Assembly: GCA_021464245.1 (NCBI GenBank)
Contig: JADCRB010000016.1
Location: forward strand, 11,962,647-12,026,646
Length of the DNA: 64,000 nt
Source of the DNA: Carallia brachiata
Lineage: Eukaryota; Streptophyta; Magnoliopsida; Malpighiales; Rhizophoraceae
Direction: 5' to 3'
The translations under genes were made by a program, and so were the position numbers. The first letter of the stretch is position 1. The number at the start of each line of letters is the position of its first letter. The notes under the pieces are model-generated. The model searched no databases and had not been told where the DNA came from. It worked only from the letters and a program-made list of their open reading frames with translations. Below are positions 1 to 64,000 of this stretch, in pieces.

Positions 1-122
1 AATGTAACAACTTTCAACAAATTCAGCAATGACTTAATTAGAATTTAGTACGCAACACACATCACAAACAAAAAAAATATAATCAGTCATATTACATAGC
101 ACAATGAATAACAGCTTCGTAC

Positions 123-3100
123 CTGTATAGTTGTTCGTTTCAATTTCTTCCCACGATATGACATTCTTCGTCGTTTGTAATCCCTTTCTTCAGCTAACAA
201 CTCCTCTCTTGTCTTAGTCTTGCTAGTTGCCTTGCATAGACACAAGATTATTCAAACATATGAACGTGGCAACTTTTTTAAGCATAAAGCAACATGAATT
301 AAAAAAAAAAAAAGGTGCAGCCTTTCTGCTAGAAGACACAACAGATATTTCATTTGCTAATGCCCCAAAATTTCAGATGAACTCCTAGATGCAAGAGTCA
401 CCGAATTTTTGAAGCGAGCCTCAAGTCATTATCATGCATTGACAGCAGTGATTGCCAACAGGACAGATCGGAATTCAGAAGTGAATATGGTGGAGACAGA
501 AACAAAATCAGACAACTTCTCTTACAATTTTCCTTATTTTCCCTCTTTTGAAAATATTACTAGACATATGGTGCACAGGCATTGAAGGGTGATCCTTTAT
601 GTAAATGGTAGAGTTTCTCCATTGAGACCTAAATGTCACATGTTTGAGTTGAGCCTATTTGTGAAAACAAGGGTGGGTAAGGCTATGTACATCTGACTCT
701 TCCCTAGACCCTAGATTGTGAGAGCTTGTGCACCAGGGCATGCTTTTATGATGTAGATGGATGAGTAAAACATGTTAATTACCAGTGACTTGGCCACAAT
801 ATTTCAATTTTTTTTTTGTATAAAATCTCAAAATTAAAAAATATCTTCAATATTTACTGCCATGCCATATCTGAATTGATGAACATTGATGATGTAAATG
901 CAAAATGCAAAGTTACCTTGGATATACTGAAGTCAAATGTTGTAATGGGTCTTGCAAGTTAACTATGCAACAACTTGATTAGTGGCTAATTGAATGCGCA
1001 TAGTTTCAAGGACCGTAATATACAAATTAACCACACATCTGTTTTGGAGAGAAGTTTCATTTATTTTTTTTTTTTTGAATTTTTTGATAGGTCTGCCCTA
1101 GAGAGAAGATTCATAGTTTAACTTCTCTTCCCCAAAATCAAAGAGTATTTGCAGAGTTCATCTCATTTCTGAGTTCCATATTATAGAAAGAGCGAGAATG
1201 TTTCACTCTTTGGTAAAGATCACTACTCAAAGACTGGGTTCCTATCGTTGGGGGTATTTGATAACTGGTGCAAAGAGGAGAATAAAAAGTCATAAATACA
1301 AGGTCATTTGATTTCCATATACACATAAGAGCCAATAATTGGAACCTGTAAATGAAATGAGAATGTTTCCATTCCAACTTCCTAGTTATTTATAATCAAT
1401 TAGACTCTAGGTAACAATCTTATCCAGTTCATCATCTACCCATGTACTCAAACAATTTATAACAAACACAATAATATTCTTGCCATTTTGTACCTGTTCA
1501 GAAGATTGCTTCCAAAGGAGGCCATCCTGCTCAATAATAGTTCTGTAATTAGGACGGTTTTTCCGCTCCTCATCAGCTCTTTGTGACACATAAGAATGCT
1601 CAGCCATCCTACATAAAAGAAAAGCTCTATCATGCTTACAATACATGACCCCCAATTCACAGTACAATGCTTAAGGAAATCAACTGAGCAAAAATATGAA
1701 ACTGCATATCAAGCAATGTAGTAGAAACAGAAAAACCTAGATAGTAAGAAATTGTGATACCAACTTATGTTACATCCTATTAGAAATTGGAATACCAAAA
1801 GGCAAAGGCTCACTGATCTCCTAGAACATCATGCTAGTTGGGGAAAAAAAAAATTGAACGGAAAAATATGTTCAAAAGTAATTGAGAGAAGGGAGATGCA
1901 ACGCAGCATGCGGCACTAAAATCAACATAATATCTCCAGTTATAAATTGCGCAGTTGATTGAACTAACAACACAAATGTAAAGACAAGTAAAACTAATAT
2001 TTTGCAGCATTGTTCGGTTCCAGAGTGTTGAAACATTTACAATATTTTAGACACACTTAAAAGATATATTATAAGATTAACAGCAACAAAATTTTGTGCA
2101 GCCATATAGAAGGTGAAGCAGCATTGAAAATATTTGAACCATATTGGGAATGTGAATGGAACAGGTTAGAATCAAGCCATACAGAACACAACTAGAAAAA
2201 AAACATTGAATAGTGACAGACCTCTGATATCTTGGTAGTGATTGAGAAAAATGTAATGCTTTAAGTTTTGCTTCAAGTAAAGACCGTTCATGAAGTGCTG
2301 CCACAGCCCCTGCCACTTGAGCTACAGAAACCATATCAACACTTGGGTCTACTCCTTCACTTGCTTTACATTGTACACCTCCTTCAAGGGGATCTTTGAG
2401 ATCAACATTCCTAAAATCACTCCCATTAGATTCTAAATCCCTTGAACTGTCCTCCAAATTAGGTTCCTGGGCAAATAACAACACCTCATTGGTAGCCTCT
2501 AACACACATTGCCTGAAGATCTGGGCAACAAAGCTCTTTGCATTCCCTTCGCCATACAAAACAGAAAGCTGAGATGCAATCCATGCCAAAACTTGAACCA
2601 GAACTGGACACTTAAAACCTGAATTTTTAGCTTCCAAGTCACAGACTGCTAAGCCCAAAGCTTCTCTTCTAATTGCCTTTAATCCCAGGCTAAAAAGCAC
2701 AGATATATGATCTCTCATGTAAACATCAATAACTACGCCATAACACAGAGAACCAAAGATAACCCATCTCTTCAAATCCCTCACATTAATCAAATCTAAC
2801 CGCGAAATTGCACAAAAAACACTGTAGGAATATTCAATCGGAAAATCAGCCCAACCATCAACTTCTTTTCTAACTACCCACAAGTCTGATGGCAAAACCT
2901 TAAACCCATTTTGATCAAAATTACTGATTTCAACGTTACTACTACCAACAAAATCAGCACATTCAGTCAATAAAAAACCCGGTAATGTGAACACCCTTTT
3001 CAAACTATCTAAATCATTCAAGTTAACAACACCTGGGCAATCCTTATAAAAGAAATTTGAGCCAAATTCACTGTAATAAGCATCCAAAGATATGCAGAGG

Positions 3101-3627
3101 TCATTTCTGGTGGTGGGGTCTTGAGAAATGGACTGAGAAGAGAGAATTTTGTGAGGGTTTTGGAGGGAAAGGGTTTTGGGGTAATGGAGAGAGGAAAGAA
3201 GGGAAGTTGGGTCTTGAGAGAGAGGAGATGGGCAGTGAAGAGAATGAAGAAAGAGGGATTCTGGTGGCATGAGATGGTTGGGGTTATGGGGGCAGGGGAC
3301 ATTTTTGGCATTTTGGGCCTTTGGGTGGGTGGAGAGGAGAGAGGAGGAGAAGGAAGTGAGAGTTTGTTGGGAGAGAAAGAGGAGGTGGGTTAGAGAGGAA
3401 TGAGTGGTGGAAAGATAGGAGCTTTGATCACTGGTGGTGGAGGTGGTGGTGGTGGGAGGAGGGAGACTTGGTGGTGGCTGTGGTGGTGTGTGTGATAGTT
3501 GTGGTTGATGGTGGTGGGGAAGAGAGTGGAAGAAAAAATTGGCGTTAGGATTAGGGTTTTGAGGTGGGTGAAGGGAAGGGAAGTGACTGGGGATTGGAGC
3601 TGAAGGATTCATGGGAAAGTCCCTCAC
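123..3627 (-). CDS. SNRNP48: U11/U12 snRNP 48 kDa protein (U11-48K), 3' end outside window
   Basis: Minor (U12-type) spliceosome protein of the U11/U12 di-snRNP, nuclear, expected to help recognise U12-type 5' splice sites. Three exons are read on the minus strand: 3627-2222, 1608-1494 and 230-123, with AG/GT borders and a continuous frame (507 codons through exon 2, 543 through exon 3). Exon 3 ends at a donor, so at least one more exon lies left of base 1. The N-terminus is rich in Pro, His and Ser. Residues 112-132 form a CHHC zinc finger (C112-x5-H118-x9-H128-x3-C132), the signature of U11-48K, TRM13 and gametocyte-specific factors. Exon 3 encodes a basic stretch with EELLAEERDYKRRR, which I recall from plant U11-48K. 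A second in-frame ATG at 3612 is an equally plausible start. An additional small exon between 231 and 1493 cannot be excluded. Confidence 0.85.
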
Positions 3628-4362
3628 TACAGAGGACTATGGAAATTGTTAGGGTATTGGGGCTTTTAAGGTGGTTTTACTGTGAATTTATAGTCTTGTA
3701 CCTCTGTTTTCTGGTTGATTTACAATTTTACAAAGACAAGGTTCTAATTATGGTAAATTAGTGATGCTTTAATAATAATTTTTTTTTTTTTTTTTTTTTT
3801 GGCAATAGTCAGGATTTGAATTTATGCACTATCTCCCTTTTCCGAATAGATGGAGATTTATGCTGAAGTTCTGCAAATTTACAATCCAGTAATACTATGG
3901 CTCGGGTTTGAAAAAAAACTCATTTAAGTTCAGCTCAACAATATGCATTTATTTTTAAAAATAATTGAATAAAATACGATAAATATTGATTATTCTGATT
4001 TCAATTTATAAATTTAATATATTTATAATATAACTCTTTTATTGTTCAAAAAGAAAAGGACAAAGCGACAACCCTATTTACTAGATTTAAGAAACAGTAC
4101 CTTCTTTTTTAAGAACAGTACGTCTTCATATATGAAAACTATTGTTATTATTTATTTATTTTTGACTTTCAAAACTATTTATATCATGTACATTCTCAAT
4201 GGTGTCGTATCTCTATACATTCTTTTGCAACAAAGATATAACAGCAGATGAAATAACAGAAGATGGATAATACGACAACAGGAAAACCCATGGATAATAT
4301 TGTATTAAATTACTCTTGATTAATTTATGTTCTTTAACTTTTTCTTCTATATCTTTTAAATT
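3628..4362. other. Intergenic, upstream of U11-48K
   Basis: AT-rich sequence upstream of the U11-48K gene, presumably containing its promoter and 5' leader. It has a poly-T run at 3780-3800 and no convincing coding potential. I see no TATA element at a persuasive distance from the start codon. Confidence 0.5.
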
Positions 4363-4365
4363 TTA

Positions 4366-5353
4366 GGGGTGCTTGTTTACTACATAAAAATAAGAATTAA
4401 GTAGTTAATTTTTATTATAATGTTAATTTTTATATAATTTCATTCATGTTCTTTTAAATTTATGAATGTAATTCATACATCAAAGGAAATCATAATTCCC
4501 ACTTCCAATACATTAATCATTTTCATTTCCATTATAACTAATTTAACTACCCACTACCAAGTTATAAAAAAAAACGTTAACAAAAATTAAACAAAATAAC
4601 ATATTGGAAAAAAAAAACAAAACGATAAACTTAATATAAAATTTAAAATAAAAATGTTAAAATTATAATTTGATATAATAATAATAATTAATATGTTTGA
4701 TGATGAAATTTTTATAATATTTACAATATTAAATCTATTATAATAATATTAATAATACTTTTTTTATTGTTATTATTAATAATAATAAAAATTTATATTA
4801 ATATTTTTATTTTAGATTTTATATTTATGGCTATTATTATGAAGTAAATTATTATTATTAGTTTTAATTTTTATTATAATTTTTAATTTTATTGTTATTG
4901 TTATTGAATATTTTTAATATGACAATATATTACTATATTTTTTGTATTATATATTTTTTATTTTGATATTCATAAATTTTTTAATCTTCTGCAATATCAT
5001 TTCTGTTATAATAATATTATAATACTTTTTTTATATTATTATTATTATTATATTATTGTTAAAAATATTATTGTTAATATTATTTAATATTTTTAATTTA
5101 AAATTATTTAAAAATTATTATTTTACCATTTTCAATTTGATATTCAATATTTTTTTAAAATTTTTGATAAAATTTTTATCTTGAAATAAATATTATCGTA
5201 TATTTAATGTTGATTCTGAGTTCGTACTGAAATAAACAATTATAAAAGATTTTGATTCTAATTTTTGAGTAAACTAAATGTATTATAAAATAATTATCCA
5301 TTTCTGATTCTATTTAATTTGATTCCAATTGTAATTATAAACCAAACGGTCCC
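4366..5353. mobile_element. PIF/Harbinger-like non-autonomous element
   Basis: The left end reads GGGGTGCTTGTTTAC. The reverse complement of the right end reads GGGACCGTTTGGTTTA. The two match imperfectly as terminal inverted repeats, and both ends are flanked by the trinucleotide TTA (4363-4365 and 5354-5356), the target duplication expected for PIF/Harbinger. The interior is extremely AT-rich, built of TTATTA/AATAAT runs, with no transposase. The boundaries are good; the superfamily is inferred. Confidence 0.5.
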
Positions 5354-5356
5354 TTA

Positions 5357-5771
5357 ATCATTTTACCACTTAAATAATAACAGTAAATGTTAATTAATTA
5401 AATAATACAAATTTATTTTATTTATAATGAACTAATTAATAATTAATATCAACAATTAACAATTAACAAAGATAAAATTAATCAGTATCAACTAAACCAA
5501 AGAGAACCTTTGCGCCCCCATAGATAAGTTGCCACTTCTCAAAGAGAAAAGGCGTCTGGGAGTTGGTTAAACTAAAAAGCGGAGAAGCCACACGTGCAAG
5601 AAAACTCGTGAAGGGAAATATCAAATTACGTTCCAGATAAGTAAATGTTATGGGAATGAGCATTAATTTACAGAAAATCAAACGGAAAAGTTACATCAAG
5701 GCAGCTAGTTTGACGCGTTTATGATTCTACCTAATAACTTTTGATTATATATATATATATATATATATATA
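5357..5771. other. Intergenic with (AT)n tract
   Basis: No gene seen. It ends in an (AT)n microsatellite at about 5745-5771 that abuts the Helitron 5' end. Confidence 0.5.
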
Positions 5772-5891
5772 TCTATTTAATTAATATAAAAAAAATTTAA
5801 GAAAGTTTCCCTTTAATTCATGTTGCTATGTGACAAATAATTTAAATTTTTTATTTTACCTTTTTATTATTTCTTTTTTTTTTACACAATT

Positions 5892-7086
5892 ATCATTTAT
5901 AAATGATTTTGAATGTTCTAATAAGTACTCTTTGACGTTTTAACCGTTTCATTTAAAATGATTTTGAATGTTCTCAATAAGTACATTTTGACGTTTTAAT
6001 CGTTTATATTTTTTCTAACTTTTGCACAATTACTCCATAAATGTTATAATTTCAAAATTAATTCTCCCTTTATTCTCATGAATGTTGTAATTTTGAAATT
6101 AATTCTCCTTCGCTTCCTTCTTCATTTTGAATTTAATGTTGTCACACGACAATTTGTCTTCATTTTTTCCTTTCAATTTTATTCTGATTTTATTCTAATT
6201 AAATAAATGCAATAAATTATTGGCCATTAATATTAATATAGTGGTTAAGAAAGAACAGTTAAGGAAAGCATCATAATTAGATTTTATTATATAATTTACA
6301 AATGATTTTGAATGTTCTCAATAAGTACCCTTTGACGTTTTAACCGTTTCATTTACAAATGATTTTGATGTTCTCAATAAGTACCTTTTGACGTTTTAAC
6401 CGTTTATATTTTTTCTAACTTTTGCACAATTACTCCCATGAATGTTATAATTTCAAAATTAATTCTACTTTATTCTTATGAATGTTGCAATTTTAAAATT
6501 AATTCTCCCTTCCGCTTCCTTCCTTCATTTTGAATTTAATGTCTGCCATACGACAATTTGTCTTCATTTTTTCCTTTCAATTTTATTCTGATTTTATTCT
6601 AATTAAATAGATGCAATAAATTATTGGCCATTAATGTTAATATAGTGGTTAAGGAAAACATCATAATTGGATTTTATTATATAATTTACAAATGATTTTG
6701 AATGTTCTCAATAAGTACCATTTGACGTTTTAACCGTTTCATTTACAAATGATTTTGAATGTTCTCAATAAGTACCTTTTGACGTTTTAACCGTTTATAA
6801 TTTTTCTAACTTTTGCACAATTACTCCCATGAATGTTATAATTTCAAAATTAATTCTCCCTTTATTCTCATGAATGTTGCAATTTTGAAATTAATTCTCT
6901 CTTCTTCCTTCCTTCATTTTGAATTTAATGTCTGCCACACGACAATTTGTCTTCATTTTTTCCTTTCAATTTTATTCTGATTTTATTCTAATTAAATAGA
7001 TTCAATAAATTATTGGCCATTAATGTTAATATAGTGGTTAAGGAAAAGAACGGTTAAGGAAAGCATCATAATTAGATTTTATTGTA
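5892..7086. repeat. Three tandem units of about 390-400 bp inside the Helitron
   Basis: The phrase AATGATTTTGAATGTTC recurs at 5902, 6301 and 6691, giving units of about 399 and 390 bp. Each unit holds a further direct duplication of about 58 bp (the AATGATTTTGA...GACGTTTTAACCG block appears twice), then an ACGACAATTTGTCTTC block and a TATAGTGGTTAAG block. It is a nested tandem structure and not coding. Confidence 0.85.
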
Positions 7087-8502
7087 TAATTAATTGTTTG
7101 GTTTGAATTATATTCTAATTATATGATTGTTTTTCAAGTCTTCATGTTAGGTTATAAATTAAATACCGATTAAGCACTATACCATGGAAAAGTCGAGAGG
7201 GTTTATGTAAATGTTGATGGGCATCAATGAAGGCAATGACAAATTTTTCCTTTCAAGTGCAGCTGATGCAAGTCTAATTTTGTTGTACAATCTCTTTCTC
7301 AATCCCTCTCTCTCTTTCCATTTTTAGGGTTGTCAAATGTTAGCGATTAAAGATTAACTTTCTTACATGATTTTGTAGGTTTGAGCTATCATCACATACA
7401 AAGGCCAAGAAGTAATAGTAGGAGGATTCAATCGAATGAAGAAAGATAAGACTTCAGTGAATTTTTCTCTTTGACGGTTAGTTTGATTTTGTTTCGAGTT
7501 TAATTCCATAAATTTAGAGATTTTTGGGTAAATATGGTCCACTACATATTTATGGACCTAAAATAAAACCTATCGTATGTTTAACAAAATTTTTACTGTG
7601 ATAGGTTTTTTCTAATAAGACAAATTCAAATTACAAATTCAAATTATGATAATATATACAAAAAGGTTTCCTTGCTTTTTCTTTTTTTTGGGGGCGAGAT
7701 ATATGTCTTAACTACACAGTTTTATCTTACTAAGGATGAACTGGACAAAATGCGAATGTTGAATTTTTTTTTACATCATTTAAATTCATTTTGTTCAATT
7801 TTTACCACTTTTTTTAATAGATTTTTATGTTTTTTTTTATCATGTTTATTCCAAACTTTACTTAAATCTCAATAAGGCAAGTCCTAATTTACATTTTTTT
7901 TTACAGTTTGAATGCATTCTTTTGATGTCTGTTGTGAACAAATTGCCAACAATTTTAGGTAAGACCTAAAATCTATTTTGAAAGATGACTTGGGTAATGT
8001 TATTTACATCAATTAAAGAATATGTTAGTAGTAATTATCAATAAACTCATTTTACGTAAATCAGTACAAAAACATAAATCAAATATTGAAAAAAAATAAA
8101 ATCACTAAAAAAATTATTAAATCCTTGAAAATTGTGGGTCCATATGGCACAACCACATATTTTCCTTTTAATTTTTTATTTTTTTTTAAATATTTTAAAT
8201 TACAATAAAATATAAATATAATATAAACACAATAATATTTAATATATATTATTGGAGATGAAACTAAAAATTTGTACTGTTCAACAGTCAATGATAACGG
8301 TAATTAATTAATTTTCTTCCAATAATTTTACTAATTTTAATTTAATATGAAATAAATATATTGTAAAATTTTAATTTTAACGATTATAATTAGGAGTCAA
8401 TAATTACAGTTTATGATTTTTTAAATTATATTAATTTTTTAAAATCTATTTAATATTATATCTAATTAAATTTATATTAATATTTTTTAATAAATATTTA
8501 CA

Positions 8503-8530
8503 ACCCGCACAACGCACGGGTCAAATTCTA

Positions 8531-8531
<1 letters not shown>
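8503..8531 (+). other. Helitron 3' terminal hairpin and CTAG end
   Basis: Five-base-pair stem ACCCG/CGGGT around a short loop, then seven bases and CTAG. It marks the transposition terminator of the element. Confidence 0.75.
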
Positions 8532-8562
<31 letters not shown>

Positions 8563-9697
8563 TGATATATGATCTCAATTTTTTTTGCATAAATAGATAT
8601 GAGCAATGACTGATTACGCATACTCAAAAAGGGCTATTGCACCCTCACATCCACTTACATCCGAATGACTCTCCACTGCGCCTGCTTTGGGGCTACAGCT
8701 TTGGAAACCTCTACTAAATAGGGCACAAGGCATAAATATGCCGCCTTACCAAAAATTAATAAAAAGAGTTAAAATTTGAACTTACAAATTATTAATCTAA
8801 ACTCAACACACTTAACCACTTAAATCCACCTCTCAAGTGATATATGATCTCAGTAAATAATGAGAAATCATAAATATGCATCTAAACGATGTGCATAGAC
8901 TTGTCAAATTGAGATGTAATGAAGCTGAAAAACCACACTTTCACTGTAGTAAACTCTATTAAATTTATGGTTAAGATACAAAAATACCACAAATTTTGTT
9001 TAAAGTAATAAATATAGTATTAATTTTAAAAATAATAAATTTAATACCGATTTTACATGGAGTAATAAATTTAAGTTACTGTAAAATTTGTTGGATAGAA
9101 TTTATCTATTTTAATAATATGATACTAATTTATATGATTATCATGTTATCGAAATAAATATACTTTTATAAATCTTTTATTAAAATTTATAGATTCTATT
9201 CATATAAAATTATTACGTATTAAATTTATTATTTTAGATAAATTTAGTGTTAGATTTATTACTTTTTAAAACTGATATTAGATTTGATATTTTAAGTAAA
9301 CTTAATGATATTGTTTATATTAACCCTTCAATTTAAAACGTGCATTTAATGGACGATTGGTATATATACACAGAACACTGTTATATGGTTGGAGAAAATT
9401 TATTAGAAAAATTTTAAATTATAATTTATTAAATTATACAATTGCGTGGATTACAAATATAAAAAAGAGTCACTATTTTTTCATTGTAATTATAATTTAC
9501 GTCGTTACATAAATTATAATTTCTCTGGGTATTTAGTTGGCGGACAACAAACATTTTCCATACACATAACCAGTTTCGTATCGTGTGGAACTACACAACA
9601 CACCAACCAGCAAGCAAAATGCAATTTTCAAATGAACAATCTTTTGCTTAAATGGACGTTGACCAAAGCACAAGCATTAACGAATGGTAAAGAGATT
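8532..9697. other. Intergenic upstream of GLP1
   Basis: Starts with an (AT)n tract (8534-8561) that is the other half of the microsatellite split by the Helitron. The rest is AT-rich and non-coding. A W-box-like TTGACC lies at about 9659-9664, 35 bp before the GLP1 start, and a TATATATACAC stretch near 9361 could be a core promoter element. Confidence 0.45.
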
Positions 9698-10473
9698 ATG
9701 AGAGCAGCTGATTTCCTTTCAGCCTTCGGCCTAATCTTGGCTTTGGCTTCCTCATTTGCTACCGCCTATGATCCCAGTCCACTGCAGGACTTTTGTGTAG
9801 CTGCAAATGACACTAACTCAGCTGGTAATTATATGCATCCAAAAACGTAACTAGCTGCTTTGTTTCCTGAATTGTTGATGTATGCAGTGATGATGGCTAA
9901 CGTTTTTTCTTAATTTTTGCAGTGTTTGTGAATGGGGAATTCTGCAAGAATCCGAGCAATGCGACGATCAATGATTTCTTGTTTTCAGGCCTAAACGTTC
10001 CTAGGAACACAGCAAACCAACTTGGAGTAAATATTACTCTCTTAGATGTTAGTATGATACCAGGACTCAACACTCAGGGCTTAACCTTGGCTCGCATTGA
10101 CTTTGCACCAAATGGTGGCCTAAATCCACCCCACTATCATCCCCGGGCGTCGGAGATCTTACTAGTCTTGGAGGGCACACTCTATGCGGGCTTTGTTACA
10201 TCGAACCCGGACCATCGCTTCTTCTTCAAAGTTCTGCGTCCAGGAGATGTGATTGTTTTTCCACTTGGGCTCATTCACTTTCAGTGGAATATTGGCAGGA
10301 CTAGCGCAGTTGCTGTTGCTTCATTGAGCAGCCAAAATCCAGGAGTGGTAACTGTGGCAAATGCACTCTTTGCAGCAAATCCTGTCATTGATCCTGGAGT
10401 TCTTGCCAAGGCATTACATTTGGGAAAGAGCGAGGTGGAATCTCTTCAGAAACAGACTTGGCAGAATCCATAA
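9698..10473 (+). CDS. Germin-like protein 1 (GLP1), cupin
   Basis: Secreted single-domain cupin of the germin-like family; family members form Mn-binding oligomers in the cell wall with superoxide dismutase or oxalate oxidase-type roles in defence and development. Exons 9698-9824 and 9923-10473 give 225 residues, the usual length. Residues 1-23 are a signal peptide ending before [11 protein letters not shown]33 and C50 are the conserved disulfide pair. Box 1 has H113, H115 and E120 (PHYHPRASE) and box 2 has H161 (GLIHFQWN), so the metal site is complete. N-glycosylation sequons occur in NATI and NITL. The intron falls at the conserved position just before VFVNG. An in-frame open stretch continues upstream to 9446, but the signal peptide places the start at 9698. 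Substrate and activity cannot be told from sequence. Confidence 0.92.
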
Positions 10474-12557
10474 GCTTAACACAATCAGGAGTTAAAAATC
10501 ATTTCAATATTACAAACTTATGCATGATAATCTGTACGTGGTCATGCTGATATGGAAATAATTATCGCCTTAGTTTCTTTTCTAACTTTATGAGCGTCAT
10601 GAAAGGTGCTTGATCTACCTTTGTAAGAGGCCAAATCCCTGTGATTATGAATTATGGAACTTATATTATAGTTATTCCTTTTTCACATCCCTCGTTAAAT
10701 TAACAAAAAGCCAAGAGCAATCCGGGTTCTGCTTTGGCAGCCAACTTAGGTAATGCATAAAAGGGAAAAGCTCTGACAGACTATCTAAGCTCATTAAATT
10801 TAGGTGCTCAATGTCATGATGGAGGATTAGTGAATTCAACGGATACCTTCATCGGATAACTTTTTGCAATTAATTGTGGCTGTAACATGCTGCAATGCAA
10901 TTCAATAATTCCTGTACAGCTCTGCGCCCCTGCTTCATTGCAGCCCCGCGATGACAAATTTTGTAATTTTCATTTTCCCATTAATTATGATTAAATGTAC
11001 TTTTGTAGTGTTAAATATTGATTATGAGCCTCAAAACCTACCAAAAGTTTAAGTTGAAAGTAAAAAAAGATTAAAATCATTATAAATAATGTTATAATTT
11101 ATTTCTTTTCAATATGAGATATTTATTTTTAATATGTCTTTTTGACATGTGTTAGACTCGATTACTACATAGTACAAAGAAATTAGACTGAGACGGGCCA
11201 AATTCATAGGAATAGGCCAAATTAACTGGATTGAAATGGACCAAACCTATAGAAATGAGTCAAATTAACAAGTGAGTAAACCGAATAATTTGGCCCAAAT
11301 TATAGGTAAAAAAGTAGATTTTTTAAACCCATCTGTAGGTTTTAAACCTATAGATGACTTGATTTGTTTTCTAACTGGAAAAATTTTAGTTTATAGCGTA
11401 AAAAAAGTAGATTAAGATCTTTGTTTGCTGATAATGCCAAACTTACGTGACTTATTCTCTAATCAAGACGCTATCATAAACAATATAAAACTATTAGGCG
11501 TTGGCTTTTTTAAAACCAAAGTGCAAATTGCTGGTAATGCCAAACTTACATGACTTAGTTCTCTAACTAAGATGCTATCATAAACAAAATAAGACTATTA
11601 GGCGTTGGCTTTTTTCAAACCAAATTACAAATTTACAAGATGTACTAAATATAATTGCGGATTTTTCTTTTCCATTTCATGGTAGAGGTGGATGGTCAAA
11701 GAGAATTAAAGTTTATCATTTACCCTTTGTTCCTTTTCCTGAGGAATATATGGTAGGTTGTGTACGCATGTAGTTACATGAGAAGAAAGGTTGGAAATTT
11801 AGCTGTCCCCAGAAATTGACGATCCAACCAAAAATTTGCTGCAACTGCAAAGATGGACAGCAGGAAAAAATACATATACAAAAACACATTGAAAAAGCGT
11901 ACAAGCTAACAAAGCTAGTATCTACATTCATCAAACATTTTAGTATTAAATTGGTTGAAAAGGCCGTCTCGGAAGAAATCGATGATACTAGTTTACAATT
12001 GAAGACTACAGGTGGTGCTAATTCCTTCTAGTAGACAGGCTGAAATACCTATGTCAGTAGAGTGCTTAAGCAATTTATTGATTTGATTCAGTGTCTGCTG
12101 GAGAAAGGGTGTGAAAGGATACTTCCAATTTGCATTGGTTATCGATTTGGTTCAGTATCTGCTTGAGCAACCAACTTCTCGCACATAGCCGGCTAATGAA
12201 GAAAATCTAATCCTTTACCGAAAAAAGGAAACATTTAATCAATTAGCTGTATATGATTGGTAAACTCATTTAACTTACAAGGTTAGTCCCTTCTGAACTA
12301 CAAAGAAAAAACGGCTAGGTCCGATCGGAGTGTTGATGTAAGCATAGAAACGTCAGGACAAATGTTAAAGAGTTGGTGGAGAATAGTCTTAGCTCCTAAA
12401 ATAAACAGGTAGACGATGATCCCGAGTCTTTCAGTTAAAATTCACCAAAAAAAAACTGATTCAATCACCTGTGAACGATAAATTGTTTCTTCAGCCATGC
12501 AATATTTCTCACCCTCAACATTATAATTGACATTAAGTAATAGACAATTTGAGTACA
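10474..12557. other. Intergenic between GLP1 and GLP2
   Basis: No gene recognised. The first part is 3' flank of GLP1. From about 11425 onward the sequence belongs to a segment duplicated upstream of GLP3, including a local direct repeat at 11425-11624 and a shared GGTTGTGTACGCATGTAG block near 11755. Confidence 0.5.
11425..11624. repeat. Tandem direct repeat of about 100 bp
   Basis: Two adjacent copies (about 11425-11519 and 11528-11624) share AATGCCAAACTTAC, CTATCATAAACAA and TATTAGGCGTTGGC with few differences. A related diverged single copy lies at about 14500-14600 upstream of GLP3. No coding potential. Confidence 0.75.
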
Positions 12558-13526
12558 ATGAAGGAAATCTACTTCATTCTGTCCTCTGTCCTTCTGGTTT
12601 TTATCTCTGCTGCTTCTGCCTTTGATCCTAGTCCTCTTCAGGACTTATGTGTAGCGATCAACAACATCAACAATGGCGGTATATGTTCCCGGCTGCATTA
12701 TTTTTGGCCTTTGAATGCATTAAATGTATCGCATGAACAAGAGCATCATCCAGATAGAAACAAATAATATAATTAATTGTCCTTTTTCCTTGTGACAGAA
12801 TTCGACCATCTCAAACATTTTTTCTATGCAGTGTTTGTGAATGGAAAGTTCTGCAAGGACCCGAAGCTAACAACAGCGGATGATTTCTTCTTTTCAGGGT
12901 TTGACATGCCAGGAAACACATCAAAACAAGTTGGGTCCATTGTCACTCTCTTGAATGTTGACAAAATTCCTGGGCTTAACACTCTAGGCATATCCATGGC
13001 CCGTCTCAAGTTTGCACCTTGTGGCCTAAATGCACCCCACACTCAGATCCAGACAGTCCTAGAAGGCACCCTTTGTGTAGGTTTCGTCACATTGAACCAG
13101 GATTATAATCGCTTCTTCACCAAAATCCTGAATGCAGGAGACGTTTTTGTATTTCCAATTGGTCTCATTCACTTCCAGTATAATGTCGGAAATACCAAAT
13201 CTGTTGCTATTGCTTCATTGAACTGCCAAAATCCGGGACTTATCCACATAGGAAATACAGTGTTCGGAGCCAAGCCACCAATTAATGTGGATGTTCTCGC
13301 TAAGGCTTTCCAGTTGGACAAAAATGTGGTGAACTACCTCCATAACCAGTTCTGGCAGAAGAACCATTATCGAGAATGTGCACGTGGCTACCATAAAGTA
13401 GCAGCTTGCTTGCCAATGTTGAGCATCATATTCTTTCATTCAGGTTATTGCCAATTTCTTTCATGTAATAAGGGACGCTTTGCTCCTCCGGAGGGTTTGT
13501 TTGAGTTGACATTGTTTATTTTTTAG
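12558..13526 (+). CDS. Degenerate germin-like protein 2 (GLP2), metal site broken, C-terminus extended
   Basis: Close paralogue of GLP3 with the same two-exon layout: 12558-12678 and 12832-13526, 271 residues against 223 for GLP3. Signal peptide and both cysteines are kept. Compared with GLP3 an in-frame 15-base deletion in box 1 removes the segment carrying the second metal His and the Glu; the text reads [11 protein letters not shown] in place of [16 protein letters not shown]. Box 2 His (GLIHFQYN) remains. At the GLP3 stop position GLP2 reads TAT CGA, so translation runs about 48 residues further to a TAG at 13524. A glycosylation sequon (NVT in GLP3) became IVT. The open frame is intact, but Mn-dependent activity is unlikely. 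It may be a young pseudogene or a non-enzymatic cupin. The start at 12558 is chosen by alignment with GLP3; an ATG nine bases upstream is in frame. Confidence 0.85.
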
Positions 13527-16070
13527 TTGATTGGCTTCGGTTGGGTTTCAAACACAAGATCTTCAATTTTAGAGATAATTTTAATACCAATTAAATTAAA
13601 ACTCATTTATATTTAATTTCTCCATTGATTGTAAACCAAGGAGGTGCTCCTATGCCTTTCTTGCAGATTTTAGTGTCCTATATTACTAGAGTTGATGTCT
13701 CTTTGACAGAAACTGTTGTATTTGATTTTATAGTGTCAAAAAAAGTCTTCAGGCAGAAATGTTGTATTTATAAGAAGAAAAAAAGTTAGTGTCCCGGTAA
13801 TTAGTGTACCGAATTTTGTTCCAATTGAAATTGATATTGTTATTTTTGAAACGAAAACAGATATTTTTGAAACATTTATTATTTTTATATTTAAAAAATA
13901 TCAGTATTTGTTTCAAAAATAACAAATGAATTTATTTCGAGACAAAAATTAAGACATTTTACCTGAGACATGTAACTGTATTTTTATAAGAAATAAAGGA
14001 AAGCAACAAAAGAAGAAATCCCCCTGAAAGTGACATCAGAAGAATAATGTTAGGATGCGAATAGCCCATGCTATGCTAAAAAAAAACTAATCAGTTTCCT
14101 AATCTCTGCAGCTGTTATCTTTTACTTATTTGAATCATTAGACTTCATAATCAGCTTCTTCTAATCATGGGGGTTAGCAAACAGTGAACTTTTGGAAGTT
14201 AAAAATGGGTTCTTTTATTCTACGGCATTGCTGAAATGCGGTTTCCAAAACTGTAAAGAAGAGCCAATTGTTAACTGCACAATGAAGAACTTTACCAGTT
14301 TTGTTGCCTTTGTTTTTTTCTTTTTTTTTTTCCCACTCGTTGTTCTTTCTTCTTAAAATCGAACATGGCCCCAAAGCCAAAAAGCTACTGTGGTCAACAA
14401 CCCAAATGAAGTTTCCATCTTCTCAAAAAAAAAAAAAAAGAGTAATTCATAAGAAGCTTTTATATTCTATTGATGTGGGACTTTATTTATTATAATGGTT
14501 GGTAATATGAAACTTACATGACTTAGTTCTCCAACCAAGATGATACCAACAGAAACTACCAGACATTAGCTTTTTCAAACCCAAATTACAATTTTGCAAG
14601 ATGTTTGTAATTTTGATGCTAGATCTTGTGTTTGTTGTTTACCCTTTTCCCTTTTTATTGAGGAATCTATGATTCACCAAGGACTAATGAAATTAGTCAT
14701 CCCCGGAGGTTGATCTATGCAAGTCCATGCATATGTAGGTTGTGTACGCATGTAGTAGATGAGAAGTAAGAGATAAAAGAAAAATCAGTCCTAAACATTT
14801 AAGGATTTTTACAATTGAACCTTAAATGGTTTTAATTTTTCATTTCAGCCATAAAAACGAAAAAACAAAAAGGTGTAGGATTTAATTGTAAAAATTTATA
14901 AAAGTTTAAAACTAATTTTTCCTTTATCATGAGTAGTAAATACTTGACTTACCTTTCATTAGAAATTTAACGTCCAACCAGATATTTGCTACAAGATGGA
15001 CAGCAAAAAAATATAATGAAAAACCCAAAGCAAAAGCACAAGCATTTTAGGTTCAGATTTATTCAACACCTACCTAATGGGGATATTATCTTCACTCATC
15101 CAATATTTTAGTATTGAATTGTTTGAAAAGGTCATCTTGGAATAGATCAAAACGACAATTAGGTAGAGAACGGAGATATGCTAGTTCCCGCAAACAGACA
15201 GGCTGTAATACGTATATTACGGTAGAGTGATTCAGCAAGTTGTTGATTTAATATATGCTGGAGAAAGGGTATGTGAGGAACCTTGTATTTGTAACATTCT
15301 TTGCTTCCATTTGGTAACTACCCCAGTTTGTCGTGTTGGTTGCCTTTATCAACATTTACAGTTGCACATGGCCGGCTAAACCTTAAAAAAATAAGATTGA
15401 CTCATTTAGAGACTATAGATTGTTATCAATCTATATAAAAAAAAAAGTTTTAGTGCACGAGTCTTCCATACGCTTATGAAGTATGGAAAAAGTGCCTACA
15501 TAGTCTTATTTTTGTTTTTATTGAGAGATTGTTTTCCCGATTGAAACTTGTGACATTTAGATCATGACAACGATGTAATTTTACTGTTACCGATCTACAT
15601 ATGAATGCTAAACTCTTTAACTTATTAGTTCCCTTTAAACTACTGATTACCCCTTGCCTAATTTTCAGTCATCTGCATCAACTACTTATCTGGTATAGGA
15701 CTTGAGGTCCTAATTTGTTAAAATTTCAATTAGTAAAGAAATAAACCAGGAAGAAAGCATGGAAATGTGCATAGGAAATAACGAAAAAAAGTATCGGAAG
15801 TTTAAAAAAACAAAAAGACCGAAACAAACGACTAGGTCCACACCAAAACTGTGTTGATGCAAGGAAAGAAACATTATGATAAATGTCCGGATGTGATGGA
15901 GAAAAGTCTAACTTATAAAATAATCAAATAGAAGGTGATACCAAGTCCTTCGATCCAAATTCACCAATACTAATTCAATGACTTGCCACCAATAAATAGA
16001 GCCTGTAGCCATGCAATATTTCTCGCCCTCGGCATAATACTTGAAAGTAGCAATAGACAATTTGAATACA
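13527..16070. other. Intergenic between GLP2 and GLP3
   Basis: No gene recognised. From about 14500 to 16070 it is the upstream part of the second duplication copy. Poly-T at 14310-14332 and poly-A at 14426-14440. A TATA-like AATAAATAG at about 15990 precedes GLP3; the matching place in GLP2 reads GATAAATTG. Confidence 0.5.
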
Positions 16071-17074
16071 ATGAAAGGAATCCACTTCATTCTGGCCTCT
16101 GTCCTTTTGATTTTTATTTCTGCTGCTTCTGCCTCTGATCCTAGTCCTCTTCAGGACTTCTGTGTAGCTGTCAACAACAACAATGGTGGTATGTGCTCCT
16201 CCTGACTGCATTTTCTTCTAGAGAAAATGTTGATGTACTGAATTTTAGTGTTTTAATTAATATTTTAAATAAAAAAAGATTGATAATTTTTACAAAAATA
16301 TTGATAATATTTATAATAAAAAAATAAAATCTTATGCAGCAACTATCAATTTTATTGCATCTAAAATACTAGTCAAAACAAAAATATTTTACACATATAT
16401 TAGTGCTCTTCTTTCTAGCCCATGAATGCAGTACATTTATTGCAGAACACGAACATATTCTCCTTTTTTTTTTTTTTCTTCGTATTAGAATTTGATCCTA
16501 TCAAACATTTTTCTACGCAGTGTTTGTGAATGGACAGTTCTGCAAGGACCCGAAGTCAGCAACAGCGGATGATTTCTTCTTTTCAGGGTTTGACAGGCCA
16601 AGAAACACATCGAACCAAGTTGGGTCCAATGTCACTCTCTTGAATGTTGACAAAATTCCTGGGCTTAACACTCTTGGCATATCCATAGCTCGTCTCGAGT
16701 TTGCACCCGGTGGCCTAAATGCACCCCATACTCACCCTCGCGCCACGGAGATCCTAACAGTCCTGGAAGGCACCCTTTATGTGGGTTTCGTCACATCGAA
16801 CCAGGATGGTAATCGGTTCTTCACCAAAATCCTGAACGCAGGAGATGTTTTTGTGTTTCCAGTCGGTCTAATTCACTTCCAGTATAATGTCGGAAATACC
16901 AAAGCTGTAGCAATTGCTTCATTGAACAGCCAAAATCCAGGACTGATCCTCATAGGAAATACAGTGTTTGGAGCCAAGCCGCCAATTAAGGCTGATGTTC
17001 TCACTAAGGCTTTCCAGTTGGACAAAAATGTGGTGAACTATCTCGAAAACCTGTTCTGGGTGAACAACCATTAG
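16071..17074 (+). CDS. Germin-like protein 3 (GLP3), cupin
   Basis: Intact germin-like protein of 223 residues from exons 16071-16188 and 16521-17074. Signal peptide about residues 1-21 ([13 protein letters not shown] core), mature start near [10 protein letters not shown]. Metal ligands H109, H111 and E116 in PHTHPRATE and H158 in GLIHFQYN are all present, as are the two N-terminal cysteines and an NVT sequon. The intron (332 bp) is more than twice the length of the GLP2 intron because it carries a MITE. It has a TATA-like element about 80 bp upstream. Likely an apoplastic Mn cupin; enzymatic activity unknown. It is the intact partner of GLP2 in the duplication. Confidence 0.92.
16221..16413. 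mobile_element. MITE in GLP3 intron
   Basis: AT-rich block of about 190 bp with inverted-repeat structure: AATTTTAGTGTTTTAATTAATATT near the left end is the partial reverse complement of CTAAAATACTAGTCAAAACAAAA near the right end, with AATTGATA motifs inside. It is absent from the GLP2 intron. Related copies at about 17530-17715 and 58384-58632 share the ATAATAAAA core and the terminal AGTGCTCTT or ATGCTCTT. Superfamily not assigned; exact ends uncertain. Confidence 0.55.
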
Positions 17075-17529
17075 TGAGTACATGCATGTTGCAGCCATAA
17101 ATTAGCAGCTCGCTTCCCAATGTTCAGCATCATATTCTTTGTTCTTCTTGTTGCCGTAACTGTGATGTGATAAGGGACACTATGCTCCTCAGGAAAATTT
17201 GTTTGAGCTAACATTTTTCATTTCTTAAGTGATTGTAAATTAAGGAGGTGGTTCTTCTGTGCTTTTCTTGTGGGTTTCAGTATCCACTTGTTGAATGAAA
17301 GTTCACTTCGTCCCGTTCTACACTTTAATCCAGTTCAAATTCCAATGGACCCCAAAAGAAAAGAAAAAAAAATGAAGAAAAATAGACCCTAGCAACTTCA
17401 GATCCATTTTAAAATATTAATAGAATTCTGATAGGGAATAATCGGTATCATTTTTTCTGTAACATAAATGTGAACTGACAAATCATGTCCTTTTTTACCC
17501 GGTTCAAGCTGTATGCAGGTTGTGGTTTA

Positions 17530-17715
17530 AAGATAAAATGTTGCTGCTGATTGATTGTTAAATATAATAAAATTAATGATTTTTATAAAAAAATTGATAA
17601 TATTTATGATAAAAAATAATAATTTTTAATTTTTATTATTAAAATTATTAATTTTATTGCATTTAACACACTAATCAACGCACTAAAAATGAGCATATGT
17701 ATTGATGCTCTTAAT
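17530..17715. mobile_element. MITE, second copy
   Basis: Inverted-repeat element related to that in the GLP3 intron: TGTTAAATATAATAAAATTAAT on the left pairs with ATTAATTTTATTGCATTTAACA on the right. Ends approximate. Confidence 0.5.
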
Positions 17716-19141
17716 TAAAATTACGCCACAAAGACGCATAAAAAATAGCCTTCATAGATCATATTAAACCATATATCAAATCTTATATTTTCGTCGAATC
17801 ACGGAGCAGACTGAAGTCGTCAAAAAAGGCCAAGTTGGACGAAATCGACAGTGGAGTTGCTATAGGTGGAAACTGGGGAAAGGAGATTCAACATGGCGTT
17901 TCTCATTGCAACTGGAAGATATTCTACTACATATATTCGTAGAATCAGTCAACAATAATCTTTTTCTTTCATTAATTTATTACACACATATACCATATTA
18001 CACATTGTTAATCTATATATATAAAACTATTATTGTTGACGAATCCTTGTCATATGCATTGCATAGATGCTTGAATACTTTCTAGATTTTTTTTAGATAA
18101 CCACTAACCGCATCATCATCGACTTGCATATCTATCCTTCCTATGATAAACATGGACATACAAAGAAAAATGACCTGTTCCATGTCAAGGAAAGAGTTTG
18201 CCCCAGCATGGTTCTCTTTTCACATTGATCTAGCCACCCCAGTTAGCCAAATTGATAGTTAAGTTACCCAAATTAACACAATTTTACAAAGTATAGGGGA
18301 ATCCCAATAAAGGTCAGTCAGACTGGTACGAATCTGGTCATTAAAGCCCAAATTTTAATCCCATTAAACCTTTTCTCAGGCTATATTATATCACTAAAAA
18401 AAGTGGGTTTTGTAAGCAAATTGAGTTTTGAAATGTTTAAACTTGATTTGTCTAGCTAACAAGTTGAGTTAAGTTGAGTCTATTTTTTTTTAGAGCTGAG
18501 TTTTCAACTTTTTATAAATAGATCATTTAACTTTATAATGTCAACAAAAAGAATTGAAATCATAAAAATATTGTTATAAACATAATTAAATTGATAAAAA
18601 AATTTACTCTAACAAAACTAACTATTTAAAAATAAATGTTTACTTTTGTGTATAATTATGAATATAAAGTGTGTCTCGGTACACAAAATGTTCATATTTA
18701 TGAGGTCTGTGAAGAATCGTATATACACAATTATATCTTTATTTTCGCAAAAACACTGTTTCCATGAGTTGTAATTGATACTAAACAAATATTTTAATAA
18801 ATTTAAAACAATCCTTAAAAAACTTTTAAACAAACTATTCAGAAGTTTAAACGAGATGAGCCTTTTTTTTACTGAAGCTTGGTACGTTTATTAGTACTTT
18901 CTTTTTCTCCTCCAGATTTAGTTTTCTTGGTTCAAGCTGAAATCTATGTATCTCCTATCTCCGATGTAAATGATATGTAAAAGAAACCTACAATCATAAA
19001 ATAAGTTGTAAGAACATATTCTTGCGCCAACTACAAGAACTTTTTTCGCGAATTATAAACAAATTATAGTAGCAGTTTACATTTAGCTCCTTTACAGTAA
19101 ATGTCTGTAGCCATATAAAAAATTATTCATATTGTAATAGC

Positions 19142-19240
19142 CAGTATATTTTATACAACTGCAATAATAAAATATACAACAAAAAAGTATCATTAATTTT
19201 TCTGCTTCACATTTCTTAATTGCAGTTGTACAAAATATAT
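19142..19240. repeat. Inverted repeat, possible MITE core
   Basis: GTATATTTTATACAACTGCAAT at 19144-19165 is nearly the reverse complement of ATTGCAGTTGTACAAAATATAT at 19219-19240, forming a stem of about 22 bp with a loop of about 53 bp. No target duplication identified. Confidence 0.5.
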
Positions 19241-20947
19241 CGATTGTTGTAGTATGAACACTGTATAGATAACTTTGTGTATAGTCATGTAACGGAGTTC
19301 TTACATTTAATCATGCCACAGGAGACGTTTCTAACTTTTCTTGATTAATTTCACTGCCCAACAGGTTTGAATGAGTGCAGAAGTAACTGATAACCACAAA
19401 ATATCCCAAAGACTTTGACTTATACCGGTAATAATTTCCCCAGTAAAGATGCAATGCGGATAATAACGTAGCAATATGTGTAGAATATAAAGGTCATCGT
19501 ATGGAACCAGATTTGTCATGAATTTTAATTTCAAAACTTGCCCTAATCAATATTATTAGGTTTGAGACTAATAAATTTTTCACCCGGGAAATCCTTTGGT
19601 CATGCCCTATAAAATTTATTCATGCCTAATGTTTGTTAAAAATTGATCATACACTGTATATCACTTTTTTGCTGAGACATTTGGTGGGATTAAACTATTA
19701 CCTAACCTAGGGGATATGCTCCTCTCATAGGTGCAATGTTCTTTAAGGTACTATTCTTACTTTCCCATTTCATTAGATGAAAAAAAAAATCCAATTCAAG
19801 AGCCAGTTTTTCATTTTTTCATTGGTACTATATCTATTAGCTATGCAAAGAATGACACCATTGCCTAATTTTGAGCGGAATAATAACAAGTTGGCTGACG
19901 AATTTGGTCATCAAAGCCCCCAGTTTGAGTCCCATTGTCTTTCTCAAACCAGTCTATATTATTACCACCACAAAACTTAGGCGTTCTATAATAAAGACTG
20001 TTTTCTGCTGGACCGACCGCTCTTCTTATCTGGCTCAAGCGACGACCTTCGGACGTCATCGATTGTTGATATTGCATAGTCACTCTTATGAATTGGTGAA
20101 ATTCCTCTTTTTTCTCATCAATTTTCTCAAAACATTTATAGTAAATTTGTAAACTAGTATTTCTTTCCTCTTTTCTTTGTTTCTCCGTAATCAGAATAAT
20201 AATATTATGTATAATTATAAATATAAAGAGCTGAAATGAACATAGGTACAAAATTCTTGCCAGTTTATTAACAATAAAAATTAAAAATAGTGATCACTTT
20301 TAAGAAATCGAGAGAGTTGCGGTATGATCCTGAACATCCTCGCAGGAGCTTTGCCAGCGACGGGTTCATAAATTTCTATCATGGGGCAAAATTTACATAC
20401 ATATACAAAAAAAAAAAAAAACAAAAAAGAGTGAATATAAAATTGAGGGAGGCAAAACTCTAATTTGACAAGGACAATAAAAAAAATTTAGGATAAATTA
20501 CGCATATATATATGTTCCAGTGCCTACCCTCAATTGTATTTGCATCCGCTAGTGAGCTTTGCTCTTATGGACAACTCGAATGGATCACTTTTCAAATGCC
20601 ATTGTTTACGACTTTAAGAACTTGGAACCATAAATCCAAACAAATTTTCAACCGAAGTGCAGCAATTTTTCAAACCACAATTACAACAAGTTTCCTTAGG
20701 GAAGTTGCGAACATATAATGTGACAAAAGTAGAAATACTGTATTGAGCTTATTTTAACATAATCAAAACCACGTCGTGGGAAGATGGACAGACTTGGGCA
20801 ACAACCATTATTTGTTACAACTTATTTTAATGTATAAAACTGGCCTCCAGCGGAATTATTGAAAGATAATTTAATTTACATACAATAGAAAAAGCCGCTA
20901 TAGTAGTAGCAGTACTTCATGCAGATTTCTTCAATATGATGAGTTCA

Positions 20948-21829
20948 TTAAGTCAATGGCCAGAACTGTTTCTGAAGGTATTTGATAACGCCCGCGTCGA
21001 CTTGGAAGGCCTTTGTCAAAACGTCAGGATTGATGGGTGGCTTTGATCCAAAGACAGCGTTCGCAATTGTTATGACACCAGGATTCTGGCTACTCAATCC
21101 GGCAAACGCAACAGCATTGACCTTGCCTATATTTTGTTGAAAATGTATTTGTCCAATTGGGAACACAAAGACATCTCCAGGATTCAGGACTTTGGTGAAA
21201 AGGGTATTGTTGTTCTGGTTGGATGCTACAAATCCAACAAGGAGGGTGCCTTCTATGACCACTAGGATCTCGGTGCCGCGTGGGTGAGTGTGCGGCGGGT
21301 TCAGGCCACCGACTGCCCAGTCAAGACGAGCCAGAGAGACACCGAGGGTGTTGAGTCCCGGAAGTTGGTCCACGAACGCTGGTGTGACGGCAAAACCAAG
21401 TTTGCTTGCACCAGTGTTTCCAGGTTTGTTAAGCCCGTAGAAGAAGAAATCGTCAGCTGTAACTTGCTTTGGATCCTTGCAAAACTTTCCATTCACGAAC
21501 ACTGCAGGTATCAAAACAATTTGTCAATATCAAGCAATCATCAATACTACTCGTAAATTGTGTAATTTACTGTCCAACATGTGTCTAGTAAACAATATAT
21601 TGGATATTGAATAACTTCGTAGTAAGCACCAAATAGGATCATAAAATGTCAATTCATACTATTTAAATTAACGATTGTTAAGGAGCAATTAGAAGAAGAA
21701 AAACATACCCCCATCAGGCTCCTTGATGGCAACACAAAAATCTTGAAGAGGACTAGGGTCGTAGGCAGAGGCAAGTGAAGATGCCAGAGCCAAAAGAGCA
21801 AGAGTTGCAAGGAAACGAGCACCTTCCAT
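20948..21829 (-). CDS. Germin-like protein 4 (GLP4), cupin
   Basis: Intact germin-like protein on the opposite strand, 224 residues from exons 21829-21709 and 21501-20948. Signal peptide [18 protein letters not shown] with mature start near [10 protein letters not shown]. Metal ligands H111, H113 and E118 (PHTHPRGTE) and H160 (GQIHFQQN). The conserved intron site just before VFVNG is shared with the other three genes. It lacks the NVT/NIT sequon seen in GLP1 and GLP3 and diverges most from GLP2/3. A TATA box lies about 85 bp upstream of the start. Secreted apoplastic cupin; activity not predictable from sequence. Confidence 0.93.
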
Positions 21830-22681
21830 TGTTTGTATATATCTACTCTTGTGGACTTGTAGTTGCTTATGATGTTTAGGGGGGTGAGTTATCTTGCATG
21901 GGAGGAAGCCTATTTATAGACCAGAGGATCATTGAGCCTGTCAATTGTGTCATATAACTCGCAATATTTAATTTGCAAGTTACCAGCAGCTAATATTCAA
22001 TTAATCTTTGATCAAGTTCAACCACGTAATTGACCAAGACTTGCCTTTTGCATGCTAACACTCGGTATTAAGAATGACGTTGCCTTCTATATATATAGAT
22101 ATATCTAAAATTAATTGTAATTAGCTGTCAAAATTAGAAGAATTCTTCAAAATATATTGTATTTGGTGCGAGTATCTTTTACGTGATAATGATACATCTC
22201 ATACTCATTAGAGCCTTGTTACCCGGCGGCGGCAAAAAAGCCATGGGGCAACCCGGTAATTTGACAGTCTTTAATTTTTTTTAATCACAATTTGTTACAC
22301 ATCAATTATAAATTTATTATATATCAACTTTAGACTTTATACACATATTGTATACTTGACTGAGTTTTAATTTATTGTACTTAATTTTAAGAATTTTATA
22401 TTTTTATCTCTTTTATACAATACCTAACCACTTATACACATAAATTATTTTTTTTAAAGAATTAAAAAAGCCGGCGAGACCCACAATGTGTCCATCATCT
22501 CTTCACTCTCTCTCTCTCTTCCCCGTCCTTGCCATGGCAGTGTATCCTGTCCTTCTATCATTTTTGTATTCATTCGCCTTAAAGCTTCCTTTTATTTGTA
22601 GTCTCTTACTAATGATATAGTTATTCATTTAATTACTAATTAATGATCATCGATGTTTTCTTCCATTATGATAAAATAAAG
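21830..22681. other. GLP4 promoter and intergenic
   Basis: Holds the GLP4 promoter proximally. Further out it is AT-rich with a (CT)n run at about 22505-22520. No gene. It ends at the 3' LTR of element 1. Confidence 0.5.
21911..21918 (-). promoter_or_regulatory. TATA box of GLP4
   Basis: TATAAATA on the minus strand, about 83 bp before the GLP4 start codon. A W-box-like TTGACC occurs on the plus strand near 22028. Confidence 0.65.
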
Positions 22682-23659
22682 TGTAAAGCGTAAATTTCGA
22701 ATTAAAACAATTAAACTCGAAAATAAAAAAATAAATTACAAATAAAAATTTAAAATAAAAGAAATTTACGTGGGGTCGATCTCCGTAGATCCTCCGATTA
22801 GTGTTCCGTTTTTGACTCCGTCAAGGGCTGCACGAGCTTGATCTTTGACAGAAATAATTTCCACAGCTTTTTTCTTGAACTGGGTAGACTGAAACCGGAT
22901 CTGATTTGGACGTTTTGACTACGGTTAAGAACCGCAGAGACCTGATTTGAGCCGATCTGGCTTAATTTCACCGAGAGTCGAAGGGACTTGTTCTCGGATG
23001 AGCTGCCTGGATTTTGCTGAGGGCCGTTTGAGACTTAATCCCAGCTGGATTTGAAGTAATTTGATATTTTCAGATCTATATTCTCATAAATTCAGATCTA
23101 GAGCGATCGGAGAATATAAATCTAAAAATAACTTTAGAAATGGAAACATCAAATTTTTTGGGGTTTACTCCTGAAATATCTCTCAAAAAGGAGTTAGGAG
23201 AGTATACTGCAGAGTAAAAGCACGTAAGAAAAGGAGAAACTTTTTTGAGAGATTTTCAAAATTTTCTTTTTCTCTCAAATTCTCTGAATTTTTCTGTTTA
23301 CAGATTTGCTGAATATTTTTTTGAACTGGGGGGCAGGAGCCTATTTATAAGGCTTTCTTTCGTTGTGGGAAATGTAATTTCAATTTGATTTTGAAATTAA
23401 TTCCCACTCTTGTGCGCCAATTTTTCTGTGATTGGCTTCTTCCTTTCTCTGGAGATTTTGAGCCTATTTATAGGCTAGGAGAAGACACTGTACCACTAAC
23501 TTTTCGTTGAATTTTTTTTTTTTTGCCTAACTTTGATTTTTTTTTCTTTTTTTCAACTTCTAGAAGCTGACATTCTAGATTTTGATTTTTCTTTCTTTTT
23601 TTTTTTTCTCTTTTTTTTTTTCTTCTGCCTAACTTTGATTTTTTTTTTTGTCTTTTACA
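22682..23659 (-). repeat. 3' LTR of element 1
   Basis: Plus strand starts TGTAAAGCG and ends CTTTTACA. On the minus strand it has two TATAAATA boxes, at 23465-23472 and 23342-23349. 978 bp, against 787 bp for the other LTR; the difference lies in the U3 part. Confidence 0.8.
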
Positions 23660-23675
23660 AATGCCCCACTTCAAG
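23660..23675 (-). other. Polypurine tract, element 1
   Basis: TTGAAGTGGGGCATT on the minus strand directly before the LTR. Element 2 has the matching TTGAAGTGGGGGCGTC. Confidence 0.75.
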
Positions 23676-24606
23676 GGTCGGTAAGGAAGAACTTTACAGA
23701 CGTGATCCGCACCGAGTCTTTAAGTCCAGTTTGAAACTTGAGATGTCCTGACGAACATTGAATGTTGAAATCTTCTATCTCCGACTAACCCAACTGTTGT
23801 TGGATCGCAATGGAAACCGATACGATCTTGAAAAAGTTAGCACCCCAGCCAATATAAAAATTGACATTCTGGCTCCAAGTGCATTCGAGCTTCCATAGCT
23901 TGCAAAGGATTTTTTATATGTCTTAAAGTTTCAGAGCTCTGGTGAGGATGATCCGGTAGGCAAAGAACTTGAACATCCCCAAGAGGAAGGCCTAGAACTA
24001 CAGAACTTTAAGACTGGCACACAGAGAGATTGACTGTAGTGATGATTCCCAAGTCTGCTCGACGTAAGGAGAGTAGTTGGAACTTCCCTGTACGTCGCCG
24101 CATCCAAAGAAAGATTAGGATGATTGCAGCGTCTCATCCCTCTGTGGTAGATGTGAATTAAGGAGAGTAGTTGGAACTCCATGACACCGATGGCATTGGA
24201 GACTGAGTTTCGAGGGTTTTTAGAGATCCCTCAAGGAAGACTACTCCTTCTTTTCTTAGCTCGTGCGCCTCCAACTTCTTGATCAAAGAACTTCCTGGGA
24301 CAAGTGCTGAGACTAGCCATTTTCTTTTGAGAAGAAGAAGAACTGAGGGGTGAGTATTATGACTCGTACATGCAGGATATATATACATAACATAAAGAGA
24401 GATTTTTTTTTTTAAAAGTTGAAAAGGAGGTACGCAGAATCGAGTAGGGTCTTCCACGTCCCTTTCCCCCCATAAGAGACAAAAGAGGCAGCGGCTGATG
24501 CGGGTTACGAAAGTCGTTACTTTGTGTTGCAGAAGTCATTGCCGTGTGTTGCGAAAGTCGTTACCGTGTGCTGCCAAAGTCGATGCACCTTATCTTGTCG
24601 GCCGTC
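23676..24606 (-). other. 3' untranslated region of element 1
   Basis: About 0.9 kb between the WUS-like stop and the polypurine tract, with no coherent frame. It is alignable to 50919-51800 in element 2 (shared stretches such as CTTAATTCACAT and GGAAATTCCAAC-type blocks), so it is a genuine part of the element. Confidence 0.55.
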
Positions 24607-25217
24607 CTAGAGAGGCCCGAGACGTAGCTCCAAGTCAAGCTCGACCTCGTCTGGTGGGTCCATGATGTTGACGTCGCTTTCCGGCTGGTTGATGCTGCCG
24701 GAATATTCTGGAAAGAGAGGCAAAGTTTCGCCGGATGGCTCCTTTCTGCTAGAAAAAGTCCTCCTAGACTTAAGTACTTAGGAGGGATGAACATTTGACT
24801 GACTCCATAAGACCACCAGGACCAGTACGCATGCTCCCACAGGCTGCTGCTTTGATCGTTATAGCCTGAAGAGACCATTGCAGTGGTAGAACTCGGACCT
24901 GCTTCATTTGAGGGCGAAGTTGTACTGGTGGGATCTACCATCGGAACGACAGACTGTTCTTTGGAAAAATCAGCTCTCAGTGCTAGTTTTTCCTGCTTCT
25001 CCAATTTTTGGAACCAATAAAACACATTTTTTCCTTCGATTGCCCCGAGTGGGCGCAATCGTGAGACAAGTTGGTAAATCTGAGATGCATTAGGCATAAT
25101 ACCTCCATTGTTGTGGAAGACTTCCTCCAAAATTTGCAGTTGTGCCATGGTTGGTTGCCACCTTATGCGGGGTGACCTTTCTTCTCCCTTGTCTTGAACT
25201 TCTGCAACTGGTTCCAT
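24607..25217 (-). pseudogene. Captured WUSCHEL-clade homeobox ORF in element 1 (one frameshift)
   Basis: Frame opens at 25217. Residues 17-70 match a WOX homeodomain: RIRWQPTMAQLQILEE in helix 1, SQIYQLVSRLR in helix 2, and IEGKNVFYWFQ leading into helix 3, the hallmark of the modern WUS clade. The next residues are KLEKQEKL where WUS proteins have NHKARERQ, so the invariant Asn of helix 3 is lost. A Ser/Thr-rich middle follows. Near 24731-24738 one base is missing relative to the element 2 copy. In the shifted frame the text reads TLPLFPEY (24709-24726), a canonical WUS-box, then an acidic stretch and LDLELRLG before TAG at 24607, like the EAR-like end of WUS. Order and motifs together identify a WUSCHEL-type transcriptional regulator. 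It sits downstream of integrase and would need its own or read-through expression. Whether the frameshift is real or a sequencing error is open. Without the shift correction the frame runs on to 24561. Confidence 0.85.
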
Positions 25218-25349
25218 CTTTCCTGTGGCAGAGGAGCAAAGGTCTGGTGTGTGGTGAAGATCAGTTGAGACTGATGCTAAGTTTTAGACTCAAACCCTCC
25301 GTCGCTTTTATATTTTTGGGCCGTTCACAGTTTATACTTATGCGGGCCA

Positions 25350-25735
25350 GGAGTTGAATTGGATTCTGAACTTGGGTTCTGGACTGTGTTTGGAATTGGA
25401 AATTTTGGGTTTGGGCTTTGGATTGGATTTGGGTCGAGTGTTTGGGCTTCCAGACTTGGATTTTTGGACTTGGGTCGAGTGTTTGGGTTTTGGATTTGGA
25501 TTTTTAGATTTGGGTTGAGTGTTTGGGTTTTGAGTCTGGACTTAGTTTTCAAGCTTTTGAGTTGGGCTTTGAGTTTTCTGAATTGCGCTCAAGTGTTTGG
25601 GCTTGGATTTTCGGGTTAGGATTTTCGCTTGGACTTTCAGATCGGGACTTCCGAACTTTTTTTTTGATTTTTTCTATTTTTTTGATTTTTTTTTCTTTTT
25701 GTTTTTTTGTTTTTTTTTGTTTTTTTTAAACATAT
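25350..25735 (-). repeat. Low-complexity linker between integrase and WUS-like ORF
   Basis: Degenerate short tandem repeats of AAACCCAAACACTCGACCC type (minus strand) at about 25350-25640, then poly-T/A tracts at 25650-25730. Element 2 has the same arrangement at 49688-50125, so the spacer is an old component. Confidence 0.75.
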
Positions 25736-27185
25736 TTACACATAGTACTGTTTCAGAAATTTACCATTGATTGGGCCGATTCGGACGCCTTCTTGGTCTG
25801 ACAGCATGTAAGCGTTGTGAGTATAGGCCTCCTGCACTAGGTATGGCCCGTCCCATTTGGAAGTAAGCTTGTCACCAGGCCGATGCTTCATGTTGATGGC
25901 CGTCGTACTGCAAGAACAAGGTTTCCAACTTGAAAAGATCGAGGGCGGACCCTGCGGTTGAACGTGTTGGTGAGCCGGGCTTGGTAGCACTCAAGTTGCT
26001 GTTGTGCTTCGAGCCTCCTTTCATCGAGAGCTTCTAACTCATCCAGACGTAGGCGAGCATTCTCCTCCTGTGTGAGTCCTTCCAGAACAGCCATGCGCAG
26101 GGATGGAATCTGTGTTTCCAACGGCAGTATTGCTTCGACACCGTAGACAAGTGAGTATGGCATTGCCTGTGTTGGAGTCCGGTAAGTTGTACGATACGCC
26201 CATAATGCCTCCAGAATTCTGTCATGCCAATCTCTTTTGGATTTAGATACTACCTTCCGCAACAGGTTGCATAAGGTCTTGTTGAATGCTTCAGCCAAGC
26301 CATTTGCTGGGCATTGTACATGGATGACTTGTACTGCTTGAACTTGAACTTCTCGCAGAGCTTGTCGATCAAGCTGTTGTAGAATTGCTTGCCATTATCA
26401 GTGATGATGAATCGAGGGACTCCATAGCGATAGATCAGCTGAGTCCGGATGAAATTGGCAACATGCTCCTTCTTTACCTCTCTAAGTGGAATAGCTTCGG
26501 CCCATTTTGAGAAGTAGTCTGTTGCTGCGAGGATGTAAAGATGACCTAGGGATGACTTTGGCAAGGGCCCCACTAAGTCAAGACCCCAAGCTTCAAAGGG
26601 CCAGGATGAGACAGTTGGATGCAGTGGCTCCGGTGGTTGATGTATGTAATTGGCATGAAATTGACAAGCTTGACAAGTTTTAGCAAACTCAATGGAATCA
26701 CGTACCATGGTTGGCCAGTAGTATCCCATCCTTCTGAGTTGGAAGTGCAACTTAGGCCCTGATTGATGTCCGTCACAAACACCAGAACGTGCTTCAGCGA
26801 GAGCCTGTTTTGCCTCTTCATTGCCTAGGCAACGAAGTAAAACTCCATCAAAAGACCTTCGATACAGAGCATCCTTGAGATATATGAAGCGGGGAGCTCG
26901 TCGTTGAATTTCTGTCTTATGACGACGATCTTCAGGCAGCTTCCCGTGCTGTAGATAGTCAATGATTGGTTGGCGCCAATCTTCGTCGTCCGCGAGACGT
27001 ATAGATACAGCGTTGGCTGCTGTAGTTTCTTCATCATCCTTCTGTGGCACTATCCATTTCTGGCATACGGCAACAACTGTAGCCTGGATTTCTGACTTTG
27101 CAAGAGAGGTGGCCAGGTTAGCCAACGCGTCTGCCTGAGTTTTCTCGTCGAGGCACATGCTCCAAGGTGATGCTTTCAAATTCAT
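25736..27185 (-). pseudogene. Integrase of element 1 (frameshifted)
   Basis: Integrates retrotransposon cDNA in the nucleus. Recognised from an H-x(n)-H...CQACQ zinc-binding N-terminus, a core with WGLDLVGPLP (first Asp) and IITDNGKQF (second Asp), a NGLAEAFNKT segment holding the catalytic Glu, and a C-terminal region near SKWDGPYLV. The frame is interrupted near 26290 and near 25890, each by a single base compared with element 2. It ends with a stop at 25736. Upstream it is continuous with the archaeal-type RNase H region through another one-base slip near 27140. Confidence 0.88.
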
Positions 27186-28395
27186 CCATTAGCTGTCGAG
27201 CACGTTGATGGTAAGGCGCAAGTCCTCTTTCTTCATCATACAATCCTGTAAGTTGGTTGATGACGAGCTGGGAATCTCCATGGACTTCTATAGTTGGAAT
27301 CTTCATATCGACAGCCATTTGAAGACCAATGATCAAAGCCTGGTATTCAGCAACATTATTTGAACATAACTCACCGAGAATGATAGCATATGGTAGTATT
27401 TGTCGTTGAGGAGTGACAAACACTATGCCGGCACCAGCACCATCACGCCTTGCTGCACCATCAAAGAACATCGTCCATGGTGGCAGTGTCTCAATGTAAA
27501 AGACCTCTTCATCTGGAAGATCATCTGTGAACTCCCAATCTGACGGAACAGGGTGATCTGCAAGGAAGTCTGCTAGAGCTTGTCCTTTGACTGCTTTTTG
27601 AGGCACGTAGACAATGTCGTAGCTTTGTAGGATTACTGCCCACTTGGCAAGTCGTCCTGACAAGATTGGTCTAGATAAGATATATTTGACAGGATCAGCT
27701 CTGGCAATGAGACGTACCGTGTGAGCTTGCATGTAGTGCCTCAGCTTGTCAATGGCAAAGAACAGTGCTAGACATGTCTTTTCAATGGGCGAATAACTCA
27801 GCTCCGGACCGTTTAGTGTTCTGCTCAAGTAGTACAGGGCAACTTCCTTTCCCTGCTCGTTTTCCTGTGCAAGCAAGGCTCCCAAAGATCTTTCCTGCGC
27901 TGCAATGTAGAGAATCAACGACTTTCCTTGAATTGGAGCACCTAGGACCGGTGGATTGGAAAGGTACTTCTTTATGCTCTCAAAGGCTTTGCTGCAAGCT
28001 TCGTCCCACTCGAAGTTGACATCCTTCTTCATCAACCGATGGAAAGGTTGACATCTCCCAGCTAAATTGGAGATGAAACGGCGAATGTAGGCCAGCTTTC
28101 CTTGTAGACTTCGCAGCTCGTGCAGGTTTTTAGGTTCAGGCATCTTTTGAATTGCCTCAACCTTTGACTGATCAACTTCGATTCCACGATGGCGCACCAC
28201 GAACCCAAGAAACTTTCCTGATGTGACACCGAATGCGCACTTGAGAGGGTTCATTTTGAGCTGATGCCTCCGAAGTCTTTCGAACACTGTCTTGAGATCC
28301 TCGAGGTGGTCTTTGCGCTTCTTAGTCTTTACAACTAAGTCATCAACATAACATTCTACAATCTTGTGCAGCATGTCATCAAAAATTTTTTGCAT
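27118..28395 (-). CDS. RT C-terminus, RNase H and archaeal-type RNase H of element 1
   Basis: Long open stretch. It begins with the RT catalytic YVDD (ECYVDDLVVKTKK) and thumb, followed by the usual gypsy RNase H (FEWDEACSKAFE, LILYIAAQERSLGALL, YYLSRTL) and then by a second RNase H: MFFDGAARRDGAGAGIVF with its Asp, NNVAEYQALIIGL with Glu, and EVHGDSQLVINQL with Asp. That second, archaeal-like domain between pol RNase H and integrase is diagnostic of Tat-lineage Ty3/gypsy elements. Confidence 0.9.
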   Translation of the reverse strand: MQKIFDDMLHKIVECYVDDLVVKTKKRKDHLEDLKTVFERLRRHQLKMNPLKCAFGVTSGKFLGFVVRHRGIEVDQSKVEAIQKMPEPKNLHELRSLQGKLAYIRRFISNLAGRCQPFHRLMKKDVNFEWDEACSKAFESIKKYLSNPPVLGAPIQGKSLILYIAAQERSLGALLAQENEQGKEVALYYLSRTLNGPELSYSPIEKTCLALFFAIDKLRHYMQAHTVRLIARADPVKYILSRPILSGRLAKWAVILQSYDIVYVPQKAVKGQALADFLADHPVPSDWEFTDDLPDEEVFYIETLPPWTMFFDGAARRDGAGAGIVFVTPQRQILPYAIILGELCSNNVAEYQALIIGLQMAVDMKIPTIEVHGDSQLVINQLTGLYDEERGLAPYHQRARQLMDEFESITLEHVPRRENSGRRVG

Positions 28396-29473
28396 AGCAC
28401 GTTGATAAGTGGCGCCAGCATTTTTAATCCAAACGGCATAACTTTGTAGCAGTATATACCTTTTGGGGTGCGGAATGCTGTCAACTCCTCGTCTTCTGGT
28501 GCCATTCTGATTTGGTTATAGCCTGAAGAACCATCCATGAAGGACAATGCTTCGTGACCCGTTGTTGCATCGACTGTGATCTCCGTTATGGGCAACGGAA
28601 AGTCATCTTTCGGGCAGGCCTTGTTAAGATCTCGAAAATCAACACATACCCTCAACTGTCCATTCTTCTTTCTTACCGGGACAATGTTGGCAATCCACGT
28701 TGGGTAGGTGACCTCTCGGATGAAGCCAGCATTGATCAGCTTGTTCACCTCCTCCTCGATTTGTGGAATGAGTTCCGGGCGGAACCGTCGTTGTGGCTGC
28801 TTGACAGAACGAACACCCTTCTTTACTGCTAGACGATGCACCGCAATTTTGGGTCAAGTCCAGGCATTTCTTTGTAACTCCATGCGAACACGTCCCTGTA
28901 TTGACTTAATACCTGAACATATTCTTGCTCTTCTTCTGCAGTAAGTAAAGCACTTACAAATGTAGGTCGAGGATCTTCCGGAGAGCCAAGATTGACCTCC
29001 TTGAGTTCATCAACAGTTGCTTGGCCACCATCTTCAAGTTCCGGGGGAGCCTCCTTCACTTCACCATCTGATGAGTCGGACTCAGCCTCCTCGCTAATTG
29101 TGACATGAAATGTAGAGCCTCTGACTTCACCTTCTTTGTTTGACTGGATAAGCCTGTCTTGTTTGGTGGTGGTGGTGATGGCACGTGCATCAGCTGCTCG
29201 GCTTCGGCTCTTTAGCGTGATCCGCACAGGTGACTTCTCCTGATAGCCTAAGCCAGGTCGGGACTGTGATGTTTGAGAAGTAGCGCCATGTGTGGATGGC
29301 AGCGTACCCATTGTGCTCGGGTTTGAGAAGTCATAGCCCGCCTTTGCCAAAAGCTTGTATGCATTAGGATCAAATCCTTCATGTGTTCTTCTTTCTGGAA
29401 GTGAGCCGCCTTCGACTGCCCCCGTGTGTGGTTTGACGAAGCCTTTTAATGGTTTTGAGAAAAACCGGCTCAA
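28356..29473 (-). pseudogene. Protease-RT linker and RT N-terminal half of element 1
   Basis: RT fingers and palm are read in 28356-28841 (INAGFIREVTYPTWIANIV, VCVDFRDLNKACPKDDFPLP, SFMDGSSGYNQI), with a linker upstream (EEEQEYVQVLSQYRDVFAW at its end). The frame changes near 28835-28841 and again near 28410, where one A of a homopolymer is missing relative to element 2. Confidence 0.85.
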
Positions 29474-30190
29474 TCTTTGGTATCGGCAGAGTGTAAGTCT
29501 CCTTCAGGTTGTGCAGCTTTTGTTTGGGTTGGCTATGTCCTTGCTCCTGTTTAGAATCAATACAATAAGAGAAAGGGGGTTGACCTTCTGAGCGTCGTGA
29601 CTTCGGCACATAGCGTAGGACTGGAGTGGAGCTTGAAGATGCAACATCCTTCGGACGAAGTTCAGCAGGCTGTGGCAGCTTTTCATTTTGGAGCCTGGGG
29701 TTGGCATTGGCAGGTTCTTCGACAGCTTTTCCCTTTTTGTGGATGCCCCCAGTCCAAGTAGCTTTTGATGGAATGATCTCCGGATTGTCTGTGTCGGTGT
29801 AGAAGACTGCATCCGCCAAATGTGATTCAGCATCATCGAACGGCTTTAAGTCAGCATTGACCTTTTGAACGCCACCATTGTAGTACTTGAAGCACTGATG
29901 CAGGCTTGAGAGCACAACTCCATTTCCATGAATCCACGGTCGTCCTAGCAACATCTTATATGTGGTACGTGCATCAATCATGAAATAGAGTGCTAGAAGT
30001 GAGATTACCGATAGTTAGCTCCAAGCGAATCATCCCAATTGCTTTCTGTCCTCCTTGATTAAAGCCATGAATCATCAAGCGGCTGTCTGATAATTCATCA
30101 CACCGATGCCGAGCTCCTTTATGGTGGATTTTGGGATAATATTGACTGCTGACCATCGTCGATCAGAATACGTCGGACCTTCTGTTCTCT
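29379..30190 (-). pseudogene. Retropepsin-like protease region of element 1
   Basis: The active-site segment, seen intact in element 2 as LIDDGSAVNII, is present here at about 30135-30170 but with one base missing right after the DDG codons. Downstream text (RLMIHGFNQGGQKAIG, MLLGRPWIHGNG) is typical of plant Ty3/gypsy aspartic proteases. A linker rich in charged residues follows to 29379. Confidence 0.8.
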
Positions 30191-32190
30191 CACATAGCCT
30201 GATACATACAGCGGCCGATTGTGGGGTTTGGACCCCAGCAGGAGATCCTCATCTGAAAATGAGATAGCAGAGTAACATCCGACGTGATTTTGGTCCGCCT
30301 GTTGCTCCGCTGAGTTAGAATCATTGATGGCTGTGATTCAGCTGAGGTCTGGAGAGTATTGCTGACTTGATTTTGCCACACTTCTGTTGATTGCAAAGCT
30401 ATAAACAGCTGAGGGTTAGCGAGAAGGGTTTGGAGAGCTTCATATACCTTCTCCGTTGTCGACTTTTTGTTGTCGAGCGGCTCCTCCTTACGGTGTGTCA
30501 CTCTTCTGATGGTTTTGAAGTGATGGTGGTCTGGTTTGCGAGGTTATGCCTTCCTGGTCCAGAATGATTTTATTCTGGCTTTTGAGCTTCATGATTAGCT
30601 CCTTCAGGACGAAACACTTCTCGGTTGGATGACTTACTATCCGGTGATATTTGCAGAATCTCGGATCGCTGACTCGATCCTTTTCATTCGGCCGCTTGCA
30701 CTCTGGGAGTTCGATCAGCTTCGCCTCCAAGAGTTGTTCAAGAATGTCGGGGACGTCTGAGTCGGGGAATGGATACTGCTTTGCTCCAACTCTCGCAATG
30801 TCACCTTCCGCCTTTCCTGTTGTTTTGGCTGAGTTATTTGGGTCGGAGGATTTACCTTAGCTTTGGCGCCCACTTTTACTGGTGCGGCTTCAACAGTCAT
30901 CACTTCTTTCCTTTTCCGGAGCTGTTGGGTTTCTTAATCTCCCTTCTGCCCCCTTGCTGGTCCAACTGGATGGGAACCGTGCCTCCGGAAGTCTGGATGC
31001 TTATCTCCATATCATGTGCGCGGGTCGCCAGTTCTTCGAAAGTTCGGGGTTTGACACCCTGCAGGATGTATAACAGCTCCCAATGCATTCCCTGGATGCA
31101 CATCTACGGCAGAAGTCTCCGTCAGGCGATCTTTGCAGTCCAAGCTGAGGGCACGCCATCTGTTGATGTATTCGACAACGGGCTCTCCTTTCCTTTGTTT
31201 GGTGCTGGTAAGCTCCATCATACTTACCGTCCTTCGAGTGCTGAAAAATCTGTTGAGGAACTCTCGTTGTAGCTGTTCCCAACTGTCGATCGATTCTGGT
31301 TCAAGATTTATGAACCAGGTGAAAGCGGTCTCCCTGAGTGAACGAACAAACTGCTTCACCAAGAGATCTCCATAAGTCCCTGCGTTGTTGCAGGTTTCAA
31401 CGAAGTGGGCGATGTGCTGTTTGGGATCGCCTCGTCCGTCGAATTGTTGAAATTTGGGCGGCTGGTAGCCCAAGGCATGTTGAGACTTTCGATCCGTCTG
31501 GTGTACGGTTTGACGTACATCTGTGATCCTTGGAAGGATGTAGCTTGTTGCAGTCGGATCGTATTGGCTATCATTTCCTGCAATTGTTGAACAGATAGCG
31601 AAGCTACAGAATTTGAGGGTGGCAGCTGTGTAGAACTACCTGGTCGCTTTTCTGCAGGGAAGACGTCGGCTGGTGTGGCTTCTGGAGTGAAACCGGGTGG
31701 ATATGGTTGCTCCTCGCGGATTCGGGATCAACTTGGATCGGGGCTTTTCCTTTGAGAGCTGCGATCTGTTGATCTTTTTCCTCCACGACTCTGATCAGCT
31801 GCAAAATTTTGTTCTCCAATTCTGAAATCCTTTCTCTGTGCTGGTTGTGTTGGTCATCATGACGGCAACAGATGAGGCTCCGGAAAGACTGGGGAGAGAA
31901 ACTCTTCTGATTCTTCTGTGGATCGATGATTTTGTTGAGCAGGCTTCGTCGTGTTGCCCCCGACTTCGATCGGGGTGGGTGATCGACTCCTCCATGCGGC
32001 AAGAGAGTCAGGGGAGAGATCCTGTTGTGAGCTGTGGACTCTCCATTTCATTTTGTCGGGTTTGGACGGCAAGAAATTGTGTCCGTCCCCGGGTTTCTGG
32101 ACCTGCGTACCCAGGTAGGGTAGTTGATGCAGGCAATGGAGCCGTTGGCCTTCTTTTTGTGCAGCAGTGTAGACTCCTTTTCGGTGCCAT
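30190..32190 (-). pseudogene. gag of element 1, copy A (left of the gap)
   Basis: Starts MAPKRS... at 32190. It includes the Retrotrans_gag core at 31012-31473 (AHFVETCNNAGTYGDLLVKQF, WEQLQREFLNRFFSTRR, YINRWRAL) and a CCHC-like variant CKYHRIVSHPTEKC at about 30650. Several one- or two-base indels break it into pieces; the paired copy B differs at other homopolymers. Confidence 0.8.
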
Positions 32191-32221
32191 GGGATGTGCT
32201 GAACACCGGTAAAATTTTCAA

Positions 32222-32333
32222 TCTTTTTTACTTTTTACTTGACTTTGTTTTTACTTTTTATTTTTACTTTTTTACTTTTTTTTTTCACTTTTTACTTTTT
32301 ACTTTTTTTTTTACTTTTTTTTTTTTACTTTTT
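32222..32333. repeat. Pyrimidine-rich (CTTTTTA)n-like tract at the assembly gap
   Basis: Runs of T broken by AC, equivalent to 34200-34320 next to copy B. This tract ends at the unresolved base. Confidence 0.8.
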
Positions 32334-32334
32334 N
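32334..32334. other. Unresolved base (assembly join)
   Basis: The only N in the window. Sequence to its right (32335 onward) restarts at a position equivalent to 30353 and repeats the segment to its left, which is best explained by two overlapping contigs placed end to end. Confidence 0.9.
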
Positions 32335-34177
32335 GAGTATTGCTGACTTGATTTTGCCACACTTCTGTTGATTGCAAAGCTATAAACAGCTGAGGGTTAG
32401 CGAGAAGGGTTTGGAGAGCTTCATATACCTTCTCCGTTGTCGACTTTTTGTTGTCGAGCGGCTCCTCCTTACGGTGTGTCACTCTTCTGATGGTTTTGAA
32501 GTGATGGTGGTCTGGTTTGCGAGTTATGCCTTCCTGGTCCAGAATGATTTTATTCTGGCTTTGAGCTTCATGATTAGCTCCTTCAGGACGAAACACTTCT
32601 CGGTTGGATGACTTACTATCCGGTGATATTTGCAGAATCTCGGATCGCTGACTCGATCCTTTTCATTCGGCCGCTTGCACTCTGGGAGTTCGATCAGCTT
32701 CGCCTCCAAGAGTTGTTCAAGAATGTCGGGGACGTCTGAGTCGGGGAATGGATACTGCTTTGCTCCAACTCTCGCAATGTCACCTTCCGCCTTTCCTGTT
32801 GTTTTGGCTGAGTTATTTGGGTCGGAGGATTTACCTTAGCTTTGGCGCCCACTTTTACTGGTGCGGCTTCAACAGTCATCACTTCTTTCCTTTTCCGGAG
32901 CTGTTGGGTTTCTTAATCTCCCTTCTGCCCCCTTGCTGGTCCAACTGGATGGGAACCGTGCCTCCGGAAGTCTGGATGCTTATCTCCATATCATGTGCGC
33001 GGGTCGCCAGTTCTTCGAAGTTCGGGGTTTGACACCCTGCAGGATGTATAACAGCTCCCAATGCATTCCCTGGATGCACATCTCCACGGCAGAAGTCTCC
33101 GTCAGGCGATCTTTGCAGTCCAAGCTGAGGGCACGCCATCTGTTGATGTATTCGACAACGGGCTCTCCTTTCCTTTGTTTGGTGCTGGTAAGCTCCATCA
33201 TACTTACCGTCCTTCGAGTGCTGAAAAATCTGTTGAGGAACTCTCGTTGTAGCTGTTCCCAACTGTCGATCGATTCTGGTTCAAGATTTATGAACCAGGT
33301 GAAAGCGGTCTCCCTGAGTGAACGAACAAACTGCTTCACCAAGAGATCTCCATAAGTCCCTGCGTTGTTGCAGGTTTCAACGAAGTGGGCGATGTGCTGT
33401 TTGGGATCGCCTCGTCCGTCGAATTGTTGAAATTTGGGCGGCTGGTAGCCCAGGGCATGTTGAGACTTTCGATCCGTCTGGTGTACGGTTTGACGTACAT
33501 CTGTGATCCTTGGAAGGATGTAGCTTGTTGCAGTCGGATCGTATTGGCTATCATTTCCTGCAATTGTTGAACAGATAGCGAAGCTACAGAATTTGAGGGT
33601 GGCAGCTGTGTAGAACTACCTGGTCGCTTTTCTGCAGGGAAGACGTCGGCTGGTGTGGCTTCTGGAGTGAAACCGGGTGGATATGGTTGCTCCTCGCGAA
33701 TTTCAGGATCAACTTGGATCGGGGCCTTTCCTTTGAGAGCGGCGATCTGTTGATCTTTTTCCTCCACGACTCTGATCAGCTGCAAAATTTTTTCTCCAAT
33801 TCTGAAATTCTTTCCTCTGTGCTGGTTGTGTTGGTCATCATGACGGCAACAGATGAGGCTCCGGGAAAGACTGGGGGAGAAACTCTTCTGATTCTTCTGT
33901 GTGTGAGTTGGATTTGTTGAGCAGGCTTCGTCGTGTTGCCCCCGACTTCGATCGGGGTGGGTGATCGACTCCTCCATGCGGCAAGAGAGTCAGGGGAGAG
34001 ATCCTGTTGTGCGAGCTGTGGACTCTCCATTTCGATATTTTGTCGGGTTTGGACGGCAAGAAATTGTGTCCGTCCCCGGGTTTCTGGACCTGCGTACCCA
34101 GGTAGGGTAGTTGATGTAGGCAGTGGAGCCGTTGCCTTCTTTTTTGTGGCAGCAGTTGTACTCCTTTTCGGTGCCAT
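32335..34177 (-). pseudogene. gag of element 1, copy B (right of the gap)
   Basis: Near-identical to 30353-32190, offset by about 1,980 bp. It begins at 34177 (MAPKRS) and holds the same gag core and the CKYHRIVSHPTEKC knuckle at about 32630, truncated at the N. It differs from copy A mainly by one-base indels in homopolymers. Confidence 0.85.
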
Positions 34178-34350
34178 TTGATGTGCTGAACACCTGTAAA
34201 TTTTTTTTTTTTACTTTTTACTTTTTTACTTTTTTTTTTTTTTACTTTTTTACTTTTTTTTTTACTTTTTTTTTTACTTTTTTTTTTTTCTCTCGGCTCC
34301 CCTTTTACCTCTTTTTTTTTTTTAAGGAACAAGAGATGGGAGGTGAAGAT

Positions 34351-34368
34351 GTCCCACCGAGCGTGCCA
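34351..34368 (-). other. Primer-binding-site-like sequence, element 1
   Basis: TGGCACGCTCGGTGGGAC on the minus strand, a few bases inside the 5' LTR. Element 2 has the counterpart TGGTATGCTTGGAGGGAC. The cognate tRNA is not assigned. Confidence 0.6.
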
Positions 34369-34374
34369 AAAATT

Positions 34375-35161
34375 TGTAAAGCGTAAATTTCGAGGTCTAA
34401 AATAATTAAACTCGAAAATACAAAAATAAATTACAAATAAAAATTGTAAATAAAAGAAAATTTACGTGGGGTCGATCTCCGTAGATCCTCCGATTAGTGT
34501 TCCTTTTTTGACTCCGTCAAGGGCTGCACGAGCTTGATCTTGACAGAAATAATTTCCACAACTTTTTCTTGAACTGGGTAGACTGAAACCGGATCTGATT
34601 TGGACGTTTTGACTACGGTTAAGAACCGCAGAGACCTGATCTGAGCCGATCTGGCTTAATTTCACCGAGGGTCGAAGGGACTTGTTCTCGGATGAGCTGC
34701 CTGGATTTTGCTGAGGGCCGTATGAGACTTAATCCCAGCCGGATTTGTAGTAATTTGATATTTTCAGATTTATATTCTCATAAATTCAGATCTAGGACGA
34801 TCGGAGAATATAAATCTAAAAATAACTTTGGAAATGGAAACAGCAAATTTTTTGGGCTTACCCCTGAAATATCTCTCAAAAAGGAGTTAGGAGAGTATAC
34901 TGCAGAGTAAAAGCACGTAAGAAAAGGAGAAATTTTTTTGAGAGATTTTCAAAATTTTCTTTTTCTCTCAAATTTTTTGAATTTTTCTGTTTACAGATTT
35001 GCTGAATGTGTTTTGAACTGAGAGGTAGGGGCCTATTTATAGGGTTCCTTTCCCATGTGAACATCACATGGGAAAGGAATCTTTTAATTCATTAATTTTT
35101 TTTTTTCAAAGTTGGAAGTCGGCAACGCCAATTTTGACTTTTTTTTTTTTTTTCATTTACA
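34375..35161 (-). repeat. 5' LTR of element 1
   Basis: Plus strand begins TGTAAAGCG and ends CATTTACA. One TATAAATA on the minus strand (35034-35041). 787 bp. Confidence 0.8.
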
Positions 35162-36937
35162 CAAGGGGCTACTTAACTCTAATTTCTAGTTAGAAGTGTA
35201 AATTGAGTGCTTATCAATATTAATTAAATGTAAAAAGTGGTAATTGGAGGCTGCTTTGCTTAATCTTAACCTAAGTGTGCCTTTTTTTTTCTTTTGAGAA
35301 TGACTTAGTAAGTATGTTTGGGAAGTCAAGTTAAGGGCTACCTGGGTTAACCACTAAATTTTAGTGTTAAAGAGGCTGCTATACTTGAAATTAGTTAATT
35401 AGAGTCAATTAGCTCCCTTGCAACATTTAAGTACAAGGGCATAAGTGTGGACTATTTTTACATAATTTGACTTAACAATAGTTAACTAAATTTTGATGGA
35501 TGATTTATTCCTAAAAGGTGTTTACAAAGAGGTAATGGACGCTGCCCTACTTGTTTGGAGTTAAAAAGCCTTAATTAGTTCCCTTTTTTTTTTATGAATT
35601 AGTAGAGTAAATTATATTAATAAAGAAAATGTTACAAAAGGGTTAGAGAAAAGCTCCAAAGGAAAGAAAATATAAAGAAAAACTCATAATTATGCGATGA
35701 AATCTGAATTTCTATCAATAGCCATCTTAGTAAAGTTATCAGTGGTAGAGTTGGCAGTCTTACTAATATGGTTGAAGGCACAATTTGCAAGAGAATCAAG
35801 GTGCCTCTTGATAAGTGTAAAGATTCCTTTAAGCTTCTATGGTCTCTAAACATTTTTAGCTATCTAAAAAATAACATTGTGAGAATCTAATTCAACGAGG
35901 AACGAACATCTTTTACAAGAGAGATTATTGGCAGTCAGCTCAAGAGCTTTAGCATTAGCTAAGACTTTAGCAACGTTTGAATCTAAACAACCCACCAGAC
36001 ATGAGAAAACATAAATAAAATTGTCTCTATGATCTCTCAAAACACTACTAATACCTGCAGGGCCTGACTTGCCAAAGGCGGAGCCATTAACATTCCATTT
36101 AAGGGCTGGAAAGATTGGCGGAGTCCACGAAATCTGGGCCTTAATTAGTTCCCTAAGGATGTTTAGGAAAGTAAATGATAATTAGGAGACTGTTTTTATG
36201 TAAGTGAGTTAAATTGTGTTTTATTGTATGTTTAGTGTTGTTAGAGGAGAGAAAATAAGTAAGGAAGGAGGTTGTCTTAGCCTAAAGAAAAGGGATATGA
36301 CAAGAGACGTGCCTAAAATCAAGAAAAGAGGTACTTAGGTCAAAAAAGTACCAAAAGAAAATTAAGTCATGATTTTCATGTATACTTGATGAGGCATAAG
36401 CATACATATACGTTAGTGACGTCATGCATATACGTTAGTGAAACTTAGCATATGTGACGCTTCTTGGGAATTAGATTATGCTTCCAGATGGGTTCGAGGA
36501 TACGCTTGTTTCTGCTGGATAAGTCCCTAACCTTCCAATTAGATAGAAGCTAGCACCTGCTCTACTGGATGAGAATTTAGAGAAGAAATGTTCACCGTGT
36601 GTTCGGAATTGCCTTATTTGCCAATGATCTAAGAGTCTAGTCTCAGAAATTGAATTTCATTAATGAAAACTAACCCATTCTTGAATGCAATGGAGATGAC
36701 ATGGATAAGTGGTTAGCCACATAGGCTAAACCAAATGACTTGGCTAGTTGGGTTGTGCCACGTCAGATTATACGTACATCCCACGTCATCAGATAACGAC
36801 CATTTCGATAGAATAAGACTTATAGACTTAATTGTAAACTTATTCTAACATAATGATTTTAATTAGATTTTTTTCTTTTTGGTTGCTGACTCAAAGTTAA
36901 ACTTTTTGAAAGTTACTGATTAAAACAATACCTATCT
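35162..36937. other. Intergenic hosting a LINE fragment
   Basis: Outside the LINE (35585-36137) the DNA shows loosely repeated phrases (GGAGGCTGCT, AGAGGCTGCT, GGACGCTGCC) at intervals of 120-160 bp and two adjacent TACGTTAGTGA motifs near 36405-36440. No gene recognised. Confidence 0.4.
35585..36137 (-). mobile_element. 5'-truncated LINE (L1-type) with RNase H domain
   Basis: Read on the minus strand the sequence encodes WNVNGSAFGKSGPAGI, VLRDHRDNF and SFLVELDSHNV, the RNase H domain of plant LINE polyproteins, broken by one stop and one frameshift. Its 3' end is an A-rich tail (poly-T at 35584-35593 on plus). A perfect 17-bp direct repeat, GCCTTAATTAGTTCCCT, flanks it (35568-35584 and 36138-36154) as target duplication. 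Confidence 0.88.
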
Positions 36938-38758
36938 CAAACTGTACACCCGCCATCAATTTATAGACACCAAAATGCATCACACCTAACAAAATCTAAT
37001 AGACATGCAAACACATATATACCCTGCATTCAAACTCCAAACAAAAAAGCATCTCACCTGGCAGAACAAAAATGCTGCTCCCTCAATTACACACCATTAG
37101 AAAGCAATAGAAAAAAGCCTCTTCCCAAGGAAAAAACAAAAACAACAAAGGACGCCTCTTGGTTGAACAAAAGAGCTAACATTTCACAGCAAATCATACA
37201 ACCGTCCAATTGCTTTTCTCCATTTTGGCAATACTTGTTTAAGGATAGCCTCCACGAATATTGAGCCCTTTATTTCAACCGAGTGAGCAAGACAGTAGAA
37301 TAAGATTCTAAATGTAAAAAGCGAGTTTTTTCAGTTGTGATGGGATGCTGTTAGTTTAGTTGCTTTTTAACGTTTTAAAATTTTAGACCTTTTCCATGAA
37401 TGGTGAACAATTTTTTGGTATCCATATTGTTATGAGTCCAATTATATAATCCCGATAAAAGTGAGATGCAGAGCCGATACATTGCAATCAAGCCTTTTTT
37501 TTTTTTTTTTACAATCAGAAACTTCTTTTTTTTGCAATAAAAAACAGATGAGAAAACATTTTCATTTTTTGCTGCAAAAACAAAGTATTTACTTGCAAAA
37601 GAAAATGATTGTTATGATGTGTTGGCTCCGCTTCACTTTTTCCATGGATATATATATATTTCACATTATTAATGATCTTTGAGGCATGCAATTGCCAGGA
37701 ACTTTCTTCATTATGTTATCTTCACGCTGTAAAATATTCCATAAATATTAGTTGGCTAAGTAAGCATTGGCAAAAAAGTTCAACATTTACTCCATGTAAG
37801 ACTCGTTTAAAACTATACACTTAATGTCAGTTTTGGTGGCTATAATTGGGTTTCTCACTTTTACTTTGAGAATTTCATCTCTCATCAATATCCACGAAAG
37901 TTCACAAACAAAAAGCAATGTGAATCATGCTAATTAAGGAAGAAAATTTTCAACTAAACAGTTTCTTATTGTGCGACACGAGATATGGTCGGACCAGTGT
38001 AAAAGTTTTACTAAAAGTTTCTAATGTTTTTAAGCAAACTCTATCTGAATTCATCTTATAGTAAAGTATCATTAATATAAATGTGGTCTGTAGCATGACA
38101 GTTAGACTTAAGATTTAAATTGTGGAATGTTCAATTTTTTATCTTATGTCGAAAGAAGAAATGAGCTTTTTATGACATGAACGTGGTCAATTAAACGCAT
38201 TCTATGAGTGGACAGACATTGTAGTATTATCCTACTGGTTGCACTTTTGTGGCCTCATCTTTAACTGCAATAATGAATTGAAAATTAAAATTACGGAGTC
38301 AATAATCATAACAGTACAACGTATGAGCTCATGCGCATGGTGTGTCCTACCGTATCCACATAACTTCACCGAAAAGAAGCGGTAGCACAAAAATTGCAAG
38401 CATGTTCACATTCTTCTATAATCTACTTTCTACGGCATTAGTTTAGAATTAATCCACCAACAAAATTAAATAACCATCTTTGCGATCTTTGGAACAGACG
38501 TGAAAATCTCGACTCCATAGGCTCCATTTTATCAATAAAGAATGTTAGATTGGCTAGAAAATATTAAAAAGGAACAAAAAAATTAGATTAGCAAAAAAGG
38601 AACAAAAATATTAGATTAGCAAAAAAGTAATGTGTAATGGTTGATTATGTGTAACCTTCTGGTCTAAATCCAATTAATCTTTGAATTTGCTAGTCCAGAG
38701 CACGAAAAGATGAAAATCAAAGTAAATCAAACACCCAACACACGCACAAATGTACCTC
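36938..38758. other. Upstream part of peptide-gene unit 1
   Basis: Non-coding. Its first 850 bp match 40937-41545 (shared GACACCAAAATGCATCACAC, CAAAAATGCTGCTCCCT, ATTAGTTGGCTAAGT), and the part after 37786 matches upstream regions of the other two peptide genes (56220 onward and 61150 onward). So this is one copy of a duplicated unit. Confidence 0.7.
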
Positions 38759-38770
38759 AATATATATCCC
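38759..38770 (+). promoter_or_regulatory. TATA box of peptide gene 1
   Basis: AATATATATCCC, starting exactly 66 bp before the ATG. The same 12-mer sits 66 bp before the start of peptide genes 2 and 3. Confidence 0.7.
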
Positions 38771-38824
38771 AAGAGTCATCTCCCATGTAACATTGCACAC
38801 ACATTTTGCTCATTCGTCTCAAAA

Positions 38825-39399
38825 ATGGCCAAGCACTTCAATGTTGTGTTGTTGACGCTTATTGTGATTTTGGTGCTTGTACGAAATGGTTGCTCCCAAG
38901 AATCAGCTTTTCCAAATGGAGGTAATGTTATTGCGTGCTGAATTATACGTTGCTTGACATTAATTTTGATCTATATGATCTTTAAACTCCTAGATCTTGG
39001 TTGTGATCATTTTAGCTCAAGAACCTCGAGACTATAAAAATATACAACTAGGGATAGTTTTAGCATCAAGCACCAGCCATTACGACAAAAGTTTAAGGTA
39101 TTGATTGAGATACAATTTTATTTGCTCAGACCTTCTCAGAAAATTTTTTTCCTGCTTTTTTAATGTTTCCAAATTAAAGCTCAAATTTCGTAGAAATTAG
39201 TGAGAACATTACTTGCAAATGGACAGGTTCGAAGATGAAGGAAGTTCATCCCCCAAGTATGCTTATTCACCCGGTTGCTAGAAACTTAATGCAATTTGCG
39301 AGTGGAAGAATATCCACTCAAGGACGGGACGGCGATTCGGCTAGAAAATCACCAGAACCCCCTACTGCACCCCCTGGACAGATTCCGCCTAAGAAATGA
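38825..39399 (+). CDS. Small secreted peptide precursor 1, possibly IDA-like
   Basis: Two exons, 38825-38921 and 39227-39399, 89 residues. The N-terminus MAKHFNVVLLTLIVILVLV is a signal peptide ending near RNGCSQE. The variable middle holds the conserved RNLM. The C-terminus reads GRDGDSARKSPEPPTAPPGQ then IPPKK. Compared with paralogue 2 it lacks about eight residues after RNLM. The pattern (signal peptide, variable propeptide, conserved C-terminal proline motif) is that of processed plant signalling peptides. The PxPPTAP core recalls IDA/IDL (PIPPSAP), but those genes usually lack introns and end in HN, so membership is a guess. The intron is phase 1 and conserved in all three paralogues. 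Confidence 0.7.
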
Positions 39400-41714
39400 G
39401 CATCTCCCACGATCGACTTTCCATCTGTCCTTGGCATACCAGATTATCATAGTTCTGCTAAATAATGTGTACGCTGGGCGTGTTGCTAGTGAATTAAATA
39501 ATGACATAAATACCCCAAGAAACTTACTTTACCGAACTAAATAATAAGTTTTGTATATTTCTTTCAAGCATTGTTGACATCATGTCCGCTTGTCTTATAA
39601 ACATATGTGCGTACATATATAATAAGCATATTCCTCTTCGATAATAAAACAATAAAGAAAGAAAGCGTATGTTTAAAAATTTGTAACTTACAACTGCACA
39701 AATCAAATTTAGGACATTGCCAAGTACGTATGCCCTAAAGTCGTTCTCAAAAGAGTTGAGAAACAAGTTAAACTTTCTAACTTTTATGTTCTCGCAACAT
39801 AAATTGAATTAAAAGCTCAGGCTAAATGCCAACTATGGAGAACACATTAAACTTAATGAAATTTAATTTTTCTTCTAAATTGAATCCTAACCTTAATCTA
39901 CTCAAATTAAGATAATCAATATGCAACAATAAAACCTCAATGCCAAACTCATTTTGGGTCGGCTATCTGAACTTGTCATTTTATTATATCATGCACTATG
40001 TCAATTATAAGGCCTCATTGTGGTAAATCATAGGATAATTAATATATTGAATTAAAATTATCAAAATCTTAATAACTCACTAATTATTCCTGCATACATA
40101 ATTAGCGTACCATCCTTACATACATTAACATGATGTTTGATCGTGGTCTAAAGATCTATCAAAACTTAGATTATGAAACAATCTCCCCAAATTTCTTTTC
40201 CATATTAGCCTCTCCACTCATGTAGTTTGGACTAGGGTTTTGTAAAGTGCTTTGATGGGCTTGATTCTTTGGGTTGGGCTTCCCCAATTGAAAACCTCAT
40301 TAAGTCTCTAGAAACCCAATGCATGTTTGTCCAACAAAAAGAAAAATGAGTTTGCTGAGACCAAAAAAAAAAAAAAAGAAAAAGAAAAATGAGTTTGCAC
40401 TTTAACTTGAATTAACCTGTGACTTATAACTTAATTTTCAGCTTGACGACAATCAATCTGGGTAGATTGTTCTGTATAACTTTAACTTGAATTACCTCAA
40501 TCCGATATGTAGAAAGAGCTGTGGCCAAAATACCACTGCATACTCAGGTTGTCAACTCTAATCCCCCTTTGAGACAGAGTTGACCATTGCTCACTACAAC
40601 AAACATAACTCATTGTAAATAACTCAAATTGATGCACCATTTATTACATATGGAACTAGACATCCAAAACTTTTTATACATGCTCGCCATTTTTCCATAT
40701 GTAGAGATCGACTCTCTTAATAATTAAATTTTTCATTTGTAATTTGTGGTTGTGTTTTGAAATTTATAAGTTTAAAAGACTCGAAATTTACAACTTGCAA
40801 CGCCAACTACAGCTGACACAAAGATAATTTGAAATTTTGAGAAAAGTCGCTCAGTTTTTTATATTTCGTTTTGAGCAACATCACCAAATTTGATTATTCA
40901 AGACGACAGCAGCCGTACAAGGACAGGCACAAAAATGTACACCGCCATCAATTTATAGACACCAAAATGCATCACACCTAACAAAATCTAGCAGCAAAGC
41001 CAACACAGATATACTCTTCTTTCCAACACTAAATAGAAAAGCACCATTCGCTGGCAGAACAAAAATGCTGCTCCCTACTTTACGCACCATTAGAAAGCAA
41101 TAGCATCATAGCAACCTGCCAATTACTTGTCATGCTAGCCAAACCATAGAAGCAAAAGGATCAATTCATTGTCTCATTTTTACAACCATGCAATCAGGTC
41201 ACCATGGCTACAAGTGCCCAGTTTTGCCATTTTTGCAACACTAGTATAAGGAAAGCTTCCATGAATATTGCGCCTTTTATTTCAACCAAGTGAGCGCCAT
41301 ACTAGAGTCAGATTCTAATTGAAATTAAAAGGCAAATTCTTTAGGTTGTCATTGGATGTTGTTAGCTCAGTTGCGTTGAAACGTTCTAATTTTAGGCCTT
41401 TTTGATGAAAGGCCAACAATTGTCTCCTAATTAGATTATTAATGATCTTTAAGGTAGGCAATTAAACTTTCTTAATCAAGTTGACTTCACGGTGTAAAAT
41501 CTTTGATAATTATTAGTTGGCTAAGTTAGATTTGGCGAAAATATTTCAAGCCCAAGCTCATTAAGAGAAGATTACAGACCTCAACTCTAAGAAGTCTAAA
41601 TATGATTTTCTATTGACTTTCTCTATGTTGCATCGTTAATAAAGGAATTAAAATGAAAAAGTCCGACAAAAAATTAGAGACTATTCACTGTTATTTGTAA
41701 TTATTCATTTATTT
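39400..41714. other. Between peptide unit 1 and the Pack-MULE
   Basis: 3' flank of peptide gene 1 to about 39700, including ATCATGTCC blocks shared with units 2 and 3, then AT-rich DNA. From about 40937 to 41545 it is the upstream half of unit 2. No gene. Confidence 0.5.
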
Positions 41715-41887
41715 TAGGCATAAAGGCAAATTTCATCCACTATCTTCGACTCTTTTAGAAATTTCACACATACCTTTTTTTTTATTTTGGAATATACACT
41801 TTACATTTCTTCTAGCAACTTTTTTTCACCTTTTTCCGTTAGTCAGCCGTTAAGTGTAATATGTGGCGGTTCAGTTAGTGACATGTC
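41715..41887. repeat. Pack-MULE left terminal inverted repeat, part 1
   Basis: Outer 173 bp of the left repeat. It resumes at about 52908-52965 after element 2. Confidence 0.75.
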
Positions 41888-42976
41888 TGTAAACACAAAA
41901 ACCAAAAAGGGGAAGAAAAGTCAAAGTCAGCATGCATACACGTGAGAATGCCATACAATTTCCAGAGGCGGTCATGCAATTTCAATTTGGACGGCAACGA
42001 AAGTTTCAAACCAGGTGGCGTTCTGTATACTTTTTCCAACCTGGCTAGCGAGAGTAGGTGAAATAGGAAGATCTTCTGGCTTATAAATAGGCCAATCTAG
42101 GTGTTGCAGAAGTTATGATTCCAAGAAAAACTGACACTCAATAAAAAAGAGAAAGCAGCCAAATCCTTGAAAATACACCCAACTAATCACATACAAGTAT
42201 TCACATTCATTCAGCCAATCAAACAAAAACATTCACGTTCATGAAAATTTCCAAAGGGTAAAATTAAAATTCCATTTCTCACACACGGAAAGGGAGGCTA
42301 TAAATAGACTCTTTCCCCCCAGTTCAGAAAGAATCCAGCAAATCTGTACTCTAAAAATAGGGAAAGCCTAAGGAGAAAAAGAAAGAATAAAAAATCTTTC
42401 AAAAATTTTTCTCTTTTCCTACGTTTTCATACCCTGTAATATACTCTCTTAACTCCTTTAAGAAAGATATCTCAGATACAAAGTCCAAAAAAATTGTTGT
42501 ATATATTTTCAAGTATATTTTTAGTTTATACTCTCCGATCGTATTAGATCTACATCTATAAGAGTATAAATCTAAAATATTAAAATATTACAAATCTGGT
42601 TGAGATCAAATCTCATATGTCCCTCAACAAAATTTAGACAACTCACCCAAGAATAAACCCCATCGGCCCTCAATGACATCAAGTTAGATCGAGTTACATC
42701 AGGTCTCTGTGATTCTTCACAATAGTCCAAGTGTCTATATCAGATCTTGTTTCAGTCTTCAGCAGGATCTATACAGTTCGAGATAAAGCTGTGAAATTCA
42801 TTTCTATCAAGATCAAGCTCGTGCAGCCTTTGACGGAGTCACGAAACAATACTAATCGGAAGATTCACGAAGATCGACCCCACATAAATTTTATTTTATT
42901 TTAATTTTTTTATTTTTAATTTGTATTTGTATTTTCGAGTCTAACTATTGCAGGTTCGAAATTTACGCCCGTTACA
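41888..42976 (+). repeat. 5' LTR of element 2
   Basis: TGTAAACACAAA... to ...CCCGTTACA. TATAAATA occurs twice, at 42082-42089 and 42299-42306. Confidence 0.92.
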
Positions 42977-42982
42977 AATTTC

Positions 42983-43000
42983 TGGTATGCTTGGAGGGAC
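42983..43000 (+). other. Primer-binding-site-like sequence, element 2
   Basis: TGGTATGCTTGGAGGGAC just after the 5' LTR, homologous to the site in element 1. Confidence 0.6.
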
Positions 43001-43172
43001 CTCTTCACCTCTTATCTCTTGTTTCTTAAAAAAAAAAACAGAGAAAAAAGAAACAACAGAAAAAAAAGCAAAAAAAAGGAAGAGCTGAGAAAAGAACAGA
43101 AAAAAGGAAAAATGAGAAAAAAGACAAAATAGGAAAAAGACAAGAAAAAAATAAATTTTTAACAGGAATCAG
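43001..43172 (+). repeat. Purine-rich leader of element 2
   Basis: A-rich tract with GAAAAAAG-type runs, the counterpart of the pyrimidine tract (opposite strand) at 34200-34320. No coding content. Confidence 0.6.
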
Positions 43173-45121
43173 CACACTAATGACACCAAAAAGGAGTACA
43201 ACTGCCATTACTAATAAGAAGGCAACTGCTCCACTACCTGCATCAACTATCCTACATGGGTACATAAGTCCAGAAACCCACGAACGGATACGATTTCTCG
43301 CCGTCCAAACCCAACAAAATATTAAAATGAAGAGTCCACAACTTGCATAATTATAGGATCTCTCATATGATTCTCTAGCCGTATGGAGGAGTCAATCACC
43401 CACCTTGATCGAAGTCGGGGGCAACATGAAGAAATCCGCTCAACAGAATCTGACTCATTCTGCAGAGATCAACACACGAAGGAATCAGAATAGCCCTTTA
43501 CCCCAATCTTTCGCAGAGCATCATCTGTCAACATTGACGTTGTTGCTATCATGATGACCAACACAACCAATATAGAAGAAAGGATTATAGAATTAGAGAA
43601 CAGAATTTTGTAGCTGATTAGAGTCGTGGAGGAAAAAGATCAACATATCACTGCCCTCAAAGGGAAAGCCCTGATCCAAGTTGATCCCGAGACCCGTAAG
43701 GAGCAATTATATCCACCCGATTTCACTTTAGAAGCCACACCAGCCGATGTCTTCACTGCGAAAAAGCAACCAGGTTGTTCTACACAATTGACACCATTGA
43801 ATTTTGTAGCCTCGTTATTTGTTCAACAATTGAGGATATGATAGCTAATACGATCTGTCTGTAACAAGTTACATCCTTCCAAGGATCACAGATGTACGAC
43901 AAACCATACACTAGGTGAATTGAAATCTCAGCATGCCTTTAGGCTACAAATCGCCCAAATTTCAACAATTCAACGAACGAGGTGATTCCAAACAACACAT
44001 TGCTCACTTCGTCGAGACCTGTAACAAAGTAAGGACTTATAGAGATCTTTTGGTGAATCAGTTCGTTCGTTCACTCAAGGAGACCGTTTTTACCTAGTTC
44101 ATAAATCGTAAACCAGAATTAGTCGATAGTTGAGAACAGCTACAATGAGAGTTCCTCAATAGATTTTTCAGCACTCGAAGGACGGTAAGCATAATGGAGC
44201 TTACCAGCACCAAACAAAGGAAATGAGAGCCCGTTGTCGAATACATCAATAGATGACGTGCTCTCAACTTGGATTGCAAAGATTGTCTGACGGAGACTTC
44301 TACTGTGAAGATGTGTATTCAAGGAATGCACTGTGACCTGTTATACATCCTACAGGGCATCAAGCCCGGAACCTTCAAAGAACTGGCGACTCACGCGCAT
44401 GACATAGAGATAAGCATCTAGACATCCGGGGGCACGGTTCCCATCCAACTGGACCAGCAATGAGGCATAAGGGAGACTAAAAAGCCTGACAGTTTAGCAA
44501 AAGATAAAGAAGTAATGACTGTCAACACTACACCAATAAAAGTGAGAGCTAAAGTGAAAGTAAATCCTCCAACCCTAACAACAGGAAAGACGGAAGGTAA
44601 CATTGCGCGAGTTGGAGTGGAAGCAGTATCCATTTCCCGACTTAGATGTCCTAGACATTCTTGACAAACTCTTGGATGTGAAGCAGATCGAACTCCCAGA
44701 GTACAAGCAGCCCAATGAAAAGGATTGAGTCAGCGACCCAAGATTCTGCAAATATCACCGCATAATAAGTCATCAAACAAAGAAGCGTTTCGTCCTGAAG
44801 TAGCTCATTGTTAAGCTTAAGAGCCAAAATAAAATTATTCTAGACCAGCAAGGCGTAAGCTTAGCAACTCAGACCACCATCACTTCAAATCTATTACAAG
44901 AGGCGATGTACTATAAGAAAGAGTGACACGATGACAAAAAGTCGACAGTAGAGAAGGTATCCGAAACTCTCCAAACTCTTCTCGCTAACCCTCAACTGTT
45001 TATAGCTTTACAATCAACTGAAGCCTAGCAAAACCAAGTCAACAATACTGTACATACCTCAACTGGATCTCTGCCTTCAAGTGATTCCAGCTCAACGGAT
45101 GATCAGGTAGCTCGAAATCAG
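43173..45121 (+). pseudogene. gag of element 2, degenerate
   Basis: Aligns throughout with gag of element 1 but is full of stops. In the core, Trp codons became TAG or TGA (44095, 44131) and an Arg CGA became TGA (44146). A knuckle region CKYHR is readable near 44750. Not functional. Confidence 0.85.
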
Positions 45122-46500
45122 GTGGGATGTTACTCTGCTATCTCATTTTCAGATGAGGATCTCCTGTTAGGTTCCAAACCTCACAATCGACTACTCTATG
45201 TCTTAGGATATGTGAGGAAACAGAAAGTTCGTCGCATTTTAATTGACGATGGCTCAGCAGTAAATATCATCCCAAAATCCGCTATGAAGGAGCTCGAAAT
45301 TAGCGTCGATAAATTATTAAACAGCCGATTAATGATTCACGGCTTTAATTAGGGAGGACAGAAGGTAATTGGGATGATCTGCTTAGATCTGACCATTGGG
45401 GATTCACTTCTAGCACTCTGTTCCACGTGATCGACGCACGTACAACATATAAAATGCTGTTTGGACGACCATGGATTCATGGAAATGGGGTCTTGCTTTC
45501 AAGTATGCATCAGTGCTTCAAATACTAAAAGGATGGCGTTCAAAAAGTCAATGTCAACTTAAATCCATTTGATGATACTGAATTACATTTGACAGACGCA
45601 GTCTTATACACCGACACGGACAATCCTGAGATCGTCCCATCAAAAGCTCTTTGGACTGGAGGCATCTGCAGAGAGGTAACAGCTGTCAAAAATCCTGTCG
45701 ATGCTTAATTTCAGACTTCGACAAATGGAAAACTGCCACAGCCTGCCGAACTTCGCCAGTAGGAGGCTCCATCTTCGAGCTTCACTCCAGTCCTATGCTA
45801 TGTGTCGAACTCACGACGTCTAGAAGGTCAGCCCCCTTTCTTTTATTGTACAAATTCCAAATAAGAAGAAAGACACAGCCAACCTGAAATGAAAGCGCTT
45901 CACAACTTGAAGAAGACTCATGCCTTACCACTCCCGAAGATTGAGCCAGTCTTGTCTTCAAAACCATTGAAAGGCTTCGTTAGACCATTCACGGGGGCAG
46001 TTGAAGGCGGCTCATTTCCGAAGAGAAGAACAGATGAAGGATTCGATCCTAATGCATACAGGCTCTTGGCCAAGGCGGGCTATGAATTCTCAAACTGGAG
46101 CACAATGGGTACGATGCCATCGTCGCATAGTGCCATTACTTAATCTTTAACGTCCCAACCTGGTTTAAGCTATCAGGAAAAATCACTTGTGTAGATTACG
46201 CTAAAAAGCTGAAGCCAAGCAGTTGATGCACGTGCCACCACCATCACCACCAAATAGGACAAAGCCATCCAATCAAACAACGAAGATGAAGTCAGGATCT
46301 CTACATTGCACGTCACAGTTAGTGAGGAGGCCAAATTTGACTCATCAGATAGCGAAATAAAGGAGGCTTCCCCAAAACTTGAAGATAGTGGTCAAGCCAT
46401 CGTTGATGAATTTAAGGAGGTCAATCTCGACTCCTCAAAAGATCCTTGGTTGATATTTGTGAGTGCTTTACTCACACCAAAAGAAGAGTAAGAATATGTT
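45122..46500 (+). pseudogene. Protease and linker region of element 2
   Basis: The retropepsin motif RRILIDDGSAVNIIPKSAMK is readable at about 45220-45290, followed by RLMIHGFN and a stop where element 1 has Gln. The linker KGFVRPFTGAVEGGS is recognisable at about 45970. Several stops downstream. Confidence 0.85.
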
Positions 46501-48310
46501 TGGGTATTAAGTCAATACAGATATTTATTAGCATAGAGTTACAAAGAAATGTTCGGACTTGACCCGAAGATCGTAGTGTATCATTTAGCAGTAAAGAAGG
46601 GTGTTCATTCAGGCAACCAACCATAACGACTGTTCTGCCCAGAACTCATTCCACAAATCGATGAGGAGGTCAACGAGCTGATCAATGTTGGCTTCATCCG
46701 AGAGATTACCTACCCAATATAGATTGCCAATATCGTCCCAATGAGAAAGAAGAATGGGCAGCCAAGGGTATTTGTTGAATTTCGAGATCTTAATAGGGTC
46801 GATCCAAAAGATGACTTTCTGTTGCCCATAATGGAGATCATAGTCGATGCAACAATGGGTCACGAAGCATTGTCCTTTATGGAAGGTTCTTCAAGGTATA
46901 ACCATATCAGGATGGCACTAGAGGATGAGGAGTTGACGACATTCCGTACTTAAATGGTTTATACTGCTACAAAGTTATGCCCTTCAAATAAAAAAATGCT
47001 GGCGCTACTTATCAGCATGCCATGCAAAAATTTTTTGATGACATGCTACACAATATTGTAGAATGCTATGTCGATGACTTAGTAGTAAAGACTAAGGAGC
47101 GTAAAGATCACGTCGAGGATCTCAAGATAGTGTTCGAAAAACTTTGCAAGCATTAGCTCAAAATGAATTCTCTCAAGTGCACATTTGGTGTCATATCAGG
47201 TAAGTTTCTTGGGTTCGTGGTGCATTATCGTGGCATCGAAATTGATTAGTGAAAAGTTAAAGTAATTCAAAAGATGCCTGAATCTAAAAACTTGCATGAA
47301 CTGCGAAGTCTATAAGGGAAGTTGGCCTACATTTGTCGTTTCATCTCCAACTTAGTTGGGAAGTGTCAACCTTTCCATCGACTGATGAAGAAGGATGTCA
47401 ACTTTGAGTGATTGAAGCTTGTAGCAAGACTTTCGAAATCATAAAGAAGTACATTTCCAATCCACTAGTCTTGCGTTCTCCAATTTAAGGAAAGCTGTTG
47501 ATTCTTTATATTGCTGCACAAGAAAGATCTTTGGGAGTTTTGTTCGCTCAGGAGAATGAGTAAGGAAAAGAAGTTACTCTGTATTAGTTGAGCATAATAT
47601 TAAACGGTCCGGAGATGAATTTTTGCCCATTGAAAAGACATGTCTGACACTATTTTTTGTCATTGATAAGTTAAAGCAGTAAATACAAGCTCACACGATC
47701 CGTCTTGTTGTCAGAGCTGATCCTATCAAGTACATATTGTCTAGACTAGTCTTGTCAATACGACTTGTTGAGTGGACAGTAATTCTACAGAGTTACAACA
47801 TTGTCTACGTACCTCAGAAAGCAGTCAAAGGACAAGCCCTAGCATACTTCCTTACATATCACTTTGTCCCGTCCAATTGGAAGTTCACATATGATCTTTA
47901 AGATGAAGAGGTCTTTTACATCGAGACATTGCCACTATAAACGATGTTCTTCGATGGTGTAGCAAGGCGTGATGGTGCTGGTGCCGAAGTAGTGTTTGTC
48001 ACTCCTCAACGACAAATATTACTATATGCTATCATTCTTGGTGAGTTATGTTCAAATAATCTTGCCAAGTATTAGGCTTTAATCATCGGTCTCAAAATTG
48101 CGGCTGACATGAAGATTCTAACTATAGAAGCCAATAGTGATTCTCAGTTCGTCATCAACCAACTTCTTAAGTTGTATGATGTGAAGAAAGAGGACCTTAT
48201 GCCTTACTACCAACATGCTTAACAGCTAATAGATGAATTTGAAAACATTACCTTGGAGCAAGTGCCTCGACGAGAAAATACTTAAGCAGGCGCGTTGGCT
48301 AACCTGGCCA
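46501..48310 (+). pseudogene. RT, RNase H and archaeal-type RNase H of element 2
   Basis: RT motifs NVGFIREITYP, PKDDFLLP, GHEALSFMEGSSRYNHI and YVDDLVVK are visible but separated by stops (for example TAG for Trp at 46720). RNase H and the second RNase H (MFFDGVARRDGAGA at about 47943) follow with further stops and small indels. Confidence 0.85.
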
Positions 48311-49687
48311 CTTCTCTTACAAAGTCAGAAATCTAGGCTATAGTTGTTATCATATGCCAGAAGTGGATTGTACCGCAGGATCATGATGAAGAAAATACAG
48401 CAGCTAAGGCTGTATCCGTACGTCTCGCTTAAGGACAATGATTGGGACCAACCAATCATTGACTACCTGCGGCATAGGAACCTACCCAAAGATCGTTGTC
48501 AAAAGATAGAAATTCAACGACGAGCTCCTCGCTTCATATATCTCAAAGATGCTCTTCATCGAAGGGTTTTTTATGGAGTTTTACTACGCTGCCTGAGCAA
48601 TGAAGAGGGAAAATAAGCTCTAACTGAAGCACATTCTGGTGTTTGTGTCGGACATCAATTAGGACCTAAGTTGCACTTTCAGCTTACAAGAATATGATAC
48701 TACTAGCCAACCATGGTACGTGATGCAATACAGTTTGCTAAAACCTGTCAACCTTGTCAATTCCATGCAAATTACATTCATTAACTACCAGAGCTACTAC
48801 ATCAAACTATCTCATCCAGGCCCTTTGAAGCTTGGGGACTCAATTTAGTAGGGCCTTTGCAAAAGTCATCCTTGGGCCACCTTTATATTCTCGTAGCAAT
48901 AGACTACTTCTCGAAATGGGCCGAATCTATTCCACTTGCAGAATTAAAAAAGGAGTATGTTGTCAGCTTTATTCGGACTCATATGATCTATCGCTATGGA
49001 GTCCCTCAGTTCATCATCACTGATAATGGCAAACAATTTTACAACAGATTGATGGACAAACTCTACGAAAAGTTCAAATTCAAGCAGTACAAATCATCTA
49101 TGTACAATGCCCTGGTTAATGGCTTGGCTGAATCATTCAACAAGACCTTGTGCAATCTATTGCGGAAGGTAGTCTCTAAATCCAAAAGAGATTGGCATGA
49201 TAGAATTTTAGAGGCATTATGGGCGTATCGCACAACTTATCGGACTTCACTGCAAGTGACACCCTATGCATTTGTTTATGGTGTCGAAGCCATAGTATCT
49301 TTAGAGACGCAGATACATTCTCTTCGTATGGCTGTTTTAGAGGAGCTCACACAGGAAGAAAATGCACAACTATGTTTGGATAAGTTAGAAGCCCCCGATG
49401 AAAGGAAACTCGAAGCACAACAATAACCTGAATGCTACCAAGCCCGACTCGCCAACGCATTCAACTGTAGGGTTCGCCATCGATCATTTCAAGTTGGAGA
49501 CCTTGTTCTTGCAGTACGACGGCCCATCAACTTGAAGCATCGGCCTGGCGACAAGCTTACTTCCAAATGGAACAGGCCATACTTAGTGTATGAAGTCTAT
49601 ACCTACAACACTTACATGCTATCAGACCAAAAAGACGTTCGAATTGGCTCGATCAACGAAAAATTTTTGAAGCAGTATTATGTATAG
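48311..49687 (+). pseudogene. Integrase of element 2
   Basis: Best-preserved part: about 190 codons open from 48857 with HLYILVAIDYFSKWAES, ITDNGKQFYN and NGLAESFNKTLCNLLRK. The zinc-binding N-terminus before it is broken. The C-terminus ends at LKQYYV and a stop at 49685-49687, matching the end in element 1. Confidence 0.87.
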
Positions 49688-50125
49688 ACATGTAAAAAAA
49701 AATTCAAAAAAAGAAGAAAAATAAAAAAATTCAAAAAAAAGGGAAAATAAAAAAAAATCAAAGATATAAAAAAAAATCTGGAAGTCTCGATCTGAAAGCC
49801 CAGCGAAAGTCCAAACCCAAAAGTTTAAGCCCAAACACTTGAGCTCAAATCCGAAAACCCTAGCCCAATTCTAAAGCCTGAGAGCCCAGGACCAAATTCA
49901 AAAGTCCAAATCTAGATCCAAAACTCAAACACTCGAGCCTAAATCTAGAAGCCCAAGTCCAATTCAAAACCCAAACACAAAGCTTAAGCCCAAAAACCCA
50001 AGTCCAATCCAGAACCCAAACATTTGAGCCCAAATCTAGAAACCCAAGCCCAAATCCAAAGCTTGAGAGCTTAAGTCCAAATTCAAAATCCAAACACTCA
50101 AAATCCAGTCCAAAATCCTGGCCCG
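49688..50125 (+). repeat. Low-complexity linker of element 2
   Basis: A-rich runs, then degenerate repeats of CCCAAACACTCGAGCC type. Counterpart of 25350-25735. Confidence 0.75.
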
Positions 50126-50259
50126 TATGAGTATAAACTACGAACAGCTCAACATCCAGTGCAACTCTTGACTCGCATGAGTACAAACTCTGAATGACCA
50201 AAAAATATAAAAGCGATGAAGGGTCTGAGTCTCTGCTTCAATCTCAACTTATCTCCACC

Positions 50260-50918
50260 GCATACCAAACCTTTGCTCCTCTGCAGCAGAAAAATAGAAC
50301 AATCTGCAGAACAACAGGTTAAGGAAGAAGAAATGTTACCCCGTGCTAGATGGCACACAACTTTGACACAACTACAAATTTTGGAGAAGTTTTTTCACAA
50401 CAATGGTGGTACTATTCTTAATACATCACAAATTCTCCAACTTGCCTCACGGTTGCGCCTGCTAAAGGTGGTCAAAGGAAAAAATGTATATTTAGAAGAA
50501 TTAGAGGAACAGGGAGAGAACGACACTGACATATGCTATTTCCAAAACACAGTCTGCCGTTCTCATAGTATATCTCACTGGTACAGCTTTGCCCTCAAAT
50601 GAAACATGTCTGAGTTCTACTGTTATAATGATCCTTCCAGGATATTTCGATCAAAGTCATAGCCTGTGCGAGTATGCATACTGGTCCTGGTGGTCTTACG
50701 GAGTCAGCTAAGGGTTCATCACTCACTGGTACTTAAGTCTAGGAAGAATTTTTCTAGTTGGAAGAAGTCATTCTAGCGATATTTTACCTCCCTTTCCAGA
50801 ATATTACGGTAGCATCAACCAGTCGGAAGGCTCTAGTGACGTCAACATTATCGGCCCACCAGAAGAGGCTAGGATTGACTTGGGCCTGCGCTTCAGGCCC
50901 TACCAGGATGGCCGATAA
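50260..50918 (+). pseudogene. Captured WUSCHEL-like ORF in element 2, degenerate
   Basis: Homeodomain start is readable as RARWHTTLTQLQILEKFFHN and SQILQLASRLRLL, then GKNVY; the FYWFQ part of helix 3 is missing and the text continues LEELEEQ, matching the altered tail of element 1. Several stops follow (for example TGA near 50600). Further on, in the frame that is continuous here, DILPPFPEYYGS (WUS-box remnant at 50781-50798) and DLGLRF precede a stop at 50916-50918. It confirms that the WUS-like region was present in the common ancestor of both elements, and it shows the reading frame that element 1 lost by one base. Confidence 0.82.
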
Positions 50919-51800
50919 GGATAAGGCACGACGATTTTTATAGCACACAGTAACGAATTCTACAAATCGCGTCAGCCGCTGCCTCTTCTGTCGCTTATGG
51001 AAAAAATGGACGTGGAGGACCTCGTCAGATTTTGCGAATCCTTTTTTTTTCTTTTAAAAAAAAACGAGGGGCTAGCTTTTTGTTTATATATCCTACACAC
51101 TAGAGTCATAATACTCACCCCCTCAACTCTTCTTTCTCTCAAAAAAACAAAAGGCTAGCTCCTACACTTTCTCTTGCAAAAAGTTATGTGATTAGAAAGT
51201 AGGAGGCACTTGAGTTAAGAAGAGAAGGAGTAGTCCACTTCAAGGGATCTATAAAGGTTTTCAAATCTCAGCCTCCAACACCATCGGTAACATGGAGTTT
51301 CAACCGCTCTCCTTAATTCACATGTACCATAGAGGAACGAGAAGCTACGATCATCCTCATATATTCTCAGATGCGACGACGTATAAGGAAATTTGAACTA
51401 CTCTCCTTACGTCGAAGCAGACATGGAAATCATCACTATAATCCGTCTCTCTATGCGCAGGTCTTGAAGTTCTGTAGTATTGGCTTTCCTCATGAAGAGA
51501 TTCGTGTTTTTTGCCTACTGTAGTATCATCTCCATAGTTGGGGAACTTCAAGACATATAAAAAAACCTTGCGAGTTATGGAAGCTCGACATCAGTTGGAG
51601 TCAGAGTTTCATTTTTTATATTGGCTAGAATGCTAACTTCCTCAAGGTCGTATCGGTTTCTATTGAGATCCAACAATAGTAGACACAATCAAAGTTAGAA
51701 GACTTCAACATTTAATATTCATTAAGACGTCTAAAGTTTTAAACTGGACTTTAAGACTCGATTCAGATCATATCCCTAGAATTCCACATCAGTAAACTTG
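50919..51800 (+). other. 3' untranslated region of element 2
   Basis: No coherent frame. Aligns with the corresponding region of element 1. Confidence 0.55.
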
Positions 51801-51813
51801 AAGTGGGGGCGTC
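51797..51813 (+). other. Polypurine tract, element 2
   Basis: ACTTGAAGTGGGGGCGTC region immediately before the 3' LTR. Confidence 0.8.
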
Positions 51814-52902
51814 TGTAAACACAAAATCTAGAAAGGGGAAGAAAAGTCAAAGTCAGCATGCATACACGTGGGAATGCCATACAATTTCCAAAGGCAGACA
51901 TACAATTTCAATTTGGACGGCAACGAAAGTTTCAAACTAGGCAGTGTTCTGCATACTTTTTCCAATATGGCTGGCGAGAGTAGGTAAAATAGGAAGATCT
52001 TTTGGCCTATAAATGATCCAAGTGTTGCAGAAGCTATGATTCCCAAAAAAACTGACACCCAATAAAAAAGATAAATGAGCTAAATCCTTAACAATACACC
52101 TAGCCAATCACACACAAGCATTCGCATTCATCCAGCCAGTCAAATAAAAGCATTGATGTTCATGAAAATTTCCAAAGGGCCAAATTGAATTCCATATTTC
52201 ACACACGGAAAGGGATGCTATAAATAGTCCCTTTTCCCTCAGTTTAGAAAGAATTCAGCAAATCTGTAATCTAAAAATAGGGAAAGCCTAAGGAGAAAAG
52301 GAAAGAATAAAAAATCTTTCAAAAATTTTTCTCTTTTCCCTACATTTTCATACCCTTTAGTATACTCTTTTAACTCCTTTGAGAGAGATATCTCAGATAT
52401 AAAGTCCAAAAAAATTATTGTATCTATTTCCAAGTATATTTTTTGTTTGTACTATTCGATCGTATCAGATCTAGATTTGTGAGGGTATAAATTTAAAATA
52501 TCAAAATATTATAAATCTGGCTGAGATAAAGTCTTATACAGCCCTCAGTAAAGTTCAGGCAACTCACCCGAGAACAAGTTCCCTCGGCCCTCAGTGAAAT
52601 CAAGTTAGATCGAGTCAGATCAGATCTCTCTGATTCTTCACTACAGTCCAAGCGTCTACATCAGATCCAGTTTCAGTCTTCAGTATGATCTATGCAGCTT
52701 AAGATAGAGCTGTAGAATTCATTTCTGTCAAGATCAAGCTTGTGCAGTATTTGACGGAGTCACGAAAAAAATACTACTAATCGGAGGATCCACGAAAATC
52801 GATCATACGTAAATTTTATTTTATTTTAAATTTTTTTATTTATAATTTGTATTTGTATTTTTAAATCTAATTATTGTAGGCTCGAAATTTACGCCCATTA
52901 CA
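51814..52902 (+). repeat. 3' LTR of element 2
   Basis: TGTAAACACAAA... to ...CCCATTACA, 1,089 bp. The upstream TATA copy is mutated to TATAAATG (52009-52016); the downstream TATAAATA (52219-52226) is intact. Confidence 0.92.
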
Positions 52903-52907
52903 ATATC

Positions 52908-55258
<2,351 letters not shown>

Positions 55259-55259
55259 C

Positions 55260-55921
55260 TATTATCTCACGCTAATTTTCATTTTCCCAGAGAAACAAAC
55301 CGCTGTGGTAGCGACAAACTGACCCAGCAGACTTTTTATCTAGCTAGGTTCCATTGAGGAGGCCTTTTTCGTCATTGTACTGTAGCCCAGCAGCTTTCTC
55401 TCAATTTTCTTCCCGATTTGGAGAGATTGGCCGTACAGTACGGTGGATGCAAAAAATCACCCCATTTTCCCTTGCTTTTCTTTCCTCTGTTTCTCCAAAC
55501 AAAGGATTATTCCAATCCTCTTGTAGTATTGTTTCTTCTCTCTTTCTTTCCATTGCTTTCCATGCATTCCAAACACAAAATTAGTGTCTAATGGCAGAAC
55601 TCATGGCTTCTGTCTCTGTCATCTATGTCATGACTTTTCTCTACCTGCCTCTCTCTTTTTTTCTTCTTCTCTCTCTCATCACGTCTCTCTCTCCTTCGCT
55701 TCCTCTTGTTTCTTCTTTGTCCAATGGTTTTCTTCCTATTGTTGTAACTTGTATTCGCAATTATATTTTCCTTTTTGTGCTTCCAGATCCTGCGACGATC
55801 TTGGTGATGTTCGTGGAATACCAAAATGTCGCAAATCTTTTCCTTTTTTTTTAAAACAAAAATTAACTTTTTGTTTTTTAATTAATGGAAAACCTAATTT
55901 TTGACAAAAAAAAAAAAAAAA
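55260..55921. other. Pack-MULE interior, right part
   Basis: Pyrimidine-rich DNA with open but unconvincing frames on both strands, poly-T at 55846-55852 and poly-A at 55906-55921. Nothing recognised. Confidence 0.35.
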
Positions 55922-56135
55922 AGCTCACATGGCCTAAGAGGGGGAGGACGTGGAATATAAATAGAATGATATGTCATTGATTAAATTGTTACTCATTACA
56001 CTTAACGGTTAACAAATGAAAAAAGGTAAAAATAATTGATCGAAGACGTTAAGTATAAATTTTAAAATAAAAAAAATATTGTAGATAAAATTTTTGAAAG
56101 AGTCAAAGATAGCAAGAGAAAATTTTCTTTATACC
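55922..56135. repeat. Pack-MULE right terminal inverted repeat
   Basis: Reverse complement of the left repeat. It lacks the retrotransposon and so shows the uninterrupted state (GACATATCATTC) of the insertion site of element 2. Confidence 0.75.
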
Positions 56136-57424
56136 TTTATTTTTTTTGGTCTGTTGCTATTTTTTTAGTCTGTTGCTTTCTTGTTTATTTTTAAATCAAT
56201 TTTCAATCTTTTAGTCAAAAAAAAGAAAAATGTTTAACATTTACTCCGTGTAACACACGTCCACAACTTTACACATAAACGTTGGTTTGGGCGGCCATTA
56301 GTGGGTTTTTCTCACTTTCTACTTTGAGAATTTCATCGCTTCGATAGGAGATTTGATTACTTGGATATAAAATGAAGTTCTTATTAATTTGTAAATTTGG
56401 GACTGTTAGGAGAGATTGTACAGTTTTTTGATCAGTTAATTTCTTTTTTTGAAAAGTTAATTATGAATGAAACTTTATGCAGTTCAAAAAAAAAAAAAAA
56501 AAGGAGAATTTCATCGCTCATCAAGAATCACAATCGCCCACAACAAAGGCGTCCAACGAAAGTTCCCCTACAAAGTAATGTGAATCTTGGTAATTACGGA
56601 AGAAAAATTTTAGACGAACAGTTTCTTATTGTGCGACACGAGATATGATTGGATCGCTATAAAAGTTTTACTAAAAGTTTCTAATGTTTTAGTTGAGTAC
56701 TGTCTGACTTCTTTTTTTAATAAAGTATAGTATTATGAATGTGGGCTGTCGCCTAATAGTAGACTAGAGATTTAAAAGGAGGAATGTTAAAGACTTTTTT
56801 CTTACGTCAAAAGAGGAAAGGGACTTTATTATATGAAAGCAGTTAAATTAACGCGTCTAATAAGTGGACCGACATTGTACTATTATGCCGCAGGATGCAC
56901 ATTTGTGCCTCTTCTTTGACTGTGATCATATATTGGAGATTAAAATTATGCATACAATAATGATGATAGTATAATATGTAAGTTCATGTCTACATCAATA
57001 TAACATAATATAATGCGTAAGCTCATGTCCAAGTCCATAAAACTTTACTCAAAAGAAAGAACAAGGAAAAAGATTGCACAAAAATTGCAAGCATATCAAC
57101 ATTTCTTAATAATCTACTTTTAACGGGATGGTTTAGAATTAATCCACAAACAAAATTGAAGAAACACCTTTGTGATCTGTGGAGACGAACCTACAAATCT
57201 GCTCTCCACAGACTCCACTAAAGGTTTTATCAATAAAGAATGTTTCGATTGGCTAGAAAGTATTAAAAAGGAACATAAGATATCATGACATGAAGCCAAA
57301 AAGCAATGTGTAATGGTTGTTTAGGTGTAGATATAATTCCAATCTTTGAATTTGATAGTCCACAGCAAGATAATAAGAAAATAAAAGTAAATCAAACACC
57401 CAATACACGCACAAATGTACATAC
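56136..57424. other. Promoter-side part of peptide unit 2
   Basis: From about 56220 homologous to 37780-38758 of unit 1, with one extra retroposed insert at 56341-56503. No gene. Confidence 0.6.
56341..56503 (+). mobile_element. Retroposed fragment with poly-A tail and 15-bp target duplication
   Basis: A 163-bp insert absent from units 1 and 3, ending in about 17 A residues (56486-56502). A perfect 15-bp direct repeat GAGAATTTCATCGCT flanks it (56326-56340 and 56504-56518). AATGAA lies about 20 bases before the A tail, as in an mRNA 3' end. LINE-mediated retroposition of a transcript end or a SINE. No homology recognised. Confidence 0.8.
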
Positions 57425-57436
57425 AATATATATCCC
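57425..57436 (+). promoter_or_regulatory. TATA box of peptide gene 2
   Basis: AATATATATCCC, 66 bp before the ATG, as in genes 1 and 3. Confidence 0.7.
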
Positions 57437-57490
57437 GATAATCATCTCCCAAGTAAAATTGCACCTACTTCTTGCTCATTCATCTCAAAC

Positions 57491-58344
57491 ATGGCCAAGC
57501 ACTTCAATGTTGTCTTGTTCATGCTTATTGTGATTCTGGTGCTTCTACGAAACGGTTGCTCCCGAGAATTGGCTTTTCCAATTGAAGGTAATGTTTAAAG
57601 TGTATTGATTTTATGAGTTGCTAGACAACAATTTTAATATATATATTTGCTAAATGAGTTTCTAAGGGAAAGTTGTAGTTTGAATTGTCAGCTTAGTTTA
57701 ATTTGTACCCTAAGCATCCTGAAATTTTAAGTGGTCCTCTGACCAAATTTCGCAATTAGATGATGAAAGTAGAATTGACCAGGGGATGTACATAAATATC
57801 CTGAAAGGTAGAAATTGATAGGGTTTACTACTTCTAATTTAAACTCTTGGATCTTAGTTACTACTATTTAATAAATTTTGTTTCTGTCCCTTAAAAATAC
57901 TCTAGTGGTTAAAATTTATAATTTTTATTTAAAAATTTTGAATTTTAATGCTTGAATTTTGATCCTATAAATGAGAGTGTGGGGTTTATGAGAAGATGAA
58001 GATTTTTTTCTATCGTGTATCTTACGACCCATAGACCTGCTAATAGATAAAAAAAAAAAAATTGTTTCATATTTTTTAGTGTTTCGAACTCATGAAAATT
58101 ACATCTCATAGAGAATAGACAATTGTTATATATAACTCGCTAATCAACAGGTTCAAAGGTGAAGGAAGCCTCAGGTTTACTTATTCACCCGGGAGAAAGA
58201 AACTTGATGCACAGAATTGGCAAGAGACCAACTCGATTTCACCGTGGAAGATCAGCATCCACTCAAGGACGGGATAGCGATTCGGCCAGAAACCAACCAG
58301 TTCCCCCTACCGCACCTCCTGGATTAATTCCGAATGGGGATTAA
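57491..58344 (+). CDS. Small secreted peptide precursor 2, possibly IDA-like
   Basis: Exons 57491-57587 and 58151-58344, 96 residues. Signal peptide MAKHFNVVLFMLIVILVLL, then RNGCSRE. Exon 2 encodes GSKVKEASG, LLIHPGERNLMHRIGKR, a basic RFHRGR stretch and the C-terminus QPVPPTAPPGLIPNGD. The PVPPTAP motif is the closest of the three to the PIPPSAP core of IDA/IDL abscission peptides; the preceding basic residues could serve subtilase-type processing. Intron phase and position equal those of genes 1 and 3. The distal promoter was separated by the Pack-MULE about 1.36 kb upstream, but the proximal promoter is intact. Function not known. Confidence 0.75.
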
Positions 58345-58383
58345 GCATCAAACCTTTGACCTTCCTCTTCTATCCTCGGCATA

Positions 58384-58632
58384 CACATTTTCTTAATTTT
58401 GATAAATCAGAAAATGTTTTTGTACCAATTTTTGGTATCCCGATTAGTTTCCTTAATGAAATAAGATGAATAGTTTTTGTAACATAATTGACAATATTTG
58501 TAATAAAAAAATAATAACTTTTAAATTATATTATAAAAATTATTAATTTTATTGTACAAACTATCAATCTTATTATATTTAAAAAATCAATCGAGACACC
58601 AAAAATCAGGGACACGTATTAGTGCTCTTGCT
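58384..58632. mobile_element. MITE, third copy
   Basis: Inverted-repeat element related to those at 16221 and 17530: CCAATTTTTGGTATCCCGATT on the left pairs with AATCGAGACACCAAAAATC on the right, around an AATAATAAAA-type core; it ends AGTGCTCTT. Confidence 0.5.
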
Positions 58633-59279
58633 AAATAATGTGTATACCATGTTGTTCACGAGATGTGGTGAATTAAATAATGACATAAATAAAATACCTA
58701 AAAGAAAGAAACTTATTTTATTGAACTTTACTTTATTGAACTAAATAACCCCTGTACTTTTTTTAAGCATTGTTAACGTCATGTCCACTTACTTTATAAA
58801 CAAATGTACGTACATATATATTGAGCATATTCAATGCTAAGATACAATGGATATGAAATAAATAAGAGATATAATTCAGCAAATGGGCCAAAATGTAAAA
58901 GAAACATTTGACATAGTAGAAACGAGAGGCAGATAAGATTATAAGAATGATTTATTGCTGTTGGGTTGGAATCTATGTTGTCTCACATAACGAGAAAGTG
59001 GTGGGAAGGGAAGTGTGAAAGCTTTATATACGTTGATGCATTTATGAACATGCATTTTTATCATGGCATCGGACAGTTATATTGGCCCTAAAATCTGAAT
59101 CATATAATTTTTCTAAAGGAAATAATTCGTAGCAATATTTAGATAAGAACAAAGTGATATAAGCCTAAAACAGTAAAAGACAAAGTTAATATCTATAATA
59201 CGTAGTCAATGACACTTAAATGTCTAATGCTATTTAATTTGGTTGAATTTGTCCAAACTTAATTCCGTAAAGGTGCTTA

Positions 59280-59920
59280 TGTGCTTATTTCATTTATCAA
59301 TAGCGGTTGGAGAAGCAATCAAATAGCAAAATTTGCAATAAAACAGAACACCAAATCTTGACACAAGGATAAAAAGTTGAGGTTCAATGATTCTGTTGGT
59401 TTGCAAGGAGATTGAGTGGAAGATTAGGGTGAAAGTTGAAATTTATGAGCAAAGAACTAATCCCACAGATTTTCCAGCTAAGAAGAAGAGAAGAACTTGC
59501 TGCAGATTTTGCAGAAAGGAGAAGGAGATTAGAAAATATCTTCTTCTATTTTTATTGATCATCAAACCTCCTTATATATAGAAGAGTTTGTTTAAAAAAA
59601 TTAAAATACAAATTTCAAATTTAAGAGCTGTTACATTTGGTAGCTTTTTACATATTTAATTAAGGTTTCTATTTTCAAATTAACTCAAATTTAACCACAA
59701 AAGTTCATATTATGTCATTCATTTGGTTGCATACTTTTCCGACATCCTTTCATAACTAACAAAACTGAAAATTGATATTTCAAGGGAAAACATAAGAAGA
59801 CAAAACTTGAGCAAGGTAACAGCACTAATACTTCCATCGGATTCAAATTTGACCTTAATGACATAATTCATCCATTTCACCGAAGGGGTATTTGTACAAC
59901 TAAAACGATCTTTCAAGTTA
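59280..59920 (-). mobile_element. Ty1/copia remnant
   Basis: Minus-strand text SVKWMNYVIKVKFESDGSI at about 59810-59890 resembles the start of copia reverse transcriptase (KWVFKIKxxxDGSI). Downstream on that strand is a TATATATAAGGAGG box (about 59570) and an LTR-like leader. Heavily deleted, limits uncertain. Confidence 0.4.
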
Positions 59921-60460
59921 ATAGAATATTCTAGATGATTTCTATGGTTACTAGAAGATTTTAAATGATTTTAGCCTTATGTTTCCGATTACATTTAAAT
60001 TTCAAACATAAAATATTAACTAAAACAAGTAAATGGAAGTTGTGCCTTGATGCTATAGCAACAATTGTGTCATTCACTCTAACACTCCTCGGCATATTTA
60101 CTAGAAAATAAAACTTTATTTTTTCTCTTTGGAAAGTTATGGAAGATCTTTGAACTGCTGTAAATGGCTGCTAAGACTTCAAGTTTTTAGGTTTGTAAAA
60201 CCAAAGTTCTGGTATTTTTTTCATCTTCAATTCTCTTCGGGAAACCATGGACGTCATCAAATTGCTGTAACATTCCATAGCCCACTTGCTTAGATAGGGA
60301 TTAGATAGAAAGTTCTAGATTACAACTTTGAATTCTAGCCACACATTTTTTCTCAATCTCTAGAGGTTTCAAAAATTGTCCAGACCATACGAGCCGATCT
60401 AAATCTGCTTTGTCTCCCAAAAATGACGTAATCCATTCAAAATTGCCTCACTCAGAGTTA

Positions 60461-60858
60461 GGGGCGGATGCATGTGATGACTTGTGGGGGCAATTGCCCC
60501 ACGGAAATCAAAGTTTTATATGTCAAGTATTTAAAATTTTAAGTTATGCCTCCACAAAAAATCTTTTGTTACCCCCACAAACCTTCAAAGATTGGTGAAA
60601 TTTTCTTAATCCACGAATAGATTCTTTATTTTAGATAAAATATGATACTAATTGTGAAAGTAAAAAAAGTTTAATTAGCAAAAAAATGAATATTTTTATT
60701 TTAATGAAAGGTTTGAGCATATAAATTAGAGTCATTATTTTTCTCTTTCATAAAAAATAAAACTACAGAATGCATATAAATATGGACACGCACACATGCA
60801 TATAACCTTTAAGCATATAAATTTTGCCTACACTCAAACTAATTTCTAGATCCGCCCC
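60461..60858. mobile_element. hAT-like MITE
   Basis: Ends GGGGCGGAT (60461) and ATCCGCCCC (60850-60858) are perfect 9-bp inverted repeats, typical of plant hAT-type non-autonomous elements, with an internal GGGGGCAATTGCCCC palindrome-like stretch. The flanks give only a partial 8-bp target duplication. Confidence 0.6.
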
Positions 60859-61780
60859 AGCTTAAAGTGACCTTTTATTGCAATTGGGTAGTGACGATCA
60901 TGATTCCACCACATCTACACGTCCAACGTTTCGCATCCCAAGTATAGGGGACGGCCCACATGCGCCAGTCTGCTCTCCCCTCGCCTGTTATTATTATCCA
61001 TCTTTTCCAATGAAAAAATGAAAAAAAAAAAAAAAATGGAGGCCAATGAATTGTTGATTCTCGCAATTTATAAACTAGAAGTCACAATCTTGCCTTTTGA
61101 GTTTTTCCCATACACACCTATGTAACTCACGCAGGTGGAACCCCCTACTTTAACTCCGTGCACGACCCGTCCAAAACTTTACACGTAAATGCAAAGTGGG
61201 TTTTTCCCACTTTCTACAATGAGAATTGCATATCTCATCTCTAAGCACAATCACCCACAAAGGTGTCCAACGAAATGTTCCTATGACAAAACAATGTGAA
61301 CAATGCTAATTGAGGAACAAAAATTTTAACTAACCAGTTTCATATTTTTTATGATTAAAGGATTAAAAACTGAATAAAAAATAAAAAAAAAGAAAGTAAT
61401 TGTAATAAATTAAGAAAGTAAATGAATAATTAAAGATGACCTTGAATAATCTCGAGTATCTTTGTTTTACTTGTTAATTTTAATTCCTTTATTGTGATGC
61501 GGAATAGCAAAGAAGCAAATGAAAAATCATGGCTAGACCTTGTAAAGTGGAGTTCTGCAATCAGTTTCATATTGAGCGTTGTGAGATCATTGAATTGATA
61601 TAAAATTTTTACTGAAAGCTTTTTTTTTTTTTTGGCTTTGTAAATTCTGTCTATACATATATATATCCTGGGTGCTTAATCTTGTGGTCGAATTTCAATC
61701 TTTGAATTTGTTAGTACAAAGCATGAGAAAATGAAAATCAAAGTAAATCATACACCCAATACACGCACAAACGTACCTAA

Positions 61781-61792
61781 AATATATATCCC
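61781..61792 (+). promoter_or_regulatory. TATA box of peptide gene 3
   Basis: AATATATATCCC, 66 bp before the ATG, identical in sequence and spacing to the other two genes. Confidence 0.7.
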
Positions 61793-61846
61793 AATATTCA
61801 TCTCTCGCGTAAGATTGCACCCAAATTTCGCTCATTCCTCTAAAAC

Positions 61847-62961
61847 ATGACTAAGCACTTCATTGTCGTCCTCTTTGCGATTTTGGTTATTCTGATGCTT
61901 CTACGAAATGGTTGCTCCCGAGAATCGGCTTTTCCAATTGAAGGTAATATTAATGTGCGCCGAATTATGCATAGTAGCTCTTGCTTAATGTTAAGAGAAT
62001 CCGACAATGATTGAGATTTGATTGTAATCAGTATATGATTCTAGGTATCAATTGCTATAGATTTGTTTGTAATTAAAATAGGATTATAACCATCAATTGA
62101 TATCAAAATTAGAATAGAATATTCTTGCAACATAGTAAGACAATCTTCACTATATATATTGGAATTCACATATTATTCTTGCATAACTACGTACTATGCT
62201 CTTATCGGGAGTACAAGTGAGTACGTAGCATCTTACGACATCTTATAGTTCATTTCCTTTTTTCTTTGTTTTTTTTTAAATGTGATCGTTCAACAATATA
62301 TATCGTTACATAACCACACGTGCCCCAATAAAATTATACTCTCCAGGATTTCCCTAAAGTGGGGATTTAAATCATTGGCTTCATTTAATTTTTCCCCAAT
62401 ATTCTTCAAATTTTGAGTTGTCGCTGGACCAAAGTGTGATATCTATCAACTCTAGTTATTAGATGTGAAAGCAGGAATAATGGAGGATGTATATGAACTT
62501 CCTGAAAGATTGTAATTTACGAGGTTTAGGTAGGGTTTTGCTCTCCACTACTTAATTCTAGCTAATTTAAACTCCTGGGTCATAATTATGTCTATTCAAA
62601 CTCAAGAACCTTGAGATTATACAAATACTATTAGAGTTTTATATACATGTATTTATCAATTTATAAATGAACTTCGTACCTAGTTTTTGGTGTTTTCAAA
62701 TTAAATTTCGCATTTTGTGGAAAGCTAAGAGAACAAACAATTATAACTTGCTAATGTATAGGTTCAAAGGTGAAGGACGTCCATGCCTCAGGTGTTCTTA
62801 CATACCATGGAGCTAGAAACTTAATGCGCAGGATTGACAAGAGAAGAACTCGATTTGTAACTGAAAGAGTATTTACTGATGGGCGGGATGGCGACTTGCC
62901 TCGAAGTGGACCAGTAGCCCCTACTGCACCTCATGCAACGATCCCAAACAAGAAAAATTGA
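61847..62961 (+). CDS. Small secreted peptide precursor 3, possibly IDA-like
   Basis: Exons 61847-61943 and 62762-62961, 98 residues. Signal peptide MTKHFIVVLFAILVILMLL followed by RNGCSRESAF. Exon 2 has GSKVKDVHASG, RNLMRRIDKRRTRF and C-terminus GPVAPTAPHATIPNKKN. Same phase-1 intron. The proline core is the most diverged (PVAPTAP), suggesting a different ligand from gene 2. The intron is the longest of the set (818 bp). Family assignment tentative as for genes 1 and 2. Confidence 0.73.
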
Positions 62962-64000
62962 GCAGTATCCCACCTTCTACCTTCCACTTCTGTTCTTGCG
63001 ATACCAAGCTACCTTAGTTTTGCTAAATAAGTTGTATGCTTAGTGAATCAGATAACAATATAAACACCCTAAAAAAAATTCTGTCTTAGTGAATTAAATA
63101 ACGATATAAATACCAAAAAAAAGCCTTAGTTTATTGAGCTAATCAATGCCTCTTGTACATTTTTTTTCTCAGGTATTGTTGAAATCATGTCCACTTACTC
63201 TTTTTTTATTTTTTTGGGCTAAAAGGCAGATAAAAGACCATTAAACGAAGTATAAAATTATTAAGATCAAGATGTCTTATCAAAATATTTCAACCAATTA
63301 TGCTAAAAAGCACTTGACATGTCCACTTACTTTATCAATATGTATATGTACATATATGATAAGTATATTCCTAATCGATGGTAAAAAGGGTGAAACCCAA
63401 TCAAGTTAGCAAATCCAATACACACACTTTTCAATATAACATGTAAGGCACTTCAAGAAAAGGAAAAAAAGCAAAAAAACAGAGAGAGAGAGAGAGAGAG
63501 ATAATGGAGTACATATGCGCCAAAATATAGAAGAATGTTTTTTTGAGGTATTGGACCCTCATCTACTTAATCCGTGTAGATGCAGTGGTTTTGATTTACT
63601 TATGTGTTTGCTTTATTCACTCACTCTCTTATTTTATATCATTATAAATTTACTTTGTATTCGATTACTCTTATTTAAACTTTATTTAATTTTTATAGAA
63701 TATTATTTGGAGGTTCAATTAAGAGAGCCATTTTAGGCTTAATATTGATATTGATATGTTTGCATGCTAGAATTAAGTAATTATAATAAACAAGTCTTTA
63801 GATTTTCTTTTGTAATCAGTCTATTTAGTCTATAAATTATTAATCAAACAGAGTTCAATTGTGAGAATTCCAAACTTCCTACGAAGGCCTAATTGCACTT
63901 TTTTTTTTTTATTGGAAATTAATAATTGGGCGCAACGATTTTTCACGGTCAAGATTCGGGGTTCGCTTGACTAATATTATGATGACATCGGTCACAATAA
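62962..64000. other. 3' flank of peptide gene 3
   Basis: Shares the GTTGxxATCATGTCCACTTACT block and the GTACATATAT block with the other units up to about 63400. A (GA)n microsatellite lies at 63480-63502. No gene seen to the end of the window. Confidence 0.5.
63480..63502. repeat. (GA)n microsatellite
   Basis: About eleven AG dinucleotides in a row. Confidence 0.9.

Follow-up and report, generated by a model that had tools for sequence, protein, structure and literature searches.

Host-gene capture by LTR elements is already known, and a few described plant systems come close to the arrangement reported here. A 2023 meeting report (PMC10714607) describes how LTR retrotransposons multiplied WOX genes in two Vigna species, V. 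marina and V. riukiuensis, with more than 1000 WOX copies in the latter species, mostly located between identical LTRs with target-site duplications. Orchid Ty3/gypsy elements of the Tat lineage, of which a dual RNase H is a feature, carry an ORF for an AlkB-type m6A demethylase with demethylase activity in vitro, and the survey published in the same article recorded 15 uncommon domains, including a B3 DNA-binding domain, while the string "homeo" is absent from its main text (PMC9289625). The accessory ORFs (aORFs) of plant LTR elements, as described in the available text of PMC7264820, are antisense and lack similar genes outside transposable elements; among them, aORF-3R is an extra ORF between pol and the 3' LTR, and the same source describes maize Bs1, which transduced host genes in sense orientation.

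Within the 64-kb stretch of Carallia brachiata DNA analysed here (the window), two LTR elements carry a gene derived from WUSCHEL (WUS). They resemble the Vigna elements in holding a WOX-family gene between LTRs and in target-site duplication, but the Vigna LTRs are mostly identical and the copies exceed 1000 in V. riukiuensis, in a description that leaves element lineage, WOX clade, gene position and homeodomain state aside (PMC10714607). The present elements are Tat-type, with a gene of the WUS subclade, an altered helix and old, broken copies; the two systems were compared by description only and may or may not be related. The captured gene differs from that of the orchid AlkB Tat elements (PMC9289625). 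The position between pol and the 3' LTR recalls aORF-3R and the sense orientation recalls Bs1; unlike the antisense aORFs without relatives outside transposable elements, the gene here is WUS-derived and lies on the pol strand in both elements (PMC7264820). Compared with Arabidopsis WUSCHEL (PDB 6ry3, 6ryd), it shares an extra helix 1 residue, TLPLFP and LELxL-type motifs, but Asn90, Lys92 and Arg94 are replaced, the ORF is broken and the gene is retroelement-borne. The first element comprises the following features.

22682 to ~35161, minus strand: element 1, with LTR pair, gag piece, pol, integrase and WUS-derived gene
22682..23659, minus strand: 3' LTR, 94.3% identical over 683 columns to 34375-35052, with end motifs
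23663..23674, minus strand: polypurine tract, TTGAAGTGGGGC, adjoining the 3' LTR, its position matching 51800-51811 of element 2
25217-24607, minus strand: WUS-derived gene, ATG at 25217 and final stop TAG at 24607
24607..24729, minus strand: C-terminal piece, TLPLFP from 24726 and LELRL from 24633, in a frame that differs from that of the homeodomain
24741..25217, minus strand: piece with ATG and homeodomain, 159 codons counted, homeodomain at residues ~17-80
25300..25317, minus strand: TATAAAAG motif, ~90 bases 5' of the ATG, common to both elements
26253..27188, minus strand: integrase, H2C2 zinc binding and rve
27121..28515, minus strand: end of reverse transcriptase (RT), RNase H and second RNase H (RVT_3); PF00078, PF17917 and PF13456 in that order
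31015..31635, minus strand: gag piece, Retrotrans_gag
34351..34369, minus strand: primer-binding-site candidate
34375..35161, minus strand: 5' LTR, of which 35053-35161 has no match to the 3' LTR

The carrier proposed in an earlier sequence-only reading, a Tat-lineage Ty3/gypsy element, was borne out by the gene order, since RT, RNase H and a second, RVT_3-type RNase H (27121-28515) followed by integrase (26253-27188) fit this lineage; the gene also lies where that reading had placed it, between the integrase and the 3' LTR (22682-23659). LTRs with TG..CA ends and polypurine tracts occur in both elements, and a TGG-containing site follows the 5' LTR in each as a candidate primer binding site; in Ogre, a member of the Tat lineage, the primer-binding tRNA is tRNA-Arg. 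RT homologs numbered 3078, and among the 120 listed the named ones were nearly all from plants, the best being Cucumis melo at 74%, while a search of IMG/VR with pol returned zero matches. In both elements pol is split across several frames, indicating that both are defective.

Element 1 shows several irregularities. The outer (U3) parts of its LTRs, 35053-35161 and 23361-23659, are mismatched, and a target-site duplication was sought at its flanks with none clear; inter-element recombination, deletion or misassembly may account for both. Because these unlike outer parts were force-aligned, the resulting LTR distance of 0.165 is inflated and was set aside, and the BLAST value of 94.3% over 683 columns was used. 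On the gag side, a stretch of ~1.96 kb is doubled in tandem (30354-32312 and 32335-34287, 97.1% identical), and the sole N of the window, at 32334, sits at the junction; the doubling may be an assembly artefact in which two unmerged contig ends or alleles were joined. The WUS-derived gene, the integrase and the 3' LTR of element 1 all lie on the same side of this N.

The second element, on the opposite strand, has the following features.

41888-52902, plus strand: element 2, second copy with the WUS-derived gene
41888..42976, plus strand: 5' LTR, flank ATGTC, 86.2% identical over 1099 columns to its partner LTR
48785..49423, plus strand: integrase core (rve)
50198..50602, plus strand: homeodomain remnant, frame broken; PF00046 at 22.7 bits, marginally below the cut-off of 22.9
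50778..50900, plus strand: decayed WUS-box/EAR piece (ILPPFP, LGLRF); tblastn 61% over 41 columns, 4.3e-11
51800-51811, plus strand: polypurine tract
51814..52902, plus strand: 3' LTR, flank ATATC

The flanks ATGTC and ATATC form a 5-base target-site duplication matching at four of five positions. LTR identity is higher within each element (94% and 86%) than between elements (73.6-75.8% in three matches, the fourth pair lying inside a longer 79% match), which marks each pair as the product of its own insertion. The RT, RNase H and integrase pieces and the WUS-derived gene follow in identical order and orientation in both elements, with the gene in sense and an identity of 77.2% (566/733) across the gene stretch. 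A second, independently inserted copy with the gene at the same internal site implies that the gene is part of the element. It is very improbable that the homeobox sequence is instead a chromosomal WUS-like pseudogene hit by an element or relic and not the element's own; for these two copies that explanation is refuted by the shared internal site in elements of differing flanks and orientation, and by LTR pairs that are more alike within elements than between them. The sequence-only reading had named absence from other copies as evidence against capture, and what was found is the reverse, element 2 carrying the gene at the same place; its further claim of multiple copies stands to the extent of two independent copies within the 64-kb window, a count that covers the window only.

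The identity of the encoded domain is well documented. The homeodomain of element 1 was recognised by the Pfam Homeobox profile PF00046 (E=4.9e-7, 29.9 bits, cut-off 22.9), as the sequence-only reading of a WOX homeodomain anticipated, and a PDB sequence search with the ORF returned just two proteins at E<=1, WUSCHEL as the best (1.1e-15) and STENOFOLIA (1.3e-13). The homeodomain shares 30 of 62 residues with that of Arabidopsis WUSCHEL, and the remnant in element 2 aligns to WUSCHEL free of gaps (E 1.7e-4). In structures predicted without any alignment, the homeodomain reached a pLDDT of ~90, within a whole-model mean of 67 (44-67 across five models), and all 11 PDB matches obtained by Foldseek with the predicted model at E<=0.001 were WUS (9) or STENOFOLIA (2) chains. 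A six-frame scan of the window finds the hexapeptide TLPLFP once, at 24726 on the minus strand; LELRL lies at 24633 on the same strand, and the looser pattern L.LRL has four matches in the window. A chance likeness to a homeodomain is of negligible probability and is refuted by the WUSCHEL match, the 11 of 11 Foldseek matches and the presence of TLPLFP and LELRL downstream.

Database searches for related proteins gave a mixed outcome. With the whole ORF, none of 442 candidates reached E<=0.001; with residues 38-164 only, 22 of 34 candidates matched, all of them with PF00046. The whole-ORF null is misleading, because the database contains plant proteins and residues 38-164 did find matches. An IMG/VR search with the ORF gave three pattern matches and zero confirmed ones, the NCBIfam search gave no match, and no Pfam family matched the adjoining ORFs at 24161-24535 (minus strand) and 25284-25619 (plus strand). 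Among the matches to residues 38-164 are two short WUS-like proteins of 159-161 aa, P0127 and P0128 (the latter from Ipomoea triloba), which have the extra residue, a TLxLFP box and LELSL together with an odd helix, NQRNRER.

One extra residue where helix 1 ends (Tyr54 in WUS) is specific to WUS within the WOX family (PMC7203112). Both elements have it, element 1 as His and not Tyr, as do 7 of 24 host rows, each of them WUS or WUS-like (Ipomoea included); the other 17 lack it. Of 22 host proteins, three have TLPLFP with its proline and five have L[ED]LxL within the last 60 residues, in each case proteins of the WUS-like length type; among host rows, both motifs are confined to those with the extra residue. 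The assignment to WUS is made on the extra residue, TLPLFP and the C-terminal L[ED]LxL. In the homeodomain tree that had been suggested as a check, the element row sits on an end branch of 5.09, too long for the row to be placed; the free tree sets it by WOX1/6 rows with support 60/11. This tree was built without WOX2, WOX5 or members of the intermediate and ancient clades, and its rows carry subfamily labels partly taken from sources and partly assigned in this analysis. Topology tests rejected none of the groupings (p-AU 0.161 for WUS, 0.584 for WOX3 and 0.286 for WOX4).

The gene is no longer intact. In element 1 the span 25217-24607 measures 611 bases, which is not divisible by three, and the open stretch of the homeodomain frame, 25283 to 24564, reads neither TLPLFP nor LELRL; as these motifs lie in another frame, the ORF is broken. 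Thus the three WUS-clade features on which the sequence-only reading was based are all present in the right order, although the WUS-box and EAR are encoded in a frame other than that of the homeodomain and not in one ORF with it, and the intact gene that it envisaged gives way to a frameshift in element 1 and several disruptions in element 2. Both present copies are broken relics. Upstream of the ATG, the two elements share 83% identity over 25218-25330, and the TATAAAAG motif is a possible internal promoter, which would permit a separate transcript of the WUS-derived gene. Short tandem repeats of ~40 and ~50 bases lie directly upstream of the gene in both elements (25404-25532 and 50093-50189).

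A further change concerns the recognition helix. The base readers of WUS are R38, Q89, N90 and R94, of which N90, the adenine reader, is the most relevant and crucial for binding (PMC7203112). The homeodomain had been read as a normal one, yet Asn90, Lys92 and Arg94 are replaced. In element 1, WFQNHKARER has become WFQKLEKQEK, so that R38 and Q89 are retained along with N90K, H91L, K92E and R94Q. In element 2, six bases are deleted in the helix region, which reads E at 89 and E-L-E-E-Q at 90-94. N90 and R94 are intact in 22 of 22 host proteins. Of the 57 positions of the PF00046 profile, the match in element 1 gets no further than 49, while in all five host proteins that were scanned it runs through to the last. 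Position 101, through which WUS makes a dimer contact, carries Ala in element 1 and Leu in the Silene and Dioscorea rows of the alignment. The L-E-x-Q at 91-94 common to both copies suggests that the helix change preceded the element split; together with the shared WUS-only residue, the common altered helix places both capture and helix change most likely before the two insertions. For these two copies, the evidence shows with high probability that a Ty3/gypsy lineage of the Tat type acquired WUSCHEL from a host, and that their common ancestor already carried it in sense as an accessory gene between integrase and 3' LTR.

An altered helix could in principle bind DNA with a new specificity, the product being a re-specified transcription factor that regulates its own LTR or host genes. 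The predicted homeodomain fold with its long third helix (pLDDT ~90) and the retention of R38 and Q89 in element 1 would agree with such a role; however, N90 has been replaced by Lys in one copy and by Glu in the second, and the recognition helix has gained acidic residues, which makes this possibility unlikely.

Selection on the WUS-derived gene was compared with that on pol. Between the copies, RT/RNase H (dN/dS 0.26; shifted frames 0.56 and 0.92) and integrase (0.29; shifted frames 1.2 and 0.97) are clearly constrained, and their codon-position spread is significant (p ~2e-5 and ~3e-5, respectively). For the WUS-derived gene, pooled dN/dS is 0.62 (bootstrap 0.40-0.975), and codon-position bias was absent (p=0.70 for the whole gene, 0.17 for the homeodomain and 0.34 for the WUS-box piece). 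Taken by itself, the piece in the homeodomain frame has a ratio of 0.65, which is no better than its shifted frames (0.48 and 0.74), so that this comparison is uninformative. Divided into parts, with small numbers and cuts chosen after the domain borders were seen, the homeodomain codons give 0.36 (control run 0.345; shifted frames 0.61 and 0.96), the block after the linker 0.40 and the WUS-box piece 0.51, and the recognition-helix end (1.3, 14 codons) and the linker (2.2, 32 codons) are unconstrained. Element 1 has zero stops in the 199 codons counted. With neutral divergence set to 0.15-0.18 substitutions per site, roughly one half of the inter-element distance (synonymous 0.41, LTR 0.36-0.47), simulation predicts 4.1-5.0 stops with a probability of 0.005-0.013 of finding none, which rises to 0.04-0.06 at 0.10 substitutions per site. 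As this test was run on the less decayed of the two copies, with an assumed divergence and from the present letters, it lends moderate support to the view that the reading frame was kept until element 1 inserted. Since the WUS-box and EAR have decayed in element 2, retention of these motifs depends on one copy, and selection on the gene appears only partly supported.

These results bear directly on whether the captured gene or gene fragment was a passive passenger that hitch-hiked and decayed without function for the element. A pooled dN/dS not below the shifted frames, the missing codon-position bias, the breakage of both copies and a divergence (77.2% identity) equal to that of non-coding spacers (76% and 80%) are as expected of a passenger. 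On the other hand, such a gene would hardly be stop-free over 199 codons in element 1, which still encodes the ATG, the homeodomain and both C-terminal motifs, nor would its homeodomain piece look more constrained than its shifted frames. The passenger explanation is considered about as likely as the alternative of an accessory WUS mimic, and the two are given nearly equal weight.

The WUS-box and EAR are short C-terminal motifs of WUS that bind TOPLESS-type corepressors, and the shoot stem cells governed by WUS lead to the germline. Against this background, the best explanation, advanced tentatively and with less than even confidence, is an accessory mimic of WUS with corepressor motifs kept and poor DNA reading, which would interfere with WUS. 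In the ancestral element with the captured gene, the homeodomain had most likely already lost some of the residues that contact DNA bases in WUS, and the WUS-box and EAR are still encoded in element 1. The mimic would engage corepressors, WUS itself or both but read DNA poorly; with corepressor motifs but no normal DNA reading, it would compete with WUS or act as a corepressor sink. Interference with WUS would act in shoot stem cells, the source of the germline. WUS takes part in excluding RNA virus from stem cells (PMC10589665). That a long-lived Tat lineage encodes a WUS-made accessory protein, devoid of DNA reading but with its repression motifs retained, which blocks WUS-dependent stem-cell defence and opens a path to the germline as a counter-defence factor built from its own target, is an improbable extension of the mimic explanation.

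The statement in the sequence-only reading that no comparable report was known needs qualification, as WOX genes between LTRs are described in Vigna and their occurrence inside LTR elements is not wholly new (PMC10714607). Beyond that report, no other account of a WOX gene in an LTR element was recognised in the literature covered, which left bioRxiv and most subscription papers outside its scope, and the available text of the 2026 review PMC13317346 contains no mention of WUS, WOX, homeobox, Vigna, Tat or Gypsy; PMC4901127 and PMC8124563 offered nothing relevant. The apparently new aspects are that the element is Tat-type, that the gene belongs to the WUS subclade and sits between integrase and 3' LTR, and that its recognition helix is altered. 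A captured stem-cell master regulator that outlived the split of two element lineages with its DNA-reading surface altered would represent a natural experiment on possible retroelement action in the meristem, the tissue through which a retroelement must pass for inheritance. Retroelement copies can also swell WOX gene numbers taken from genome annotation, as indicated by the Vigna report (PMC10714607).

The remainder of the window holds several minor features. Four related Cupin_1 ORFs are clustered beside element 1, at 9901-10473, 12777-13526 and 16496-17074 on the plus strand and 20948-21523 on the minus strand; these are presumably germin-like. A 519-codon ORF at 2077-3636 (minus strand) gives a weak match to the U11-48K-like CHHC zinc finger, marginally below cut-off. 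A tandem repeat at 5891-7091 consists of about three copies of a unit of ~390-400 bases that are 91-94% alike, and a dispersed repeat is present in three copies (38669-38929, 57335-57595 and 61691-61951) with 67-84% identity to the reference copy.
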